Shown here: piece after piece, positions 1 through 64,000 of the stretch
Numbering within the stretch: position 1 is the stretch's first letter
Layout of the letters: the number at the start of each line of letters is the position of its first letter
NCBI GenBank assembly: GCA_025655595.1
Contig: JAHXIO010000002.1
Coordinates: 124,001 to 188,000, forward strand
Length of the DNA: 64,000 nucleotides
Source: Candidatus Thiodiazotropha sp. (ex Monitilora ramsayi)
GTDB lineage: Bacteria; Pseudomonadota; Gammaproteobacteria; Chromatiales; Chromatiaceae
Reading direction: 5' to 3'
Position numbers and translations under genes: made by a program
Notes under the pieces: generated by a model
What the model saw: only the letters and a program-made list of their open reading frames with translations
Databases searched by the model: none
What the model was told of the DNA's origin: nothing

Positions 1-626
1 ACTGACGGGCGTTCGCAGACATTGGCCACCAGGGTATGGTCGATCTTGGGCGGCTTGGTGTGCTGGATATTGATCGCGATATCCCCCTGACCGCCGCAGT
101 TAATCTGACAACAGGAAGTAGTGATATGGACCCGGTTGGGCATGTTCCATTGACGGAACTCGTCCACCAGCTGGTCCATCATCGACTTCACAACACCCGA
201 AGCGTCGGTGGCCGGAATGTCGCAATGCAGCCACCCCTGTGTATGAGAGATGGCCGCCACCGAATTGCGTGTGCCGCCGACCACAAACCCATTCGATTCC
301 AGGGCCTCGATCAACGGTTCCACACGTTTGCCATCCGACAGCATAAACTCGATATTGCTGCGGATGGTGAAGCGGACGTAACCGTCCGCGAACTCATCGC
401 CGATCTCACACAACTTGCGCAGAGTGAAGAGATCGAGAATCCGCTGAGTCCCCGCCCTGACAGTCCAGATATCATCGCCGCTATAAGCCACATGACGCAG
501 TACACCGGGCCGGGGATCTTCGTGATAACGCCAGCGACCGAAGTTCTTTTTCATCACCGGATGCATATACTGAATACCGTCGGGACAGCCGCTCTCGATG
601 GGAAGCCTTCGTTCTGCATGTGCCAC
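1..626 (-). CDS. dsrB: Dissimilatory sulfite reductase beta subunit, N-terminal part (cut by window edge)
   Basis: This is the N-terminal 208 codons of DsrB, the beta subunit of the siroheme/[4Fe-4S] sulfite reductase that in sulfur oxidisers releases sulfite from stored sulfur in the cytoplasm. The start is GTG at 626, chosen because AGGAGG lies six bases upstream; it gives V-A-H-A-E-R-R followed by the DsrB-type segment GIQYMHPVMKKNFGRW. The cysteine motif SCCQINCGGQGD near the window edge belongs to the cofactor-binding region. The gene lies 11 bases downstream of dsrA in the same direction, as in dsrAB operons. The remaining C-terminal part (rest of the cofactor site and ferredoxin domain) lies outside the window. 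Confidence 0.95.
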   Translation of the reverse strand, partial: MAHAERRLPIESGCPDGIQYMHPVMKKNFGRWRYHEDPRPGVLRHVAYSGDDIWTVRAGTQRILDLFTLRKLCEIGDEFADGYVRFTIRSNIEFMLSDGKRVEPLIEALESNGFVVGGTRNSVAAISHTQGWLHCDIPATDASGVVKSMMDQLVDEFRQWNMPNRVHITTSCCQINCGGQGDIAINIQHTKPPKIDHTLVANVCERPS

Positions 627-637
627 TTTAAACCTCC

Positions 638-1900
638 TCAGGCCACATTGGCCGAACGACTATGACCGGAACGGCGCTCAAACCACTTCTGCGCCTCCTC
701 CTCCCAGTGATCGGTGCGTACATAGGAGTTTTCCCGGGGGTGCACGATCATGTTGGGATCCATCTCGATATTCAGCGCCTCAAGAAAGTTGACCAGCCCG
801 ATGCGCTCGATCATCTCGCCGATGCGTTCGTGTTCCAGGGCATTTTCGGCAAAGAAGTCAATGACCTCCTCCGCCAGTTCCACCAGCCGTTCGTAGTCCG
901 ACTCATCTTCCAGCTTCATGAAGGGCACGATCACCGTGCCGAAACGGTCGCCGATCTTCAGGGTTCGCTTACCGCCAATCAGCAGGCTGACGCCTCTGTC
1001 CTCTCCGGGTGAGAGTGCCTTGGGCATCACGTTGAGGCAGTGCATGCAGCGCACACAGTTGGGATTGTCCACCTGCAGGGTGTCATCATCGGTCAGAGAG
1101 AGCGCGTGGGTCGGGCAGCGGGTGATGACGTTGTCGATGATGTATTGCCGACCTTTGCTGGAGACATAACGCCTCACCTCCGCCTGATCCACCTGCATAT
1201 CGTCCCGCCAAGTGCCGATCACAGCGAAATCGGCCCGCTCGATGGCGTTCATGCAGTCATTGGGGCAACCGGAGACTTTGAACTTGAATTTGTACGGGAG
1301 CGCCGGCCGGTGCATCTCATCGAGAAAGTTATTGACCAGCCGACGATGGATCTCATGTTCATTCGCGCAGGACTGCTCGCAACGACCGGATCCCACACAG
1401 GACTGGGCGGTACGCACACAGGGCCCCGCCCCACCCAGATCGAATCCGTACTCATTGATCTCGTTGAAGAAGTGCTGGGTGTTCTCGGTGGTGGCGCCGA
1501 TGAACATGATATTGCCTGTCTGACCATGAAAAGTGACCAGTCCGGAACCCCACTTCTCCCAGCTGTCCGACAGGCGCCGCAGTATATCGGTAGTGTAATA
1601 GTTGCCGGCAGGCGGTTGTACCCGAAGGGTGTGGAACTCCCTCGACTTGGGAAATAGATCGCCCACTTCGGAGAATCTCGGAATGATGCCACCCCCATAA
1701 CCGAAGACGCTGACCGTACCACCCTTCCAATAGCCCTTTCGGGTTTCATAGGAGTGCTCCAGCTGGCCCAGGAGATCGTTGGTGGTTTCACGAATACGGG
1801 TGTCCGGATGGGTATCCCGCAGTCGCTTGATGCCTGTGATGAAACTGGGCCACTCGCCACTCTCCAGTTGGTCGAGCATGGGGGTTGGATGCAACTTCAT
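638..1900 (-). CDS. dsrA: Dissimilatory sulfite reductase alpha subunit DsrA
   Basis: Full-length DsrA of 420 residues, partner of DsrB in the alpha2beta2 cytoplasmic sulfite reductase. The siroheme-[4Fe-4S] ligands are present as C168-x5-C174 and C212-x3-C216. The inserted ferredoxin domain shows C262 and C282-x2-C285-x2-C288. The start at 1900 has a perfect AGGAGGTGAT site seven bases upstream. The N-terminus (HPTPMLDQLE) is of the type I associate with reverse-acting DsrA of purple and other gammaproteobacterial sulfur oxidisers; this is an impression that a phylogeny would settle. It is the first gene of the operon on this strand and is followed directly by dsrB. Confidence 0.97.
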   Translation of the reverse strand: MKLHPTPMLDQLESGEWPSFITGIKRLRDTHPDTRIRETTNDLLGQLEHSYETRKGYWKGGTVSVFGYGGGIIPRFSEVGDLFPKSREFHTLRVQPPAGNYYTTDILRRLSDSWEKWGSGLVTFHGQTGNIMFIGATTENTQHFFNEINEYGFDLGGAGPCVRTAQSCVGSGRCEQSCANEHEIHRRLVNNFLDEMHRPALPYKFKFKVSGCPNDCMNAIERADFAVIGTWRDDMQVDQAEVRRYVSSKGRQYIIDNVITRCPTHALSLTDDDTLQVDNPNCVRCMHCLNVMPKALSPGEDRGVSLLIGGKRTLKIGDRFGTVIVPFMKLEDESDYERLVELAEEVIDFFAENALEHERIGEMIERIGLVNFLEALNIEMDPNMIVHPRENSYVRTDHWEEEAQKWFERRSGHSRSANVA

Positions 1901-2333
1901 CTATCACCTCCTAGAGCACCGTGCCGCTCATCGAATTGGTCATGTGAAAGCGGCGACATTGCGGTGAGAATGATTACCGGTCGTATTCCCTAACAATAGT
2001 TGATTAATTTAGTGAGTTAATATCACCTTTGGAATAGACGGATTCAATCGAATGGCATGACAGACCATCAGGGCAATCAGTCATCCCCTATGACCTTTGA
2101 CTCCACCGATTAATGGCATCGGCATGACAGGAAGATATTGTAATTCAGCTACATACAGACAGAAAACCTGGACAGCCGGTCATTCCGGAATCTGTAAACC
2201 AATGGAATCAAAGAGGGTCTATACCCTTAAATCCCACTGTACTTATCACTGGCCAAATGCATTTTTTGATTTCCGGAAAAAAAGGTAAAATAATCACGCA
2301 AATTTTATATGGTTTATCCACGAGCGCCGATCC
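1901..2333. promoter_or_regulatory. Divergent intergenic region between dsrA and the response-regulator gene
   Basis: This 433-base gene-free stretch must hold the promoters of the minus-strand dsr operon and of the plus-strand regulator. The only visible landmark is an A/T-rich segment at about 1990-2035, placed suitably for a dsr promoter, and another A/T-rich part at about 2255-2310 before the regulator. I could not identify convincing -35/-10 pairs or an operator palindrome. Confidence 0.35.
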
Positions 2334-4637
2334 ATGCCTAAGACAGAAAATCATCCTGCCGATCTCACAGCAGAATTTCAGGCACTCATGCAGAAAATTG
2401 AGGCAAACTGGCCGATTTCACCGTCAGGCATTTGGAACAGCTCCTCCATTCGACAGCTATCCCGATATCTGCACGACTTCACCCGCCGATGCGAAGAGAC
2501 CGGGCAGTTAACATTACTCGATCTGATTACCGAGATAGACGAGATGACCGATGCCGTCATCGATAGCAACTCACCTCCCAGCGACCAGCAGATCGATACA
2601 CTCAACGAGTCCCTTGTCCGATTGAAGGATCACGTCTCCAACTCAACACGTGTTGATCCGAAGCCTTCAGATCAAGTCAGCCCGTTCGACCTGCTCTATC
2701 TCCCGCATGGCACGGACGAAAGTGACCCGATTGCACAAGCCATTGAGGTTCAACCATGGCGACATCGCACATTGGCCAGTCTGGATGAGCTCAGTACTAC
2801 CCTCTCCCAAGAGGGTGCAAAAGTGGCTCTGATCGATGTTGCCTATCTGGATCAAGACCCTCTCGACCAGACACTCAAATCGTTTGGTAAAAACAAGAAC
2901 AGAGCGCAAACCGAACTGCTCTTCATTTCCGAGCATGGCAATATGGAAACCCGTTTAAGTGTAATGCGCACGGGTGCCAGACATTTTTTCACCAAACCCA
3001 TCAATACCGACGATCTGATAGACACTATCGAGGCACAGATCAACCCGAGAACCGTACCACGTCATCGTGTACTGATAGTCGAGGATGATGAGTCTCAGGC
3101 CAATTTCGCCGCCAAGCTGTTACAAAAGAGCGGCATGGAAACACTCGCGATCTACAACCCCTTGAGCGTGATTGAGGGTGTCACACAATTTCAGCCCGAC
3201 CTTATCCTGATGGACCTCTATATGCCGGGCGCGGACGGCATCGAACTCACCCGACTGATTCGAGACCGTGAGGAGACGCAGGCTATTCCCATCGTATTTC
3301 TGTCGGGTGAGAATGACCCTGAGAAAAAGTTATTGGCGCTCTATGCCGGTGCCGACGATTTCCTCACTAAACCAGTGCGACCTCAACAGCTGTTAGCCAC
3401 TGTGAATACTCGCATCGAGCGGGCAAAAAACATCTGCACCGGTGCCGCCAGACAACTCACCGACCCAATGACCGGTTTACCGACGCGAAGACAGCTTCTC
3501 TCACAGATCGATCTGATGCTTTCTGAGTCTGGTACCTACCGTTCAATCCTGGTCTGCTGTCTTGACGACAGCCACGATGAAGTCATAAAGAACGAGACAA
3601 GAGACGCTTTCCTCAACAGGGTCGTGAATGCCATCAAACCACTATTACGACACGACGACACACTGGCAAGGAGCGGTAACCTCAGCCTGGCAATCCTGTT
3701 TCAGCGAGGTCAGGAACATGAGGTGGAACAGTTGGGCGAAGCCGTCTATTCAGAGATCTTTCAGGTATTGGATGGAACGGACCATGCCAAACCCGGTATC
3801 GGTATTGCGTTGATTGACAGCACGACAGGAGGCGCTCACGAACAACTCGGTCATGCCGAGTCGAGTGCACGCTTCGCCTATCGCCGGGGAGTGGCAGGTT
3901 ATCAGCTCTACGGAGAAGCGCCACCGGCTTCCTCCGAACCAAACGAGCAGCCTGTCGAACCTTTGCCCCGGGAGAAGTTCCTGACCGCTTTGGAGGGCGG
4001 CTTGGTGACTCTTCAGGAGCAACGCTATATGGGCCGGCATGAACTGTCCCCCGCGACCATCGAGATGATCCCGGAGCTTGAGGGGGAAGCGAATAGTCCC
4101 TACCAGGTAGCGGCCAATGCTGGCGCCACGATCGAATTCGACCGCTTCATCTGTGAAGGGGCCCTGCAGAAGTTGGGACAACTTGTCATGCAGGGCAGCC
4201 GGGGAAGATTGATCTTCCGACAATCCGTACAGGTGATCAAAGAGATAGACTACCTCGATTTCATCAAATCGGAATTGCGCAGACGCCAGATCGTCGGTAC
4301 AGGCCTGGTGATTGAGTTCGATCTGCCCTCCTTGGCTGCCGATCTGAAACAGGCTAGAACCCTGATAGGAGAGCTTACAGCCCTCGGCATCAGTGTCTCA
4401 CTGGATAACTTTGCCTGTAACGAGACCGCCTACAAGGTCCTCGCCTACCTCGAGGGCAACGCTGTGAGACCACACCTGTCACTGCTGAAGATCGACAGCG
4501 AGAAGATTCAGCACATCGCTTCTCAAATCCACTCGCTGGGCGCAGAGATCATCCTCCCGCGTGTGGAGCACCACGGCCAGATCGGTCTGCAATGGTCGGA
4601 GTCCGCCGACTATATTCAGGCGGACTTTGCCAACTGA
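2334..4637 (+). CDS. Multidomain response regulator with degenerate GGDEF and EAL domains
   Basis: A 767-residue cytoplasmic signalling protein with no membrane segment. Residues about 115-235 resemble a receiver but look degenerate. Residues about 243-365 form a good receiver with VLIVEDDES, phosphoacceptor-type LILMDLYMPG, FLSGEN and the lysine of FLTKPV. Residues about 375-520 are GGDEF-like, starting DPMTGLPTRRQL, but the signature is replaced by SGNLS, so cyclase activity is unlikely. Residues about 540-767 are EAL-like but lack the catalytic motifs (IEFDL for the usual LExTE, SLDNFA for LDDFG). This layout recalls FimX-type proteins that bind rather than turn over cyclic-di-GMP. The start has only a weak ribosome site. 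It is divergent from dsrA, but a functional link is not shown. Confidence 0.8.
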   Translation: MPKTENHPADLTAEFQALMQKIEANWPISPSGIWNSSSIRQLSRYLHDFTRRCEETGQLTLLDLITEIDEMTDAVIDSNSPPSDQQIDTLNESLVRLKDHVSNSTRVDPKPSDQVSPFDLLYLPHGTDESDPIAQAIEVQPWRHRTLASLDELSTTLSQEGAKVALIDVAYLDQDPLDQTLKSFGKNKNRAQTELLFISEHGNMETRLSVMRTGARHFFTKPINTDDLIDTIEAQINPRTVPRHRVLIVEDDESQANFAAKLLQKSGMETLAIYNPLSVIEGVTQFQPDLILMDLYMPGADGIELTRLIRDREETQAIPIVFLSGENDPEKKLLALYAGADDFLTKPVRPQQLLATVNTRIERAKNICTGAARQLTDPMTGLPTRRQLLSQIDLMLSESGTYRSILVCCLDDSHDEVIKNETRDAFLNRVVNAIKPLLRHDDTLARSGNLSLAILFQRGQEHEVEQLGEAVYSEIFQVLDGTDHAKPGIGIALIDSTTGGAHEQLGHAESSARFAYRRGVAGYQLYGEAPPASSEPNEQPVEPLPREKFLTALEGGLVTLQEQRYMGRHELSPATIEMIPELEGEANSPYQVAANAGATIEFDRFICEGALQKLGQLVMQGSRGRLIFRQSVQVIKEIDYLDFIKSELRRRQIVGTGLVIEFDLPSLAADLKQARTLIGELTALGISVSLDNFACNETAYKVLAYLEGNAVRPHLSLLKIDSEKIQHIASQIHSLGAEIILPRVEHHGQIGLQWSESADYIQADFAN

Positions 4638-4642
4638 AGCCC

Positions 4643-5071
4643 TTAACGGGTACGTTCGCAAACACCCTCAGGGAAGAAGAAATCGATCTCCACCTTGGCG
4701 GTATCCGGACCGTCGGAACCATGGACCGCATTCTCATCCACCGTCTTGGCGAAATCGGCGCGGATAGTGCCGGGAGCGGCTTCCTGTGGGTTGGTGGCTC
4801 CCATGATCTCGCGGTTCTTGGCAATGGCGTTCTCGCCCTCCAATACCTGCACCATCACGGGACCGGAAGTCATGAAATCGATCAGATCGTTGTAGAAGGG
4901 ACGCTCCTTGTGCACTGCGTAGAAATCACCCGCCTGTTCACGGCTCAGGTGGAGCATCCTTGAGGCCACGATCTTCAGTCCGGCCGCCTCGAAGCGGCTG
5001 TAGATCTGACCGATGACATTTTTTGCCACGGCATCGGGCTTGACGATGGAGAAGGTGCGTTCGATGGCCAT
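4643..5071 (-). CDS. ndk: Nucleoside diphosphate kinase
   Basis: Ndk, 142 residues, the usual length. It transfers the gamma-phosphate of ATP to nucleoside diphosphates through a phosphohistidine. The N-terminus [12 protein letters not shown] and the active-site stretch NAVHGSD with H117 are typical. It is the last gene of the minus-strand block and converges with the response regulator, with only five bases between the two stop codons and no visible terminator between them. A 111-base gap separates it from the upstream MFS gene, so it may have its own promoter. Confidence 0.97.
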
Positions 5072-5182
5072 TAGAGACTCCGGGATAGTTGTGAAAAGGA
5101 GACACTGAGAGGGTTCCTAAGACAGGACGCCCATGCTGCAGCGCAACAACGGTGCGCAAGGTACTGCGCCGCCGGGCTTGTG

Positions 5183-6331
5183 TCAAGCGGGCTGAGGCTC
5201 CGGATCGCGATCGATCCAACGCCAGGCAATGATCACGGCCAGCAGCGCATATCCCGCTGCGACACCGTAGGTTGCCGCCGGACCGATGCCGGTCCAGAAG
5301 TATCCACTCAGCAGACTGCCGAAAGCACCGCCTGCGCCAAAACTGATACTGCTGTAGAGGGCCTGTCCCCTCCCCTGGTGTCGACCGACGAAATAGTGGT
5401 GCACCAGGTGTATCGCCGCGGCGTGAAAAGTGCCGAAGGTGGCGGCGTGCATCACCTGGGCCAGCAGAACCAGAGGCAGATTCTCCGGCGCCATACCCAC
5501 CAGAATCCAGCGCACCACAGCGATCACCAAACTGATGATCAGCACCTGCCTGGCGCCCCAACGATGGAGCAGGCGATGCATGACCAGGAAGACCAGCACT
5601 TCGGCAATCACACCCAGCGCCCACAGCTCTCCGATGGTGCTGCTGGAATAGCCGAATCCCTCCATATATATGGAGTAGAAGGCGTAGTAGGCACCGTGGC
5701 TCGCCTGCATCAGAAAGCAGACCACGAGGAAAGCGATGATATCCCCGCGTTTGAGTACCTGCATGATTGAGCCTTGATGCCGGTTCGGCATGGGAGCCCG
5801 CTTCTCCGGTACCGTGAGGCTACTGATAAAGATGCCGATGTAGATCAGCAGCACCATTTTCGGCACCAGACTGACCCCCATCTCGTCGAGTAGATAACCG
5901 AGCAGGGTGACCGTGAGGATAAATCCGATGGAACCCCAGAGCCGAATGCGGCTGTAGTGCTGGATCCGCTCCTTGAGATGGCTCATGGTGACCGCTTCGA
6001 ACTGGGGCAGCGAGGCGTTCCAGAAGAAGCTGAAGAGCATCATGACCAGGGCCAGCAGCCAGAAACCCTCCGCGTAGAAGACACCGACGAAACAGACGAT
6101 CGATAAGAGAGAGGCAATGCGCACCACCCGCATTCGCAGGCCGGTATGGTCGGCGATCCAGCCCCAGATATTGGGTGCGATCAGCTTGGTGACCATGATC
6201 ACCGCCATCAGTTCGCCGATCTCCACCGGTGAGAAACCGCGATCCTGCAGGTAGAGCCCCCAGAACGGCAACAGGGCACCCAGTGAGGCGAAGTAGAAGA
6301 GATAGAATCCCGAAAGACGCCAGTAAGGCAT
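5183..6331 (-). CDS. MFS transporter of the HcaT-like (MFS_1_like) family
   Basis: A 382-residue inner-membrane protein with about twelve hydrophobic segments and no signal peptide. The N-terminal pattern (FYFASLGALLPFWGLYLQDRGFSPVEIGELMA) and the cytoplasmic loop WIADHTGLRMRV after TM2 match the nucleoside/3-phenylpropionate-type MFS group. The substrate cannot be told from sequence. The ATG lies two bases after the aroC stop codon, so the two genes are surely cotranscribed and probably translationally coupled. From memory, a gene of this type often sits next to aroC in gammaproteobacteria without a proven role in aromatic metabolism. Confidence 0.85.
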   Translation of the reverse strand: MPYWRLSGFYLFYFASLGALLPFWGLYLQDRGFSPVEIGELMAVIMVTKLIAPNIWGWIADHTGLRMRVVRIASLLSIVCFVGVFYAEGFWLLALVMMLFSFFWNASLPQFEAVTMSHLKERIQHYSRIRLWGSIGFILTVTLLGYLLDEMGVSLVPKMVLLIYIGIFISSLTVPEKRAPMPNRHQGSIMQVLKRGDIIAFLVVCFLMQASHGAYYAFYSIYMEGFGYSSSTIGELWALGVIAEVLVFLVMHRLLHRWGARQVLIISLVIAVVRWILVGMAPENLPLVLLAQVMHAATFGTFHAAAIHLVHHYFVGRHQGRGQALYSSISFGAGGAFGSLLSGYFWTGIGPAATYGVAAGYALLAVIIAWRWIDRDPEPQPA

Positions 6332-6333
6332 CC

Positions 6334-7428
6334 CTATTCTGAACCGAGATCCGTCAGGCCGGAGTTGACATCCATATTCTGGCCGCGATGGCGCAATACA
6401 TGGTCCATTACCACGATCGCCATCATCGCTTCGGCGATGGGGGTGGCGCGAATGCCGACACAGGGATCGTGACGGCCCTGAGTGACCACTTCCACCGGGG
6501 AGCCATCGAGATTCACCGTCTGCCCGGGCAGACGCAGACTGGAGGTCGGCTTGAGGGCAATACTGGCAATCAGATCCTGACCGCTGGAGATACCTCCCAG
6601 CACGCCGCCGGCGTGATTGCTGAGAAATCCGTCGGGTGTCATCTCATCCCGATGCTCGGTACCCTTCTGTTCCACGCTGAGAAAACCATCACCGATCTCA
6701 ACACCCTTGACCGCGTTGATGCTCATCAAGGCATGGGCCAGTTCGGCATCCAGGCGATCGAAAATCGGCTCGCCGAGCCCGGCCATCATGCCAGTGGCCA
6801 CCACGTTGATGCGCGCGCCGATGGAGTTGCCTTCTTTTCTCAGGCCATCCATGTAGGCTTCCAGTTCGGGCACCAGGTCCGCGTCGGGACAGAAGAAGGG
6901 ATTCTTCTCCACCTGATCCCAATCGAGCTTCTCCGCCTTGATCGGGCCGAGTTGAGAGAGATAACCCCGGATCACAATGCCATACCGCTCATTCAGGTAC
7001 TTCTTGGCGATAGCGCCGGCAGCCACCCGCATAGCGGTCTCCCGTGCTGATGAGCGACCACCGCCCCGGTAGTCGCGGAATCCGTACTTCTGGTTATAGG
7101 TGTAGTCGGCATGACCGGGCCGAAAACGGTCCATGATCTCCGAATAGTCCTTCGAGCGCTGATCCGTATTGTGGATCAGCAGGCCGATGGGCGTACCGGT
7201 CGTCTTGCCTTCAAAGACACCGGAGAGAATCTGTACCTCATCACTTTCCCTGCGCTGTGTGGTGTGACGGGAGGTGCCTGGTTTGCGTCGGTCCAGATCC
7301 GGCTGCAGATCACTCGATGAGAGTTCAAGCCCGGGCGGACAGCCGTCCACGATACAACCGATGGCAGGCCCGTGGGACTCGCCAAACGAGGTGACCGTAA
7401 AGAGCTTGCCGATGCTATTGCCGGACAT
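6334..7428 (-). CDS. aroC: Chorismate synthase
   Basis: AroC, 364 residues. It converts 5-enolpyruvylshikimate-3-phosphate to chorismate with reduced FMN, the last step of the shikimate pathway, in the cytoplasm. The signature [18 protein letters not shown] near the N-terminus, the [10 protein letters not shown] motif and the C-terminal [17 protein letters not shown] are all present. It sits six bases after tolC and two bases before the MFS gene on the same strand, forming a compact operon. Confidence 0.97.
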
Positions 7429-7434
7429 GGCGAA

Positions 7435-8757
7435 TCAACGCTCCAACCAGGCATTGACGCGCTGCAGATCCTCTTCACTGAGGGTGCCGGCCGCAGACTT
7501 CAGGGAAAGACCGTTTAGGATATATCCGTAACGAGAGTTGAGATAATCACGCTGGGATGAGAAAAGATTTCTCTGCACATTTAGCACATCGACGATGGTA
7601 CGGGTACCCACTTCGTAACCCGCCTGGGTCGACTCCAACGCACTCTGCGCCGAGATGGTTGCCGCTTTGAGTGCTTCCACCTGACTGATGGTGGAGAGTA
7701 CACCACGGTAAGCATCACGCACCTGGCGATTCACTGCTCGTCGCGTTTGATCCAGGCCCTGCTGGGCGGCACGAAAGTTGGCCATCGACTGGCGTGTCTG
7801 GGCACTCACCGCGCCACCTGTATATATCGGTACCTCAAGTGATAGCCCGATAGAGGCCTGGTCCGCTTCGGTTGCGGTTTCAGAATCACTGCGATTCATA
7901 TTGTAGCCACCGACCAGGTCGAGTGTTGGATAGTGGCCGGAACGACTGACATCGACCTCTTGCTTCAATGTCTCGAGATTGGCGTTGGAGGCAATGATGC
8001 CGTAATTCTGTTGCTGTGCCGTATCAGACCAAGCCTGGAGGTCCTTCGGTACTGGAGGCTTGAGTTGCAACCCATCTCCCAGCTTGGCGAGATTGCTCTT
8101 GGGTTGGGAACCGATGATCTCGAACAGTGCCTCCCAGGCATTGTCCAGGCTGTTCTCCGCCGCGATTTCAGAGGCCCTGGCCGCATCGTGAGCCGCCTGC
8201 GCCTCGTGCACGTCGGTGATTGCGATCAGACCCACGTCGAATCGCTGTTGCGCCTGTTCCAACTGGCGGCCGGTGGCTTCCCGCTCCGCCTTAGCCACCC
8301 TAAGATCGTCTTCTGCAGAGAGAATATCGAAATAAGCCGTGGTGCTGCGTACCATCAGATCGATCTCTGCCGAGGCGTACTGAGCCTCCGCCTGGGCGAT
8401 GGTGCTGTCTGCCTGCTCCAGCTGAATGAAACGATCGCGACGATAGAGGGGCTGTGTCAGGTTCAATCCCAGCCCGCTCTCCTGAAAGGTGGTCGTGTCG
8501 TCTGTCCCCGTCCCGAACGGGCTCGATTTCAATTTACGCCTCACCGAATCATAGGAAGCGCCCAGTCCGATTGTCGGCAAAAGCTGAGATCGGGCGAGAC
8601 TTTTGCTCTCGCGTGCCGCATCCAGCTGCTCCTTGGCAACCTGCAGTTGAGGATCGTTTTGCAGGGCCAACTGATAGATCGATATCAGATCTTCCGCCTG
8701 AACGGCGGTCAGGGTAAAAAATAGTGGCAGCAGCAGAAGACGCTTAATCAGTTTCAT
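7435..8757 (-). CDS. tolC: TolC-family outer membrane efflux protein
   Basis: An outer-membrane channel partner for tripartite efflux and type I secretion. The reading frame is open to 8814, but the real start is probably ATG 8757 (or 8763), which gives a clean signal peptide MKLIKRLLLLPLFFTLTAVQA with cleavage before EDLISIYQLAL. The mature part of about 420 residues carries the two OEP repeats with long helices (for example LRVAKAEREATGRQLEQAQQRFDVG and the second-half QSALESTQAGYEVGTRTIVDVL). The two RND pumps in this window have no outer-membrane component of their own, so this protein could serve them; that is an inference. Confidence 0.93.
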   Translation of the reverse strand: MKLIKRLLLLPLFFTLTAVQAEDLISIYQLALQNDPQLQVAKEQLDAARESKSLARSQLLPTIGLGASYDSVRRKLKSSPFGTGTDDTTTFQESGLGLNLTQPLYRRDRFIQLEQADSTIAQAEAQYASAEIDLMVRSTTAYFDILSAEDDLRVAKAEREATGRQLEQAQQRFDVGLIAITDVHEAQAAHDAARASEIAAENSLDNAWEALFEIIGSQPKSNLAKLGDGLQLKPPVPKDLQAWSDTAQQQNYGIIASNANLETLKQEVDVSRSGHYPTLDLVGGYNMNRSDSETATEADQASIGLSLEVPIYTGGAVSAQTRQSMANFRAAQQGLDQTRRAVNRQVRDAYRGVLSTISQVEALKAATISAQSALESTQAGYEVGTRTIVDVLNVQRNLFSSQRDYLNSRYGYILNGLSLKSAAGTLSEEDLQRVNAWLER

Positions 8758-8855
8758 TTCCATTCCATCGAGTGTGACGGGGTTAAGACGGGATTCCGCA
8801 GGGGACTTTATCACATTTGATAGGGTCTATCTGAATGAGAATTGACAAATCCCCG

Positions 8856-9713
8856 CTATTTCCCGGGCTTCTCTGCGGCGGGCATCGGCGGCACCAGCAA
8901 TTGCGGATCGATGCGTGCTTTTCGCAGGTTCATACGCCAATCGAGATGAGCGCCCGTGACGCGACCGGTAGCACCGATCTCCGCGATCAGATCCCCCTGT
9001 TTCACCTGATCTCCCACTTCCACCAGAATCCGGCTCAAATGAAGAAATGACGATGAGAGCTGATGGCCATGATCCAGAATCAGCGTCCCACCGGAGAAAA
9101 ACATGTCGGGATGGGCGAGGGTCACAACACCATCTGCAGGTGCGTAGACCGGCGTACCGGTGGGGGCAGCCACGTCCACCCCGAAATGAGGCCGCCGCGG
9201 CTCGCCGTTCAGAATCCGTTGACTGCCGTAGACACCACTGATGACCCCTTTTGCCGGCCAGACGAATCCACCGAGAAAGTCGGTACGGGTATCGTCCAGC
9301 CTGCGTGCCTGTTTGATCTGAGCAGTCTCCTGTTTGATCCGCTTCCAGTCCCGCTTGGGCGGGGTCACTTTCGATTTCGGCAGCCCATCGATCCGCTGTA
9401 TCTGATAGCTCCGTTTTCCGATCGATATCTCTCGCCGCTCGACAACCTTGCCGTTCCGCTTTACTACGAGATTGTGCAGCAAATCGTCATCACGGCCAAA
9501 ACCCAACAGAAAAACCCCGTCATTGGAGACCCGGACAGAAGCACCGTTAATACTCACCTGATCACCAGGTGCTGTCCTACCTATCACTATCCCCCCCTGA
9601 AGGAGATCCCCTTCCAGAGAGAGCGCCTCGGCCATGAGCGGAAAGAGGCCCATCAACCAGAAAAACAGCGGCAGTAAACTGCGGTTGAAAGATCGTTTAC
9701 TGAATTGATTCAT
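8856..9713 (-). CDS. Exported M23 (LytM-type) peptidase
   Basis: A 285-residue exported protein. The frame is open further upstream but would run through the tRNA-Leu gene, so ATG 9713 is chosen; it gives a signal peptide ending LMAEALS. An N-terminal beta-rich region (about 30-120) precedes the M23 domain (about 165-280). The first metal site PHFGVDVAAPTGTP is intact, as is the DHGHQLSSSFLHL motif. The usual HxH pair reads H-L-D (AHLDWRM), so the second histidine, normally a zinc ligand, is aspartate. It may be a variant enzyme or an activator of amidases like other LytM proteins. It lies upstream of tolC on the same strand, 98 bases away. Confidence 0.88.
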   Translation of the reverse strand: MNQFSKRSFNRSLLPLFFWLMGLFPLMAEALSLEGDLLQGGIVIGRTAPGDQVSINGASVRVSNDGVFLLGFGRDDDLLHNLVVKRNGKVVERREISIGKRSYQIQRIDGLPKSKVTPPKRDWKRIKQETAQIKQARRLDDTRTDFLGGFVWPAKGVISGVYGSQRILNGEPRRPHFGVDVAAPTGTPVYAPADGVVTLAHPDMFFSGGTLILDHGHQLSSSFLHLSRILVEVGDQVKQGDLIAEIGATGRVTGAHLDWRMNLRKARIDPQLLVPPMPAAEKPGK

Positions 9714-9879
9714 GACGGTTCTTTTTTGAGTAGAAAAATCGATCAACTGATGCCCTGGCAAGCTACCACAGCAGGACAATCGATCCAACTTTGATAAAGT
9801 GCCGGTTAAGAATTGACAGACACCGAATCTGACGGTAGAGTTCGCGATCTCCAAGCCGGCCTGCCCGGTGGCCACACTT

Positions 9880-9966
9880 GCCGAGGTGGTGAAATTGGTA
9901 GACACGCTAGCTTCAGGTGCTAGTGGGGGCAACCCCGTGGAGGTTCAAGTCCTCTCCTCGGCACCA
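9880..9966 (+). tRNA. tRNA-Leu (anticodon CAG)
   Basis: An 87-base leucine tRNA including an encoded CCA end. The acceptor stem pairs GCCGAGG (9880-9886) with CCTCGGC (9956-9962). The anticodon stem CTAGC/GCTAG encloses the loop TTCAGGT with CAG at 9914-9916. There is a class II long variable arm (GGGG...CCCC) and a TTCAAGT T-loop. It reads CUG codons. Confidence 0.97.
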
Positions 9967-10314
9967 TTCTCCCTTCCGATCCAAACCGAAATAGTCTGCC
10001 GAGACAGATGGTTTTGTTTCACTTGAATACAGCAATATACGATCAATGACAGATATAACTCTGTTTATCCGATCTTCCATTGCCCATTTGCCGTATCGAA
10101 ATTCTGGGTTTCTACTATTTTCATGTCTGTCCTGAAGACTCTCTGACTATCAATATCGAGGGTCATCCTATCCAGTGTCAGAAAATCTCAAACAGCCTAT
10201 CTGTCTCTCACATGTCAATCCGGCCAGAATCATACAGAACAGGATAAATCGAGATTGGGCAGATGTACTATATTTAGCTAGCTGATGGTGTAATCGAACC
10301 GATTGGGAGTTCCC
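9967..10314. other. Gene-free stretch between tRNA-Leu and the AspT-like gene
   Basis: 348 bases with no convincing coding region. It should contain the end of the tRNA transcript and the promoter of the antiporter gene. I see no strong terminator hairpin and no clear -35/-10 pair. Confidence 0.4.
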
Positions 10315-11994
10315 TTGGAAATCGACCTATACCTGGTATTGAAAGACAACGGTTTGATTCTGCTGTTTCTTGTCATCGGCCTGGGCTACCTCATCGGCCA
10401 CATAAAGATCTTCAGTCTGCCTCTCGGACCCACTATCGGTGTATTGGTTGTCGGCCTGTATTTGGGTCATCACGGTTTAAACATTTCCCCAGGCGTAGGA
10501 TCTTTCGGATTCGCCCTGTTTATCTTTTCAATCGGTTTGCAAGCCGGACCCAGTTTTTTCAGCGTTTTCCGCGAGGACGGTAAAAAATACATAATGCTTG
10601 CGCTGACAGTTGCGTTTGTCGGGCTCGGACTTACAGTATTTCTTTCCCGACTATTTGGGATCGGCAATGGATATGCTGCGGGCCTCATGGCCGGCGCACT
10701 GACAAGCACACCAACCCTCGCTGCGGCACAGGATGCCGTGCAAAGCGGCGTGGCCAGTAGCCTGGCTGAGATTCCGGCTGAACAACTGATTGAAAATATC
10801 GGCGTCGGTTATGCTCTGACCTACCTTGTAGGTACAATCCTGGTGATCCTTATCATTCGCTATGTGCCAGGCCTGATGCGCTTAAACCTCGAGGCCATGG
10901 CTCGTACCTACGCGAAAGAGAAAGGCCTGCTCCTGGCACGCGGAAAGGGACTGACAACGGCTGACACGCTCCCGGTGGTCAGAGCTTATCGTGTTAGTCC
11001 CGATGGTCATGGAAAGACAATAGAACAACGACGCTTAGAACTGAAGCAGGAAGGTGTGGCGCTGAAAATCCGCAGGCGCGATCAATTGCTGGAACCGGAT
11101 CCGCAATTGGAGTTACAAGAGGGCGATATTCTTTCGCTCGTCGCCAGCCTGAAAGTACATCAATGGGTACAAGACAAGTTGGGTTTTTCCGAGGTGCTCG
11201 ATGCTGATCTGTTGGACTATCGCGTAGTCTCTGACGAGGTTGTTGTCCTCGATAGTCATGTTCTGGGGAAGCCCCTTAAAGAACTTAATCTGAGCGGCCG
11301 ATTTGGCTGTTTTGCAACCGGTCTCAATCGCTCCGGCGTGGATCTGCCGATCTCGGATGAGGTCGTCTTAAATAAAGGGGATCGGGTACAGGTAGTTGGT
11401 GAGGAGTCCAGGCTCCGGGAACTGGCGTCGATGCTGGGTTACGTGGAACAGGAGGTGGAAGAGACCGACCTTGCCACCTTCTCATTCGGTATCGTTATCG
11501 GCGCCCTTATTGGCCTTATCACATTATCGATTGCAGGAGTTTCAGTAGGGCTGGGTACTGCCGGCGGACTACTCGTCGTCGGTCTTGTGATCGGGTATAT
11601 GGGTTCGGTCAATCCAACGTTCGGTCGAGTCCCGGGTGCAGCCAGGTATCTATTGAAAGAACTGGGTCTAATGTTGCTGATGGCCTCAATCGGTGTCAAC
11701 GCTGGTGGAGGAATCGTCGAAGGCCTGATTAGTGTCGGCCCCGCAATTATTGCCTGTGCCGTAGTTGTAGCGACTGTACCTCTCGCTGTCGGTTACCTGA
11801 TAGGGCGCAAACTGTTTAAGATGAATCCAGTATTGCTCCTCGGGTCATTGGCCGGCGCGATGACCAGCACTCCGGCACTGGCTGTGGTGACGGATGCGGC
11901 AAAGAGCGGCGTTCCTGCCATCGGTTATGCGGGCACCTATACCTTTGCCAATGTCATATTGACATTTGCCGGGACCTTCTTGATGTCACTCTGA
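10315..11994 (+). CDS. AspT/YidE-type putative transporter with two TrkA-C domains
   Basis: A 559-residue inner-membrane protein of the aspartate:alanine-exchanger (AAEX) family. Two hydrophobic halves of about five helices each flank a cytoplasmic centre of about 200 residues carrying two TrkA_C (RCK_C) modules (about 205-280 and 300-375). The duplicated family motif appears as GALTSTPTL in the first half and GAMTSTPAL in the second. I prefer TTG 10315 as start because GGGAG lies five bases upstream; TTG 10303 is in frame but has no ribosome site. The substrate is unknown. Only some family members exchange aspartate and alanine, so no gene symbol is given. It is a single-gene unit. Confidence 0.88.
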   Translation: MEIDLYLVLKDNGLILLFLVIGLGYLIGHIKIFSLPLGPTIGVLVVGLYLGHHGLNISPGVGSFGFALFIFSIGLQAGPSFFSVFREDGKKYIMLALTVAFVGLGLTVFLSRLFGIGNGYAAGLMAGALTSTPTLAAAQDAVQSGVASSLAEIPAEQLIENIGVGYALTYLVGTILVILIIRYVPGLMRLNLEAMARTYAKEKGLLLARGKGLTTADTLPVVRAYRVSPDGHGKTIEQRRLELKQEGVALKIRRRDQLLEPDPQLELQEGDILSLVASLKVHQWVQDKLGFSEVLDADLLDYRVVSDEVVVLDSHVLGKPLKELNLSGRFGCFATGLNRSGVDLPISDEVVLNKGDRVQVVGEESRLRELASMLGYVEQEVEETDLATFSFGIVIGALIGLITLSIAGVSVGLGTAGGLLVVGLVIGYMGSVNPTFGRVPGAARYLLKELGLMLLMASIGVNAGGGIVEGLISVGPAIIACAVVVATVPLAVGYLIGRKLFKMNPVLLLGSLAGAMTSTPALAVVTDAAKSGVPAIGYAGTYTFANVILTFAGTFLMSL

Positions 11995-12089
11995 TTTACC
12001 GATTGTTTAGTAACTGCTACAGACAACTATCTTCATAAGCAAAATTTTGGGTGGCCTTAGACTTGTTGAAAAACCATCTATCCGAGAAA

Positions 12090-12977
12090 TTACATATTTT
12101 CTTTGAGCTCCCATGAATCATCCGAACTCTTTCGACATATTTCCAACTGCTTTTCATACAGAAAGTTCTTATCTTTCCTCACCTCGTGCTTCAGTGATTC
12201 ACACTCAAGTCCTTTCTCCTGATATTTCCTTAATAGTGTAAAGACCCCCGAATTACCTGTTGATCGATTTTCCCAGGCTTTGGTCGCGCCCACATCTAAC
12301 CGGGCGAGAGCGATCGCGGTAGTGGTCGCTTTTCGGATGTCGCTATCACTCAATTGTTTACCACCGCTAGCCACGTCACCTATACCGATAATCGCCTTGA
12401 ATGGCGCCTTGATGATACCTGTAATCACGCCTGATACAGCCCCCTCAGTAGCCTTTTGACCCGCCTTGTCTGCTTTCTCAACGACACCCTCCAGACGATC
12501 CATCGTGGTGGGAATCATTTTTCTGGCTGCAGCGATCTCCGCACGGGTCGCTTCCACCTCCTTCAACACATCGGATACCAGGGGTTGAGTCGACTTCACC
12601 TGTCTGGAGGCCAGGCGAATAGCATCGGATGCGTTATCAATGGTTTTCAGAGTGCCGGGGACAAGCTGGCGAATTTGCGCAGATTCAGCGAGGAGACCGG
12701 GTACCAAGGCGCGTGTATTTTCGACCTCATCGAGTATCCCTGGTACTTCCTTACGAATTGCAGCCATTTCATCCATGATAAGTGGAATTTGCTCTCTGAT
12801 AGCCGCCACTTCATCAAGGATGGGATCGACCTTTTCACTGGTTGACTCAATCTGATGCAGTATCGTCGGCAGTTCCCCCCTGAACAGGACAAGTTCACGG
12901 GTAAAGTAGATGATGGCGGCCGCCACTGAGAAAATGCTCATAGCAAGCAGTATGTTTGCAGCGGCTCTCTTATCCAT
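12090..12977 (-). CDS. Membrane-anchored coiled-coil protein of unknown function
   Basis: A 295-residue protein starting at ATG 12977 with GGGAG six bases upstream; an earlier in-frame start lacks one. One hydrophobic segment at about 7-25 anchors it, and the rest is soluble. Residues about 40-110 contain roughly five copies of a 14-residue unit with the pattern I-x2-E-[VM]-x2-I-R-x2-[VI]-P, proline ending each unit (for example EQIPLIMDEMAAIRKEVP and GILDEVENTRALVPG). Residues about 120-165 continue as coiled coil. A glycine/alanine-rich stretch near 175-205 (GAVSGVITGIIKAPFKAIIGIG) could touch membrane. I do not recognise the family. It stands alone between unrelated genes. Confidence 0.75.
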   Translation of the reverse strand: MDKRAAANILLAMSIFSVAAAIIYFTRELVLFRGELPTILHQIESTSEKVDPILDEVAAIREQIPLIMDEMAAIRKEVPGILDEVENTRALVPGLLAESAQIRQLVPGTLKTIDNASDAIRLASRQVKSTQPLVSDVLKEVEATRAEIAAARKMIPTTMDRLEGVVEKADKAGQKATEGAVSGVITGIIKAPFKAIIGIGDVASGGKQLSDSDIRKATTTAIALARLDVGATKAWENRSTGNSGVFTLLRKYQEKGLECESLKHEVRKDKNFLYEKQLEICRKSSDDSWELKENM

Positions 12978-13247
12978 CTCACACTCCCGGTGTTGGATCA
13001 TCTCAGTCGATATATCCCTATACGAGAAGAGACTAGATTAGATTCAAGCATAGATAAACTGATGAAGAATGATGTCTTTAAATCATCCCCCCCGGAAAAC
13101 CATGCAGGGAAATTTATCGGAAATTGTGTGGATTTACTTAGGGATGCAGCAGTGTCAGATCCCACAATATGCTATCAACCGAAAACCCCGTAAAAAATGA
13201 GGTCAGCAACTGCCCCCTTCAATCGATTCACTCACTGCCAGTTTTCC

Positions 13248-14804
13248 TTACAGCATGCTTTCAATGACAACCAGAGACAGTAACCAGTTTGAAAAACGCT
13301 TCCACCAGCTGGTATGGGGATCAGTTGTGAACTGGACCTGCTGGCCATTTTCCATGCCCAACCACTTTAGAGAAGAGCCATCCAGTACCAGTCGATAAGC
13401 AGACTCATTCAGGCTATGGTCAAATCTGTCACCCAGCTGCACACCCAAATCTTTGCTCTTAAACCAAACACCCATTTCAGTGTTCAGCTTGATCGATCGC
13501 GGATCAAGGTTGAATGAGCCAATAAAAATCCCAAGCCTGTCAACTCCAAAGACCTTTGCATGCAGACTGGCCCGTGAAGAACCGCTCCAGCGCCCTGATG
13601 GAGACGGGTTCTGCGACAAGGCAGAGTGCTTGAACTCATAAAGCTCCACTCCCTTTTGTAATAGCGATTTACGATATCTCCGATAGCCCGCATGAACGAG
13701 TGTAACGTCATTGGATGCCAGCGAATTCGTAAGGATGCGAACACGCACGCCTCGAGAGACCAGCCTGCCAAAATAGTTCACCAATCGGTCATTGGGAACA
13801 AAATAGGGAGTAATAACTATCAGTTCATCCTCCACCTGATCGATGTAGGAAAACATTTGAGGACCAATATGCGTTTCATCGGAGACAGTCTCAGCCAGTA
13901 TCTTCTCCGGCGCATCGTAGACCAATCTCGCACTTCCCCAGAAAATGTCTAGTTCACCTCTATGTAGACGTTGGCTGAAATCAGCTTTTCTCAGTGCTAC
14001 CGCAAAATCAGATCCCGACAGTTGCCGCAATTGTCTATCCAAATACTCCCTTACAATTTGAAATTCGCTCTCTACGACCGGCCCATCAACAAAAGCAGAT
14101 ACAGGGAATGACCAGTCACTGTTCCAATAGAGATCGAATGCTGATGAAACCTGCTTGACGACTTTTCCGATTGAGAGAACATCCAGATCGGCAAATACTG
14201 CCTCTCCCGCCGCTTCAAAATATTCATTACCGATGTTTCGACCACCGATAATGGTAATCTGATTGTCGGCCGTGAGGGATTTATTGTGCATTCTGCGATT
14301 GATCCGTTTCAGATCTGTCACAAAATCAAACAATCTTGCTTGCCGATAGACAAATGGATTGAACAGTCTGACTTCGATATTCGGATGAGTGTTGAGTGTC
14401 TGTAGACCGATCTCTTTACCTGCCGTATCCAAGTCGTCGAGCAACAGGCGAACACGTACACCACGATCCGCCGCCGCGATAATTCTCTGTATCAGAATCA
14501 ATCCGGTATCATCGACATGCCAAATGTAGTACTGCAGATCCAGGCTCCTTTCTGCTGCATCGATGAGTGCGACTCGTGCGATAAACGCATCGAGACCGGA
14601 ACCGAGCGGATAGAACCCTGATTTATCAAAATGTTGGGAAATCAGTGGTATGACTGAAGAAGCCAGCCTAGTGTCATGTGTATCGGACAGAGCATGACTA
14701 GGCGACTTTGCATAATCTTTTGGCAGGCTGCCACACCCTGAAAAAAAGAGTGTCATTGCACTGAGCCATACTGGAAACAGGCGGAATTTGGACAAACTGA
14801 TCAT
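13248..14804 (-). CDS. Phospholipase D-family lipoprotein, cardiolipin synthase C-like
   Basis: A 518-residue protein with an N-terminal lipoprotein signal (LFFSGCGS, lipobox cysteine 24). Both catalytic HKD motifs of the phospholipase D superfamily are present: HNKSLTADN in the first half and HAKVFGVDR in the second, each followed by the usual G-G/S-x-N stretch (IGGRNIGNEYF, IGSFNLDPRS). Length and motifs fit ClsC (YmdC)-type cardiolipin synthases, which use phosphatidylethanolamine and phosphatidylglycerol. A general phosphodiesterase is the alternative. There is no YmdB-like partner next to it. Confidence 0.85.
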   Translation of the reverse strand: MISLSKFRLFPVWLSAMTLFFSGCGSLPKDYAKSPSHALSDTHDTRLASSVIPLISQHFDKSGFYPLGSGLDAFIARVALIDAAERSLDLQYYIWHVDDTGLILIQRIIAAADRGVRVRLLLDDLDTAGKEIGLQTLNTHPNIEVRLFNPFVYRQARLFDFVTDLKRINRRMHNKSLTADNQITIIGGRNIGNEYFEAAGEAVFADLDVLSIGKVVKQVSSAFDLYWNSDWSFPVSAFVDGPVVESEFQIVREYLDRQLRQLSGSDFAVALRKADFSQRLHRGELDIFWGSARLVYDAPEKILAETVSDETHIGPQMFSYIDQVEDELIVITPYFVPNDRLVNYFGRLVSRGVRVRILTNSLASNDVTLVHAGYRRYRKSLLQKGVELYEFKHSALSQNPSPSGRWSGSSRASLHAKVFGVDRLGIFIGSFNLDPRSIKLNTEMGVWFKSKDLGVQLGDRFDHSLNESAYRLVLDGSSLKWLGMENGQQVQFTTDPHTSWWKRFSNWLLSLVVIESML

Positions 14805-15073
14805 TGTTGGAAATGGTATCCCACTCTACAGCCTCTGGCGCTAACACCGAAAAGCCGTGAAAGACTGACAACAAGAATTCCGTCAGCATTCTGAACGGTT
14901 CATTCTGCATACTCAATCATCCGATCACAGGCCAGGATAAAGTCAAGGTCTTTTGTTTGTGCTATTTCCATCCACGATGCGGTTCCCTGTAGGGAGGTTT
15001 AGCGCTAGAGTTAGATAAGATTTGTGTTCGTACAGAAAAGAATAATGCCAGACGACCGAAAGGAGCACATAGA

Positions 15074-16204
15074 ATGCCGCGGCTAGCACATACCATCTTC
15101 AGCCTGATCCTGGCCTCGACGCTACTCACTGCCTGCAGTAAACCGCCTCCCCCACCTTCCGCCGAGGTGGTCCGCCCGGTGAAGACCTTCCTCATAGAAA
15201 CCGCCGGTACGGGGGGTATCCGATCCTTTCCCGCCCGTATCGACGCTGGCCGCAAGGCCGAGATGTCATTTCGTGTCTCAGGCAAGGTCGCCAAACTGAG
15301 TGTCAAAGAGGGGGACCGGGTTGATAAAGACCAGGTAGTAGCGAGCCTAGACCCAACCGATTATCGGATTAAATATAACGATCGAAAGGCGAATTTCGAC
15401 AAGACCGAGAAGAACTTTAAACGAGCACAAGAGCTGGTGAAGAAGGGCAACATCTCGAAAATGGACTTTGATCGCCTCGAAGCCGACTACAAGAGCGCCA
15501 CCTCAGCCCTGGAGTCGGCGCAACAGGATCTCAACTACACCAAGCTGACCGCCCCTTTCAGCGGCAACATCGCAAAACGACATATCCAGGCCTTCGAGGA
15601 GGTACAGGCTAAGCAGATCATCTTCGATTTGCAGGACCTGACTCAGCTCGAGGTCAAATTCGATGTACCAGAGAACCTGCTGCGCGGGATTCAGGGCGTC
15701 AATGACAGGGACGCCGTACGGGACCGCAAGCCGATCCCCACCTTTGTCTCGTTCTCCGACAATCCGGAGGAGCGTTACCGTCTGAAATTCCGTGAAGTCA
15801 GCACCAAGGCTGACGCGAATACTCAGACCTTCGAGGTCACCTATACCATGGAGGAGATCGATGGCGTCACCATCCTGCCGGGTATGACCGCAAATGTGAC
15901 CGCAGACCTCAGCAGCCTAAATAGCGAAGATGTCATTCACACCGTTCCCTCCAGCGCCATTGTCGGTGACTATAAGCTCGACCCAACTGCATGGGTGGTG
16001 GATGAGGAGTCGATGACGGTCAACCCCCAGCCGGTCAAGGTAGGACGTCTTCTCGGAGACAGGATCCAAGTCCTCGAGGGACTGGAGGAAGGCGACCGTA
16101 TCGTGACCGCTGGCACACCATTCCTGATCGATGGGATGAAGGTCACGATAATGCCGGATCGGGAGCAGGCCACACCAAGACCCGATGATCTGAAATACCA
16201 GTAG
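15074..16204 (+). CDS. RND efflux periplasmic adaptor lipoprotein
   Basis: A 376-residue HlyD/MFP-family adaptor. The N-terminus is a lipoprotein signal with LTAC as lipobox, followed by a proline-rich linker. The barrel-sandwich hybrid (about 45-180) contains the lipoyl-like halves around a helical hairpin (NFDKTEKNFKRAQELVKKGNISKMDFDRLEADYKSA). The beta-barrel and membrane-proximal domains follow. The start has AAAGGAG nine bases upstream. It lies 38 bases before the RND permease and forms a two-gene pump operon; no outer-membrane gene is attached. Confidence 0.93.
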   Translation: MPRLAHTIFSLILASTLLTACSKPPPPPSAEVVRPVKTFLIETAGTGGIRSFPARIDAGRKAEMSFRVSGKVAKLSVKEGDRVDKDQVVASLDPTDYRIKYNDRKANFDKTEKNFKRAQELVKKGNISKMDFDRLEADYKSATSALESAQQDLNYTKLTAPFSGNIAKRHIQAFEEVQAKQIIFDLQDLTQLEVKFDVPENLLRGIQGVNDRDAVRDRKPIPTFVSFSDNPEERYRLKFREVSTKADANTQTFEVTYTMEEIDGVTILPGMTANVTADLSSLNSEDVIHTVPSSAIVGDYKLDPTAWVVDEESMTVNPQPVKVGRLLGDRIQVLEGLEEGDRIVTAGTPFLIDGMKVTIMPDREQATPRPDDLKYQ

Positions 16205-16242
16205 CCGCCCTCTCCTGAAAAATAACAATCAAGGGATAAGCG

Positions 16243-19200
16243 ATGAATATCGGCGAATATTCGGTCAAGACCCCAGTCATCTCCTGGCTGTTGGTGATTA
16301 TCATGGTGGGCGGCGGCATCTGGGCCTTCGATAAGATGGGCAAGCTCGAAGACCCTGCATTCACCATCAAGCAGGCCAAGATCATCACCTACTATCCAGG
16401 CGCCACGGCCAAAGAGGTGCGGGACGAGGTCACCTACCATATCGAAGATGCTATCCAGCGCATGGAGCAGATCAAACGGATCAAGATGTCGATCTCCCGG
16501 CCGGGCATGTCCGATATCGCCATTGACTTCAAGGATAAATACCGGGGCGATGATTTCCCCAATATCTACGACGAACTGCGACGCAAGATCGCGGACATGA
16601 AAGCCAAGCTACCCCCCGGAGCCCAAGATCCGATCATCGTCGACGACTTCGGTGATGTCTATGGCGTCTATCTCGCCCTCAGTGGCGAGGACTACACCTG
16701 GCGGGATCTGTGGGATACCGCTGACAGACTCAAACGGGAGCTGGTACTGGTACCCGGCGTACGCAAGGTCAATATCGGCGGTACCCAGAGAGAAGTGGTC
16801 TATGTAGACATCTCCCGCTCCCGCCTGGGTGAATTAGGCATCTCCCCCACTCAGATCGCACAGTTGCTCGCGTCCCAAAATGCAGTGGTCACCGCTGGTA
16901 AATCGGTGGTGGGAGACGAGTATCTGCGCATTCAGCCCACCGGTGAACTCACTTCTGTTGCCGGCATCGGTGACGTTCTTATCGGATCCGGTGATAGGAA
17001 GCTGGTCTATCTCAAAGACATTGCCACCATCACACGCGCGTACGAGGAGATGCCGAGCCTGATGTACTACGTCAATGGCCAGCCAGCGCTGACGCTGGGC
17101 GTCTCTATGCAGGCGGGCGAGAATGTGGTGGCCATCGGCCGGAGTCTGGATGAGAAAATAGAGTCACTTAAGTCGGTCATTCCGGTCGGCATGCAGTTGA
17201 CCTCGATCTACAATCAGCCTGGCGAGGTGGAGAAGTCGGTAAGCGGCTTTATCGTCAGCGTGGGCCAGGCAATGGGTATCGTCGTCCTTGTACTGCTCCT
17301 CTTCATGGGGCTTCGTGTCGGTTTCATCATTGGCTCGGTACTGCTGATCACGGTCGCCGGCACCTTGTTGATCATGCATCTCAATGGTATCGAGCTGCAA
17401 CGTGTCTCCCTAGGCGCTTTGGTCATCGCTCTAGGCATGTTGGTGGATAACGCCATCGTGGTGGCAGAGGGTATATTGGTACGGATGCAGGCCGGCATGA
17501 GTGCATCCAAGGCGGCGGGTGAGACAGTCGGCAAGACCATCTGGGCGCTGTTGGGAGGAACTATCATCGGTATCCTCGCTTTCTCCGCCATCGGTCTCTC
17601 TCAGGATGGTTCGGGTGAGTTCGCCAACTCCCTATTCTGGGTTATCCTCTATTCCCTGCTCCTCTCCTGGATCACAGCCATCAGTACCACGCCTTTGCTT
17701 TGCGCTCTGCTCATAAAAACGAGACAGGGCGGAGACAACATAGGAGCCGACCCCTACGCCAGCGGCCTGTTCAAATTATTCAGGGGAATCGTCGACCGGG
17801 CAATCCGACTGCGCTGGATGACTGTCGCTGTGGTCGTGGGTCTCTTTCTGCTCGCGTTGGTCGGCTTCGGCAACGTGAAACAGGCCTTCTTCCCTTCATC
17901 GAACACCCCCCTCTTTTTCGTCGACATCTGGGAGATCGAGGGTACCGATATACGACAAACCCGTGAAGATACCCTGTTGGTCTCCGAGTTCCTGCTTCAG
18001 CAGGAGGGGGTGCTGCAGACCAGCACAGTCATCGGCGGTGCTCACCAGCGCTTTACATTAGTATACGGCGCAAAAGAGGCCTCCCCTGCTTACGCGCAGA
18101 TCATCGTACAGACCGACACACTGGACCGAATCACTGACGTCTGGCAAAAAGTAAAGGTCTATATGGATAAGCATCTCCCCTGGACCGATCCCCTGATCAA
18201 GAGCATGCGCATCGGCCCGGGACGTGACGGCAAGATTGAAGCCAGATTACACGGCCCAGATCCCGACGTACTGAGAAAGCTATCCCTTCAGGCTATGAAC
18301 ATCATGCACGCCGATCCCGAGGCCAAGGAGATCCGGGACGACTGGCGTCAGCCGGTGAAACTGATCCGTCCGGTCTTCAATGAACAAGTGGGCCGACAAC
18401 TGGGTATCACACGTGAAACCCTCGCAGCCGCCCTGGAGCACGCATCAGAAGGAATCGCAGTGGGCAGCTTCAGGGACGGCATCCGGGTGTTGCCCATCTA
18501 TATGCGCGCCCCCGAGGATGAGCGGGAGGATGTGGGCAATCTGCAGGACATTACAGTCTGGAGTCCGGTGCTCAACCAGTCGGTGCCGGCAGGTCAGGTG
18601 ATCAGCCACTTCGACACGCTGTTCGAAAACACCGTCCTGCGCGCCAGGGACCGTGTACAGACCATCATCGTCTCCTGCAACCCGACAGGTGAACTGGCTA
18701 CCCCGTTGTTCAACCGCCTGAGACCGCAGATCGAGGCGATGGAACTACCCCCAGGTTACTCTCTCTCCTGGGGTGGTGAGTACGAAGACTCCCGAAACGC
18801 CCAGGCCGGTCTGGCCACCTCCCTGCCGGTCGGCTTCCTTGTCATGATCCTGGTCAGCATCCTGCTTTTCGGCAAGGTGCGGCAACCGCTCATCATCTGG
18901 CTGACGGTGCCACTGGCCGCTATCGGCATCACCGCAGGTCTGCTCGGTTTCAACGGCGCATTCGACTTCATGTCATTGCTGGGCGCACTCTCCCTGATCG
19001 GCTTGCTGATCAAAAACGCCATCGTGCTCATCGATGAGATCGACCAACAGATCGGTAGCGGCAAAGAAGCCTACAGCGCCATCCTCGACTCCACTGTCAG
19101 CCGTCTCAGACCGGTGGTGTTGGCAGCGGCAACCACTATTCTCGGATTGATACCGCTGTTGCAGGATGTCTTCTTCGTCAACATGTCGATCACCATCATG

Positions 19201-19287
19201 GCAGGATTGGGCTTCGCTACCTTATTGACACTGCTGATTGTGCCGACTCTCTACGCCATTATGTTTAAAATCAGACCGTCGAACTGA
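16243..19287 (+). CDS. RND efflux transporter permease (AcrB/HAE1 superfamily), pump 1
   Basis: A 1014-residue inner-membrane proton-driven exporter with the usual twelve helices and two large periplasmic loops. The TM4 proton-relay region reads GALVIALGMLVDNAIVVAEG. The second-half repeat of the fold ends ALSLIGLLIKNAIVLIDEID, with the lysine of the relay network. The N-terminus shows the normal short cytoplasmic start before TM1 (SVKTPVISWLLVII). The ribosome site AAGGGA lies six bases upstream. Substrates cannot be predicted; the divergence from AcrB suggests a small-molecule rather than a metal pump, because CusA-type methionine motifs are absent. Confidence 0.93.
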   Translation: MNIGEYSVKTPVISWLLVIIMVGGGIWAFDKMGKLEDPAFTIKQAKIITYYPGATAKEVRDEVTYHIEDAIQRMEQIKRIKMSISRPGMSDIAIDFKDKYRGDDFPNIYDELRRKIADMKAKLPPGAQDPIIVDDFGDVYGVYLALSGEDYTWRDLWDTADRLKRELVLVPGVRKVNIGGTQREVVYVDISRSRLGELGISPTQIAQLLASQNAVVTAGKSVVGDEYLRIQPTGELTSVAGIGDVLIGSGDRKLVYLKDIATITRAYEEMPSLMYYVNGQPALTLGVSMQAGENVVAIGRSLDEKIESLKSVIPVGMQLTSIYNQPGEVEKSVSGFIVSVGQAMGIVVLVLLLFMGLRVGFIIGSVLLITVAGTLLIMHLNGIELQRVSLGALVIALGMLVDNAIVVAEGILVRMQAGMSASKAAGETVGKTIWALLGGTIIGILAFSAIGLSQDGSGEFANSLFWVILYSLLLSWITAISTTPLLCALLIKTRQGGDNIGADPYASGLFKLFRGIVDRAIRLRWMTVAVVVGLFLLALVGFGNVKQAFFPSSNTPLFFVDIWEIEGTDIRQTREDTLLVSEFLLQQEGVLQTSTVIGGAHQRFTLVYGAKEASPAYAQIIVQTDTLDRITDVWQKVKVYMDKHLPWTDPLIKSMRIGPGRDGKIEARLHGPDPDVLRKLSLQAMNIMHADPEAKEIRDDWRQPVKLIRPVFNEQVGRQLGITRETLAAALEHASEGIAVGSFRDGIRVLPIYMRAPEDEREDVGNLQDITVWSPVLNQSVPAGQVISHFDTLFENTVLRARDRVQTIIVSCNPTGELATPLFNRLRPQIEAMELPPGYSLSWGGEYEDSRNAQAGLATSLPVGFLVMILVSILLFGKVRQPLIIWLTVPLAAIGITAGLLGFNGAFDFMSLLGALSLIGLLIKNAIVLIDEIDQQIGSGKEAYSAILDSTVSRLRPVVLAAATTILGLIPLLQDVFFVNMSITIMAGLGFATLLTLLIVPTLYAIMFKIRPSN

Positions 19288-19313
19288 AATAAAATACCCA
19301 CGGCTCAATAACA

Positions 19314-19335
19314 GGCCCTTCGGTTTCGAAGGGTC
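19314..19335 (+). terminator. Hairpin after RND pump 1
   Basis: Perfect 7-bp stem CCCTTCG/CGAAGGG (19316-19322 with 19327-19333) around a GTTT loop, extended by a G-T and a G-C pair. It starts 27 bases after the permease stop codon. No T-run follows, so it may be a 3'-end stabiliser or a weak terminator. Confidence 0.45.
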
Positions 19336-19642
19336 TACGCCGATTCCCATTGGATTGCACAATCTGTCTGGTTGCACTGCTTGCCTCTTCAGGTACCAAC
19401 GCCGCATGAATCGGTGGTGCGTTAGAGATCGATGATATTGGCCCGTCTGCCGAACTGATCTGCAACTCACTACACACCCGGCATCCCAACCACTCGATCG
19501 AAATCACCAACCGCCAATCAAGTCGGGCGACCACGTGGCGACTGATTACACCGTTATTGAGCAGAAGAACCGTGTCAGTTAGCGATTAGTCGGATTGGAA
19601 TGGATGATGGTTGAATCCATCGAGGCAAGGTCTGACTGACAA

Positions 19643-19681
19643 AAAACTGGGCTGGAGAATAAAAAAACGCCAGCCCTTTTT
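19643..19681. terminator. Bidirectional intrinsic terminator
   Basis: Stem GGGCTGG (19649-19655) pairs with CCAGCCC (19670-19676). A run of T follows on the plus strand, and a run of A precedes the stem, which becomes T on the minus strand. It suits termination of the minus-strand cNMP gene and of any readthrough from the pump operon. Confidence 0.8.
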
Positions 19682-19763
19682 GACTTCATTGGATTATAAC
19701 AACCCATCGATCACTTTGAAGAACAAGGGTACCGATATTTCTTGTCGTCAAGCGACGATGGCC

Positions 19764-20240
19764 TCAGTTTCCCTCATCACTCGAACCTGTTATCGCGTGG
19801 ATAAAAAGCCTCTTGTCCGCCTCTCTGAGCCGCCTGCAGACCTCGCGTCCGAGGTTCATATAGATCATCGTATACTGCTCAGGATTCCGCTCATACAGCT
19901 TCGCAAGTTGTACGGCTGAAACCTGGATGGCGCTGGCATTTTCAGTGGCAACCACTTCCGCACTTCGCGGCTGGAAATCCATCAACGCCATCTCTCCAAA
20001 GCAGTCCCCCTCACCCAGCTCCCTCAGTTTGTATCGATGATCCTGCCAATGTCGGTATACGGCCACACTCCCCTGTTCCAGGACATAGACGGAGTTGTCC
20101 TGATCTCCCTCACGAAAAAAAAACTCCCCCGTTTTGACTTCAGTCCTGTCCGCATCATCCAGAATAAAGTTCAGTGTCGCCTCATCCACACCACCGAAGA
20201 TCGGCATCGCCTGAAGTATTTTCAGTCGGGCATTTTGCAT
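19764..20240 (-). CDS. Cyclic-nucleotide-binding (Crp-like sensor domain) protein without DNA-binding domain
   Basis: A 158-residue protein consisting of a single cNMP_binding (PF00027) beta-roll, about residues 15-125. The phosphate-binding-cassette region reads GEGDCFGEMALMDFQPRSAEVV, where the glutamate and arginine that contact cyclic nucleotide are both present. The C-terminal helical part ends RLREADKRLFIH and there is no helix-turn-helix, so it is not a Crp-type transcription factor. It may be a stand-alone sensor. GGGAG lies seven bases before the ATG. It is divergent from the pcm gene with 103 bases between them. Confidence 0.85.
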   Translation of the reverse strand: MQNARLKILQAMPIFGGVDEATLNFILDDADRTEVKTGEFFFREGDQDNSVYVLEQGSVAVYRHWQDHRYKLRELGEGDCFGEMALMDFQPRSAEVVATENASAIQVSAVQLAKLYERNPEQYTMIYMNLGREVCRRLREADKRLFIHAITGSSDEGN

Positions 20241-20343
20241 AGGTCGCTCCCGTTCCCGATAAAGAAATGGATGAACCCTTCACCTCCGACAGATCAGGTA
20301 TGTCGCAGGGGCTATATTTAGAATAGACGAGGAGAGTGAGAAT

Positions 20344-21084
20344 ATGCCTGCACTGCACACCCCAGCCAGAGGATTGCAGTTCATTCTGGCCTGCCTGCTA
20401 CCGCTCATCTGCACGGCAGATGACGACGTCAAACATTCGCGCCTGCAGATGATCGAGCTGATCCGGGACGACGTCGATCGCACCAGCCTCTATCTGGACA
20501 AGGAGGCTTTGGACCCGAAGGTCCTGCGGGTGATGGGAGAAACGCCTCGGCACCGCTTCGTACCATCCGATCTTCACAACCAGGCCTATGAAAACCGTCC
20601 CCTGCCCATCGGACACGGCCAGACCATCTCGCAACCCTATATCGTCGCTATCATGACCGATCTGGTTGCACCCAAGGCCACCCATAAGGCGTTGGAGATC
20701 GGCACCGGCTCCGGGTACCAGGCTGCTGTTCTGTCGCAGTTGGTGGACATGGTATTCACCATGGAAGTGATCGAGCCCCTTGGCAAGCAGGCAACGCAGC
20801 GGCTGGCGCAACTGGGGTATGACAATATCGAGGTCGATATCGCGGACGGCTACTTCGGTTGGGAGATCGAAGCCCCGTTCGACATTATCGTCGTCACCGC
20901 GGCGGCCAGCCACGTCCCACCTCCGTTGATCAAACAGTTAAAACCGGGCGGCCGCATGATTATCCCTGTGGGCAGCCGATTCATGACACAGCAGCTGTTA
21001 CTGATCAATAAGGATCTGAAAGAGAAGATCACAGTCAGACAGATCCTGCCGGTCCGTTTCGTACCGCTGACAGGCGACCACTAA
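20344..21084 (+). CDS. pcm: Protein-L-isoaspartate O-methyltransferase, apparently exported
   Basis: A 246-residue PCMT-family enzyme that methylates isoaspartyl residues using S-adenosylmethionine to start their repair. The SAM site is LEIGTGSGYQAAVL, and the family motif IGHGQTISQPYIVA is intact. Unlike the usual cytoplasmic Pcm (about 208 residues), this one has an N-terminal extension that looks like a signal peptide (GLQFILACLLPLICTADD). It sits 22 bases upstream of the membrane spermidine-synthase-like gene and is probably cotranscribed with it. An exported SAM-dependent enzyme would need SAM outside the cytoplasm, so retention as a membrane-tethered cytoplasmic enzyme is an alternative. 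Confidence 0.9.
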   Translation: MPALHTPARGLQFILACLLPLICTADDDVKHSRLQMIELIRDDVDRTSLYLDKEALDPKVLRVMGETPRHRFVPSDLHNQAYENRPLPIGHGQTISQPYIVAIMTDLVAPKATHKALEIGTGSGYQAAVLSQLVDMVFTMEVIEPLGKQATQRLAQLGYDNIEVDIADGYFGWEIEAPFDIIVVTAAASHVPPPLIKQLKPGGRMIIPVGSRFMTQQLLLINKDLKEKITVRQILPVRFVPLTGDH

Positions 21085-21106
21085 CCAACGGGAGGTGGTA
21101 AAGGCC

Positions 21107-23539
21107 ATGTCCGCCAAACCGCCCCTTTTCTCAATCGCCCTGCTCTCCGCCGCCGCACTGGCTTACGAGATCCTGCTGATGCGGCTCTTCTCCATCATTC
21201 AGTGGCACCACTTCGCCTATTTGGTCATCGCATTGGCGTTACTCGGTTACGGCATCAGCGGTACGCTGCTATCAATCGCTCAACACCGACTCGCTGATCG
21301 TTATGCGAACCTATACCTGATATCAGTGGTGCTGTTCGCTCTCTCATCCCTCCTCGCGTTCCTTTTGGCACAGACGATACCCTTCAACATGGAGGAGTTG
21401 CTCTGGAATGAGAGGCAGATCGTCAATCTGATCTGGCTATTCCTGTTGCTGGCGCTTCCCTTCGTATTTGCAGCCGCCGCCATCTGCCTGACCTTCATGG
21501 CATTTACCGAGCAGACGATCTCTCGCATCTACATGGTGGACCTGTTGGGTGCCGGACTCGGTTCACTGGGGGTCATCATGCTGATGTATCTGCTCATGCC
21601 GGAGACCATTCTGCCCATCATCGGTCTCACCGCTTTGACTGCCGCTGCGGTCGCGGTTTGGGAACTGAAAATCGTCTATCGCAAGATGGCTTATTTCGCC
21701 CTCACAATCACTGCCATTGCACTTCTCGCTGCCATACCTCACATCCAACTGACCTATTCCCCCTTCAAGGGGCTCTCGCAGGCCCTGCAGGTAAAAGGGG
21801 CAAGAATCATTGAGCAGCGATCCAGCCCGCTGGGCCATCTCACAGTCGTAGTAAGCGATGAGGTACCCCTGCGCCACGCACCGGGGCTCAGTCTCACTGC
21901 AGAAACACTGCCACCGGCGCAACTGGCCCTGTTTGTCGATGCCGATAATGTTTCAGCCATCACCCAAGCTTCGGAATCGATCGACACCCTGGCCTATCTG
22001 GACCAAACCACCTCGGCCATCGCTTACCACCTGCAGCAGCCCGAGACCATGCTGGTGATCGGTAGTGGTACCGGTAGTGATCTGTTACAGGCCCAATACC
22101 ATCAGGCGGCATCCATCGATGCACTTGAACTCAATGCTCAGGTGACCAACTTGATCATTCGCGACTATGCCCGATTTGCCGGCAAAGCCTACCTTAACCC
22201 ACATACGCATCTGCATATTACCGAAGCGAGAGAGTATCTGACCGCCACTGACCAGAAGTATGACCTGATCCAGATCGCTCTGACCGATGCGGCGGGCGCC
22301 TCTTCCTCGGGGCTCTACGCTTTGAACGAGAGTTATCTCTATACGCGGGAAGCAATACAGCTCTTTATCTCCCATTTAAACCCGGGGGGATACCTTTCGG
22401 TCACCCGCTGGATCAAAATGCCCCCGCGGGACACTTTAAAACTCTTTGCCACTACCGTTGAAGTGATGCAGACAGCAGAACTGCCGGAGGTCGAAAAGCG
22501 CCTGGCCCTGATCCGCAGCTGGCAGACCAGTACCCTGCTGGTGAAAAACGGACTGTTCGATACATCGGAACTCGAGGCAATCGAGAAATTCTGCGATCGA
22601 AGATTCTTCGATCTCGCTTACACCCACAATCTCACCGCCGAAAAGAGCAACCGATACAATTTTCTCAAGTCTCCCTACTTCTACGAGACGACGAGCGCCA
22701 TGGTGGCCGGGGACCTGGAGAGTGTCTATCGACGCTACAAGTTCGATATCCGGCCTGCGACCGATGATCGCCCCTATTTCCACCACTTTTTCAAGTGGGA
22801 GAGTTTTTTTGAGGCCTTCGCCATGCGCGGCCAGGGCGGCATGCCGCTGATCGAGTGGGGCTATGTGGTGTTGATAATCACCCTATTGGTAACGGGTGCC
22901 CTGAGCGCTGCTCTGATCCTGTTACCCCTCTTATTGATTAAGCGATATGTGACGGCGCAAAGTACGACCAGGATCCAGCAATGGCAGGTGCTTCTCTACT
23001 TCTTCGGCGTCGGATTGGCGTTCCTCTTCATCGAGATCGCCTTCATACAGAAATTTCTTCGTTTTCTGCACCACCCCACGTACGCCATCGCCATCTCACT
23101 CACTGCCTTTCTGGTCTTCGCGGGCCTTGGCAGCCTGAGCAGTCAGAGACTGGCCGGTATACTCGGGTATCGTCGTGCTGCAAGACTCGCGATTGTTTCA
23201 ATCGGCATTCTGAGTATCGGCTATCTGCTGTCACTCGATTCCCTGTTCATCTGGCTCGGTTATCTTCCCATGAGTATGAAGATGTTGATTTCCATGCTAC
23301 TGATCGCCCCACTCGCTTTTACCATGGGCATGCCATTCCCTTTGGCGCTCTCAGTGCTGAAACGGGATGGAGAATCTCTGCTTCCCTGGGCCTGGGGAAT
23401 CAACGGCTACGCCTCGGTCATCAGCGCCATCCTGGCAACATTGATCGCCATCCATCTGGGATTTCAGGCGGTGATCCTCATGGCGGTTGGCACTTATCTT
23501 TTACTGCTATTTGTTTTCCCTGATAAAAAACCCGGCTAA
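21107..23539 (+). CDS. Membrane protein with spermidine-synthase-like methyltransferase domain
   Basis: An 810-residue protein with hydrophobic helices at about 1-220, a soluble Rossmann methyltransferase/spermidine-synthase-like domain at about 290-500 (VIGSGTGSDLLQAQYH, then DALELNAQV and LIQIALTDAAG), and about seven further helices at about 580-805. This two-sided membrane layout is seen in spermine/spermidine synthase family proteins fused to MFS-like helices, whose substrates are mostly unknown. ATG 21107 is chosen over GTG 21095 because GGGAGGTGG lies eight bases upstream of it. It directly follows the exported Pcm. I do not assign an aminopropyl substrate, and a polyamine role is not demonstrated. 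Confidence 0.82.
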   Translation: MSAKPPLFSIALLSAAALAYEILLMRLFSIIQWHHFAYLVIALALLGYGISGTLLSIAQHRLADRYANLYLISVVLFALSSLLAFLLAQTIPFNMEELLWNERQIVNLIWLFLLLALPFVFAAAAICLTFMAFTEQTISRIYMVDLLGAGLGSLGVIMLMYLLMPETILPIIGLTALTAAAVAVWELKIVYRKMAYFALTITAIALLAAIPHIQLTYSPFKGLSQALQVKGARIIEQRSSPLGHLTVVVSDEVPLRHAPGLSLTAETLPPAQLALFVDADNVSAITQASESIDTLAYLDQTTSAIAYHLQQPETMLVIGSGTGSDLLQAQYHQAASIDALELNAQVTNLIIRDYARFAGKAYLNPHTHLHITEAREYLTATDQKYDLIQIALTDAAGASSSGLYALNESYLYTREAIQLFISHLNPGGYLSVTRWIKMPPRDTLKLFATTVEVMQTAELPEVEKRLALIRSWQTSTLLVKNGLFDTSELEAIEKFCDRRFFDLAYTHNLTAEKSNRYNFLKSPYFYETTSAMVAGDLESVYRRYKFDIRPATDDRPYFHHFFKWESFFEAFAMRGQGGMPLIEWGYVVLIITLLVTGALSAALILLPLLLIKRYVTAQSTTRIQQWQVLLYFFGVGLAFLFIEIAFIQKFLRFLHHPTYAIAISLTAFLVFAGLGSLSSQRLAGILGYRRAARLAIVSIGILSIGYLLSLDSLFIWLGYLPMSMKMLISMLLIAPLAFTMGMPFPLALSVLKRDGESLLPWAWGINGYASVISAILATLIAIHLGFQAVILMAVGTYLLLLFVFPDKKPG

Positions 23540-23676
23540 CGTTACAGTGGTCCATAGAGTTAAGAAAAAACCATCCCAGTTTCGATTGCCATCTGTCTGC
23601 CTTATGACTGAAAACACCATGCAATACAGTCCCCATAGACTCATCCCCTCCTTAATTACCTTTACCAGGTGATGAG

Positions 23677-24729
23677 ATGAAACACACACGATTGAAACAG
23701 GTCCTGAGCGGCCTGGCGATCCTAACCCTCTCGGCTAGCCTGACGGCGGGTCATGACCACGATAAGAGAGAGGATCGTGAGAGAGAGTCCGAAGGCTTCA
23801 GCTTTGCCATGATTGGCGACGTACCCTACGGTGTCGCACCCTACAGTGACTATCCACCTTTCGATAACCTCATCGATGAGATCAATGAGCGCCGGGATAT
23901 CCGCTGGATCATCCATACAGGCGATATCAAGAGCAGTTCCACCGAGTGCTCCGACGAACTCTTTTATGACCGCCTCGATCGTTACAACCAATTCAAGAGG
24001 CCTTTTATCTATACGCCGGGTGACAACGAATGGACCGACTGCCACCGGGTCAAGGCGGGTGAATATAAACCCCTGGAGCGTTTACAAAAACTGCGCCAAG
24101 TCTTTTTCTCGGAACCGGGCAGAACCATCGGTGGCAAACGGATGCGGGTGGAGAGCCAAGCCTTTGTCGCCGGTTTTGAAGAGTTCCCGGAGAATGTGCG
24201 CTGGGAAAAAGATGATGTGCTCTTTGCATCGATTCATGTGGTTGGCAGTAACAACGGCCTCAAGGCGTTCGATCCCGCTTCTGCGACAATCCGTTCCGCA
24301 GCCGACGACGCCGAAGTAGCACGCCGGATTGATGCCGCCCTCTATTGGATCGATGAGACTTTCGATATTGCCGTGGAGGAGGATGCCCCAGGTGTGTTGA
24401 TCATGATGCAGGCCAATCCCGTATTGGAGATCGGCTACGCCCTTCCCAAAGGTGACGATCTTGCGGCCGCCAGGACCGGATTCACCGAAATCCTGTCGAA
24501 ACTTGAGCAGCGTGCCATCGAGTTCGACAAACCGGTAGTACTCGCCCACGGTGACTCCCACGAGTTTCGCGTCGACAAACCCGGACTGGTGGAAAACAGC
24601 TTTCTGCCTAACTTCACCCGGGTGGAGAATTTCGGTTCCAGTTGCGTCCACTGGGTGGAAATATCAGTCGATGCCGATTCTGATGAGGTCTTCAGTTTTC
24701 AGCCGATGGTTATCGAGGCCAACCATTAA
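23677..24729 (+). CDS. Secreted calcineurin-like metallophosphoesterase
   Basis: A 350-residue protein with a signal peptide ending SLTAG, followed by a charged H/D/E/R-rich stretch. The metallophosphatase motifs are in order: GDVPYG (about 47), the HTGDIK block (about 87), PGDNEWTDC (about 115) and HGDSHEF near the C-terminus, giving the usual two-metal site. It probably acts in the periplasm or outside the cell; the substrate is unknown. It stands alone after the spermidine-synthase-like gene, and a strong hairpin follows it. Confidence 0.85.
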   Translation: MKHTRLKQVLSGLAILTLSASLTAGHDHDKREDRERESEGFSFAMIGDVPYGVAPYSDYPPFDNLIDEINERRDIRWIIHTGDIKSSSTECSDELFYDRLDRYNQFKRPFIYTPGDNEWTDCHRVKAGEYKPLERLQKLRQVFFSEPGRTIGGKRMRVESQAFVAGFEEFPENVRWEKDDVLFASIHVVGSNNGLKAFDPASATIRSAADDAEVARRIDAALYWIDETFDIAVEEDAPGVLIMMQANPVLEIGYALPKGDDLAAARTGFTEILSKLEQRAIEFDKPVVLAHGDSHEFRVDKPGLVENSFLPNFTRVENFGSSCVHWVEISVDADSDEVFSFQPMVIEANH

Positions 24730-24750
24730 CCGGATATTGGTAGAGTGCAT

Positions 24751-24778
24751 CAGCCGGATGGTGAATGCCATCCGGCTG
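24751..24778 (+). terminator. Strong hairpin after the phosphoesterase gene
   Basis: Perfect 11-bp stem, left arm CAGCCGGATGG (24751-24761) and right arm CCATCCGGCTG (24768-24778), around a six-base loop, 21 bases after the stop codon. No clear T-run follows, so termination may be Rho-assisted. A 25-codon open frame (24758-24835) begins inside the hairpin and would encode a single hydrophobic helix; it has no ribosome site and I do not call it as a gene. Confidence 0.6.
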
Positions 24779-24892
24779 GTTACTGCCGTACTTCTGTTGT
24801 CCTCTATTACCCTTGTGGTGTTATTGGCTTACTAATTGCTGTGCTGTTCCAACAATAAAAAAAAGATAACCGCCAGATGAGGAGAAACACAC

Positions 24893-25399
24893 ATGGCATG
24901 TCGAATCGAGACGTTGGTCAGCGAATCTGCCGTATCGCTCGACAGTGATACCGATGTTCAGACCGCAGCCGCCCATATGGCTGAACAGGGGCTGGGTTCT
25001 GTTGTAGTAACCCAATACGGCCGGGTCATCGGCCTCTTTACGGAAAGAGATCTGCTCACGCGCATTGTTGGTGCGGGCAAGCAGCCGGATGCACTAAAAC
25101 TGGGCGAAGTCTGTACGCGAAACCTGATCTCTGTCTCCCACGACAGCTCCTGCGCCAATGCCGTCAAACTGATGCGCACCAACCGATGCCGACGCCTGCT
25201 TGTCTATCACAACGACAGACTACAGGGACTGGTCAATCTGAGTGACCTCGCACACGCCATGGCAGAGCAGAATTCAGGCAAGAACCTGCTGGTCAACCTG
25301 GTAGGGGGCATCACACTGATAGTGGTTATCGCCGTTATCGGCATGTTGATATCCCATATTCCCGATATGCTTCAGCTTGCGGAACGCACCATGAACTAG
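24893..25399 (+). CDS. Tandem CBS-domain protein with C-terminal membrane helix
   Basis: A 168-residue protein. Residues about 5-60 and 70-125 are a CBS pair, a Bateman module that usually binds adenine nucleotides (typical pieces: AAAHMAEQGLGSVVV, GRVIGLFTERDLLTRI and LLVYHNDRLQGLVNLSDLAHAM). Residues about 135-158 form one hydrophobic helix (LLVNLVGGITLIVVIAVIGMLI), so the module is probably anchored at the inner membrane facing the cytoplasm. GAGGAG lies nine bases before the ATG. It has no obvious enzymatic partner nearby. Confidence 0.85.
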   Translation: MACRIETLVSESAVSLDSDTDVQTAAAHMAEQGLGSVVVTQYGRVIGLFTERDLLTRIVGAGKQPDALKLGEVCTRNLISVSHDSSCANAVKLMRTNRCRRLLVYHNDRLQGLVNLSDLAHAMAEQNSGKNLLVNLVGGITLIVVIAVIGMLISHIPDMLQLAERTMN

Positions 25400-25445
25400 G
25401 GCCGCAAACTGGCATTCAATGATCTCATTCAAACAGATATTCAAT

Positions 25446-25481
25446 CAATCGTTTGACTAAAGCAATCGTTTGAACTACATT
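25446..25481 (+). promoter_or_regulatory. Sigma70-type promoter overlapped by two TetR-type operators
   Basis: TTGACT (25453-25458) and TACATT (25476-25481) are separated by 17 bases, a good sigma70-type arrangement 35 bases before the tetR start codon. The 11-mer CAATCGTTTGA occurs at 25446-25456, across the -35 box, and again at 25463-25473, between the boxes, 17 bases apart. Each copy is part of an interrupted palindrome (CAA-N4-TTG). This placement suits autorepression by the adjacent TetR protein, an inference. Confidence 0.7.
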
Positions 25482-25515
25482 CGCTGTATCTAATGGCACT
25501 CCCCCAGGTACGACA

Positions 25516-26208
25516 ATGGTAAAAACCGAGGCAAGCAGTCAATCCGCTACACAAGAACGGCTCCTGACCGTAGCGCTGAAGGCCTTCGGTTCGCGGGATT
25601 ACGACGATGTCAGCACCCGTGAGATCGTACAGGCGGCCGAGGCCAATATCTCCGCCATCTCCTACCATTTTGGTGGCAAACGGGGGCTCTATCTGGCCAC
25701 TGTTACTTATCTGACTGAACAGCTGAAAACCGGCATGACCAACCGCCTGGAAGAGATCCGTCAGACCGCCAACGATTCCCCACCCGAGCGAAGCGCCGGT
25801 CTGATCTGCGATTTTCTCCTGCATTTTCTAGAGCACATACTGCTCGGCGAGATGGGACAACATGCCCCCGGCATCATCTTCCGGGAGCAGAATCGGCCCA
25901 CCGAGGCCTACGATATACTCTATGAGAAGCTGCTGGCGCCCATGCACTTCACATTGGCGTCCCTGATCGCCCGCTACCGCAAGCGGGAGCCATCGGATCC
26001 GGAGATCATCATCATGGCACATACCATGATCGGTCAGACAGTCATATTCCGTATCGGCAGGACCACCCTGCTGAGACGGCTGAACCAGACTGCATACAAC
26101 CGCGCAACGATGGAAGCCCTGAAGCGGCAGTTGCGCACCTACTACCTCGCATTGCTCGATGCCTCCACCGACGCAACCGAAATGGAAACCCGCGATCATG
26201 CTGAATAA
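25516..26208 (+). CDS. TetR-family repressor, CecR-like
   Basis: A 230-residue regulator. The helix-turn-helix domain covers about residues 12-60 (ERLLTVALKAFGSRDYDDVSTREIVQAAEANISAISYHFGGKRGLY). The C-terminal ligand domain (about 90-215) resembles the DUF1956/CecR type, which often guards efflux genes. It leads a three-gene operon; its stop overlaps the start of the next gene by 11 bases. It most likely represses its own promoter and the RND pump until a toxic ligand binds. Confidence 0.92.
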   Translation: MVKTEASSQSATQERLLTVALKAFGSRDYDDVSTREIVQAAEANISAISYHFGGKRGLYLATVTYLTEQLKTGMTNRLEEIRQTANDSPPERSAGLICDFLLHFLEHILLGEMGQHAPGIIFREQNRPTEAYDILYEKLLAPMHFTLASLIARYRKREPSDPEIIIMAHTMIGQTVIFRIGRTTLLRRLNQTAYNRATMEALKRQLRTYYLALLDASTDATEMETRDHAE

Positions 26209-27517
26209 ACATCCCCACTTGAGAAAACTGCTCATACTGCCGCCTGTCGTGCTGGGTGTTCTGCTGTTGATACTGATGGCGGGAAACAAAGAGTCCCCGG
26301 TCAAAGCAGAAGATGGCGAACCCACCAAGCTGGTTCGCATTATCGAGGCGCCCCAATTGGAGCTCGTACCCGTCGCTGAGGGATTCGGTTCCATTGAGCC
26401 AGCCCGCGTCTGGTCGGCGGTCGCCCAGGTCTCCGGCCGTATCGTGGAACTTCATCCCCGACTCAGGGATGGCGAGATCATCAGTCAGGAGAATCTGCTG
26501 TTTAAAATCGATCCGACCGACTACGAGTTGAACCTCGCACAGGCTGAGGCGGCGCTGGCGGAACTCGACGTGGAAGAGACCAACGCCAAGGCCTCACTCT
26601 CCATTGAGCAGCGAAGTCTGAAAATCGCGCAGCGGGAGCTCGATCGGATCAAAAAGCTGGCCGCCAAGGGTACCGCCTCCCAGAGTGATGTGGACGATGC
26701 GGAACGCAACCTGTTGAACAGTCGAAATGCGGTTCAGAACGTCAAAAACAACCTGGCGCTGATTCCGACCAAGCGCAAGGTGCTGCAGGCACAAAAAACA
26801 CAGGCGGAGAGAGACCTGGAGAATACCAGTATCTATGCTCCCTTTAATCTGCGTGTGGCGAAGATGGGCATCGAGGTCGACCAGTTCGTCTCAAAGGGTG
26901 AAATGCTGCTGGAAGGTGACGCCGTCGATCGGGTTGAGGTCATCGCCAGATTTCCCATCTCCTCCCTGCGCCGTCTCTTTATTGGGCGTGAATTGAGCGA
27001 TATCAGCGGTGAGATCCTGGATGGCAAACTGGCGGAATTCGTCGCCTTCAAACCCCAGGTGCGCCTGGATATGGGCACCGCCATCGCCGACTGGGATGCG
27101 GAGTTCGTGCGCTTCAGCGACAACGTGGATCCAGAGACCCGGACCATGGGTGTGGTGGTTGCCGTCGACAAGCCCTTTGAAAAGGTCATTCCGGGACTTC
27201 GGCCGCCACTCTCCAAAGGGATGTTCGTGCAGGTGCTGTTGCAGGGCAAGCCGCAACAGAACCGAATCGTGGTGCCCCGCGCCGCCGTCAGGAACGGTAT
27301 CGTCTATCTGGCCGACGACGAGAACCGATTGCGCCGCCAGCCGGTGGAGGTACTCTTCAACCAAGGTGAAATCTCGATCGTCTCCCAAGGCATAGAGGCC
27401 GGTCAGCGTGTGGTGGTTTCCGATCTTGTGCCCGCGGTAAGCGGCATGCTGCTGCAGACCGAACTCGATGAATCCCTGACGGCGTCCGTCGCCCGGGCGG
27501 CAAGGGGTCAACTATGA
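26198..27517 (+). CDS. RND efflux periplasmic adaptor, pump 2
   Basis: A 439-residue HlyD/MFP-family adaptor. ATG 26198 is chosen; the longer open frame would lie inside tetR. One N-terminal membrane anchor (LLILPPVVLGVLLLILMAG) precedes the lipoyl halves (GRIVELHPRLRDGEIISQENLLFKIDPTDYELNLAQAEAAL) and a long helical hairpin (about 95-170). The C-terminal barrel follows. It has no lipobox, unlike the adaptor of pump 1. It overlaps tetR by 11 bases and the permease gene by four (ATGA). Confidence 0.92.
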   Translation: MLNKHPHLRKLLILPPVVLGVLLLILMAGNKESPVKAEDGEPTKLVRIIEAPQLELVPVAEGFGSIEPARVWSAVAQVSGRIVELHPRLRDGEIISQENLLFKIDPTDYELNLAQAEAALAELDVEETNAKASLSIEQRSLKIAQRELDRIKKLAAKGTASQSDVDDAERNLLNSRNAVQNVKNNLALIPTKRKVLQAQKTQAERDLENTSIYAPFNLRVAKMGIEVDQFVSKGEMLLEGDAVDRVEVIARFPISSLRRLFIGRELSDISGEILDGKLAEFVAFKPQVRLDMGTAIADWDAEFVRFSDNVDPETRTMGVVVAVDKPFEKVIPGLRPPLSKGMFVQVLLQGKPQQNRIVVPRAAVRNGIVYLADDENRLRRQPVEVLFNQGEISIVSQGIEAGQRVVVSDLVPAVSGMLLQTELDESLTASVARAARGQL

Positions 27518-30500
27518 TCGATTGGTTCGGACGACACCCCACAGCGGCCAATCTGCTCATGGCCGCGATCATGCTGCTGGGACTGACCGCCCTGCCCGGT
27601 CTGCAGCGTGAAACCCTTCCCGAAATTCAAAACGACGAGGTGGAGATCCGAATCGTCTACAAGGGCGCCACGGCGGACGATGTGGAGGATGCCATCTGCC
27701 GCCGGCTGGAAGATGCCCTCGAAGGCATCAGCGACCTGGATGAGATGCGCTGTGAATCCCGCGAGGGCGTGGGTGTCGCCACCGCCGTCATGATCGAGAG
27801 TGCCGACATGGCCCGCTTTCTCGATGACGTGAATGCGGAAGTCGACGCCATCGATGATTTCCCCGATCAGGCTGAACTACCGGTCATCAAGGAGCTGGGT
27901 CGCACGGAACCCGTCATCTCCATCGCCGTGACAGGCCCGGAAGATCCCGTAGCTCTCAAGGCCTATGCAGAAAGCCTGAAGTCCCGCCTGTTGGCCGGGG
28001 AGGATATTGCCGAAGTCACCATCGACGGCTTTTCCGACCACCATATCCGTATCGAAATTCCCGACTGGCGATTGCGTCAGTTTGGCCTGTCGGCGAGTGA
28101 TATCGCCAATGCGGTGGGCCGTCACAGTGTCGGCACACCCGCAGGTCGTCTCGAAGGCGAGCACGAAGACATTTTGATCCGCTTTGACGATCAGCGTAAG
28201 CAGGCGGATGAGTTCTATGATCTGACGGTGATCTCCGGCAGCAGCGGTGCCACCATTCGCCTTGGCGACATCGCGAAGATCACCGACCGCTTCGACCGCA
28301 ACGAAGAGAAGATCACCTTAAACGGCGAACGCGCAGCGGTATTGAATATCGCCAAGACACGATCCCAGGATATCCTCGAGGTCCTCGACACCATAGAAAG
28401 TTTCGTCGGGAAGGAGAATCAAAGCGCCCCTCAGGGGATACAGCTCACCCTCACACAGGACCGGGCTTCGGTGGTGCAGGACCGGCTCGACATGCTGGTG
28501 CGAAACGGCGCACAGGGATTGCTGGCGGTCTTCATGGTGCTGTGGCTATTCTTCAGTTTCCGCTACAGCTTCTGGGTCACCATGGGCCTGCCGGTCTCCT
28601 TTCTCGGCGCCCTCTTCGTCCTGCCCATGGTCGGCGTCACCATCAATATGATCTCCATGGTCGGTCTGCTGATCGGTATCGGTCTGCTGATGGACGACGC
28701 CATCGTGATCGCTGAGAATATCGCCTCGCGCATGGCCAAGGGCGACACCCCCCTGCACGCAGCCATTACCGGCGTCACCCAGGTGTTGCCGGGTATCGCC
28801 TCCTCCTTCGCCACCACCCTAATGGTGTTCGGCTCACTTGCCTTCATCACCGGCGACATCGGACAGATCCTCCGCATCATGCCAATCGTGCTGATCATCG
28901 TGATCAGTGTCAGTCTGTTGGAGGCGTTTCTGATCTTGCCCCATCATTTGAGCCACTCGCTTGCCCACATGAAAAAGCGTCAGCCCTCTCGCTTTCGGCA
29001 GGGATTTGAGGATCGGTTCAATCGGCTTCGAGAAAAAGGCTTCGGCCCGCTTCTCGATCGTGCCATTGAGTACCGTTATCTCACCCTCGGCTTTGTCTTG
29101 ATGCTGCTGATCCTCTCCATCGCCATGCCGGTGGGAGGCAAACTGAAGTTTGTCGGCTTCCCCGACCTGGACGGCGACGTGGTCGAGGCCCGCGTCCTGC
29201 TGCCGCAGGGCACTCCGCTGGCCCAGACAGAAGCGGTGGTCGAGAAGATCACCCAGGCGCTGAAACGGACCAACCAGGCCTTTATGCCCGATCAGCCGGA
29301 CTCCCAACCGCTGGTGCGGAACATCACCGTCATTCACGGCCAGAATCCGGACGCCTACGAAACCGGTCCCCATGTGGCACGGGTTGTGGCGGACCTGCTC
29401 GGTGCCGAAGTGCGAAATGCCAAACTGGACGACGTGATCAATCTTTGGCGTAAAGAGACCGGCGAACTCACCGATGTCATTTCGGTCAAGTTTACCGAGC
29501 CCACCTTCGGACCCGGTGGCCGACCGATCGATCTACGCCTGCTGGGTTACGATCTGGATCGCCTGAAATTGGCATCGAACGAACTGCAGCAGTGGCTTAA
29601 CAGTTACCGTGGTGTCAACGATTTGAGTGACGATCTGCGTCCCGGCAAACGGGAATTCAGGCTCCATCTGAAACCGGGAGCGGGCGCGTTGGGGCTCGAT
29701 GCCCGAAGTGTCGCGGACCAAGTCAGAGCGGCCTATCAGGGCATCAAGATCGACGAGTATCCGGTAGGGCCCGAGACCTATGAGGTCAACCTTAGATTGA
29801 CCGAGGATGACCGAACCAATGCGGAAGACCTCTACAATCTCAGCATCACCGGACCGAACGGCTCCCTTATACCCCTCTCCGCTGTTGCCGATATCGAGGA
29901 GGTCCGGGGATGGGCACGCATCAACCGGGTCGACCGGCAGCGGGCGGTCACGATCCAGGGAGACGTAGACCGCGCGCTGGTCAACGCCCAGGAGCTGCTG
30001 GGTCTGGCCAACGCCACATTTATCCCCGGGTTGCTGGAGCGCTATCCCGATATCCAGTATGACGTCCAGGGAGAGAGTAAAGAGTCGGCGAAGACCGGCC
30101 AGTCCATCGTTCGCAATGTGTTGCTGGGACTGATCGGCGTTTACATGCTGCTGGCATTGCAGTTCAAGGGCTATATGGCACCGCTGACAGTGATGATCGT
30201 CATCCCCTCGGCATTGATCGGCGTAGTCTTCGGCCACATGGCACTCGGCCTGGACCTGACCATGCCCAGTATCGTCGGTATGGCCTCACTCTTCGGTGTA
30301 GTGGTTAACGACTCCATTCTGTTGGTGGTCTTCATCCGGGACGCCAGGGCAAGGGGTACCGAGGTGGTCATTGCCGCCAAGGAGGCCGCCCGTGCCCGCT
30401 TCAGGCCGATTCTGCTGACGTCGATCAGTACCATCGCCGGATTGACACCGCTGTTGCTGGAGAAAAGCCTGCAGGCACAGATTCTCATTCCCTTGGCCGC

Positions 30501-30657
30501 CAGTATCGCCTTCGGTCTGACCGCAGCCACCATGGTGGCACTCTTTCTGGTGCCCTCGGTCTACTGCATCCTGGACGACTTCGATCTGTTGGGAAAACTC
30601 CACGACGAGACGGATCAGGATGAGGTGAATGGCTCAACTTCACACAGCGGCGCTTGA
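27514..30657 (+). CDS. RND efflux transporter permease (AcrB/HAE1 superfamily), pump 2
   Basis: A 1047-residue twelve-helix inner-membrane exporter. The TM4 relay reads GLLIGIGLLMDDAIVIAENI with the D-D pair typical of AcrB-like pumps. The second half shows IVGMASLFGVVVNDSILLVVFIRDA. The N-terminus MIDWFGRHPTAANLLMAAIML matches the HAE1 type. It forms an operon with the TetR regulator and adaptor, sharing a four-base overlap with the latter, and probably expels the ligand sensed by the repressor. The outer-membrane partner must come from elsewhere, possibly the tolC at 7.4-8.8 kb. Confidence 0.94.
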   Translation: MIDWFGRHPTAANLLMAAIMLLGLTALPGLQRETLPEIQNDEVEIRIVYKGATADDVEDAICRRLEDALEGISDLDEMRCESREGVGVATAVMIESADMARFLDDVNAEVDAIDDFPDQAELPVIKELGRTEPVISIAVTGPEDPVALKAYAESLKSRLLAGEDIAEVTIDGFSDHHIRIEIPDWRLRQFGLSASDIANAVGRHSVGTPAGRLEGEHEDILIRFDDQRKQADEFYDLTVISGSSGATIRLGDIAKITDRFDRNEEKITLNGERAAVLNIAKTRSQDILEVLDTIESFVGKENQSAPQGIQLTLTQDRASVVQDRLDMLVRNGAQGLLAVFMVLWLFFSFRYSFWVTMGLPVSFLGALFVLPMVGVTINMISMVGLLIGIGLLMDDAIVIAENIASRMAKGDTPLHAAITGVTQVLPGIASSFATTLMVFGSLAFITGDIGQILRIMPIVLIIVISVSLLEAFLILPHHLSHSLAHMKKRQPSRFRQGFEDRFNRLREKGFGPLLDRAIEYRYLTLGFVLMLLILSIAMPVGGKLKFVGFPDLDGDVVEARVLLPQGTPLAQTEAVVEKITQALKRTNQAFMPDQPDSQPLVRNITVIHGQNPDAYETGPHVARVVADLLGAEVRNAKLDDVINLWRKETGELTDVISVKFTEPTFGPGGRPIDLRLLGYDLDRLKLASNELQQWLNSYRGVNDLSDDLRPGKREFRLHLKPGAGALGLDARSVADQVRAAYQGIKIDEYPVGPETYEVNLRLTEDDRTNAEDLYNLSITGPNGSLIPLSAVADIEEVRGWARINRVDRQRAVTIQGDVDRALVNAQELLGLANATFIPGLLERYPDIQYDVQGESKESAKTGQSIVRNVLLGLIGVYMLLALQFKGYMAPLTVMIVIPSALIGVVFGHMALGLDLTMPSIVGMASLFGVVVNDSILLVVFIRDARARGTEVVIAAKEAARARFRPILLTSISTIAGLTPLLLEKSLQAQILIPLAASIAFGLTAATMVALFLVPSVYCILDDFDLLGKLHDETDQDEVNGSTSHSGA

Positions 30658-30778
30658 ATCACGCAAATTGAGGATTCCTCAAGGTGAGCAGTTGCCACGC
30701 TTGCTCAAGAAAATGAGCAAGCGTGCGCTAACCATTTCATCCGGCCAAGTTTCGCCGCCACCATAAAACCGAATAAGA

Positions 30779-31378
30779 ATGAAAAAGGGACAACTCTTCT
30801 ATCTGATGGGTGCATCCGGCGTCGGCAAGGACAGCCTGCTGCACTATCTGCAAACCCATTTGGCCCCTTCAGCCAGGGTCATGGTGCCGAGACGCTACAT
30901 CACGAGAAATACCCACCTGGGTGGCGAACCCCATATCGAGATCACCCCGGAGGCCTTTACACGGCGGGTTGCCGAAGGTGGCTTCGCCATGCACTGGCAG
31001 AGCCACGGATACGCCTACGGTATCAGCATTGAAATCGACCGGTGGCTGAGCGACGGCTGCCAGGTCGTGGTAAACGGCTCCCGCAACTACCTGGAGACGG
31101 CCCGCGACCGCTACCCGGATCTGAAACCGATTTTGATCACAGTCTCCCACGATAAGCTGTATGAACGACTCACGTTGCGCGGCAGGGAGAGCCACGATGA
31201 GATTAAAAAACGCCTGCTGCGGGCCGAAGCACTCGATCGTACTCTCGCCGACTCGGAACTGATCCGGTTGAGCAATGATGGCCCCCTGTCCGATGCGGGC
31301 GAGCACTTGATGAAACTGATCCTGGATAACGAAACGTCTGACACTGATAGTCTCCACCGGACTGTTGCAATAGCGTAG
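30779..31378 (+). CDS. phnN: Ribose 1,5-bisphosphate phosphokinase
   Basis: A 199-residue PhnN-type kinase of the guanylate-kinase fold. It converts ribose 1,5-bisphosphate to PRPP with ATP, a step used when the C-P lyase pathway recycles phosphonate carbon. The P-loop is GASGVGKDS at residues 11-19; RRYITR and the lid region RLTLRGRESHDEIKKRL are also present. No other phn gene is visible here, so it may act in nucleotide salvage or with phn genes elsewhere. Its ribosome site is weak. A T-rich-tailed hairpin lies downstream. Confidence 0.88.
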   Translation: MKKGQLFYLMGASGVGKDSLLHYLQTHLAPSARVMVPRRYITRNTHLGGEPHIEITPEAFTRRVAEGGFAMHWQSHGYAYGISIEIDRWLSDGCQVVVNGSRNYLETARDRYPDLKPILITVSHDKLYERLTLRGRESHDEIKKRLLRAEALDRTLADSELIRLSNDGPLSDAGEHLMKLILDNETSDTDSLHRTVAIA

Positions 31379-31492
31379 GTCTGTGATCGACTGTCTATGG
31401 ATTTAACTCCAATGCCGGACCGATTGCTGGTGACATCACTCCTTCCACGTTCAGCCCACACGCCTAACTAATACCCTCATCAGACATTTCTA

Positions 31493-31523
31493 AGCCCCCA
31501 CAACGGGAATATAGGGGGCTTTT
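31493..31523 (+). terminator. Intrinsic terminator after phnN
   Basis: Stem AGCCCCC (31493-31499) pairs with GGGGGCT (31514-31520) around a 14-base loop, ending in TTTT. It stands 115 bases after the phnN stop and isolates phnN from the SulP-DAB operon. Confidence 0.65.
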
Positions 31524-31751
31524 CACTTTCATTTTTACGGGTTCTCCTTTAATATAAGGGATTCATAATATTGGGGCCGCAACGGCTCCAGGTTAAAATC
31601 AACAGCTTACGAGCAGTTCGATAACGCCTCCGCGAAAATCAACTGTGAACGGATTTTGCGTCGTCCGCCTTGGACTCTATCAATCGATTCCGAGTGCGCC
31701 ATTCGGGGTACGACGCAGAGGGTAAGCGACCAAACCCAGGGTGATCGAAAA
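31524..31751 (+). promoter_or_regulatory. Leader region of the SulP-DAB operon
   Basis: This region between the phnN terminator and the SulP start should hold the operon promoter. An A/T-rich segment at about 31548-31572 (with TATAAG and TAATAT elements) is the best candidate for the -10 region, but I cannot assign a convincing -35. From 31656 the frame is open in phase with SulP, but those codons lack SulP homology. Confidence 0.35.
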
Positions 31752-33515
31752 ATGTGGCAGCATGTACTGAGTCTTATGGCCGGATGGAAAAAGGCCTTTA
31801 TCCCCTTCCTGGACTGGATCGGCGAACTGAAAAACAAAGACACGGTACGAGCGGATGTGGTGGCCGGCATCACAGTGGCACTGGTCCTGGTGCCCCAGTC
31901 GATGGCTTACGCCCAGCTTGCGGGTCTGCCGGTCTATTACGGTCTCTACGCCTCCTTCCTGCCGCCAATGATCGCCGCCTTCTTCGGCTCCTCGAGACAG
32001 TTGGCCACCGGGCCCGTCGCCGTTGTATCGCTGATGACCGCCGCCGCCCTGGAACCCCTGGCGACCTCTCCCGACACCTATCTCGCCTATGCCATGCTGC
32101 TGGCCCTGATGGTGGGACTGTTCCAGCTGTTCCTCGGTCTGTTCAAACTTGGCGTACTGGTGGACTTTCTCTCACACCCGGTTGTGGTGGGCTTTACCAA
32201 TGCGGGTGCGCTGATCATTGCCACTTCCCAGTTGGGCAAGGTTTTCGGCGTCTTCGCGGAACGAGCGGAGCACCACTATGAAACGGTCTGGAATACGATC
32301 CTGGCCGCCGTTGAGGGGACACACTTCCCAACCCTGATGATCGCCATAATGGCCTTTGGCATCATGTGGGGCATCAAACGGTTCTACCCGGCACTGCCCG
32401 GCGTCCTGATCGCCGTGGTAATCACAACACTGCTCTCCTGGATGACCGGTTTTGGCGAAGCCGGCGGTAAAGTGGTCGGCACCATACCGGATGGGTTGCC
32501 GCCCTTCTCCATCCCGGTCATGGATGTCACCACGATCTGGTCACTGATCCCCACCGCCATCACCATCTCCCTGATCGGTTTCATGGAGGCGATCTCCATC
32601 GCCAAGGCCATGGCGGCCCAGACCCGGCAAAGACTCAACGCCAATCAGGAGCTGATTGGACAGGGTCTCTCCAACGTATTTTCCGGTGTCTTCTCCGGCT
32701 ATCCGGTTTCGGGCTCCTTTTCACGCTCGGCGGTCAACATCAACGCGGGCGCCATCACCGGCTTCTCATCCATCGTCACCGGTGCGGTGGTGGGCATCAC
32801 CCTGATATTCCTGACACCGCTGCTCTTCCACCTGCCCCAGGCCACCCTGGCGGCGGTGATCATCATGGCGGTGATCAACCTGATCAAGATTGAACCGATC
32901 ATCCATGCCTGGAAGGCGCAGCCGCACGACGCCATCGTGGCCGTGGTCACCTTCGTGCTGACACTGGTTTTCGCTCCCCATCTCGACAAGGGCATCATCA
33001 TCGGCGTGCTGCTCTCGCTGGGACTCTTCCTCTGGCGCACCATGCGTCCCCGTTTCGCTCAACTCTCCCGCTACGAAGACGGCACCATGCGTGACATCCG
33101 GGTGCATCCGCTGCCGACCAGCCCCGTCATCTCCGTCGTCCGCTTCGACGGCTCCCTCTACTTTGCCAGTGCCGGTTACTTCGAAACCAAGATGCTGGGC
33201 ATCGTAGCGAGCAATCCCGACCTGAAATACATCATTCTTGACGGTGAGGGCATCAACCAGATCGACGCCACCGGCGAAGAGGTGCTGCACCATCTATGGG
33301 AACGCCTGCAGGCCCAGGGAATCACTCTGGTGGTGGCGCGCATGAAGAAGCAGTTTATGGACACCATCCGCAGAACCGGTCTGCGCGAGAAGATGGGGGA
33401 CAACTTCTACTCTCGCATCGGTTTGGCGCTGAACTATGTGTGGAATCAACTGGGGGACACCTACGACCGGGAGACCTGCCCACTGCGTAGCCCTGAAAAC
33501 GTCGACAAAGCCTGA
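31752..33515 (+). CDS. SulP-family anion transporter with STAS domain, candidate bicarbonate transporter
   Basis: A 587-residue SLC26/SulP protein. The start ATG 31752 is chosen (AGGGTGAT seven bases upstream); longer upstream versions add non-homologous residues. The first helices contain DVVAGITVALVLVPQSMAYAQLAGLP, the classic SulP signature. The hydrophobic part has about 10-14 helices, and a cytoplasmic STAS domain follows at about 445-560 (VVRFDGSLYFASAGYFE, IILDGEGINQIDATGEE). SulP proteins carry sulfate or bicarbonate. The position 69 bases upstream of a DAB locus favours a bicarbonate role, but in a sulfur oxidiser sulfate remains possible. Confidence 0.88.
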   Translation: MWQHVLSLMAGWKKAFIPFLDWIGELKNKDTVRADVVAGITVALVLVPQSMAYAQLAGLPVYYGLYASFLPPMIAAFFGSSRQLATGPVAVVSLMTAAALEPLATSPDTYLAYAMLLALMVGLFQLFLGLFKLGVLVDFLSHPVVVGFTNAGALIIATSQLGKVFGVFAERAEHHYETVWNTILAAVEGTHFPTLMIAIMAFGIMWGIKRFYPALPGVLIAVVITTLLSWMTGFGEAGGKVVGTIPDGLPPFSIPVMDVTTIWSLIPTAITISLIGFMEAISIAKAMAAQTRQRLNANQELIGQGLSNVFSGVFSGYPVSGSFSRSAVNINAGAITGFSSIVTGAVVGITLIFLTPLLFHLPQATLAAVIIMAVINLIKIEPIIHAWKAQPHDAIVAVVTFVLTLVFAPHLDKGIIIGVLLSLGLFLWRTMRPRFAQLSRYEDGTMRDIRVHPLPTSPVISVVRFDGSLYFASAGYFETKMLGIVASNPDLKYIILDGEGINQIDATGEEVLHHLWERLQAQGITLVVARMKKQFMDTIRRTGLREKMGDNFYSRIGLALNYVWNQLGDTYDRETCPLRSPENVDKA

Positions 33516-33584
33516 CACCGATGCCGGTATGTAGGTCAACGCGGCCTTTCCCACCCAGCAAGTTGTATCGCCGGGTGAGCTGCC

Positions 33585-35048
33585 ATGCCTAGTCTCAGCT
33601 ACTTACTGCTGGCGCCTCTGGTCGGTGCCCTGGTGATCGCGTTTCTTCCCCGCTCGGATTCGGGCGGCGCGATTCGCGCCACTGCGCTCCTGGCCTCGGG
33701 CATCACACTGATACTGTCCTGGACCTATCTACTCGAATTCGATATCAACCAGCCCGGCCTGCAATTTCTGCAGGAGGTTGCCTGGCATACCCGCCTTGGC
33801 AGCTCCTTCGCGCTGGGCCTCGACGGCTTCTCCTATCCCATGGTGCTGCTGGCCACGCTGCTCAGCTTTGTCGCCCTGCTCGCCTCCGCCAGTGTTAAAA
33901 CACGGATCAAAGGTTACTACATCCTGGTCTTACTGCTTGAGACCGCCATGCTCGGGGTCTTCATGGCGCAGGACTGGTCACTCTTCTACATCTTCTGGGA
34001 ACTGACCCTGATCCCCCTCTTCTTCCTGATCGACCGCTGGGGAGGGAAAAACCGTCACGGTGCCGCACTCAATTTCGTGCTCTATACCATGGGCGGATCA
34101 GTCTTTATGCTGATCAGCCTGTTGGTACTTTTTGACGCCGTGCCCGGACACTCCTTCTCCATGGCGGCGATGGCGGAGAGCGGCCGTGGACTGCCGCAGC
34201 ACACCCAGGTATTGATTTTCCTCGGCTTCCTGATCGGATTCGGCGTCAAGATGCCGATCTTTCCCCTACACGGATGGCTCCCGCTTGCCCACGTGGAGGC
34301 GCCCAGTCCCATCTCGATCCTGCTCTCTGGTATTCTGCTGAAAATGGGCTCTTACGGCCTTTTACGTGCCGCCGGCATGCTGCCGGACGCGGTGGAGACT
34401 CTGCAGGGCCTGCTGGCGGTGTTGGCCTTCGTCAGCCTGATTTACGGTGGCTTGCTGGCCTGGCGGCACAGCGATCTCAAGGCGATGATCGCCTACTCGT
34501 CCATCAGTCACATGGGCGTGGTACTGCTCGGCATCGCCGCCCTCAATCTGGCGGGGTTGCACGGTGCACTGATGCAGATGGTCGCCCACGGCCTGGTTGC
34601 CGGTTCCCTCTTTCTGCTGATCGGCCTTCTCTATGAACGGACCAAGACCCGGGATGTGACCCACTACAGCTCCCTGGTCCGGGTCACCCCCAGATTTGCC
34701 TTTTTCACCACCTTCGCCTTCATCTCCGCTGTCTCCCTGCCCGGCACCGCAGGCTTCGTTGCAGAGCTGAATGCGCTGATCGGCGGATTCGCCCGCTGGG
34801 GCTGGGTTGCCGCCCTGCTGACGGTGGGCGTGTTACTGAGTGCAGCCTACGCGGTGCGATCTATCAGTCAACTTTTCACGGGTCCGGTCCGTCCGGGCAT
34901 GCGCGAGGTGGAGGACCTGAAACCGGTGGAGCTGCTGGCGGCGGGCACCCTGGCCGCCGGTACCCTGATCCTGGGTTTCATGCCGAGCCCGGTACTCGAC
35001 CTGGTGAACGCCTCCGCCACCCAACTCGCCCTGCTGTTCAACCCCTGA
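33585..35048 (+). CDS. NuoM-like proton-channel subunit A of the extended DAB locus
   Basis: A 487-residue inner-membrane protein with about 14 helices of the PF00361 antiporter-like family. The ion-path residues of NuoM are kept: glutamate in FYIFWELTLIPLFFLI (TM5), lysine in GVKMPIFPLHGWLP (TM7), lysine in LLKMGSYGLLR (TM8) and glutamate in GFVAELNAL (TM12). GGGTGAG precedes the ATG by six bases. It lies between SulP and dabA, 16 bases before dabA. No other Complex I gene is present, so it is not part of a nuo operon. It probably conducts protons (or Na+) to power the DabA reaction, which is an inference from context. Confidence 0.85.
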   Translation: MPSLSYLLLAPLVGALVIAFLPRSDSGGAIRATALLASGITLILSWTYLLEFDINQPGLQFLQEVAWHTRLGSSFALGLDGFSYPMVLLATLLSFVALLASASVKTRIKGYYILVLLLETAMLGVFMAQDWSLFYIFWELTLIPLFFLIDRWGGKNRHGAALNFVLYTMGGSVFMLISLLVLFDAVPGHSFSMAAMAESGRGLPQHTQVLIFLGFLIGFGVKMPIFPLHGWLPLAHVEAPSPISILLSGILLKMGSYGLLRAAGMLPDAVETLQGLLAVLAFVSLIYGGLLAWRHSDLKAMIAYSSISHMGVVLLGIAALNLAGLHGALMQMVAHGLVAGSLFLLIGLLYERTKTRDVTHYSSLVRVTPRFAFFTTFAFISAVSLPGTAGFVAELNALIGGFARWGWVAALLTVGVLLSAAYAVRSISQLFTGPVRPGMREVEDLKPVELLAAGTLAAGTLILGFMPSPVLDLVNASATQLALLFNP

Positions 35049-35064
35049 TGACGGTAACCGAGAA

Positions 35065-38000
35065 ATGAGTGCACAACAAACCGGCAGCGGAGACATCAGA
35101 CAGCAGATTCGAGAGTCCCTCGAACATCTGGCCCATGTGCTGCCCGGTCAGGCACCAATCAAGGATTTCGTACACCACAACACCCTGCACGGTTATCAGC
35201 ACCTCCCCTTCCCCGAGGCCCTGGCGGCCGCCCGCCGCCTCACTGGGGCGAGGGGCTACCAGCCGTCGGAGAAGTACCGGGAATACTATCGGCAAGGGAG
35301 AATCTCCAAGGAAGATCTGCTGGCCAGCATCGACGACGACCCGACGCTTGAGGCGGGCGTCGCTATCGTCGAAGCGGGAGAGATCGTCATTCGGCGACGG
35401 GACATCTACCTCGCGGCGCTCTCCCTGCCGCTGCAACCGGTATCCGGCTGTCAGCTCACCTGGCAGATCGATGAGGCCGGTGCCCTGGAGAAGCTCAACG
35501 GCGATCTGCCGGGTGAGACCAGAAAACGGCTGCTGAATCGTGCTGAGGAGAGCGGACTCTGTTCCGAAACTGCTGTGACGTCCGATCTCTGGCAGGCCTG
35601 TCTCGAGGCCCTGCATCTACAAGGGACACAACCCCACCCGGAAGAGCTGCTCGACCTGGCTCCCGAGCAGGCGGAGACGATGCTGCACGACATGCTGGAT
35701 GACGCGACCAGCAACAATAACAGCAACGTTTCCACCGCCACCCAGCTCATGCGGCAGGCCGCCAACGACCGCCTGACCGAACAGATGGAGCGGATCGGCA
35801 AGGACCACAGTGTTCGCGATTTCCTGTTGGGTCTGACCGGGCATGATCTGATGGACGACATCCGTCCGCGACTGGTGAGGGAACTCTCCAATTTCCTCGA
35901 CCAGGGTATCGCCGGGTGGCAACCGAAAGGCCTGGATCAGGGTTTTTACGCCTACTGGTGCGCCCAGGTTGAGAACGACCCCAACTGGCTGATGCAGGGT
36001 ATCGAGGGCTGGCGACAGTATCTCGAACTGCTCCACACCGACCCCATGGACACCATCTTCAGTGAGATGCACCGGTTGGGACTACCGCAGGAGAGATGGG
36101 TCGCTTATCTTGAGCGGCTCGCCCTGGAACTGCCCGGCTGGTCGGGCATGGTGTTGTGGCGTCACAACCATCCGGGCTATGAGGATCTCACTGCGAAGAT
36201 CGATATGATCGACTACCTGGCGGTTCGCCTGGTGCTGGAGAGGATCTACGCGCACCACCTCTGCGCCAAGCTGTTTCAGATAGAGTCCAGCCTCGATATG
36301 TTGCGCTGGTATTTCCGCCGCAACCATGACGAGTTCAACGTACGGGAGGCGCTCTTCAACGGCCGCCTGCCCGAATACCTCGCCAGCCGTGCGCAGCGTG
36401 CCGTCCACGCCCCTCTCAGACAGTCGGCACCCGGCGCCAGGTCACCCTGGACACACCTCTCCCACCTGATCTGGACCTGGCGTCACAGCGGCATGGAGGA
36501 GAAGACCGACCAGCCCACCCTTTGTCAGGGCGCCTGGCCGCTGTTTCAGATCGCCCAACGCCTGGGCCTCTATGGCGGTAATGTGCGTACCCTCTCCGAC
36601 AAGCAGATCGAGACGATCTTCAACTGCCTGGACAGACTGGATGAAGATCGGGCCGGCTATCTCTGGCTGAAGGCCTACGAACGTCACTATCGCGAACAGA
36701 TTCTCAAGGCACTGTCGCAAAACCATAGTCGCGGCGCCTGGTCCGACAGAGAGCAGCAGCCTGCCGCGCAGCTGATCTTCTGCATGGACGACCGCGAAGA
36801 GGGCATCAGACGTCATCTCGAAGAGCTGCTGCCGGAGGTCGAGACCCTGGGTGCGGCCGCCCACTTCAACGTCCCCCACAACTGGCGCGGACTGGACGAC
36901 AGCGATGTCACCCCTCTGGCACCCGTGGTGCCGGCCCCGGTGATCCCCGTCCATGAGGTATGCGAACATCCCACGAGTAGTGACCGGGAAACGGGCAAAA
37001 CACACCAACAAAGGCAAAACCGATTGGCGCAGATCGGTGAGACGCTGCTGCAAGAAGGTCGGCGCGGTCTGCTGGTCCCCTCTATCATGGCGGCGATCAC
37101 AGCACCTTTTGCCCTCGCACACCTTTCCGGCAAGATCCTCATGCCACGCGCTTTCGGTCTCTTCCTGCAGCGAGCCAGAGAGTGGCTGGTGCAGCGAGTC
37201 TCTACAAAGATCGATTACATTGCCCCCAATGACAGCCCCGAAGCGACCGTGGAGTCTCCACGTTTGGGATTCACCGATACGGAGCAGGCCGACCGGGTGC
37301 AGACCCTGCTGAAAAATATCGGCCTGACCTACGGATTCTCTCCCCTGGTCGCCATCATCGGCCATGGCTCCCGCAACCAGAACAACCCCCACGCCTCCGC
37401 CTACAACTGCGGCGCCTGTGCGGGACACTTCAGTGGACCCAATGCCAGGCTGGTCGCCGCCATGGCCAATCGGGCCGAAGTTCGCGCCCTGCTGGCCGAT
37501 CGGGATATCCATATCCCGGCCGGGTCACATTTTATCGGCGGCGAGCACGACACCTGCAACGACGTCATCGCCTGGTACGACCTGGACGATGTACCCGCTG
37601 ATCTTCGCGATCATCTGCAGCATCTGCGAAACAAGCTACAGGAGGCGGCGAATCTGCATGCACAGGAGCGCTGTCGGCGCTTTGCCTCGGCGTCGGAGCG
37701 GCTCGATCCCGCTCGCGCCTACGCCCACGTCGCCGGCCGGGCCCTCGATTTCTCCCAGGCCCGTCCCGAGCTGGGTCATGCCACCAACGCCTGCGCCTTC
37801 TTCGGCCGCCGCAGTATGAGCCGGGGTGCCTTTTTCGACCGGCGCTCCTTTCTGATCTCCTATGACGCCACCCAGGATCCCAAAGGAGAGGTGCTGGAGA
37901 GACATCTCCTGATAAACGGTGCGGTGGGTGCTGGCATCAGTCTCGAGTACTACTTCTCCACGGTGGACAACGAGGGTTACGGCTGCGGCTCCAAGGTGAT

Positions 38001-38385
38001 GCATAACGTCACCGGTTACCTCGGGGTAATGGAAGGGGCCAACTCCGACCTGCGTACCGGCCTGCCGAGACAGATGATCGAGATCCACGAAGCCATGCGA
38101 CTGCTGGTGGTGGTGGAGGCCAAGACGGAGACCCTGACCGCCATCTACCAGCGACAGCCCCCGCTGCAGGAGTTGGTCGGCAATGGCTGGGTGCAGCTCA
38201 CCGCCATGGATCCGGATGACGGCACCATCCACCTGTTCAAACCGGACAAGGGCTGGGTCAGGTGGCAGGCGGATCAGAAACCACTGCCTCAGGTGGACCG
38301 TTCGCCTGACTGGTATCTTGGTTATGACGGGCCCCTGGCCCCCACGCTGCTCAAGACGGCGGAGACGGGAGGTGCCCATGCCTGA
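35065..38385 (+). CDS. dabA: DabA (DUF2309), catalytic subunit of the DAB inorganic-carbon pump
   Basis: An 1106-residue protein of the DUF2309 family. In Halothiobacillus, DabA is a beta-carbonic-anhydrase-like zinc protein that hydrates CO2 one way to bicarbonate, driven by ion flow through DabB. All four active-site positions are visible: C573 and D575 in FCMDDREEG, and H767 and C782 in GHGSRNQNNPHASAYNCGAC. The 15-residue step between the latter two matches the known pair. No transmembrane segment is convincing, so it should sit on the cytoplasmic side of its membrane partner. It is longer than some DabA proteins; a less conserved stretch at about 625-700 precedes the second ligand pair. 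The gene overlaps the following dabB-like gene by eight bases. Confidence 0.93.
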   Translation: MSAQQTGSGDIRQQIRESLEHLAHVLPGQAPIKDFVHHNTLHGYQHLPFPEALAAARRLTGARGYQPSEKYREYYRQGRISKEDLLASIDDDPTLEAGVAIVEAGEIVIRRRDIYLAALSLPLQPVSGCQLTWQIDEAGALEKLNGDLPGETRKRLLNRAEESGLCSETAVTSDLWQACLEALHLQGTQPHPEELLDLAPEQAETMLHDMLDDATSNNNSNVSTATQLMRQAANDRLTEQMERIGKDHSVRDFLLGLTGHDLMDDIRPRLVRELSNFLDQGIAGWQPKGLDQGFYAYWCAQVENDPNWLMQGIEGWRQYLELLHTDPMDTIFSEMHRLGLPQERWVAYLERLALELPGWSGMVLWRHNHPGYEDLTAKIDMIDYLAVRLVLERIYAHHLCAKLFQIESSLDMLRWYFRRNHDEFNVREALFNGRLPEYLASRAQRAVHAPLRQSAPGARSPWTHLSHLIWTWRHSGMEEKTDQPTLCQGAWPLFQIAQRLGLYGGNVRTLSDKQIETIFNCLDRLDEDRAGYLWLKAYERHYREQILKALSQNHSRGAWSDREQQPAAQLIFCMDDREEGIRRHLEELLPEVETLGAAAHFNVPHNWRGLDDSDVTPLAPVVPAPVIPVHEVCEHPTSSDRETGKTHQQRQNRLAQIGETLLQEGRRGLLVPSIMAAITAPFALAHLSGKILMPRAFGLFLQRAREWLVQRVSTKIDYIAPNDSPEATVESPRLGFTDTEQADRVQTLLKNIGLTYGFSPLVAIIGHGSRNQNNPHASAYNCGACAGHFSGPNARLVAAMANRAEVRALLADRDIHIPAGSHFIGGEHDTCNDVIAWYDLDDVPADLRDHLQHLRNKLQEAANLHAQERCRRFASASERLDPARAYAHVAGRALDFSQARPELGHATNACAFFGRRSMSRGAFFDRRSFLISYDATQDPKGEVLERHLLINGAVGAGISLEYYFSTVDNEGYGCGSKVMHNVTGYLGVMEGANSDLRTGLPRQMIEIHEAMRLLVVVEAKTETLTAIYQRQPPLQELVGNGWVQLTAMDPDDGTIHLFKPDKGWVRWQADQKPLPQVDRSPDWYLGYDGPLAPTLLKTAETGGAHA

Positions 38386-39934
38386 ACAGTACGCCGGCCT
38401 GATACCCCTGCTCTACTGGTTGGCCGCTGCCTGGATCGGCGCCGGTTATCTGCTGAACCTGAACCGCGGTGAGTCGGGAGAGAAGCATACGGCCCTGGTC
38501 GCCACTTTGGCCGCCGCGGCATCACTCATCCTTGTGCTTGTTCTCGCCGCCATGTCGGTATTTGAGGGTGCACCGGGTGCGGTTGAACTGGGCACCTGGT
38601 TTCGCAGTGGCGAATACTCCCTGCCGCTCAGTTTGATGCTGGACACCCTGAGTCTGTCGATCTCGACCATCGTCTCCCTGATCGCGCTGCTCGTGATCCG
38701 CTTCTCGGTCAACTACATGCACCGGGAGAGCGGGTTTCAGCGCTTCTTCATACTATTGTGCCTCTTTGCCGGCGCGATGAATCTGATCGTGTTGGCGGGC
38801 AACAGCCTCCTGATGTTTGCCGGTTGGGAAGTCGCCGGGGTCAGTTCATTCCTGCTCATCGGCTATGCGATCGAGCGACCCACCGCCACCCGTAACGGTG
38901 TGCGGGCCTTCGTCACCAACCGGATCGGCGATGCCGGTTTCATCCTGGGAATGGTCCTCTCCCTGTTGTGGCTGGGTGGGCTCGACTGGCAGACCCTCTC
39001 CCAGCGTGGCGGGGAGATCGAGACCCTGGCCGCCGGCCTGGTCGCCAGCGGTTTTGTCATCGCTGCCCTGGCCAAGTCGGCCCAACTCCCCTTCTCCCCC
39101 TGGATCGCGCGGGCACTCGAAGGACCAACTCCCTCCTCCGCTATCTTCTATGGCGCGCTGATGGTGCATGCGGGAGTCTATCTGCTGATTCGTCTGGAGC
39201 CGCTCCTGCAGCAGGCACATGCAGTCATGATCGGCATCGCTGTACTGGGCGCACTGACCGTGCTCTATGGCTGGCTCTCCGGCCTGGTCCAGTCCGATGT
39301 GAAGAGCGCACTGATGTTCTCCACCACCACCCAGGTGGGATGGATGTTCGTCTGGTGTGGACTCGGTTGGTTCACCCTGGCCGCCTGGCACCTGGGACTG
39401 CATGCCATCTGGCGGGCCTTCCAGTTTCTCTCCGCACCGGCTCTGCTCTATCAGGTCGAAGGGCCTGCCCGTCCGGTACCGCCATGGCTCTCCCGTTTCC
39501 GCTGGCTGCACCAGGCGGCCCTGCATCGCTTCTGGGTGGAGCCTTTGAGCGATACCTTGTTGGTACGGCCCACGGCATCACTCTCCCGCGATGTACAGTA
39601 TTTCGATGAGCAGATCGTCACCCGGGTGGTGGGACTACCGGCCTATACCCGCAGCGTCTCCTCTCTCGCCCAGTGGGAGATGCTGAAGGAAAGAGCGTCT
39701 CAGTCTGATGCGGAGGCCATCGGCAAAGGCACCGGTCTGGCGGGCAAACTCATGACCTGGCTTGCGGACATCCTCCACTGGTTCGAGTCTCGGCTGGTGT
39801 TGAGCGGCGGCGGCGAGGGGCTGCTGAAACACCTGCATCGTATCGGCGGGTTGCTGACAAGGGTGGAACAGTTACTGGCGGAGCCACGCTATCTGATCGT
39901 GTTGATCGTGGTGACTTTCGTGGTGATTCTGTGA
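38378..39934 (+). CDS. dabB: DabB-like membrane subunit (NuoL/MrpA-type)
   Basis: A 518-residue inner-membrane protein of the PF00361 family, closer to NuoL than NuoM: it has the LMLDTLSLSISTIVSLIALLVIRFSVNYMH start, glutamate in MFAGWEVAGVSSFLLIG, lysine in ALAKSAQLPFSPWI and histidine in ALMVHAGVYLLIR. It is shorter than NuoL and lacks the long lateral helix, as DabB proteins do. ATG 38378 is chosen because GGGAGG lies five bases upstream, inside the dabA end; a longer frame has no support. The eight-base overlap with dabA implies translational coupling. It is the best candidate for the ion-driven partner of DabA. Confidence 0.88.
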   Translation: MPEQYAGLIPLLYWLAAAWIGAGYLLNLNRGESGEKHTALVATLAAAASLILVLVLAAMSVFEGAPGAVELGTWFRSGEYSLPLSLMLDTLSLSISTIVSLIALLVIRFSVNYMHRESGFQRFFILLCLFAGAMNLIVLAGNSLLMFAGWEVAGVSSFLLIGYAIERPTATRNGVRAFVTNRIGDAGFILGMVLSLLWLGGLDWQTLSQRGGEIETLAAGLVASGFVIAALAKSAQLPFSPWIARALEGPTPSSAIFYGALMVHAGVYLLIRLEPLLQQAHAVMIGIAVLGALTVLYGWLSGLVQSDVKSALMFSTTTQVGWMFVWCGLGWFTLAAWHLGLHAIWRAFQFLSAPALLYQVEGPARPVPPWLSRFRWLHQAALHRFWVEPLSDTLLVRPTASLSRDVQYFDEQIVTRVVGLPAYTRSVSSLAQWEMLKERASQSDAEAIGKGTGLAGKLMTWLADILHWFESRLVLSGGGEGLLKHLHRIGGLLTRVEQLLAEPRYLIVLIVVTFVVIL

Positions 39935-39944
39935 GGAACAGGAG

Positions 39945-41459
39945 ATGGTGATAGAAGAGATCCACTGGTCATCGCAGATCGCCTACCCGATCCTGTCGCT
40001 GCTGCAGGTACTACCTATCGGCGCGGTGATACTGCTCTGGTTGCTGCGTCGCTCGCAGTGGATGGTCCCTGCCGGTATCGCCGTCGCCGCTCTGGAGTTT
40101 CTCGTCAGTGTGGATCTGTGGCGAAATTACGACGCCAGTCACAGCGGCATGCAGTTCAGCGAGTCGATGAAACTCTTCGACTACCTGCACTACCACACGG
40201 GGGTCGACGGCATATCGGTGGTCTTCATCCTGATGACCGGCCTGTTGACCCTGCTCATCACCCTCTACGGCGTGGTCAGGAATCTCAAGCCGTTCCATCG
40301 TCTCTACACCTTCACCTTCATGGTGCAGGCCACCCTGATGGCGCAGTTCGTGACGCTGAATCTGCTCTGGTTCGTTCTACTTTCGGCCATCCAGCTGGGA
40401 CTGATCGGCTATCTGCTGTGGCGCTGGGGCAACTCACCGGATAAGGATCTGGCATTACGGCGCTTCTACCAGTTCATGAGCGTCAGCATCCTATTGCTGA
40501 TCGGTGGAGCCGTCGTCCTGGGATGGAGCTACTCCGACAGCCATACCGGCACCTGGAGTTTCGATCTCATCCAGCTCGCCACCACACCGGTGTCGGAGGC
40601 TTTCCGCACCGTCGCCTTCTTCCTGCTCTTCTACGGCCTGGCGATTCGCACGCCCCTGTTCCCGCTGCACGGCTGGCTGCCGATGATCGCCGAGCACGGC
40701 AATGTGGCGGTGGCGCCCACCTTCCTTCTCGGTCTCAAGATCGGCATCTACGGCATGCTCAGGTTTGTCCTGCCCCTGTTGCCTACCGCCGTGATGGAGT
40801 GGCACAGCTATGTGGTGGCATTCGCTCTGACCGGGATCTTCTACGCCGCCTTTCTCGCCATGATGCAGGACAATCTTCGTCGGCTGCTCGCCTACGCAGT
40901 GATCTCTCACACAGGCATTCTGGTACTGGGTATTTTCAGTCTCGAACATGCCGCATTCATGGGGAGCGTGATTCTCTCCGCCACTTTCGGTCTGGCACTG
41001 GCAGCACTGGTCTTCACCACCGGCCTGCTCTACCGCCGCACCCATACCACGCTGCTGCATAACCTGGGCAGCCTGTTCGACACCTTGCCTTTTCTCGGCA
41101 TCACCTTCCTGATCGGCGGTCTTGCCATCGTCGGCATGCCCGGTACGCCGGGATTCGATGCGGTCCATCTGATTCTGGAGTCGGCGATCCACCGCTTCGG
41201 CGCACTGGTCACCATCGCCGCCGCGCTGGGTAATGTGGTGGCGGCCGGTTTCCTGCTGTGGGCCTTCCAGCGGGCGTTTCTCTCTCCCCGTCCGGCCGGT
41301 GCGCGACCGTTCCAGGTGATTCCGGTCAATCGTGCGGAGATCTTTGTCGTCAGTGCGCTGATTCTGGTGCTGCTCGGCGCCGGTTTCTATATCGAGCCCT
41401 GGTTGACGCTGGTGGATAAACCGCTCTCGGCGCTGAGTGCGCTCTACGCAACACCATGA
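39945..41459 (+). CDS. Degenerate NuoM-like subunit B of the extended DAB locus
   Basis: A 504-residue inner-membrane protein of the PF00361 family with about 14 helices. The fold-defining region RTPLFPLHGWLPMIAEHG is intact, but key charges are lost compared with its neighbours. The TM5 glutamate is replaced (WFVLLSAIQLGLIGYLL, alanine or isoleucine at that place). The TM7 lysine is arginine (AIRTPLF). The TM12 glutamate is valine (GFDAVHLIL). The TM8 lysine remains (GLKIGIYGMLR). It may therefore be a structural or non-pumping subunit. AGGA precedes the start by seven bases, and the gene lies 10 bases after dabB. Confidence 0.83.
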   Translation: MVIEEIHWSSQIAYPILSLLQVLPIGAVILLWLLRRSQWMVPAGIAVAALEFLVSVDLWRNYDASHSGMQFSESMKLFDYLHYHTGVDGISVVFILMTGLLTLLITLYGVVRNLKPFHRLYTFTFMVQATLMAQFVTLNLLWFVLLSAIQLGLIGYLLWRWGNSPDKDLALRRFYQFMSVSILLLIGGAVVLGWSYSDSHTGTWSFDLIQLATTPVSEAFRTVAFFLLFYGLAIRTPLFPLHGWLPMIAEHGNVAVAPTFLLGLKIGIYGMLRFVLPLLPTAVMEWHSYVVAFALTGIFYAAFLAMMQDNLRRLLAYAVISHTGILVLGIFSLEHAAFMGSVILSATFGLALAALVFTTGLLYRRTHTTLLHNLGSLFDTLPFLGITFLIGGLAIVGMPGTPGFDAVHLILESAIHRFGALVTIAAALGNVVAAGFLLWAFQRAFLSPRPAGARPFQVIPVNRAEIFVVSALILVLLGAGFYIEPWLTLVDKPLSALSALYATP

Positions 41460-41471
41460 GACACCGGAACC

Positions 41472-42974
41472 ATGACCAGTATTGAACAGATGAACAACCT
41501 GCCGGTGCTCTCATCCCTGCTCCTGCTTCCCTTACTGGGGGCCGCGGTGATCTGGATGCTGCCGCGGAGCAAAGCGAGACTTGTGGCGTTGCTCACGCTG
41601 ATTGCCGCACTGGTACCGGCACTGATGACGGTGATCGGGCTGGATGCCGCCAATGCAGACTTTCAATTCACCGAACAGTATCCCTGGATCCCGGCGCTGG
41701 ACGCCCACTTTCGATTTGGCGTGGATGGTATATCAGCGCCGTTTCTACCCCTGACCGTGCTGTTGTTCATTGCTGTGGTGCTCGCATCCTGGACCAGCAT
41801 CCAGTCCATACCCAGGGTCTACTATACCCTGCTGATGCTGTTTGCATCCGCCACACTGGGCGTCTTCATGAGCATCGACGCCCTGGCGTTCTTCCTCTTC
41901 TGGGAGCTGACTCTGGTACCGCTCTACTTCCTGATCAGTCTGTGGGGCATCGGTCCCCATCGGCGCTACGCCGCCACCAAGTACACCCTGTTCATGCTGG
42001 CCGGCGGCATTCCCCTGCTGCTCGCCATCGCTTTTCTCGCCTTCAACCACGCCGAGGTCATGGGCGCAACCCCGCCCGCGGGCCTTTCGTTCGACTACCG
42101 AACACTGCTGGAGACACCGCTGACACCGGGACTTGAGATCATCGTCTTCCTCTTTCTGCTGATTGGATTCGCCGTAAAAACACCGCTCTTTCCCCTGCAC
42201 ACCTGGCTACCCATCGTCGCTCTGGAAGGGCCGGCGCCGGTCGCCGCCCTGTTGGTGGGCCTCAAGCTGGGCGCTTATGGGCTGATCCGTTTCACCGTGC
42301 CGCTGGCACCCACGGCGGCGCAGGAGCTTCACTGGTTGCTTGCGGGACTGGGGGTGATCGGTGTCCTCTACGGCGCTTTGGCGGCTTTCAGTCAGACCAA
42401 TCTGCGCCGCATGCTGGCCTACTCTTCCATGAGCCACGTGGGACTGGTGGTGCTCGGTATCGCCTCCTTCAGCCACCAGGGTCTTCAGGGCGCGGTCTTT
42501 CAGCTGTTGAATTTCGTGGTCATCGCCGGCGGTCTCTTTCTCTTGACCGGCTACCTGCACCATCGCCTGGGATCGACCGATCTCATCCATCTCGGCGGCA
42601 TCGCCCAGCGCATGCCCCTGCTGGCGGCGTTTTTCATGTTCCTCGGGCTGGCTTCGCTCGGTATTCCCGGCACCAGCGGTTTTCCCGCAGAGTTTCTGAT
42701 TCTGTTCAGCGCGCTGGAGACCCACACCGGCGCCGGCCTGGCGGCGCTGTTCGGCATGATTATCGGTGCCGGATATCTGCTCAACAATTATCGTCAGAGT
42801 TTTTACGGCCCAGTGACCCAGGATCAGGTCAGGGTTGCGCAGGATCTACGCACCCGTGAGCTGATCACCATGCTGGCCTTTACCCTGCTGGTGCTTCTGT
42901 TCGGCTTTTTCCCCGGCCTCCTACTCGACCTGACTGATGCCACGGTCACCAGTTGGCTGACACGGATGCAATAG
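41472..42974 (+). CDS. NuoM-like proton-channel subunit C of the extended DAB locus
   Basis: A 500-residue PF00361 membrane protein with about 14 helices. The ion-path residues are all kept: glutamate in FFLFWELTLVPLYFLISLWG, lysine in AVKTPLFPLHTWLPIVALEGP, lysine in GLKLGAYGLIR and glutamate in GFPAEFLIL. It resembles subunit A (33585-35048) more than the degenerate subunit B between them. It lies 12 bases after subunit B and is the last plus-strand gene of the operon. It converges with the carbonic anhydrase gene, with six bases between stop codons. Confidence 0.85.
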   Translation: MTSIEQMNNLPVLSSLLLLPLLGAAVIWMLPRSKARLVALLTLIAALVPALMTVIGLDAANADFQFTEQYPWIPALDAHFRFGVDGISAPFLPLTVLLFIAVVLASWTSIQSIPRVYYTLLMLFASATLGVFMSIDALAFFLFWELTLVPLYFLISLWGIGPHRRYAATKYTLFMLAGGIPLLLAIAFLAFNHAEVMGATPPAGLSFDYRTLLETPLTPGLEIIVFLFLLIGFAVKTPLFPLHTWLPIVALEGPAPVAALLVGLKLGAYGLIRFTVPLAPTAAQELHWLLAGLGVIGVLYGALAAFSQTNLRRMLAYSSMSHVGLVVLGIASFSHQGLQGAVFQLLNFVVIAGGLFLLTGYLHHRLGSTDLIHLGGIAQRMPLLAAFFMFLGLASLGIPGTSGFPAEFLILFSALETHTGAGLAALFGMIIGAGYLLNNYRQSFYGPVTQDQVRVAQDLRTRELITMLAFTLLVLLFGFFPGLLLDLTDATVTSWLTRMQ

Positions 42975-42980
42975 GACCTG

Positions 42981-44051
42981 TTAACCGGGTCTGCTCTCCT
43001 GCAGAACCTCCAGCTCCCTTGATTGCCAATTGAGCACGGCGGTCTTCTCATACATCTTTTTCGCCAGATCGGGAAAGGCGTCGCGGATCTGCTGGGCGGC
43101 GAATTCGCGCATGAACTGGGATTTCAGCTCGGCCCTGGCGCGATCGACACCCAGCTCCTGGTAGGGCACAGACGCCAGCAGGAGGAAACCGTCGTCGGGA
43201 ATGCGCCCGGCGCTCATATTACTCTCGATAATGCCCGCCGCCTTATGGATCGGCACCGCCAGATTGGGGCTGTAAGGGCCGATGATCAGGGCCAGATTGG
43301 GCATGTGCAGAAAATCGAATCCCCGCCCGATGCAGATCATCCACTCACGGTGCACGTTGTCGAGCAGTCTATCCGCTTGTCTCGCTTCATCGATATGGTC
43401 CAGATTGCCTGATATCAACGGCAGAAGATCCTGCCGCATCTGAGCGCTCATATCCGGGAACAACCGCTCCAACCTGGGTAACAGGGTATCTTTGTCGCCT
43501 GGGCCTAAAGTGGACATATCGAGCTGCTCACCCTCGCTGCCATGCAGGATCAGCGCGTCCTCATCGGTCTCGAAACCGCAGACCACCGGATAGACCGTAC
43601 TGTGACCCACACCAAAGACCTGCTCCATCTGCTTTTTGATCTGATAGGTATGGGCCTTAGCCGCCTCGGTATCGTAGTTGAAACCGGCACAACCCCGCTG
43701 GGGATCCCCCTTTGAAAAGTGGTAGGTGATGAGGAACATCGACCTGCGCCCATCAGAGACGATGTTCTGCAGATAGTTGGAGAGGACCTCGCCCAGGTGG
43801 GGCCAGCCCAGGTTGAACATGCCCCCGAGATTGCGAAACGGCTGGATGATGCCCCGCGGCGTATTGGTGGCGACCGGGATGTTGATGCGACCGTCCATAC
43901 ACTTCAGTACGGCGATCGATGTGGGGTGTTCGGCCAGGTAGCGGGTACGCGCCAGCCAGCTGTCGGGGCTGCTGTAGTTCTTGGAATGGCGGCTGGCATG
44001 CTCCAGCAACCATTCCATTCTCTCTTCGATGGGCTTGTTATGTATATCCAT
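42981..44051 (-). CDS. CsoSCA-like beta-class carbonic anhydrase
   Basis: A 356-residue soluble protein that should interconvert CO2 and bicarbonate. The beta-class zinc ligands are visible as C51 with D53-x-R55 (KCMDGR), H111 (TYHFS) and C121 (RGCAGF). The H-x9-C spacing is longer than the H-x2-C of ordinary beta enzymes and is close to that of the carboxysomal shell enzyme CsoSCA. ATG 44051 is chosen (AGGAG six bases upstream), not the longer frame to 44105. No carboxysome shell or RuBisCO genes are in the window. It converges with the DAB operon, so it is separately controlled. If cytoplasmic and active, it could undo the bicarbonate build-up made by DabA, so location or regulation matters. 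Confidence 0.82.
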   Translation of the reverse strand: MDIHNKPIEERMEWLLEHASRHSKNYSSPDSWLARTRYLAEHPTSIAVLKCMDGRINIPVATNTPRGIIQPFRNLGGMFNLGWPHLGEVLSNYLQNIVSDGRRSMFLITYHFSKGDPQRGCAGFNYDTEAAKAHTYQIKKQMEQVFGVGHSTVYPVVCGFETDEDALILHGSEGEQLDMSTLGPGDKDTLLPRLERLFPDMSAQMRQDLLPLISGNLDHIDEARQADRLLDNVHREWMICIGRGFDFLHMPNLALIIGPYSPNLAVPIHKAAGIIESNMSAGRIPDDGFLLLASVPYQELGVDRARAELKSQFMREFAAQQIRDAFPDLAKKMYEKTAVLNWQSRELEVLQESRPG

Positions 44052-44313
44052 GATCACTCCTGCATTGACTGAATGGAACTTGCCGTATCTTTCACACAGT
44101 GTCAATTACACCGCTCAATAGGCTTATGCCTCCATGGCGCATGTCAGAACCGCTTTTCGGCAATTGGCGCTCACAGCCTATTCCCACACTGAGTGAGGTC
44201 TTGCAAAAGACTGCCCTCTTTCGCGTATGATGCGAAAATATTCGCCAATTGATGCACTGCCATCGGTTTTCCAATCCGGCAGTCAACAGCCCGCTCAAAG
44301 AGAGTGATGAACC

Positions 44314-44544
44314 ATGAATGAAAAAGAGCTTATTACACGAATCAAAGACCTCTATCCAGACGCAGAGATAACCGTTGCCGGCGAAAACTGCAGCTTTGAA
44401 GTGAATGTCACCACACCGGCCTTCGCCGAGATGAAAAGCCTGCAGCGACAACGCTCCATTCTTACCCTCTTCAATACGGAGATTGCCAGCGGAGAACTTC
44501 ACGCACTGACGGTGAAGGCGAAGACGCCCCAGGAGCAGCAATAG
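44314..44544 (+). CDS. BolA/IbaG-family protein
   Basis: A 76-residue BolA-like protein, similar in length to IbaG. The helix-sheet pattern ends with LFNTEIASGELHALTVKAKTP, and the conserved FNxEIxSGExHALTVK motif contains the histidine used for iron-sulfur cluster sharing with monothiol glutaredoxins. It normally helps iron-sulfur cluster traffic. A short gap separates it from the SagB-like gene, so the two may be cotranscribed. Confidence 0.88.
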   Translation: MNEKELITRIKDLYPDAEITVAGENCSFEVNVTTPAFAEMKSLQRQRSILTLFNTEIASGELHALTVKAKTPQEQQ

Positions 44545-44568
44545 CCCAGGCAGACAAATCACCACACA

Positions 44569-46209
44569 ATGAACACCCGATCTGCAGCCGGCATCGAGTG
44601 TGTTCGCAACTATCACCAGCGGACCAAACACCATCTGGACCGATATGCCGACGGTCCCGGCTTTCTCGATTGGGACCAGCAGCCTGACCCATTTCGACGT
44701 TTTGGGGGGTCGCCCCTCTTCCTTCTCCCACTGACCTTCGATCACCTCCCCGATCCCACCTTGGGTGAACTTGAGCGTCAGCTTTCCTACAAGCCACTGC
44801 AAAATTGGGGGCTGACCGAGATCTCAAGCCTGCTGCGGCACAGCCTGGGGCTCTCTGCCTGGAAAGCCTACGGCCCGGACCGTTGGGCGCTTCGCTGTAA
44901 CCCCTCCAGCGGAAACCTCCATCCCACCGAGGGATACCTGATCATCAAGGGTCTCCCCAAGCTGAAGAGTGGCGTCTACCACTATGCCCCCCATGAGCAC
45001 GCCCTGGAGTTGCGGGCAGCTTTCAAACCCGACAGCGAATCTATTATGGCGCCGACAGCCGAGATACTCCTGGGACTGAGCAGCATCCCCTGGCGGGAAG
45101 CCTGGAAATATGGTGAACGGGCCTTTCGCTATGTACACCTCGATCTGGGGCACGCCATTGGTGCGCTGGACTATGCAGCCGCCACCCTGGGCTATCGTCT
45201 CGAACCGGTTTCAACGAACTGGCAACAACTTACCCGCTTGATGGGCTTCGACAGGGACCAGGACTTTGCCAATACTGAAAGAGAACACCCCGATCTGCTG
45301 CTCAGACTGACTTCCGATACAGCAGCTGACATGCCATCCCCCCTCTCCTGGTGGCTGATCCAAGCCGAAGCCGCCGATTGGCAAGGTCAGGCCAACCGCT
45401 TGAGTAAACATCCCCGCCATCATTGGCCCATCATCGATGAGGTATCTGACGCCATTGCCCATAGTGAGGGAAAGTCGAAAATAAGCCACGGAGAGAATGA
45501 TTTTCCATCAAAGATGGCCACATCCGACATCCCAGCCAGGCAGCTCATACTACAACGGCGCAGTGCACAGGCATTCAGCGGCCAGCGCTCACTGCCCAAG
45601 CGGGACTTTATATGTTTGCTGGACAGTCTGTTGCCCCGGCAAACTGCCGTACCCTGGCGGGCTTGGCCATACCTGGCTCAGATCCATCTGGTGCTTTTCG
45701 TCCACCGTGTCGATGAAATCACACCGGGACTCTACCTTTTTCCCAGACGACCTGAAATCCTCGAAACGCTCACAGGAGAGATGGACAGGCAGTTCAGTTT
45801 CGAAAAACCGGAGGAAATACCCCACCACCTGCCCCTCTATCGACTGACCATCGCCGACACCCAACAAGCCGCACGGATCATCTCCTGTCATCAGGATATT
45901 GCCGCCGACAGCTTCTTCTCCCTGGGTATGCTGGCAGAATTCGACAACGCTTTGGAGACCCAGGGTGCCGGCGGTTATCCCGGGCTCTACTGGGAAGCCG
46001 GTCTCATCGGCCAGGCACTCTATATCCACTCAGAGTCGCTCGGTGTCAGAGGCACCGGGATCGGCTGCTTCTTCGACGATCTGGTCCATGAGTTGCTCGG
46101 TCTCTCCACCACACGTTTCCAGAGCCTCTACCATTTCACCGTCGGAGAGCCGAAAGACGATACCCGTCTGCAGACACTGCCTCCCTACAGCCATTTATCC
46201 AGGAGTTAA
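44569..46209 (+). CDS. SagB-type nitroreductase-fold oxidoreductase, two-domain
   Basis: A 546-residue cytoplasmic protein with two nitroreductase-like halves, as in SagB/ThcOx family proteins. The first half (about 65-260) has the NPSSGNLHPTEGYLI motif and a YGERAFRYVHLDLGHAIG segment. The second half (about 320-540) starts with LILQRRSAQAF, the usual flavin-binding entry, and ends with GIGCFFDDLVHELLG. SagB enzymes use FMN to oxidise azolines in peptide natural products, but no cyclodehydratase or precursor peptide gene is visible nearby. A different redox role is likely. It is followed two bases later by an ABM-domain gene, so the pair is coexpressed. Confidence 0.83.
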   Translation: MNTRSAAGIECVRNYHQRTKHHLDRYADGPGFLDWDQQPDPFRRFGGSPLFLLPLTFDHLPDPTLGELERQLSYKPLQNWGLTEISSLLRHSLGLSAWKAYGPDRWALRCNPSSGNLHPTEGYLIIKGLPKLKSGVYHYAPHEHALELRAAFKPDSESIMAPTAEILLGLSSIPWREAWKYGERAFRYVHLDLGHAIGALDYAAATLGYRLEPVSTNWQQLTRLMGFDRDQDFANTEREHPDLLLRLTSDTAADMPSPLSWWLIQAEAADWQGQANRLSKHPRHHWPIIDEVSDAIAHSEGKSKISHGENDFPSKMATSDIPARQLILQRRSAQAFSGQRSLPKRDFICLLDSLLPRQTAVPWRAWPYLAQIHLVLFVHRVDEITPGLYLFPRRPEILETLTGEMDRQFSFEKPEEIPHHLPLYRLTIADTQQAARIISCHQDIAADSFFSLGMLAEFDNALETQGAGGYPGLYWEAGLIGQALYIHSESLGVRGTGIGCFFDDLVHELLGLSTTRFQSLYHFTVGEPKDDTRLQTLPPYSHLSRS

Positions 46210-46211
46210 CC

Positions 46212-46526
46212 ATGTTCATTGTCGCCAATCGTGTACCCGTCGCCGCAGGCTTCACCGAGCAGTTCGAAACGCGCTTCCGCAACCGGGCGGGACAGATCGA
46301 AAAACAGCCGGGATTCGTTCGCATGCAAGTACTCAAACCGGCGAAGCCCGGGTTGCCCTATGTGGTGATGACCAGTTGGAAAGACAGAGCGGCCTTCGAG
46401 GCATGGGTCGGCAGCGAGGATTTTCGCGCAGCCCACGCCGACCCTATGCCCAAGGAGGCCTTCAACGGCGAGGGCGGCATCGAAATGCACGAGGTCATCA
46501 TCACCACCGAAGAGGGGATGTCATGA
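46212..46526 (+). CDS. Antibiotic-biosynthesis-monooxygenase (ABM) domain protein
   Basis: A 104-residue ferredoxin-like dimer protein of the ABM/IsdG superfamily. Typical pieces are MFIVANRVPVAAGF, FEQFETRFRNR-type early helices, QPGFVRMQVLKP, and SWKDRAAFEAWVGSEDFRAAHA. Such proteins act as small monooxygenases or heme-degrading enzymes; the substrate is not predictable. It begins two bases after the SagB-like gene with AGGAG upstream and probably works with it. Confidence 0.82.
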   Translation: MFIVANRVPVAAGFTEQFETRFRNRAGQIEKQPGFVRMQVLKPAKPGLPYVVMTSWKDRAAFEAWVGSEDFRAAHADPMPKEAFNGEGGIEMHEVIITTEEGMS

Positions 46527-46810
46527 GTAGATATCGCACGCTGTAACGTTCAGCCGAGTGATCCTGCTGCGTAGTCAAACAACTGAAGCCGAGATGGAGC
46601 GGGATGCGCTCAAACAGGCGATCGAGAGCCGGACTCTTTCACCCTTAGTCGGGTTTTAACTCAACCGTGGACTCTCTGAACTGAATACCCTCTGCAAAAA
46701 CTGCTGTAACAATCGACAATAGTGACTATAGATAAAATAAGCTGCTAGAAAGCATATAGATAACTATACTTATCACCCTATCCATCAAACTAATGAGAGG
46801 AATCGACACA
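46527..46810. other. Gene-free stretch before malate dehydrogenase, with a possible gene remnant
   Basis: A short in-frame stretch at about 46559-46660 (starting GTG, ending at the TAA after LVGF) reads as a charged helix, LLRSQTTEAEMERDALKQAI. It has no ribosome site or recognised family and looks like a decayed remnant or chance. The A/T-rich segment at about 46710-46760 probably contains the mdh promoter. Confidence 0.3.
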
Positions 46811-47791
46811 ATGAAACCAGCTGTAAAAGTCACGATCACCGGTGCTGCAGGACATATTGGCTACGCACTGGTCTTCCGTATCGCATCCGGTGCCATGTTC
46901 GGCCAGGAGCAGCCTGTGATTCTGAGACTGCTGGAGATTCCCCAATCGATGTCTGCGCTCAGCGGCGTCCGCATGGAACTGGAAGATTGCGCCTTTCCCC
47001 TGCTGCACGACATCGTAACCACCGACGACGCCGCCATCGGCTTCCGCGATTCCGACTACGCCATCCTGGTCGGCGCCAAACCCCGCAGCAAAGGGATGGA
47101 GCGCAAAGACCTGATCACTGAAAACGCGAAGATCTTCTCCCACCAGGGACGCGCGATCAACGATCATGCCTCACGGGATGTCCGCGTAGTGGTGGTGGGT
47201 AACCCGGCCAATACCAACGCCCTGATCGCCGCCGCCAATGCGCCGGACCTGGACCGCAGCCAGTTCACCGCCATGACCCGCCTCGATCACAACCGGGCGC
47301 TGGGTCAGCTGGCCAACAAGACCAATACCCTGGTAGCCGACATCAGTCGCATGACTATCTGGGGTAATCACTCCCTGACGCAGTATCCCCACATCGATCA
47401 CTGCCTGGTCGATGGCAAGCCGGCCCTGGACCTTGTCACCCAAGACTGGGCGGTTGATCACTTCATTCCGCGGATCCAGCGCCGCGGTGCAGAAATCATC
47501 GAAGCCCGCGGACTCTCCTCCGCGGCCTCCGCGGCCGATGCGGTAGTGGATCACGTACACGACTGGGCCTTGGGCACACCGGAGGATGACTGGGTTAGTA
47601 TGTCTGTCCACTCGGATGGCAGTTACGGAATCGACGAGGGTGTGGTCTTCTCCTACCCGGTTACCTGTAAAGCGGGCAAATACGAAATCGTGCAGGGACT
47701 GGACCTGGATGAGTTCAGCGTTTCCCGCCTGAAAGCCTCAGAAGACGAGTTGCTCGGCGAACGCGCCATTATCCAGGAGTTGCTTCCCTAG
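46811..47791 (+). CDS. mdh: Malate dehydrogenase
   Basis: A 326-residue NAD-dependent malate dehydrogenase of the cytosolic/plant-type lineage. It interconverts malate and oxaloacetate in the citric acid cycle. The nucleotide site is [11 protein letters not shown], the substrate arginine lies in the [13 protein letters not shown] loop, NPANTN is the NAD contact, and MTRLDHNRA precedes the catalytic region. An active-site histidine is expected in the [16 protein letters not shown] segment. ATG 46811 is chosen (GAGAGG ten bases upstream) over ATG 46793. It stands alone as a single-gene unit. Confidence 0.95.
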
Positions 47792-47820
47792 GGCCTGTTA
47801 ACACTAATCCAATACGTCCT

Positions 47821-47919
47821 GCTGGGGCTGTTTTTGTGCCCAGCAAGGCAGAATGAGCGTGGTGTAGCCCGGCTACATGAGCGAATGATAACGCTGCTGG
47901 GCAGGAAAACAGCCCCAGC
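47821..47919. repeat. Large nested palindromic element
   Basis: Outer arms GCTGGGGCTGTTTT (47821-47834) and its exact complement (47906-47919). Inner arms TGCCCAGCA (47837-47845) and TGCTGGGCA (47895-47903). A central small hairpin GTAGCC/GGCTAC sits in between. The whole is a 99-base nested hairpin, resembling a short non-coding mobile element (REP/MITE type) or a strong structured 3' end of mdh. It contains no gene. Confidence 0.75.
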
Positions 47920-47926
47920 CCTTCGG

Positions 47927-47987
47927 GTGCGCCCCGAAGGAAGTGCCCTTGGGGTGCGCCCCGAAGGAAGTGCCCTTGGGGTGCGCC
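47927..47987. repeat. 27-base tandem repeat
   Basis: Two full copies and the start of a third of a 27-base unit (GTGCGCCCCGAAGGAAGTGCC followed by CTTGGG), beginning at 47927, 47954 and 47981. The period is a multiple of three, so an open frame passes through it, but the translation is a simple repeat with no family. It directly follows the palindromic element. Confidence 0.8.
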
Positions 47988-48089
47988 TGAAAAAGCGCCA
48001 CTGGGCGATCGGTCAAAATGGTTGATAGATGAAATGGAAATTCAATGGTCTAAACGTGTATCTTGTCGTCAAGTGTCACTGTCATTGAT

Positions 48090-48169
48090 AAGGTGCGGCT
48101 GAACCGCACCTTGAAATGCCAGCGGATGCAACCGTTGCCGATTTGTAGGGCGCGGCTATGCCGCACCTA
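48090..48169. repeat. Pair of REP-like GC-rich hairpins before ppnN
   Basis: First hairpin AAGGTGCGG (48090-48098) with CCGCACCTT (48104-48112). Second hairpin at about 48146-48169 with GCGGC/GCCGC and TAGG/CCTA separated by a small bulge. The two share the GCGGC...GCCGCACCT pattern and look like a BIME-type pair of repetitive extragenic palindromes. Confidence 0.65.
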
Positions 48170-48214
48170 AGGCTACAACCAAATAACAAGCACGAGAAGG
48201 GCCAGCCAGTCACC

Positions 48215-49594
48215 ATGTTGCAAACACCCGCCCCGGAAAAATTCAGCGCCTCCGTCAGACCCCAGGGCAGTCTCGAGGTACTCTCACAGCTCGAGGTCAA
48301 CGCCCTCCTCGACACCAGCGCAAGGGGGCTCTACCAACTCTTCCGCCGCTGCGCCCTAGCGGTGCTCAACTGCGGCAGCAACACCGACAACGCCCGGGAG
48401 ATCTTCGAGACCTATCGCGATTTCGGCATCCATCTGATGCAGAGGAACCGGGGCGTAAAACTTCGGCTGGAGAATGCACCGGGTAGCGCGTTCGTCGACG
48501 GCAAGATGATTCAGGGCATCCAGGAGCATCTCTTCGCAGTGCTCAGGGATATCATCTATGTCCACAACGAGATTCAGAATGACTGCAATTTCAACCTGAC
48601 GGAGTCGACACACATCACTTCGGCAGTGTTTCATATCCTGCGAAACGCCAGAGTACTACGGACCGGAACATACCCTAACCTGATCGTCTGCTGGGGCGGA
48701 CACTCGATCAATCGCACAGAGTATGACTACACCAAGGAGGTAGGCTACGAACTGGGCCTGCGCGGGCTCAATGTCTGTACGGGTTGCGGGCCAGGCGCCA
48801 TGAAGGGCCCCATGAAGGGGGCCACCATCGGTCACGCCAAACAGCGCAATTATGAGGGAAGATATCTGGGCATCACCGAACCCGGTATCATTGCATCGGA
48901 GCCGCCCAACCCGATCGTCAACGAGTTGGTGATCATGCCCGATATCGAAAAGCGACTGGAAGCATTTGTCCGCACCGGACACGGTATCGTCGTATTCCCC
49001 GGTGGCGCCGGCACCACAGAGGAGCTGCTCTATCTGCTGGGCATCCTGATGCACCCAGCCAACAGCGGCCACCCCCTGCCCCTGATCCTGACAGGACCCG
49101 CGGAAAGCGGTGACTATTTCGACGCTATCGACCGATTCATTACCCGCACGCTGGGACAGGGCATAAGAAACCACTACCGGATTATTCTCGACGATCCGCA
49201 AGAGGTGGCGCACACGATGAAATCCTCGATGAAGACCGTCAAATCATTTCGCACCGAGGGCAACGACGCGTTCTATTTCAACTGGCGACTCAAAATCGAG
49301 CACGAGCTTCAACAACCCTTTATTCCCACCCACAAATCCATGATGGCACTCAGTCTCAATCGTCAACAGGCACCCTATCTGCTGGCGGCCAATCTCAGGC
49401 GCGCCTTCTCCGGTATTGTGGCGGGGAATGTGAAAGAGGACGGTATCAGAGCCGTGGAGAAACACGGCCCATTCACCATCAATGGTGATGCCGATATCGT
49501 CTCTTCGATGGATGAGGTATTAGTGGCCTTCGTGGAACAGAACCGAATGAAACTCCAGGGGGACTATTCACCCTGCTATCAGCTTGTTTCATGA
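48215..49594 (+). CDS. ppnN: Pyrimidine/purine nucleotide 5'-monophosphate nucleosidase
   Basis: A 459-residue PpnN (YgdH)-type enzyme, close to the usual 454 residues. It cleaves nucleoside monophosphates to base plus ribose 5-phosphate and is a known (p)ppGpp target in E. coli. The LOG-fold signature [16 protein letters not shown] and the upstream [14 protein letters not shown] are intact. The PpnN-specific N-terminal and C-terminal extensions are present. ATG 48215 is chosen; the reading frame upstream runs through the REP-like hairpins. The ribosome site is weak. It is a single-gene unit flanked on both sides by palindromic repeats. Confidence 0.93.
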
Positions 49595-49664
49595 GGTAAA
49601 TGGTACCGGTTTATGCGGACAACATAGTGTGATGTAAGGGTTTCTTTGACTTAAAACACCGTAA

Positions 49665-49727
49665 TGGTGGGGCAGGGCCCCACCCTACCCATTCTGACAG
49701 AGCTTAGGGTGGGGCCCTGCCCCACCA
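49665..49727. repeat. Perfect 23-bp inverted repeat
   Basis: The left arm at 49665-49687 (starting TGGTGGGGCAGGGCCCC) is the exact reverse complement of the right arm at 49705-49727, with a 17-base loop. The arms contain an internal GGGGCAGGGCCCC-like palindrome, as in GC-rich extragenic repeats. It lies between the convergent ppnN and rraA-like genes and may also act as a bidirectional transcription stop, though no T-run is present. Confidence 0.85.
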
Positions 49728-49860
49728 ATCGCTGGTTATAACTCACCCGAACCTCCTGACTGTGAGATGACTCACTCTAAGTCATTACCATTCAGTTCTC
49801 AGTGGTCACTTGTCAATCGAGCTTGCAGACTGTTTTTATCGCACAACATTCAATGCGGGC

Positions 49861-50355
49861 TTAGACAGCTGGTGTATCCAATACGACCACACCGTCCTCA
49901 TCGGCATAGAGCCACTCACCCGGTCTGAAGATCACGCTGGCAAACTCGACAACTCCACCGACTTCACCGATACCTTTCTTGACGCTCTTACGCGGATGGG
50001 TCGCCATGGCCAGGACACCCAGTGGCATATCGGCGATCTCCACGGCATCACGAATGCATCCGTACATCACAACCCCCGCCCAGCCGTTATCCACAGCCAG
50101 TTGCGCCAGTTGATCACCCAACATGGCACAACGCAGGGATCCGCCTGCATCCACCACCAGCACACGACCATTTCCGGCCTGTTCCAACTGTTCCCTCACC
50201 AGAGAGTTGTCCTCGAAACATTTCAGTGTAGCGATGGCGCCGTGAAAGGCGTGATGGCCACCGTAGTGGCGTAACACAGGACTACAGACCTGCAGGGCCT
50301 CCTCGTGGATGTCATAGAGATCAGCGGTCTTTAATCTGCTTTCGTCCAGACTCAT
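49861..50355 (-). CDS. rraA: RraA-family protein
   Basis: A 164-residue RraA/HMG-aldolase-fold protein. ATG 50355 is chosen because GGAGG lies eight bases upstream. Typical pieces are [17 protein letters not shown] near the N-terminus, [20 protein letters not shown], and [19 protein letters not shown], where the G-x-R-D motif of the family metal site is present. RraA proteins either inhibit RNase E or are class II aldolases of 4-hydroxy-4-methyl-2-oxoglutarate; this short single-domain version resembles the RNase E regulator. It lies downstream of aceA but is separated from it by a terminator. Confidence 0.88.
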
Positions 50356-50420
50356 CGATTCATCCTCCAATAGGTTGGATCATATTTCCCCGTCCAGATT
50401 CAAACGCTTTTTTTCAGAGA

Positions 50421-50448
50421 AAAAAAAAGCCGTGCCTGGAGGCACGGC
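50421..50448 (-). terminator. Intrinsic terminator of aceA
   Basis: On the minus strand a perfect 8-bp stem GCCGTGCC/GGCACGGC (50441-50448 with 50429-50436) with a four-base loop is followed by eight T. It stands 35 bases after the aceA stop codon. Confidence 0.93.
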
Positions 50449-50483
50449 CGAAGGGCAGAAAAATGGTTGCTAGGCGTAGCCTG

Positions 50484-51806
50484 TTACAGGCCGGCTGCGT
50501 CGTCGAACTGGGCCTCTTCAGTCGAGCCGGTCAAGGCCGTCACAGACGAAGCGCCACCCTGAATCACCGTGGTGACATCATCGAAATAGCCTGCACCAAC
50601 CTCCTGTTGATGGGAGACGAAGGTATAACCCTTTTCACGCGCTGCAAACTCGGGTTCCTGAACCTTCTCCACATAGTGCTTCATACCCTCGCCACGCGCA
50701 TATTCGTGGGCCAGATCGAACATGTTGAACCACATGTTGTGGATACCGGCCAGGGTGATGAACTGGTACTTGTAGCCCATGTCGGAGAGTTCATCCTGGA
50801 ACTTGGCGATAGTGGCGTCGTCCAGGTTGCGCTTCCAGTTGAAGGACGGGGAGCAGTTGTAGGCCAGCAGCTTGTTCGGGTTCTCGGCCAGCACGGCCTC
50901 GGCGAACTCGCGGGCGAAGCCCAGATCCGGGGTACCGGTCTCGCACCACACCAGGTCGGCGTAGGGGGCGTAGGCCAGGCCGCGGGAAATCGCCTGTTCC
51001 AGACCGTTCTTGACGCGGTAGAAGCCCTCGGAGGTGCGATCACCGGTGAGGAAGGGCTTGTCGTTAGGATCAACGTCGTTGGTCAGCAGGTTGGCCGCCT
51101 CGGAGTCGGTACGGGCCAGCACCAGGGTGGGCACGCCCATCACGTCGGAGGCCAGGCGGGCGGCCTTCAGCTTCTCGACGGCTTCCTGGGTTGGCACCAG
51201 CACCTTACCGCCCATGTGGCCGCACTTCTTCACCGCGGCCAGCTGATCCTCAAAGTGAACGCCGGAAGCGCCGGCTTCGATCATGTTCTTCATCAGCTCG
51301 AAGGCGTTCAGCACGCCACCGAAGCCCGCCTCGGCGTCCGCAACGATGGGCAGGAAGTTGTCCACGTAACCCTCGTCACCGGGCTCTATGCCGCGGGACC
51401 ACTGGATCTCGTCGGCACGCTTGAAGGTGTTGTTGATGCGACGCACCATGGTGGGCACGGAGTTGTAGGCGTAGAGAGACTGGTCGGGGTACATGGTCTC
51501 TGAGGTGTTGCCGTCGGCAGCCACCTGCCAACCTGAGAGGTAGATCGCCTCGATTCCTGCCTTCGCCTGCTGCATGGCCTGCCCAGCGGTGATGGCACCC
51601 ATGCAGTTCACATAGCCCTTCCTCGCGTCGCCGCGCACCAGGTTCCACAGCTTCTCGGCACCGCGCTTGGCGTAGGTGTGCTCGGGTTGTACGGAACCGC
51701 GCAGGCGCACCACGTCTTCGGCGCTGTAACCGCGTTTCACATCCAACCATCGGGGATTTTCCGCCCAATCCTTCTGCAAAGCCTCTATCTGCTCGTTACG
51801 TGTCAT
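50484..51806 (-). CDS. aceA: Isocitrate lyase
   Basis: A 440-residue isocitrate lyase that splits isocitrate into glyoxylate and succinate. The catalytic KKCGHMGGK loop (cysteine nucleophile/base) and the [20 protein letters not shown] region are intact. GGAGAT precedes the ATG by about six bases. It is divergent from aceK, and no malate synthase (aceB or glcB) is in the window. In an autotroph it may serve acetate use or organic acid turnover. Confidence 0.96.
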
Positions 51807-52230
51807 GTCTTATCTCCAGTGTTATCGCTTTATCGTCTTAATCTTCCCGGCCCGGTCGCTGAGGTTTTCACTTCAAATCAACCCTACTGCCGAGAAACGA
51901 TGAAACAGGTATATCGATGCCGATCCTGCCTCGGTTATCCGGAGTCGTGGCAGGTATCAGCCGGACCCGACTCACTTGTTCACCTCATTTCCAGCCTCAA
52001 ATATCACTTCGAGGGTGCAGGCAGAATGGCTTGTATCCACTCACGCCTGTGAATGAGTCAGTGCCATTTTTTTGTGCACTGCGTTAAAGCATAGTGAAAA
52101 GGTCAAGAAATTTTTCATAAAAATCTCAATAGTTAGCTTTGACAAAAAAAATAGTGCAGCGCAAAAAAATAGGCTAAACCTTAGTAAAACAGTCAACTAA
52201 CTGACCGCCCTGATTTATGCGCGCCAAAAA
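51807..52230. promoter_or_regulatory. Divergent aceA-aceK control region
   Basis: A 424-base gene-free region between two divergent genes of the isocitrate branch point. Near 52063-52085 the run ATTTTTTTGTGCACTGCG occurs, and near 52154-52169 its near-complement GTGCAGCGCAAAAAAAT, forming an imperfect inverted pair about 90 bases apart. A TTGACA-like -35 lies at 52139-52144 pointing to aceK, but I cannot place a good -10. The region probably binds a regulator; its identity is unknown. Confidence 0.45.
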
Positions 52231-53991
52231 ATGATGCAAGACCTCTCACAACAGATCGCCCAATCGATACTCACCGGTTTCGACAGGCACTTTTCCTTCT
52301 TCCAGGAGATCAGCAGCGCTGCGCGTCAGCGTTTCGAGCGAACGGACTGGGAGTCCGTGCGGGAGGCTTCCGCCAAGCGGATCAGCTTTTACGACCTGCG
52401 CGTTCAGGAGGCCATCGGCAAGGTCAGCTCCAACTTCGGTATCAAGGAGCTGGATGAAGGTCTCTGGCAAGAGGTGAAACAGGCCTATACCACGCTACTG
52501 CACAAGCACAGTCGTCCGGAACTGGCTGAAACATTCTATAACTCAGTCTTCTGTCGCCTCTTTGAGCGCAAGTATTTCGACAACGACAAGATTTTCCTCG
52601 AATCTCAGGTCAAACGGCACGAGCTGGCTGAACGATACCGCGTCTATATGTCATTTCAGGTGGCTGATGGAGGACTGAAGAACAGCTTTTGGGAAATCCT
52701 CTCCTCGTTCTATTTCAATCTGCCCTATGAGGACATTCAGCGCGATAGCCAGCGACTGGCAGATGCGTTCATGGAACAGACCGGGCTTGAGACTATTCCC
52801 TCTGACCTCAGGTTTGATCTTCTCGAATCCCCCTTCTACCGCAACAAGGCCTCCTATCTGGTTGGGCGCATGGTCTATGGTGATGTAATTCGTCCGGTCA
52901 TCATTCCCCTGATGAACAATGAGGCCGGCGCAATCTACGCGGATGCACTGCTGACGCAAAAACGTAGGGTCGAGGCGGTCTTCAGCTTTGCCCGAGCCTA
53001 TTTCATGGTCAAGACCCCGGTACCCACGGCAACGGTGGAGTTCTTACGCAGTATCATGCCGGAAAAGACTCTGGCCGATCTCTACATGAGCATCGGCTTC
53101 CACAAGCAGGCCAAAAATGAGTTCTATCGGGATCTTCTCAATCACCTGGAACAGAGCCAGGATGAGTTCATCATCGCCCCGGGAACCCCCGGTCTGGTAA
53201 TGCAGGTTTTCACCCTGCCATCGTTTCCATACGTCTTCAAAGTCATCAGGGATAAGTTCCCGCCCCAGAAAGAGGTCACCCACCAGTTGGTGAAACAACG
53301 CTACCTCCAGGTCAAGAAGCATGATCGTGTGGGCCGCATGGCGGATACATTGGAGTTTGTGGATGTCGCCCTGCCGCTGGACCGCATCGATACCCACCTA
53401 CTGGAGGAACTCAAGGCCACGGTGCCCTCCCAACTGGAGATCGAAGGCGACAAGGTGGTGATCAAGCACCTCTATATCGAACAGCGTATGACCCCGCTCA
53501 ATCTCTATCTTGAGGAGACCAACGAAGAGGAGACCCGTTCAATCCTCTACGACTGGGGCAAAGCGGTGAAACAACTGATGGGGGTGAATATCTTTCCCGG
53601 AGATCTGCTGTTCAAAAACTTTGGTGTCAACAGCCAGGGCAAAGTCGTCTTTTATGACTATGACGAGATCTGCTATTTGACTGAATGTAACTTCCGCAAG
53701 ATCCCACCACCGCGTTATCCCGAAGATCTCTATCTCGATGAGCCTTGGTACAGCGTAAACCCCAATGACATCTTCCCTGAAGAGTTCATTACATTTCTCA
53801 GCACTGATCCCAAAGTCCGTAAGATTCTCAAAGAGATCCATCCCGAACTATTCGACGCCACCTTCTGGCAGAGCAATCAACAGGACTTGGTCGAGGGAAA
53901 ACAAGCTGACGTTTTTCCCTATTCCAGGACCCTGCGCTTTGAACGTCCGGGCGAACTTTCCGACGCACTCCCGATGGCCTCCCTGGGTTAA
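52231..53991 (+). CDS. aceK: Isocitrate dehydrogenase kinase/phosphatase
   Basis: A 586-residue AceK, the bifunctional enzyme that phosphorylates isocitrate dehydrogenase to switch it off and reverses this. Turning off the dehydrogenase sends isocitrate to AceA. The C-terminal kinase half carries the ATP-loop and lysine region (IAPGTPGLVMQVFTLPSFPYVFKVIRD) and the catalytic and metal segments NIFPGDLLFKNFGV and VFYDYDEICYL. Start ATG 52231 has little ribosome site, so low translation or a different start codon is possible; the next codon is also ATG. Unlike E. coli aceBAK, it is divergent from aceA rather than downstream of it. Confidence 0.95.
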   Translation: MMQDLSQQIAQSILTGFDRHFSFFQEISSAARQRFERTDWESVREASAKRISFYDLRVQEAIGKVSSNFGIKELDEGLWQEVKQAYTTLLHKHSRPELAETFYNSVFCRLFERKYFDNDKIFLESQVKRHELAERYRVYMSFQVADGGLKNSFWEILSSFYFNLPYEDIQRDSQRLADAFMEQTGLETIPSDLRFDLLESPFYRNKASYLVGRMVYGDVIRPVIIPLMNNEAGAIYADALLTQKRRVEAVFSFARAYFMVKTPVPTATVEFLRSIMPEKTLADLYMSIGFHKQAKNEFYRDLLNHLEQSQDEFIIAPGTPGLVMQVFTLPSFPYVFKVIRDKFPPQKEVTHQLVKQRYLQVKKHDRVGRMADTLEFVDVALPLDRIDTHLLEELKATVPSQLEIEGDKVVIKHLYIEQRMTPLNLYLEETNEEETRSILYDWGKAVKQLMGVNIFPGDLLFKNFGVNSQGKVVFYDYDEICYLTECNFRKIPPPRYPEDLYLDEPWYSVNPNDIFPEEFITFLSTDPKVRKILKEIHPELFDATFWQSNQQDLVEGKQADVFPYSRTLRFERPGELSDALPMASLG

Positions 53992-54245
53992 AAGCAGAAT
54001 CCTCCCTTGAGCCTTTGAAAGATCAGGCTTAATTGTCGTGTGGGACCCGTCATTTAAGGGATCCTGATGAGAAATCTCCGTAAAAACCCTGCCAAACCCA
54101 AAGGGAAAATAGTATTGTTTTTTCCTGCCTGACTGCTTAACTATATTTACCACGAAAGATTAAGGAAGAATTAAGACTTACCCATGACTGTTATGGGCGA
54201 GTAGAGATTCCCGGTACTTTTCAAAACAAGAAAAGGACACGAAAA

Positions 54246-54497
54246 ATGGTAGGGGAAAAGAGATTTGGAATGGGTCCCGTACCCGCATCTCCCGAGCACT
54301 ATCTGAACGAGACGCAGGTCAACGGCATGACCATCCTGAGAAAATTCGGCTGGAAGCTGGTCTGCGTCAGGCGTGCTTCTGTCACAGAGATCACCACCGT
54401 ATTCAGAAACAGTCACGATAATATGGTGGGGGTATTGGGTGAAGACGGCATTCTAAGAATCAGCAATGACTTGAAAGTCCGAAGTACACCGATCTAG
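54246..54497 (+). CDS. Small conserved-looking hypothetical protein
   Basis: An 83-residue soluble protein I do not recognise. AAGGA lies nine bases before the ATG, which supports real translation. It has a mildly basic character, mixed helix and strand, one cysteine, and no signal peptide or membrane segment (pieces: NGMTILRKFGWKLVCVRR, VVFRN-like strand, VGVLGEDGILRISND). It stands alone between aceK and creC; the function is unknown. Confidence 0.6.
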   Translation: MVGEKRFGMGPVPASPEHYLNETQVNGMTILRKFGWKLVCVRRASVTEITTVFRNSHDNMVGVLGEDGILRISNDLKVRSTPI

Positions 54498-54568
54498 CCG
54501 GCATAACTCACACTGCTATCCCATCTCAAGATAGCCAGGGGATCAAATCTGTCTACCTGTTTACGGCA

Positions 54569-56017
54569 TCAGACTACCCTTGGCAGCGGTTGAACCAGTG
54601 GTAGCATCAGCTCGGCCACTGAACCACCTTCCTCCAAATTCACCAAGGCAATCCGTCCCTCATGCAGTTGCGTCACTTCGTGTACAAAACTGAGACCTAG
54701 GCCACTACTGCGGCCGCCGCTACCTGGCCTGGGGAGTGAGTAGAAACGCTCAAAAACCTTATCGAGTGCATAGTCGGGGATACCCGGGCCCTGATCACTG
54801 ATACAACAGTGCCAATACTCATCACTCACATGCGTTTGCAGCCGGATTATGCCGTTTGGCGGACTAAAATCGATAGCGTTGTCGATCAGATTACCGATAG
54901 CCTGTTGCAGCAGAAACCTTTCACCTTCTATCTGAGTCGTGCCACCCCACTCATATTCAAACTTGATCCCCTTCTGCTTTGCAGCCCACTGCCGCTCCTC
55001 ACATATCCTATTCAGCATATCGGCCATATCGATCGACTCAAGGTGTTCCAGACCGCGCCGCTTCTCCAATCCCGCCAGGCTTAAAAGCTGTTCGACCACC
55101 TGGTGCAGGCGCCGGGCCTCGCTTCGGATATTGCCGATGAAACGCTGGCGATCTTTCAGTGGCATCTCCTCGCCGAGCAGTTCTGCGGTGCCCTGGATCA
55201 ACGCCAACGGGCTCTTCAACTCATGCGTGAGGCTGTGGAGGTAGTTCTCCACGTAGTCCTTCCCTTCCAACTCGCTACGCATCGCCTCCATCGCCTCAGC
55301 CAGTTGGGTCAGCTCCTTTTCATGCAGGTTCGGCACTTGCACCCGTTTGCCATCCCTCACCGCACGCGCATAACCGGTCAGCTTGCGAATCGAGACGGTC
55401 AGCCAGTAACTGACCAGCAGCCCGAGCGCAAGCGCACCGAGCAGGACCAATCCCCCCTTCTCCTCCATATTGCTGATGGCACGCTCGATGAAAGGCTGTA
55501 CCGTGACGCTGGGCTTGCCCACGGTGACCACACCGATGATTCGTCCCGCCTGTGTGATCGGCGCCGCCACATACATGACGCTGCTGTATTCATCTTCCGG
55601 ATCCTCTCTGGTGGTTCGCGCACCATATTCTCCACGCAGGGTTTTATAGACATCGTTCCAACGGGAGTAGTCGCTACCCAGGTCGCGTCCACGGGAGTCA
55701 TAACGGACGATACCCTTGGCATCGGTGATATAGACGATCAGATTCGGGTCGCGCTTTTTCAGAAACCAGATGCGCGCATCGAACCGCCGGTGGGCAAACC
55801 GGCTCATGGCCTCGGCAAATGCCCCATCCGCCACATCCTCAGCAGCCATCTCGCTGACCACCAGTTCCGCCAGCAGGTTGGCCGTGTCGACCAACACCTC
55901 TTCAAGGGATTGGCGCATGCCGGGGACCAGCCCGGCGGTGAAGGTCCGCATCACGAACCAGACGGCAAAGCCGATCAGCAGGAAATAGCCGAGAAAGATT
56001 CGGACACTAAGATTCAC
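54569..56017 (-). CDS. creC: Sensor histidine kinase CreC
   Basis: A 482-residue membrane sensor kinase. GTG 56017 is chosen because GGAAG lies five bases upstream; it overlaps the end of creB by 11 bases. TM1 at about 2-25 and TM2 near 185-205 flank a periplasmic sensor with a PAS-like pattern. HAMP, then the phospho-accepting region LTHELKSPLAL and the ATPase motifs NLIDNAIDFS, DQGPGIP and GLGLSFV follow. It phosphorylates CreB. The order creB-creC with creD divergent differs from the E. coli creABCD order. Confidence 0.92.
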   Translation of the reverse strand: MNLSVRIFLGYFLLIGFAVWFVMRTFTAGLVPGMRQSLEEVLVDTANLLAELVVSEMAAEDVADGAFAEAMSRFAHRRFDARIWFLKKRDPNLIVYITDAKGIVRYDSRGRDLGSDYSRWNDVYKTLRGEYGARTTREDPEDEYSSVMYVAAPITQAGRIIGVVTVGKPSVTVQPFIERAISNMEEKGGLVLLGALALGLLVSYWLTVSIRKLTGYARAVRDGKRVQVPNLHEKELTQLAEAMEAMRSELEGKDYVENYLHSLTHELKSPLALIQGTAELLGEEMPLKDRQRFIGNIRSEARRLHQVVEQLLSLAGLEKRRGLEHLESIDMADMLNRICEERQWAAKQKGIKFEYEWGGTTQIEGERFLLQQAIGNLIDNAIDFSPPNGIIRLQTHVSDEYWHCCISDQGPGIPDYALDKVFERFYSLPRPGSGGRSSGLGLSFVHEVTQLHEGRIALVNLEEGGSVAELMLPLVQPLPRVV

Positions 56018-56699
56018 AGACACTTCCGCTGATGCTGTAACCCATCCCCCGATGGGTCTTAATCGGGTTCTCTTCCCCGCGAATCTGACGCAGCTTGGCA
56101 CGAATGGTCTTGATGTGGGTGTCCACTACCCGATCGAGGCTCTCCTCCGGTTCGTTCCATGCCTGGTCCATAATTTGTGCTCGGGAGAAAATTCTCTCGG
56201 GCTGCTGCAACAATGTCTTCATGAGCTGGTACTCGTAGCGGGTCAGATCGAGCCATTGACCATGATATTGGATTCGGCAACGGCCAAAATCGATCCTGAA
56301 GGTGCAGGGTTCAATAGCGCTTTGATCCTTTTGCGGCAGACTGCGTTTGAGAATCGCCTTTACCCTGGCGGTCAGCTCGCGTGGGCTGAAGGGCTTGCCC
56401 ATGTAATCATCCCCGCCGATCTCCAGCCCGACGATGCGGTCCACTTCATCGTTGCGGGCAGTCAGAAAGATAATGGGGATCGAGGAGAAGCGGCGGATCT
56501 CCTTACAGAATTCAAAACCGTTACCGTCGGGCAGGCCGATGTCGAGTATCAGCAGGGCTGTCTCGGGATGCTGTTGCAACCAATCGATACCCTCGCGCCC
56601 AAGCCGTTGCCACTCGCTATCAAAACCTTCACTTTTCAGCGCATACAGCACCATGTCGGCAATCGCCGATTCGTCCTCAATCAACAGAATGGTCTGCAC
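56007..56699 (-). CDS. creB: Response regulator CreB
   Basis: A 230-residue OmpR-type response regulator. The receiver (1-120) has the IEDE acid pair and Asp53 in LILDIGLPDG as phosphoacceptor, T in FLTARN and K in MGKPFS. The winged-helix domain (about 130-225) contains RYEYQLMKTLLQQPERIFSRAQIMD and VDTHIKTIRAKL. It should activate creD and other genes under CreC control. The gene is first in the minus-strand operon and overlaps creC. Confidence 0.94.
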   Translation of the reverse strand: MQTILLIEDESAIADMVLYALKSEGFDSEWQRLGREGIDWLQQHPETALLILDIGLPDGNGFEFCKEIRRFSSIPIIFLTARNDEVDRIVGLEIGGDDYMGKPFSPRELTARVKAILKRSLPQKDQSAIEPCTFRIDFGRCRIQYHGQWLDLTRYEYQLMKTLLQQPERIFSRAQIMDQAWNEPEESLDRVVDTHIKTIRAKLRQIRGEENPIKTHRGMGYSISGSVCES

Positions 56700-56892
56700 T
56701 AAGCCTCCTTGGTATCAATCAAAAAAACCCCTACAAAAACCAGTCTACTCCAGCAGAGTGAGGGTCTCCATTCTCACATACCGGAAACGTTCAGCCTACC
56801 TGTGCGGCTTGTCTGTCTTGCACACATTGACCACATCATCCGCACACATTCCTTGAGTAGAGTGGTTACGTAACTTGTTATGGAGCGAAGTA
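56700..56892. promoter_or_regulatory. Divergent creB-creD control region with a direct repeat
   Basis: 193 bases between divergent genes of one regulon. The 9-mer GCACACATT occurs at 56820-56828 and again at 56842-56850, a 22-base step that puts both copies on the same DNA face, 43 bases before the creD start codon. The E. coli Cre tag (TTCAC-N6-TTCAC) was not found, so this repeat is a candidate CreB box for this organism. Confidence 0.45.
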
Positions 56893-58281
56893 ATGAAGCG
56901 CGTACTAAATAAAAAAATATGGGTCATCGGTCTACTGATGGCACTGCTGATGATTCCGCTGACACTGATCGACCAGGTCGTGTACGAACGCAGCAGCTTT
57001 CGTGATGAGGCGAAAGCAAGTATTGCTCAGAGCTGGACTGCAGAGCAGCAACTGGTCGGTCCCCTGCTGGTGATCCCCTATAAGGCGCATTACCAGCAAA
57101 AGGTATGGAACACGGATCAAAAGGGCTACCGCCTCGAAGACCGCTTTTATGAGAAAAAGCTCTATCTGACCCCGGAGCAGTTGACCATCACCGGCGATGT
57201 CTCCACAGACAGTCGCAAGCGGGGTATCTATTCGGTCCCTGTCTATCAAAGCATGCTCAAGCTCAACGGCAGCTTCGACATGCGCCAACTGGCACAGTTC
57301 GAAAAGTCATCAGAACACCGCATCGAATGGCAACCCGGTTACCTCTCAGTAATGGTGAGTGACGTTCGCGGGGTTAAAGAGCAGCCACTGCTGCACTGGC
57401 AGGGAGAGACGTTCGAATTCCTCTCCGACACCCAGGTGGACAACATGCGCAACGGCATGCGCGCTCCCCTTGGGAGTGTGGATGACATTGAGGGTTCGGC
57501 GGCATTCGATTTCTCACTACCGTTGCACGGAATGGAGTTGTTGCAATTCTCACCGGTGGGTAAGAACACAGCCGTCAAGCTTCACGCAGACTGGCCCGAC
57601 CCCAGTTTCATCGGCCGTTACCTCCCCACCGAGAGAACCATCGATGAGAATGGCTTCACCGCCAGTTGGCAAATCTCCTCCTTCTCCAGCGGTATGCCAC
57701 AACTCATCAGTGAGTGTCAGGCGGGTAACTGCAATGCATTGATCAACGATGTCTTTGGCGTAAGACTGTTCAACTCTGTCGACATCTATCAACTGAGCGA
57801 ACGCTCTGTGAAATACGCCTTGCTCTTTATCGGTCTCACCTTTGTCTGTTTCTTTCTGTTCGAAGTCATGAAGGGATTGCGGCTGCACCCGATGCAATAC
57901 TTGCTTGTGGGTCTCGGACTCAGCGTCTTCTATCTGTTGCTGATCTCTCTCTCCGAACATATGGCCTTTGCCATGGCCTACCTGACGGCGACCCTCGCCT
58001 CAACGCTGTTGATCGGCTACTACGTCAGTCATGTACTGGGGTCATTCAGGCTGGGCGGGGCGATTACTCTGGGTCTGCTGCTGCTCTATGCCATGCTCTA
58101 CGGCATTCTCCATTCGGAAGACAACGCGCTTCTCATGGGTTCACTGCTGATATTCGGCATTCTCAGTCTGGTCATGGTCGCAACACGTCGCATTGATTGG
58201 TATACCATTTCAGACAGTATGGCGAATAGTGCAAGCAACGGAGCTGAAACCGACCTGATCGCATCATCAGATACGCCTTGA
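56893..58281 (+). CDS. creD: Inner membrane protein CreD
   Basis: A 462-residue CreD-family protein, close to the usual 450. An N-terminal helix (IWVIGLLMALLMIPLTLID) is followed by a large periplasmic domain to about 310 and then about five to six helices at the C-terminus (KYALLFIGLTFVCFFLFEVMKGLRLHPMQYLLVGLGL is typical). GGAG precedes ATG 56893 by seven bases. It is divergent from creBC and probably controlled by them. The family is linked to envelope stress and beta-lactam response, but the molecular role is not known. Confidence 0.92.
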   Translation: MKRVLNKKIWVIGLLMALLMIPLTLIDQVVYERSSFRDEAKASIAQSWTAEQQLVGPLLVIPYKAHYQQKVWNTDQKGYRLEDRFYEKKLYLTPEQLTITGDVSTDSRKRGIYSVPVYQSMLKLNGSFDMRQLAQFEKSSEHRIEWQPGYLSVMVSDVRGVKEQPLLHWQGETFEFLSDTQVDNMRNGMRAPLGSVDDIEGSAAFDFSLPLHGMELLQFSPVGKNTAVKLHADWPDPSFIGRYLPTERTIDENGFTASWQISSFSSGMPQLISECQAGNCNALINDVFGVRLFNSVDIYQLSERSVKYALLFIGLTFVCFFLFEVMKGLRLHPMQYLLVGLGLSVFYLLLISLSEHMAFAMAYLTATLASTLLIGYYVSHVLGSFRLGGAITLGLLLLYAMLYGILHSEDNALLMGSLLIFGILSLVMVATRRIDWYTISDSMANSASNGAETDLIASSDTP

Positions 58282-58778
58282 TCCAAAGCGATCCTCTGTC
58301 TTTGCAAGAAAAATAGTCTTGGTAGTGACGACCTGACCCACGCTCACACGCCCGAGTAAAAAAACGCAGAGTCAGAGGATCGCCCTTTCACATGTACGAC
58401 GGAAATCGACATATCGTCATTGGTAAAATTGTCGGATTTCTGACAATTTCATTCCTCCTCCCTTCGTTGAGAAAATTCTTCCAACACCGACTATGCTAAC
58501 GAAAGCAAATCACTTCGCTTCTATGGAAGAAATCAGGACCCGAACCCCGTCTCTATTTACGGGTATTCCCTGATAGTTGCTGCTTGTGATACAGATCTAT
58601 AAAACGCTGAATAACATACTTTGACATCCGGGATCGGCCAGTCAGCTGACATGCAGCAATTGACAAGTGTCACGATCAGTGGCGTCATTGAGCGGTAACA
58701 AAAATATGTTCTGATGAGAAGCGACCGGACGTAGCTTCTCGTTCGGTTCACCGATAACAAAATCAGGTTGATAAATGG
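58282..58778. other. Gene-free stretch before the Mrp operon, with a long inverted repeat
   Basis: 497 bases without a credible gene. An 11-bp perfect inverted repeat, GCGATCCTCTG at 58288-58298 and its complement at 58373-58383, flanks a 74-base middle. The similarity continues imperfectly inward (CTCTG-N-CT-N-TGC on both sides), so it may fold as one long hairpin just after creD. The right half should carry the mrp promoter, which I cannot place. Confidence 0.45.
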
Positions 58779-59306
58779 ATGAACACCCCAATCCGTGAAA
58801 CGTCAGACGGTACACTCGCACACGGAGTCTTCCTCTTTCTTCTGTTGCTGACGCTCTGGTTACTGCTTGCAGGCAGCCTCGATCCCGCTGAGCTGGTCGC
58901 CGGTGCAACGGTATCGCTGGTAGTGACCATGATCAGTCGCCCGCACCTCGCCATCTTCACCGGACTGAAATTGACACCGGCCGCAATCCCTCCTTTCCTC
59001 TCCTATCTTGGACTCTTCATGGTCGAGTTGGTCCGTGCCAACCTGGATATGGCAAGAAGAGTGCTGACTCCCTCGCTACCCCTGCAACCGGCACTGGTCG
59101 AGGTGAAGACAGAATTACAGTCGCCCCTGGGACGACTGATTCTGGCCAACAGCATCACCCTGACACCGGGCACACTGACCGTGGATGTGCAGGAGGATCG
59201 TTTGCTGATCCATTGGGTGGAAGTCCCGCCGGACCTCGATAGCGAGAAAATCGCCCAGGCAATCACTCAAAAGTTTGAACGGCATCTGAAAGGCTTCGTG
59301 AAATGA
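58779..59306 (+). CDS. mrpE: Mrp antiporter subunit E
   Basis: A 175-residue MrpE/MnhE-type membrane protein. Hydrophobic helices at about 15-85 precede a soluble C-terminal domain with VKTELQSPLGRLILANSITLTPGTLTVDVQ, the family signature. It belongs to the multi-subunit cation/proton antiporter in the inner membrane that exports Na+ or K+ and keeps internal pH down. It is the first gene of the operon, and its end overlaps mrpF by four bases. Confidence 0.92.
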   Translation: MNTPIRETSDGTLAHGVFLFLLLLTLWLLLAGSLDPAELVAGATVSLVVTMISRPHLAIFTGLKLTPAAIPPFLSYLGLFMVELVRANLDMARRVLTPSLPLQPALVEVKTELQSPLGRLILANSITLTPGTLTVDVQEDRLLIHWVEVPPDLDSEKIAQAITQKFERHLKGFVK

Positions 59307-59569
59307 CCCTGACGCTTCTGGAGATCATCGCTCTGGCGATGCTGGGTATTGCCGTACTGTTGAGTCTGTTCAGGCTAATTCTCGGCCCTGCCGCGCCCGA
59401 CAGGGTGGTGGCGGCCGATACGCTCTCGGTGATTACCACTTCCGGGCTGGTTGTCCTGGCAGCGTTTCTGGGCAGTCCGCTCTATCTCGATGTGGCACTG
59501 ATCTACGGCACGCTGGCCTTTGTCGGCGTGGTGGCCATCGCCCGTGCCATTGAGGGTAACGGATCATGA
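59303..59569 (+). CDS. mrpF: Mrp antiporter subunit F
   Basis: An 88-residue protein with three hydrophobic helices. The motif FRLILGPAAPDRVVAADTLS between TM1 and TM2 is diagnostic for MrpF/MnhF. It is a structural subunit of the antiporter membrane complex. The gene overlaps both mrpE and mrpG by four bases, implying translational coupling. Confidence 0.92.
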   Translation: MTLTLLEIIALAMLGIAVLLSLFRLILGPAAPDRVVAADTLSVITTSGLVVLAAFLGSPLYLDVALIYGTLAFVGVVAIARAIEGNGS

Positions 59570-59883
59570 GACTGCTCGCCGATCTTTTTCTATTGGTGGG
59601 AGCCGCATTCACACTGCTCGGCGCGCTGGGACTAGTACGCATGCCGGATGTCTACAATCGGATACAGGCCGGCACCAAGGCGGTTACGCTGGGGGCACTC
59701 TCTCTCATCCTGGGAATCGGTCTCCTCTACCCGCAATGGTGGTCGAAACTGCTTGTCATCTCACTGCTGATTCTGGTCACGAATCCCCTGGGCTCTTCCA
59801 CCATTGCAAGGGCCCTGCTGATGGCGGGGGTTGCTCCCTGGAAAAAAGCCGAAGCCAAGACCCCGCAGGAGTCTGAGACATGA
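59566..59883 (+). CDS. mrpG: Mrp antiporter subunit G
   Basis: A 105-residue, three-helix membrane protein. GALGLVRMPDVYNRIQAGTKAVTLG is the MrpG/MnhG signature, with the family LR-x-D-x-Y-x-R-x-Q/H pattern. It is overlapped by four bases on both sides. Confidence 0.92.
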   Translation: MRLLADLFLLVGAAFTLLGALGLVRMPDVYNRIQAGTKAVTLGALSLILGIGLLYPQWWSKLLVISLLILVTNPLGSSTIARALLMAGVAPWKKAEAKTPQESET

Positions 59884-60191
59884 CCGAGATCGAACTCTGG
59901 ATCGCCGCCCTGTTGTCGCTGACGGTATTGAGTGCTGCCGTTTTAGTGCTGCTGGTGAAAAACCATATCGCCGCTGTTGCCGCCGCCTCGGTTGTCTCAT
60001 TGGGCCTGGCCCTGCTTTTCGTCTTGATGAGGGCACCGGATGTAGCCATGACCGAAGCGGCTATCGGTGCCGGACTGAGCAGTCTGATCCTGGCACTCGC
60101 CCTGCGCCGTTTGGGTCTCTGGCAGATAGACGGCGTGAAGTCCCGCCAAAACCTCATCAAAGCCATCAACGGAGTCGAGCGAGATGCGTAA
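59880..60191 (+). CDS. MrpA C-terminal module, MbhD/DUF4040-like subunit
   Basis: A 103-residue, three-helix membrane protein. The segment VVSLGLALLFVLMRAPDVAMTEAAIGAGLSS matches the DUF4040/MbhD module that in classic Mrp systems is fused to MrpA (or to MrpB). Here it is a separate gene, as in Mbh-type hydrogenases and group 2/3 Mrp systems. The acidic pair in APDVAMTEA is part of the ion path. It overlaps mrpG by four and the next gene by eight bases. Confidence 0.85.
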   Translation: MTEIELWIAALLSLTVLSAAVLVLLVKNHIAAVAAASVVSLGLALLFVLMRAPDVAMTEAAIGAGLSSLILALALRRLGLWQIDGVKSRQNLIKAINGVERDA

Positions 60192-60870
60192 CCTCACCGG
60201 CCTGCTTTTTGCCGGCGGTCTCGGCTTTATGCTGCTTTCGATCGCCAGCGGTCTCGATTTCGGTGCTCCCCCCATGTTGGTGGGTGAAGCCATACAATCC
60301 GTGGCTCCTCAAGAGACAGGTGCGACTAACATTGTCACCTCTGTGGTCCTGGGCTACCGGGGAATCGATACCCTGGGTGAGCTTTCCATCCTCTTCGCGG
60401 CAGCTGCCGCAGCCGGATTGGTCCTTGGCCGCCGGCATACCACGGCTGGCACCCTCACCGAAGGAGGATTCGTTTTAAGATATGGCGGCGCCATGCTCTT
60501 CCCGCTGCTGATGACCATCGGTTTCTACATCATTTTCCATGGCCACCTGACACCAGGGGGCGGTTTCCAAGGGGGGGTGATTCTCGCGGCAGCCTTCTTT
60601 CTTCCCTTGCTGGCCAGACCAGGCGCCAGACTGCACCACGGCATGCTGAGCATGATCGAGGGCTTTGCCGGATCGAGCTTTATCCTCATCGGGTTAGTCG
60701 CCCTGGCCGAGGGCGAAGCCTTTCTCCAGCCCATGCTGATCCAGGACACGCTGGGACAACTGGTCTCCGCCGGTACCCTGCCGCTGCTCTATCTGGCGGT
60801 GGGTCTCAAAGTGGGTGCGGAATTGGCCGGGCTCCTCTCCCATCTTGCGCAGACGGAGTCGGAAGCATGA
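60184..60870 (+). CDS. mrpB: MrpB subunit with fused MbhE-like N-terminal module
   Basis: A 228-residue membrane protein. Residues about 1-85 resemble the MbhE/MrpA C-terminal piece (TNIVTSVVLGYRGIDTLGE is the signature). Residues about 95-225 are MrpB/MnhB (GHLTPGGGFQGGVILAAAF). It thus carries part of what is MrpA in Bacillus, which explains the absence of a full mrpA in this operon. It overlaps the preceding gene by eight bases and mrpC by four. Confidence 0.87.
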   Translation: MRNLTGLLFAGGLGFMLLSIASGLDFGAPPMLVGEAIQSVAPQETGATNIVTSVVLGYRGIDTLGELSILFAAAAAAGLVLGRRHTTAGTLTEGGFVLRYGGAMLFPLLMTIGFYIIFHGHLTPGGGFQGGVILAAAFFLPLLARPGARLHHGMLSMIEGFAGSSFILIGLVALAEGEAFLQPMLIQDTLGQLVSAGTLPLLYLAVGLKVGAELAGLLSHLAQTESEA

Positions 60871-61346
60871 CCCCCACCATCGATCTGGAGCTGATCCTCT
60901 ATATCACTGCCTTGGGGCTGATCAGTATCGGCCTTGCGGGTGTGGTGCTGTCACAGCATCTCTTCCGCATGGTACTGGCCCTGGTGATTGCCGAAGCCGG
61001 CGCCAATCTCATGCTGGTACTTGCCGGTTACCGTTGGGACGCCGTCGCACCCATTCTCACTTCCCTCGGTGAACACCCTCAGATGGTCGACCCCGTACCA
61101 CAGGCCATGGTTCTGACCGCCATTGTCATCGGTGTCGGTATTCAGGCCCTTGCGGTCAGTATCCTGATACGCATCCGCCAGCGCTTCGGTACCCTGGATC
61201 GCCACGAGGTGGCGGCACACATGGACGCAGAGATTGCCCAGATCGCCGGCACCTCAAGGGACATGAGCCAGGAGTCGCCGCTGGGTGAGCGCCCCCTGCC
61301 GCCGCTGCCGGGTACCCCGGCCGCATCCCGGGAGGGACGCTCATGA
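60867..61346 (+). CDS. mrpC: Mrp antiporter subunit C (NuoK-like)
   Basis: A 159-residue protein with three helices of the NuoK/MrpC family. The glutamate in LALVIAEAGANLML and the segment DPVPQAMVLTAIVIGVGIQALAVSIL are characteristic. A hydrophilic C-terminal tail of about 45 residues is longer than in many MrpC proteins. The gene overlaps both neighbours by four bases. Confidence 0.9.
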   Translation: MTPTIDLELILYITALGLISIGLAGVVLSQHLFRMVLALVIAEAGANLMLVLAGYRWDAVAPILTSLGEHPQMVDPVPQAMVLTAIVIGVGIQALAVSILIRIRQRFGTLDRHEVAAHMDAEIAQIAGTSRDMSQESPLGERPLPPLPGTPAASREGRS

Positions 61347-62815
61347 ACAGCATGGTTGTACTACCGCTGGTCCTACCCCTGTTCGGCGCCTTCCTGCTGC
61401 CCATCATCATGCGGGCTTCAGTCGGTGTCGGCCTCTGGGTCGGTCCAGCTATTTTGCTCTACGGCTGTTGGATTCTGGGCAATCAGTGGATCAGCGGCAC
61501 CGCCATGCCTTTTTCACTGGCGATTGGCGGATTTGCTCCGCCCATGGGCATCAATCTCTATGTGGATTCCCTGGCCCTGCTGTTTGCATTAGCCGTCCAG
61601 CTGCTGGGTCTGATCTTCTGGCCCTTCAAGCTGGACCCGGAAACAGCAAGACGCCAGGCACTAATGCTCCTGCTGGTAGCCGCTTCCACCGGACTGGCGC
61701 TCTCCGGCGACCTCTTCAATCTCTATGTCTTCTACGAACTGGTGGCCGTCGCCACCTTTGGGTTGATCTCCGCATCCTCCACCGGTTCGGCCTATGCGGC
61801 AACGATCCGATACCTGATACTCAGCGGTATCGGCTCCGTGTTAACCCTACTGGGTATAGCGCTGATCTACAGCCAGACGGGCACGCTGAATCTGGCGCAT
61901 CTGGCTCAGCTGGCACCTGAGCAGTTGAACAACAAGCTAGGCCTGACCGCCTTCCTCTCCATCCTGATCGGTGTGGGTGTCAAGGCAGAACTCTTTCCGG
62001 TCAACACCTGGGTACCAGAGGTTTATGCCACTGCTGCCAGTCGTGTCTCCGCCTTTCTGGCCGGTCTTGTCTCCAAGCTGGCACTACTGATCATCCTGCG
62101 CCTGCTGGTACTTATCTTCCATCAACAGGAGGCGATCCAGGTGATGTTGTTTCTCGGCATCCTGGGTGTCGTCAGCGGCGAGCTTGCCGCCTGGCGCGCT
62201 AAAGATATGCGCCGTATGCTCGCCTTCTCCTCCATCGGGCAGCTGGGGATGATCTTCATCGCCCTGTCGATTCCGGATCAGGCGGGGCTATTGGCGGTGC
62301 TGGCGCTCAGCTTCCACCATCTGCTGGTGAAATCGGGTCTCTTCATGCTGGCTGACGGCTGGGGAGGCGCTATCGAAAATCTCCGCGGCGCCGCAAAGCG
62401 CTCACCCTTGGCCGCCATCGTTTTCATTCTCTTCTCCCTCTCATTGATCGGTATGCCCCCGCTACCCGGATTCTGGGCCAAGTTCACCCTGATTACTGAG
62501 CTTGCCGCGCAAACTTCTCCGCTCTATCTGATCGGTCTTGCGGTCTTCCTCCTCGCAACGGTGATCGAGGCGGCCTATCTGTTCCGACTCGCTGCGCTGC
62601 TCTACCGGCCAGTATCTGAGGAGAAACCTATCGATACCATTCCCAAACCCGCAGGCGTCTCACTCGTTTCAGCATCACTGTTTGGTGTGGGTTTGTTGGC
62701 CGCCGCGCTGTTCATCACCCCCGTCGGAGAGTTGCTGAATCATGTGGCAGGACAGGCAGCCAATGCGGAGCTCTATATCGATACCGTCCTTGCCGGTACC
62801 GGAGGCGGACGATGA
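61343..62815 (+). CDS. mrpD: Mrp antiporter subunit D (NuoN/NuoM-like)
   Basis: A 490-residue, about 14-helix PF00361 proton-channel subunit. Key residues are kept: glutamate in NLYVFYELVAVATFGLIS (TM5), lysine in GVGVKAELFPVNTWVPEVYATA (TM7) and lysine in LAGLVSKLALLIILR (TM8). It provides ion translocation in the antiporter. It overlaps mrpC and the following D-like gene by four bases. Confidence 0.9.
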   Translation: MNSMVVLPLVLPLFGAFLLPIIMRASVGVGLWVGPAILLYGCWILGNQWISGTAMPFSLAIGGFAPPMGINLYVDSLALLFALAVQLLGLIFWPFKLDPETARRQALMLLLVAASTGLALSGDLFNLYVFYELVAVATFGLISASSTGSAYAATIRYLILSGIGSVLTLLGIALIYSQTGTLNLAHLAQLAPEQLNNKLGLTAFLSILIGVGVKAELFPVNTWVPEVYATAASRVSAFLAGLVSKLALLIILRLLVLIFHQQEAIQVMLFLGILGVVSGELAAWRAKDMRRMLAFSSIGQLGMIFIALSIPDQAGLLAVLALSFHHLLVKSGLFMLADGWGGAIENLRGAAKRSPLAAIVFILFSLSLIGMPPLPGFWAKFTLITELAAQTSPLYLIGLAVFLLATVIEAAYLFRLAALLYRPVSEEKPIDTIPKPAGVSLVSASLFGVGLLAAALFITPVGELLNHVAGQAANAELYIDTVLAGTGGGR

Positions 62816-64000
62816 CCCTGACGCTTTTAGACGAACTCCTGCTCTTTTCCGGTGTGACCGTGCTTGTTGCTCTTTTCCTAGGACGGCGGCTGCCTGCCGG
62901 GTGGATGGTGACGATTCTCTACGGTATCCAGCTCCTCAGCCTGTTGAAAATGGCGCCGCTTGGTTACGGCGGCGACCCCATCCCATCCACTTTGATCCTC
63001 GAGGTGATGGGACAGACCCTCTCCTGGCGCTTCGATGCCCTCAGCTGGTACTTCGCCCTGATCACACTGGGTTCAGCGTTGTTAAGCAGCTGGTACGCCT
63101 GCGGTGAGTGGGAACAGCGCTTTCGTCAGGCGGGCGGTAATGTCTGGCTCTTCCATCTGGCCATGGCGTTGAACGTCTTCAGTATGTTGATCCTGCTGGC
63201 CAGCGGCGACCTGCTCTCGCTCTTCATCGGCTGGGAGCTGGTAAGTTGGGCCGGCTTTCTACTCATGGCTATGGCCGGCGGTGTGGCCACACGGGCCGCC
63301 ATGCGCTATATCACCTATGCCATGGTCGGTGCGATGGCCATCTTCGGCGGGATCGCACTGGTCTACGTCTCCGCCGGTTCCCTGCAGTACGACGCCATCC
63401 TCACCGCCGTCAGCCAAATGGGTACCCCTCATCTCTGGATGCTGGTGATCCTCTTCAGCGCCGGCTTCGGTATCAAGATGGGACTGATGCCCTTCCACCT
63501 CTGGCAGGCGCCCGCCTATGCGGAGACACCAGGACCAGGCAGTGCCTTTCTCGGCGCCATCTCCTCTCGCATGGGACTGTTCGCCATCCTCCTGGTGCTG
63601 GTGAAACTCTTCGGCATCGTCAACATCGAGAGTCTGAAGATCCCCTTCACTCTGATAGATGCACGGGACCTGCTGGCCTGGATCGCGGTCTTCACCATCA
63701 TCTTCCCCACCTTCACAGCGATGAAGCAGAACGACGCCCGTGAACTGCTGGCCTGGCACGGCATTGGGCAGGGCGGATACATGCTGCTCGGCCTTGTGGT
63801 GGCCGATGCCATGGGCGCCGCAGGCGGATTACTGCATGTTTTCAATCACGCCACCTATCAGGCGGCGCTCTTCATGGCGGTCACCGCGGTCATCCATCGC
63901 ACCGGCACATCGGATCTCAACAAACTGGGTGGGCTGGTGGTACGCATGCCCCTCTCCTTCATGGTGCTGCTGGTCGGCATCATCGGCCTGGCAGGGCTGC
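62812..64000 (+). CDS. Second MrpD/NuoM-like subunit, cut by the window edge
   Basis: The first 396 codons of a PF00361-family membrane protein. The glutamate is present in LFIGWELVSWAGFLL and the lysine in FGIKMGLMPFHLW. At the TM8 position arginine replaces lysine (ISSRMGLFAIL). It begins with ATGA overlapping the mrpD stop. The presence of two D-type subunits and no full MrpA resembles Mrp forms in cyanobacteria and Mbh-related complexes. The C-terminus lies beyond the window. Confidence 0.87.
   Translation, partial: MTLTLLDELLLFSGVTVLVALFLGRRLPAGWMVTILYGIQLLSLLKMAPLGYGGDPIPSTLILEVMGQTLSWRFDALSWYFALITLGSALLSSWYACGEWEQRFRQAGGNVWLFHLAMALNVFSMLILLASGDLLSLFIGWELVSWAGFLLMAMAGGVATRAAMRYITYAMVGAMAIFGGIALVYVSAGSLQYDAILTAVSQMGTPHLWMLVILFSAGFGIKMGLMPFHLWQAPAYAETPGPGSAFLGAISSRMGLFAILLVLVKLFGIVNIESLKIPFTLIDARDLLAWIAVFTIIFPTFTAMKQNDARELLAWHGIGQGGYMLLGLVVADAMGAAGGLLHVFNHATYQAALFMAVTAVIHRTGTSDLNKLGGLVVRMPLSFMVLLVGIIGLAGL

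Follow-up and report, generated by a model that had tools for sequence, protein, structure and literature searches.

What does a CO2-hydrating enzyme gain from standing among four antiporter-like genes? We address this question for a Candidatus Thiodiazotropha-like genome, in a window (the whole stretch analysed, 64,000 nucleotides) that carries DabA together with one NuoL-like and three NuoM-like proteins. Our preferred reading, to which we give about one chance in two, is that five genes, NuoM-like A (MA), DabA, DabB, NuoM-like B (MB) and NuoM-like C (MC), would encode a DIC-accumulating complex, a proton-driven CO2 hydrase to which MA and MC provide the lateral coupling.

Organisation of the locus

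SulP, MA, DabA, DabB, MB and MC form one tight run on the + strand, with intergenic distances of 69, 16, -8, 10 and 12 bases, followed by a convergent carbonic anhydrase gene. The genes and coordinates that a sequence-only reading had given for this DAB-type run were confirmed by the ORF list, the gaps and Pfam. DabA (1106 aa, 35065..38385, + strand) is a beta-carbonic-anhydrase-like cytoplasmic subunit matching PF10070 with 775 bits, and among PDB sequences it matches DabA2 alone at E 0.001 (9rd0_A, E 2.5e-68). All four antiporter-like proteins contain PF00361 (221, 129, 114 and 206 bits). MA (33585..35048), MB (39945..41459) and MC (41472..42974), all on the + strand, score 491, 291 and 459 bits with NDH_I_M and exceed the NCBIfam NuoM subfamily cut-off of 263.8.

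DabB (518 aa, 38378..39934, + strand, with an 8-base overlap with dabA) is NuoL-like over TM1-11, yet it stays below the NCBIfam NuoL subfamily cut-off (273 vs 407.5). The DabB family profile matches NdhF across residues 4-370, with a whole-chain score of 298 bits, and DabB2 with 174 bits, and in the tree DabB is grouped with DabBs from loci with one antiporter-like partner, apart from the only NuoL row included (99/95).

The absence of nuoA-K-type genes from the run was borne out, the gaps being too small for any: we found neither an ORF nor space there for NuoA, H, J, K or the peripheral redox subunits (ORF list, Pfam, gaps). Likewise, MrpB, C, E, F and G with MrpA and MrpD were not found in the ORF list, the gaps or the Pfam matches of the run's seven proteins. 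A stray nuo operon was set aside, as a nuoL/M/N-like trio (PF00361; NuoL match 792 bits) sits elsewhere in the genome, on another contig. A separate MnhB/NuoH/B/C-like cluster starts near the end of the window. Promoter-like sites numbered 1, below the shuffle mean of 4.2, terminator-like sites numbered 12, close to the shuffled mean of 9.1, and Rfam gave no match above its cut-offs between positions 25000 and 50000. Relatives of the host are inhabitants of marine clams.

A conserved core with optional partners

All four neighbours occur in identical order at 86 of the 181 DabA loci examined, window included, a count on which we set aside the gene order as a local accident. Among 66 full-length DabA loci sampled from the whole of the host's phylum, a single antiporter-like neighbour occurs at 41 and all four at 21, while 3 are without a detected antiporter-like neighbour and 1 is truncated by a contig end. 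Counting antiporter-like genes beside DabA homologues had been proposed earlier, and the outcome is that such loci do not rarely keep the NuoM-like genes; with all four present at 21/66 loci, the extra subunits and DabA belong together as a conserved set. At the level of sequence, MA-DabA-DabB-MB-MC is thus a conserved core, in which both the set and the order are kept. The core layout itself is not new, because a 2017 paper had already noticed ybcC upstream of a nuoL homologue, often with genes for SulP (COG0659) and NuoM (COG1008) (PMC5700660).

In a 59-row tree (where the row labelled NuoN is a piece of NuoM and NuoN itself is absent), the antiporter-like subunits fall into one clade apiece, and the sampled DabAs of this extended type form a single clade in a separate tree. 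Two DabAs of the extended clade, L172 and L207, have no DabB or M neighbour detected within about 8 kb, which counts against the preferred reading. Before the counts, eight of the 75 one-partner loci, those with <=3 kb of sequence 3' of DabA, were dropped; in three of these (L010, L032 and L045), which are related to the window, a contig end truncates the locus. Also dropped was L224, an extended type that had been mis-sorted as one-partner with its 4.6 kb insert and that remains among the 67 loci of the SulP count below. Furthermore, 2 extended and 3 one-partner DabAs were dropped for long open frames, and the remaining 20 of the 181 loci were left out of the residue counts.

The genes at the two ends of the run had been listed as parts of the enlarged system. 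By the counts, SulP and the carbonic anhydrase fall outside the core because they accompany only 25/75 and 14/74 of the extended loci whose flanks leave room for them. SulP (31752..33515, + strand), an anion transporter of that family with a STAS domain (PF00916 372 bits, PF01740 59 bits), lies upstream on the same strand in those 25 extended loci vs 0/67 one-partner loci, and scores below the BicA equivalog level (137 vs 880 bits). The carbonic anhydrase (356 aa, 42981..44051, - strand) has the motifs C51-x-D-x-R and H111-x9-C121; the 74 extended loci counted for it have 1.5 kb of room, all 14 neighbouring genes carry the motif, and further matches at L002, L004, L021 and L073 lie outside this count, having short flanks or other places. 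Its description as CsoSCA-like holds in so far as it matches PF20686 (27.5 bits, cut-off 21.5), but the protein is a partial relative that does not reach the CsoSCA equivalog TIGR02701 (41 vs 241 bits).

A reciprocal residue swap between DabA and DabB

The zinc site of DabA is predicted at C573, D575, R577, H767 and C782 (36781..37410, + strand), the equivalents of DabA2 residues C351, D353, R355, H524 and C539, whose roles are taken from PMC13144422. The zinc-ligand Cys, His and Cys are present in 84/84 extended and 64/64 one-partner DabAs, and the Asp and Arg in 83/84 and 64/64. The locus accordingly has the features of a DAC/DAB system in the wide sense, namely a PF10070 subunit, the zinc ligands, an Asp-Arg dyad and an adjacent PF00361 DabB.

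The finger hairpin of DabA (residues 665-690, 37057..37134, + strand) differs, with Ala677 at the position of the essential DabA2 Glu444. The finger Glu is found in 64/64 one-partner DabAs vs 0/84 extended ones (62/62 vs 0/71 with near-copies removed); among the 84 extended DabAs the position is Asp in 5, and some acid occurs in the hairpin in 6, which weighs against the preferred reading. DabB shows the opposite distribution. Its TM5 glutamate, Glu151 (38828..38830, + strand), corresponds to NuoL Glu144 and to Ile151 in DabB2, and is present in 86/86 extended vs 0/66 one-partner DabBs, or 73/73 vs 0/64 without near-copies. In Complex I this glutamate lies near the subunit interface. The long-branch relative L203, inspected by eye, has the same pair of states, with the TM5 Glu present and a finger without an acid. 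DAB2 requires Glu444, and a Glu placed at DabB2 Ile151 halves the growth yield (PMC13144422).

One deep clade split underlies the swap, so that it does not represent many independent events and is best read as one deep evolutionary contrast. We found no account of it in the literature passages searched. Within that search the reciprocal swap is the new part of this work, the gene layout being already known.

Unequal antiporter-like subunits

The sequence-only reading pictured a longer Complex I-like wire. MA retains the full proton-path set (E139, K222, K253, E394), as does MC (E145, K236, K265, E407), and MB is degenerate (A148, R235, K265, V407), its TM5 Glu missing in 73/73 and Arg found in TM7 in 73/73 non-redundant loci. 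Extended DabBs appear to be without TM12-15, judging by hydropathy averaged over aligned families. Instead, the C-terminal tail of DabB (39473..39934, + strand) has a long stretch without predicted TM and then a terminal TM at about residues 505-517, both by hydropathy. This tail weakly resembles the end of NuoL: the best PDB match of the tail profile is NdhF 565-617 (E 0.0078), and hhalign against 31 NuoL sequences gives P 0.012 with a probability of just 3.7%. Pfam returned weak matches alone on the tails of 60 members, the commonest being DUF7833 in 13/60 (best E 0.001). DabB also retains the Glu, Arg, Asp and Lys that make interface ion pairs in NuoL.

These residues speak for a coupling between DabB and the added subunits, which is the part of the wire proposal that stands. 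The paths are, however, not four equal ones, because MB is without the TM5 and TM12 glutamates and DabB apparently without TM12-15. Covariation between subunits (MI-APC, 73 loci) gave high scores scattered over every subunit pair, which we regard as noise, and therefore yields no subunit order.

A candidate mechanism and its alternatives

Under the preferred reading of a laterally coupled hydrase, cytoplasmic DabA would hydrate CO2 to bicarbonate at the zinc site, seated on a cut-down NuoL-like DabB, which may dock, TM5 face against TM12 face, onto MA or MC. Protons would pass inward via MA and MC, and their movement would be relayed laterally within the membrane arm until it reached DabB and DabA, switching on the latter. 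MB would serve as a structural element or end cap, with the DabB tail clamping the arm. The whole would resemble a Complex I membrane arm in reverse, driving a carbonic anhydrase. Of the earlier interpretation, this keeps the conservation of the extra subunits with DabA; the paths are unequal, and SulP and the carbonic anhydrase stand outside the core. With the finger Glu lost and no TM12-15 by hydropathy, the extended DabA-DabB pair lacks parts of the outer half-channel that has been put forward for DAB2. A more tentative step, which we hold to be somewhat short of an even chance, is a further drive mode in which protons enter at two sites (MA and MC) and energy passes sideways via the DabB TM5 Glu-TM7 Lys pair to DabA, in place of DAB2's direct route through a finger-glutamate half-channel. 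We found no CO2-uptake assay for the extended clade in the literature searched.

Could the three NuoM-like proteins instead make up an antiporter of their own (Na+/H+ or H+), sharing a transcript with an ordinary DabA-DabB pump and nothing more? They are related to Mrp subunits, and at one locus (L223) DabA stands beside a cluster read as Mrp-like. We nevertheless consider this unlikely, as the genes are interleaved, one upstream of dabA and two downstream of dabB, and the run has no space for Mrp B/C/E/F/G genes. Furthermore, the DabB interface glutamate is present in extended loci and absent in one-partner loci, and DabB lacks by hydropathy the TM12-15 that a stand-alone DabB has.

Next, the energy could flow in the other direction, with CO2 hydration or outward bicarbonate flow driving ion export as a form of energy conservation, and such a reversal has been suggested for an unspecified exergonic reaction (PMC5700660). 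The genomic context bears on this alternative. RuBisCO matches were found in 3/24 extended-type, 1/2 orphan, 12/12 DAB1-type (12 of the 15 DAB1-type genomes being taken for this test) and 5/42 DAB2-type genomes. The 24 extended-type genomes are not 24 independent cases, because 15 come from two families (f52 and f56). With 21/24 of them without RuBisCO, a RuBisCO-linked role is not general, and a tie to RuBisCO was set aside. Membership of a carboxysome locus was also set aside: the host genome has no match to the BMC shell protein PF00936, and shell genes occur in 1/24 extended-type vs 15/15 DAB1-type genomes, in a test that covered 24 extended-type, 2 orphan and 15 DAB1-type genomes, with no DAB2-only genomes. 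The scarcity of RuBisCO would suit the reverse direction, but described DACs accumulate DIC in cells (PMC13144422) and bicarbonate could serve other carboxylation routes, so that we rate the reversal as improbable as the separate antiporter. For the inward-driven hydrase, bicarbonate in the host would feed carboxylases directly, or RuBisCO following dehydration.

Lower still we place the view that DabA and DabB are the whole pump and that the M subunits merely regulate or stabilise it. The DAB2 and MpsAB pairs do rescue carbonic-anhydrase mutants without such subunits; the pair here, however, lacks two features used by DAB2, the finger Glu and, by hydropathy, TM12-15, and MA and MC retain proton-path residues that plain scaffolds need not keep. 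The least probable alternative, although the marine clam relatives of the host would fit it, is an arm coupled to Na+ instead of H+, with a possible role for SulP as Na+-bicarbonate partner. An argument for Na+ use has been made for MpsAB (PMC13144422, PMC6689103), whereas the DAB2 assays needed no sodium (PMC13144422).

If the further drive mode with two proton entry sites is real, more than one proton could drive each CO2 hydration, and bicarbonate could accumulate without carboxysomes. The idea that the count of membrane subunits fixes how many ions are moved appeared in print in 2017, for the opposite energy direction (PMC5700660). A higher proton-to-CO2 ratio is a prediction of the laterally coupled hydrase; a carbon pump of this kind would be useful for engineering carbon uptake, and would help to explain how symbionts and other bacteria fix carbon without carboxysomes. 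Sideways energy transfer between antiporter-like subunits is a long-standing question for Complex I, and the locus would offer a redox-free version in nature, with the same arm driving simple zinc chemistry. DabB E151, DabA A677 and the charges of MA and MC would then be direct sites for a test.

Comparison with known systems

DAB2 of Halothiobacillus neapolitanus (DabA2-DabB2; PDB 9rd0) shares the PF10070 zinc ligands, the Asp-Arg dyad, a NuoL-like DabB and adjacent genes with the system described here. It differs in having two subunits, the finger Glu444, DabB Ile151 and TM12-15, in place of which we find Ala677, Glu151 and, by hydropathy, no TM12-15. Furthermore, the gene order is dabB-dabA in those one-partner loci that were fetched and dabA-dabB in the extended type. 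The DAB1-type of carboxysome loci (DabB1, a small protein, DabA1) shares a long DabA of about 1065 aa and some inserts, but has a single antiporter-like subunit, keeps the finger Glu and has His at the DabB TM5 position in 13/15. The CsoSCA of carboxysomes resembles the neighbouring carbonic anhydrase in its catalytic domain, with Cys-x-Asp-x-Arg and His...Cys, in contrast to which the protein here has 356 aa, falls under the equivalog cut-off and comes from a genome without a BMC shell protein match.

The COGNAT 'clade C' ybcC/COG3002 operons have the same layout as the extended type (PMC5700660); the passages of that paper drawn on here give them the opposite energy direction and no subunit roles, topology or CO2 function. 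Cyanobacterial NDH-1MS, the CO2-uptake form of NDH-1, shares the idea of linking CO2 hydration to a Complex I-type arm, but uses ferredoxin oxidation as its drive and has no DabA (in part PMC13144422). Finally, this run resembles the membrane arm of respiratory Complex I (NuoL/M/N) and the Mrp antiporters in its one NuoL-like and three NuoM-like subunits with the TM5/TM7/TM8/TM12 charges. Where they have NuoA/H/J/K and redox subunits or Mrp B/C/E/F/G, the run described here has DabA in their place.

Gene content and genomic setting of the dab run

The run at 31752-44051 comprises SulP, the NuoM-like subunit A (MA), DabA, the NuoL-like DabB and the NuoM-like subunits B and C (MB, MC), six forward-strand ORFs with successive gaps of 69, 16, -8, 10 and 12 bases, followed by a convergent carbonic anhydrase gene that starts at 44051. 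The gene names of the sequence-only reading agree with Pfam and NCBIfam matches, with DabB scoring below the NuoL subfamily cut-off of NCBIfam; the carbonic anhydrase, called CsoSCA-like, is by these matches related to CsoSCA only in part. DabA is 95% identical to that of the nearest named relative found, Candidatus Thiodiazotropha sp. (ex Monitilora ramsayi), and was the only DabA detected in its genome. The same genome holds two RuBisCO large chains about 5 kb apart (contig piece L285, 4543-6063 and 11364-12746), two more PF00484 carbonic anhydrases elsewhere, and a nuoL/M/N-like trio on a contig separate from the dab run; searching it for PF00936, the carboxysome shell family, gave no match.

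The first large chain is followed by a 132-aa ORF, and a VWA-domain protein, presumably CbbO-like, sits between the two. A second Complex I-related cluster occupies 60184-64000 of the window and runs on into contig piece L284 (1-8293). It encodes MnhB-like, NuoH-like, NuoB-like and NuoC-like proteins, two PF00361 proteins and a 380-aa protein that by eye resembles NuoD but lacks a CxxC motif; the cluster may be an Mrp-linked hydrogenase-related or Mbx/Ehr-like complex.

The extended set is conserved with dabA

We compared 181 DabA loci: the window, 100 from genomes with PF10070 matches and 80 from a contig scan with the window's DabA, the latter biased to close relatives. The NuoM-like genes had been proposed to belong with dabA, and the full set of one antiporter-like gene 5′ and three 3′ of dabA is kept in 86 of the 181 loci. 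Another 75 have one such gene 5′ and none 3′; among them, a contig end truncates three extended loci, and L224 is an extended locus that carries an insert. The remaining 20 comprise contig ends, pieces that are split or extra, a single duplication, and orphan or irregular loci. In a fairer sample, 66 full-length DabA matches from a search of 397 genomes of the host's phylum, we found 41 one-partner loci (40 with at least 3 kb on the 3′ side), 21 four-partner loci (one with a split MB), three with no such neighbour found and one at a contig end. Furthermore, SulP lies 5′ of the core in 25/75 extended loci with room and in 0/67 one-partner loci, and the carbonic anhydrase lies 3′ in 14/74 extended loci with room. 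Because both occur only in some extended loci, we define the core as MA-DabA-DabB-MB-MC.

A few loci have other arrangements. A Thiothrix MAG (L049, 8433-23126) has the order MA-DabA-DabB-DabA-DabB-MB-MC, placing two DabA-DabB pairs within a single set of M subunits, and in L224 (6860-19367, oriented) a 4.6 kb insert separates dabA and dabB. Two orphans, L172 (8188-11574) and L207 (8326-11595), carry an extended-clade DabA with no DabB/NuoM relative detected within about 8 kb. In L223 (6668-18602, oriented by DabA), SulP and then DabA are directly followed by what is by eye an Mrp-type cluster of MrpE-, B-, D- and A-like proteins and a NuoM-like protein; its DabA has, by eye, an Asp in the finger, the hairpin described below. 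By eye, we read L223 as DabA joined to an antiporter cluster, another kind of enlargement.

A residue swap between DabA and DabB

According to the cryo-EM report on DAB2, the two-subunit DabA2-DabB2 of Halothiobacillus neapolitanus, a finger of DabA2 inserts into DabB2, its Glu444 occupies the place of Lys399 and Asp400 in TM12 of NuoL, the E444A and E444Q substitutions abolish activity, and DabB2 Ile151 corresponds to NuoL Glu144, a member of ion pairs near the subunit interface (PMC13144422). We set both positions by alignment and checked the register with DabB2 and DabA2 on printed alignments. The finger Glu is present in 64/64 one-partner and 0/84 extended DabAs, the latter carrying A (39), L (13), T (9), V (9), D (5) and nine others. 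When the count does not depend on the precise column, an acidic residue anywhere in the hairpin was found in 64/64 one-partner versus 6/84 extended DabAs. At the position of NuoL Glu144, which lies in TM5, Glu occurs in DabB of 86/86 extended and 0/66 one-partner loci, where I (24), H (13), V (10) and others are found. With near-copies removed, the TM5 Glu stands at 73/73 extended versus 0/64 one-partner loci and the finger Glu at 0/71 versus 62/62. Conservation is thus strong, yet it amounts to one contrast, since the two types parted in a single deep split of the tree. The long-branch relative L203, which falls next to the extended clade, has by eye the same pair of states as the extended type.

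Five extended loci, L064, L070, L074, L077 and L235, carry an Asp in the DabA finger hairpin; the first four are Nitrosospira and Methylobacter records, with a more diverged MB (37-39% identical).

Antiporter-like subunits and their history

In all non-redundant loci with a letter at the position, MA and MC carry Glu in TM5, Lys in TM7 and TM8, and Glu in TM12. MB has the TM5 Glu in 0/73 and the TM12 Glu in 0/72 such loci, and Arg replaces the TM7 Lys in 73/73. Extended DabB keeps the NuoL-type interface ion-pair residues E151, R182, D185 and K233 and has an invariant TM8 His, and its residues 4-370 match NuoL relatives (NdhF, 298 bits; DabB2, 174 bits). By hydropathy, all four hydrophobic segments that follow TM11 in NuoL and one-partner DabBs are missing from it, and it ends in one predicted TM. 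For the 159-residue tail alone, the best match among PDB sequences was NdhF 565-617 (E 0.0078), and a NuoL profile matched at the same place (P 0.012, hhalign probability 3.7%), in the NuoL region of the lateral helix HL. These matches are only suggestive of a lateral-helix-like arm.

In a tree of 59 antiporter-like sequences (10 sampled per group), MA, DabB, MB (each 100/100) and MC (98/93) form single clades. Extended and one-partner DabBs unite at 99/95 to the exclusion of the single NuoL sequence in the tree; MA joins NuoM of the host (95/90), and MB has MC as its sister (91/85). In a quick tree built separately for 66 DabAs, the extended ones, with orphans L172 and L207 among them, fall into a single clade.

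Proposed mechanism and cellular role

In the extended type, the DabA zinc residues are intact, the arm subunits are present, the DabB interface charge is kept and the direct outer half-channel of DAB2 is incomplete. In Complex I, the TM5 side of each subunit faces the TM12 side of the previous one. In DAB2, DabA occupies the TM12 side of DabB (PMC13144422). Taken together, these arrangements would leave the TM5 side of DabB free for an M subunit, which could dock there. Protons would enter inward via MA and MC, and the change in these subunits would be handed sideways to DabB and then to DabA, with MB as a possible end or structural unit.

RuBisCO was found in 3/24 extended-type versus 12/12 DAB1-type genomes tested (those with DabA in carboxysome clusters), and shell proteins in 1/24 versus 15/15, in an extended sample that is uneven because 15 of the 24 come from two families. 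Given these counts, the extended type is as a rule no carboxysome feeder. In the window's host, a supply of bicarbonate for other carboxylations, or for RuBisCO via cytosolic carbonic anhydrase, would fit.

Comparison with known systems

Our literature search found no earlier account of the residue swap, the DabB topology or the subunit roles. The gene layout was already known, since the COGNAT paper describes ybcC upstream of nuoL as often coming with added SulP and NuoM genes, and proposes that the number of ions moved rises with the number of membrane subunits, the energy flow being directed outward (PMC5700660). Collectively, the locus is real and conserved and its layout has been noticed before, and its proposed mechanism would differ from the known kind.
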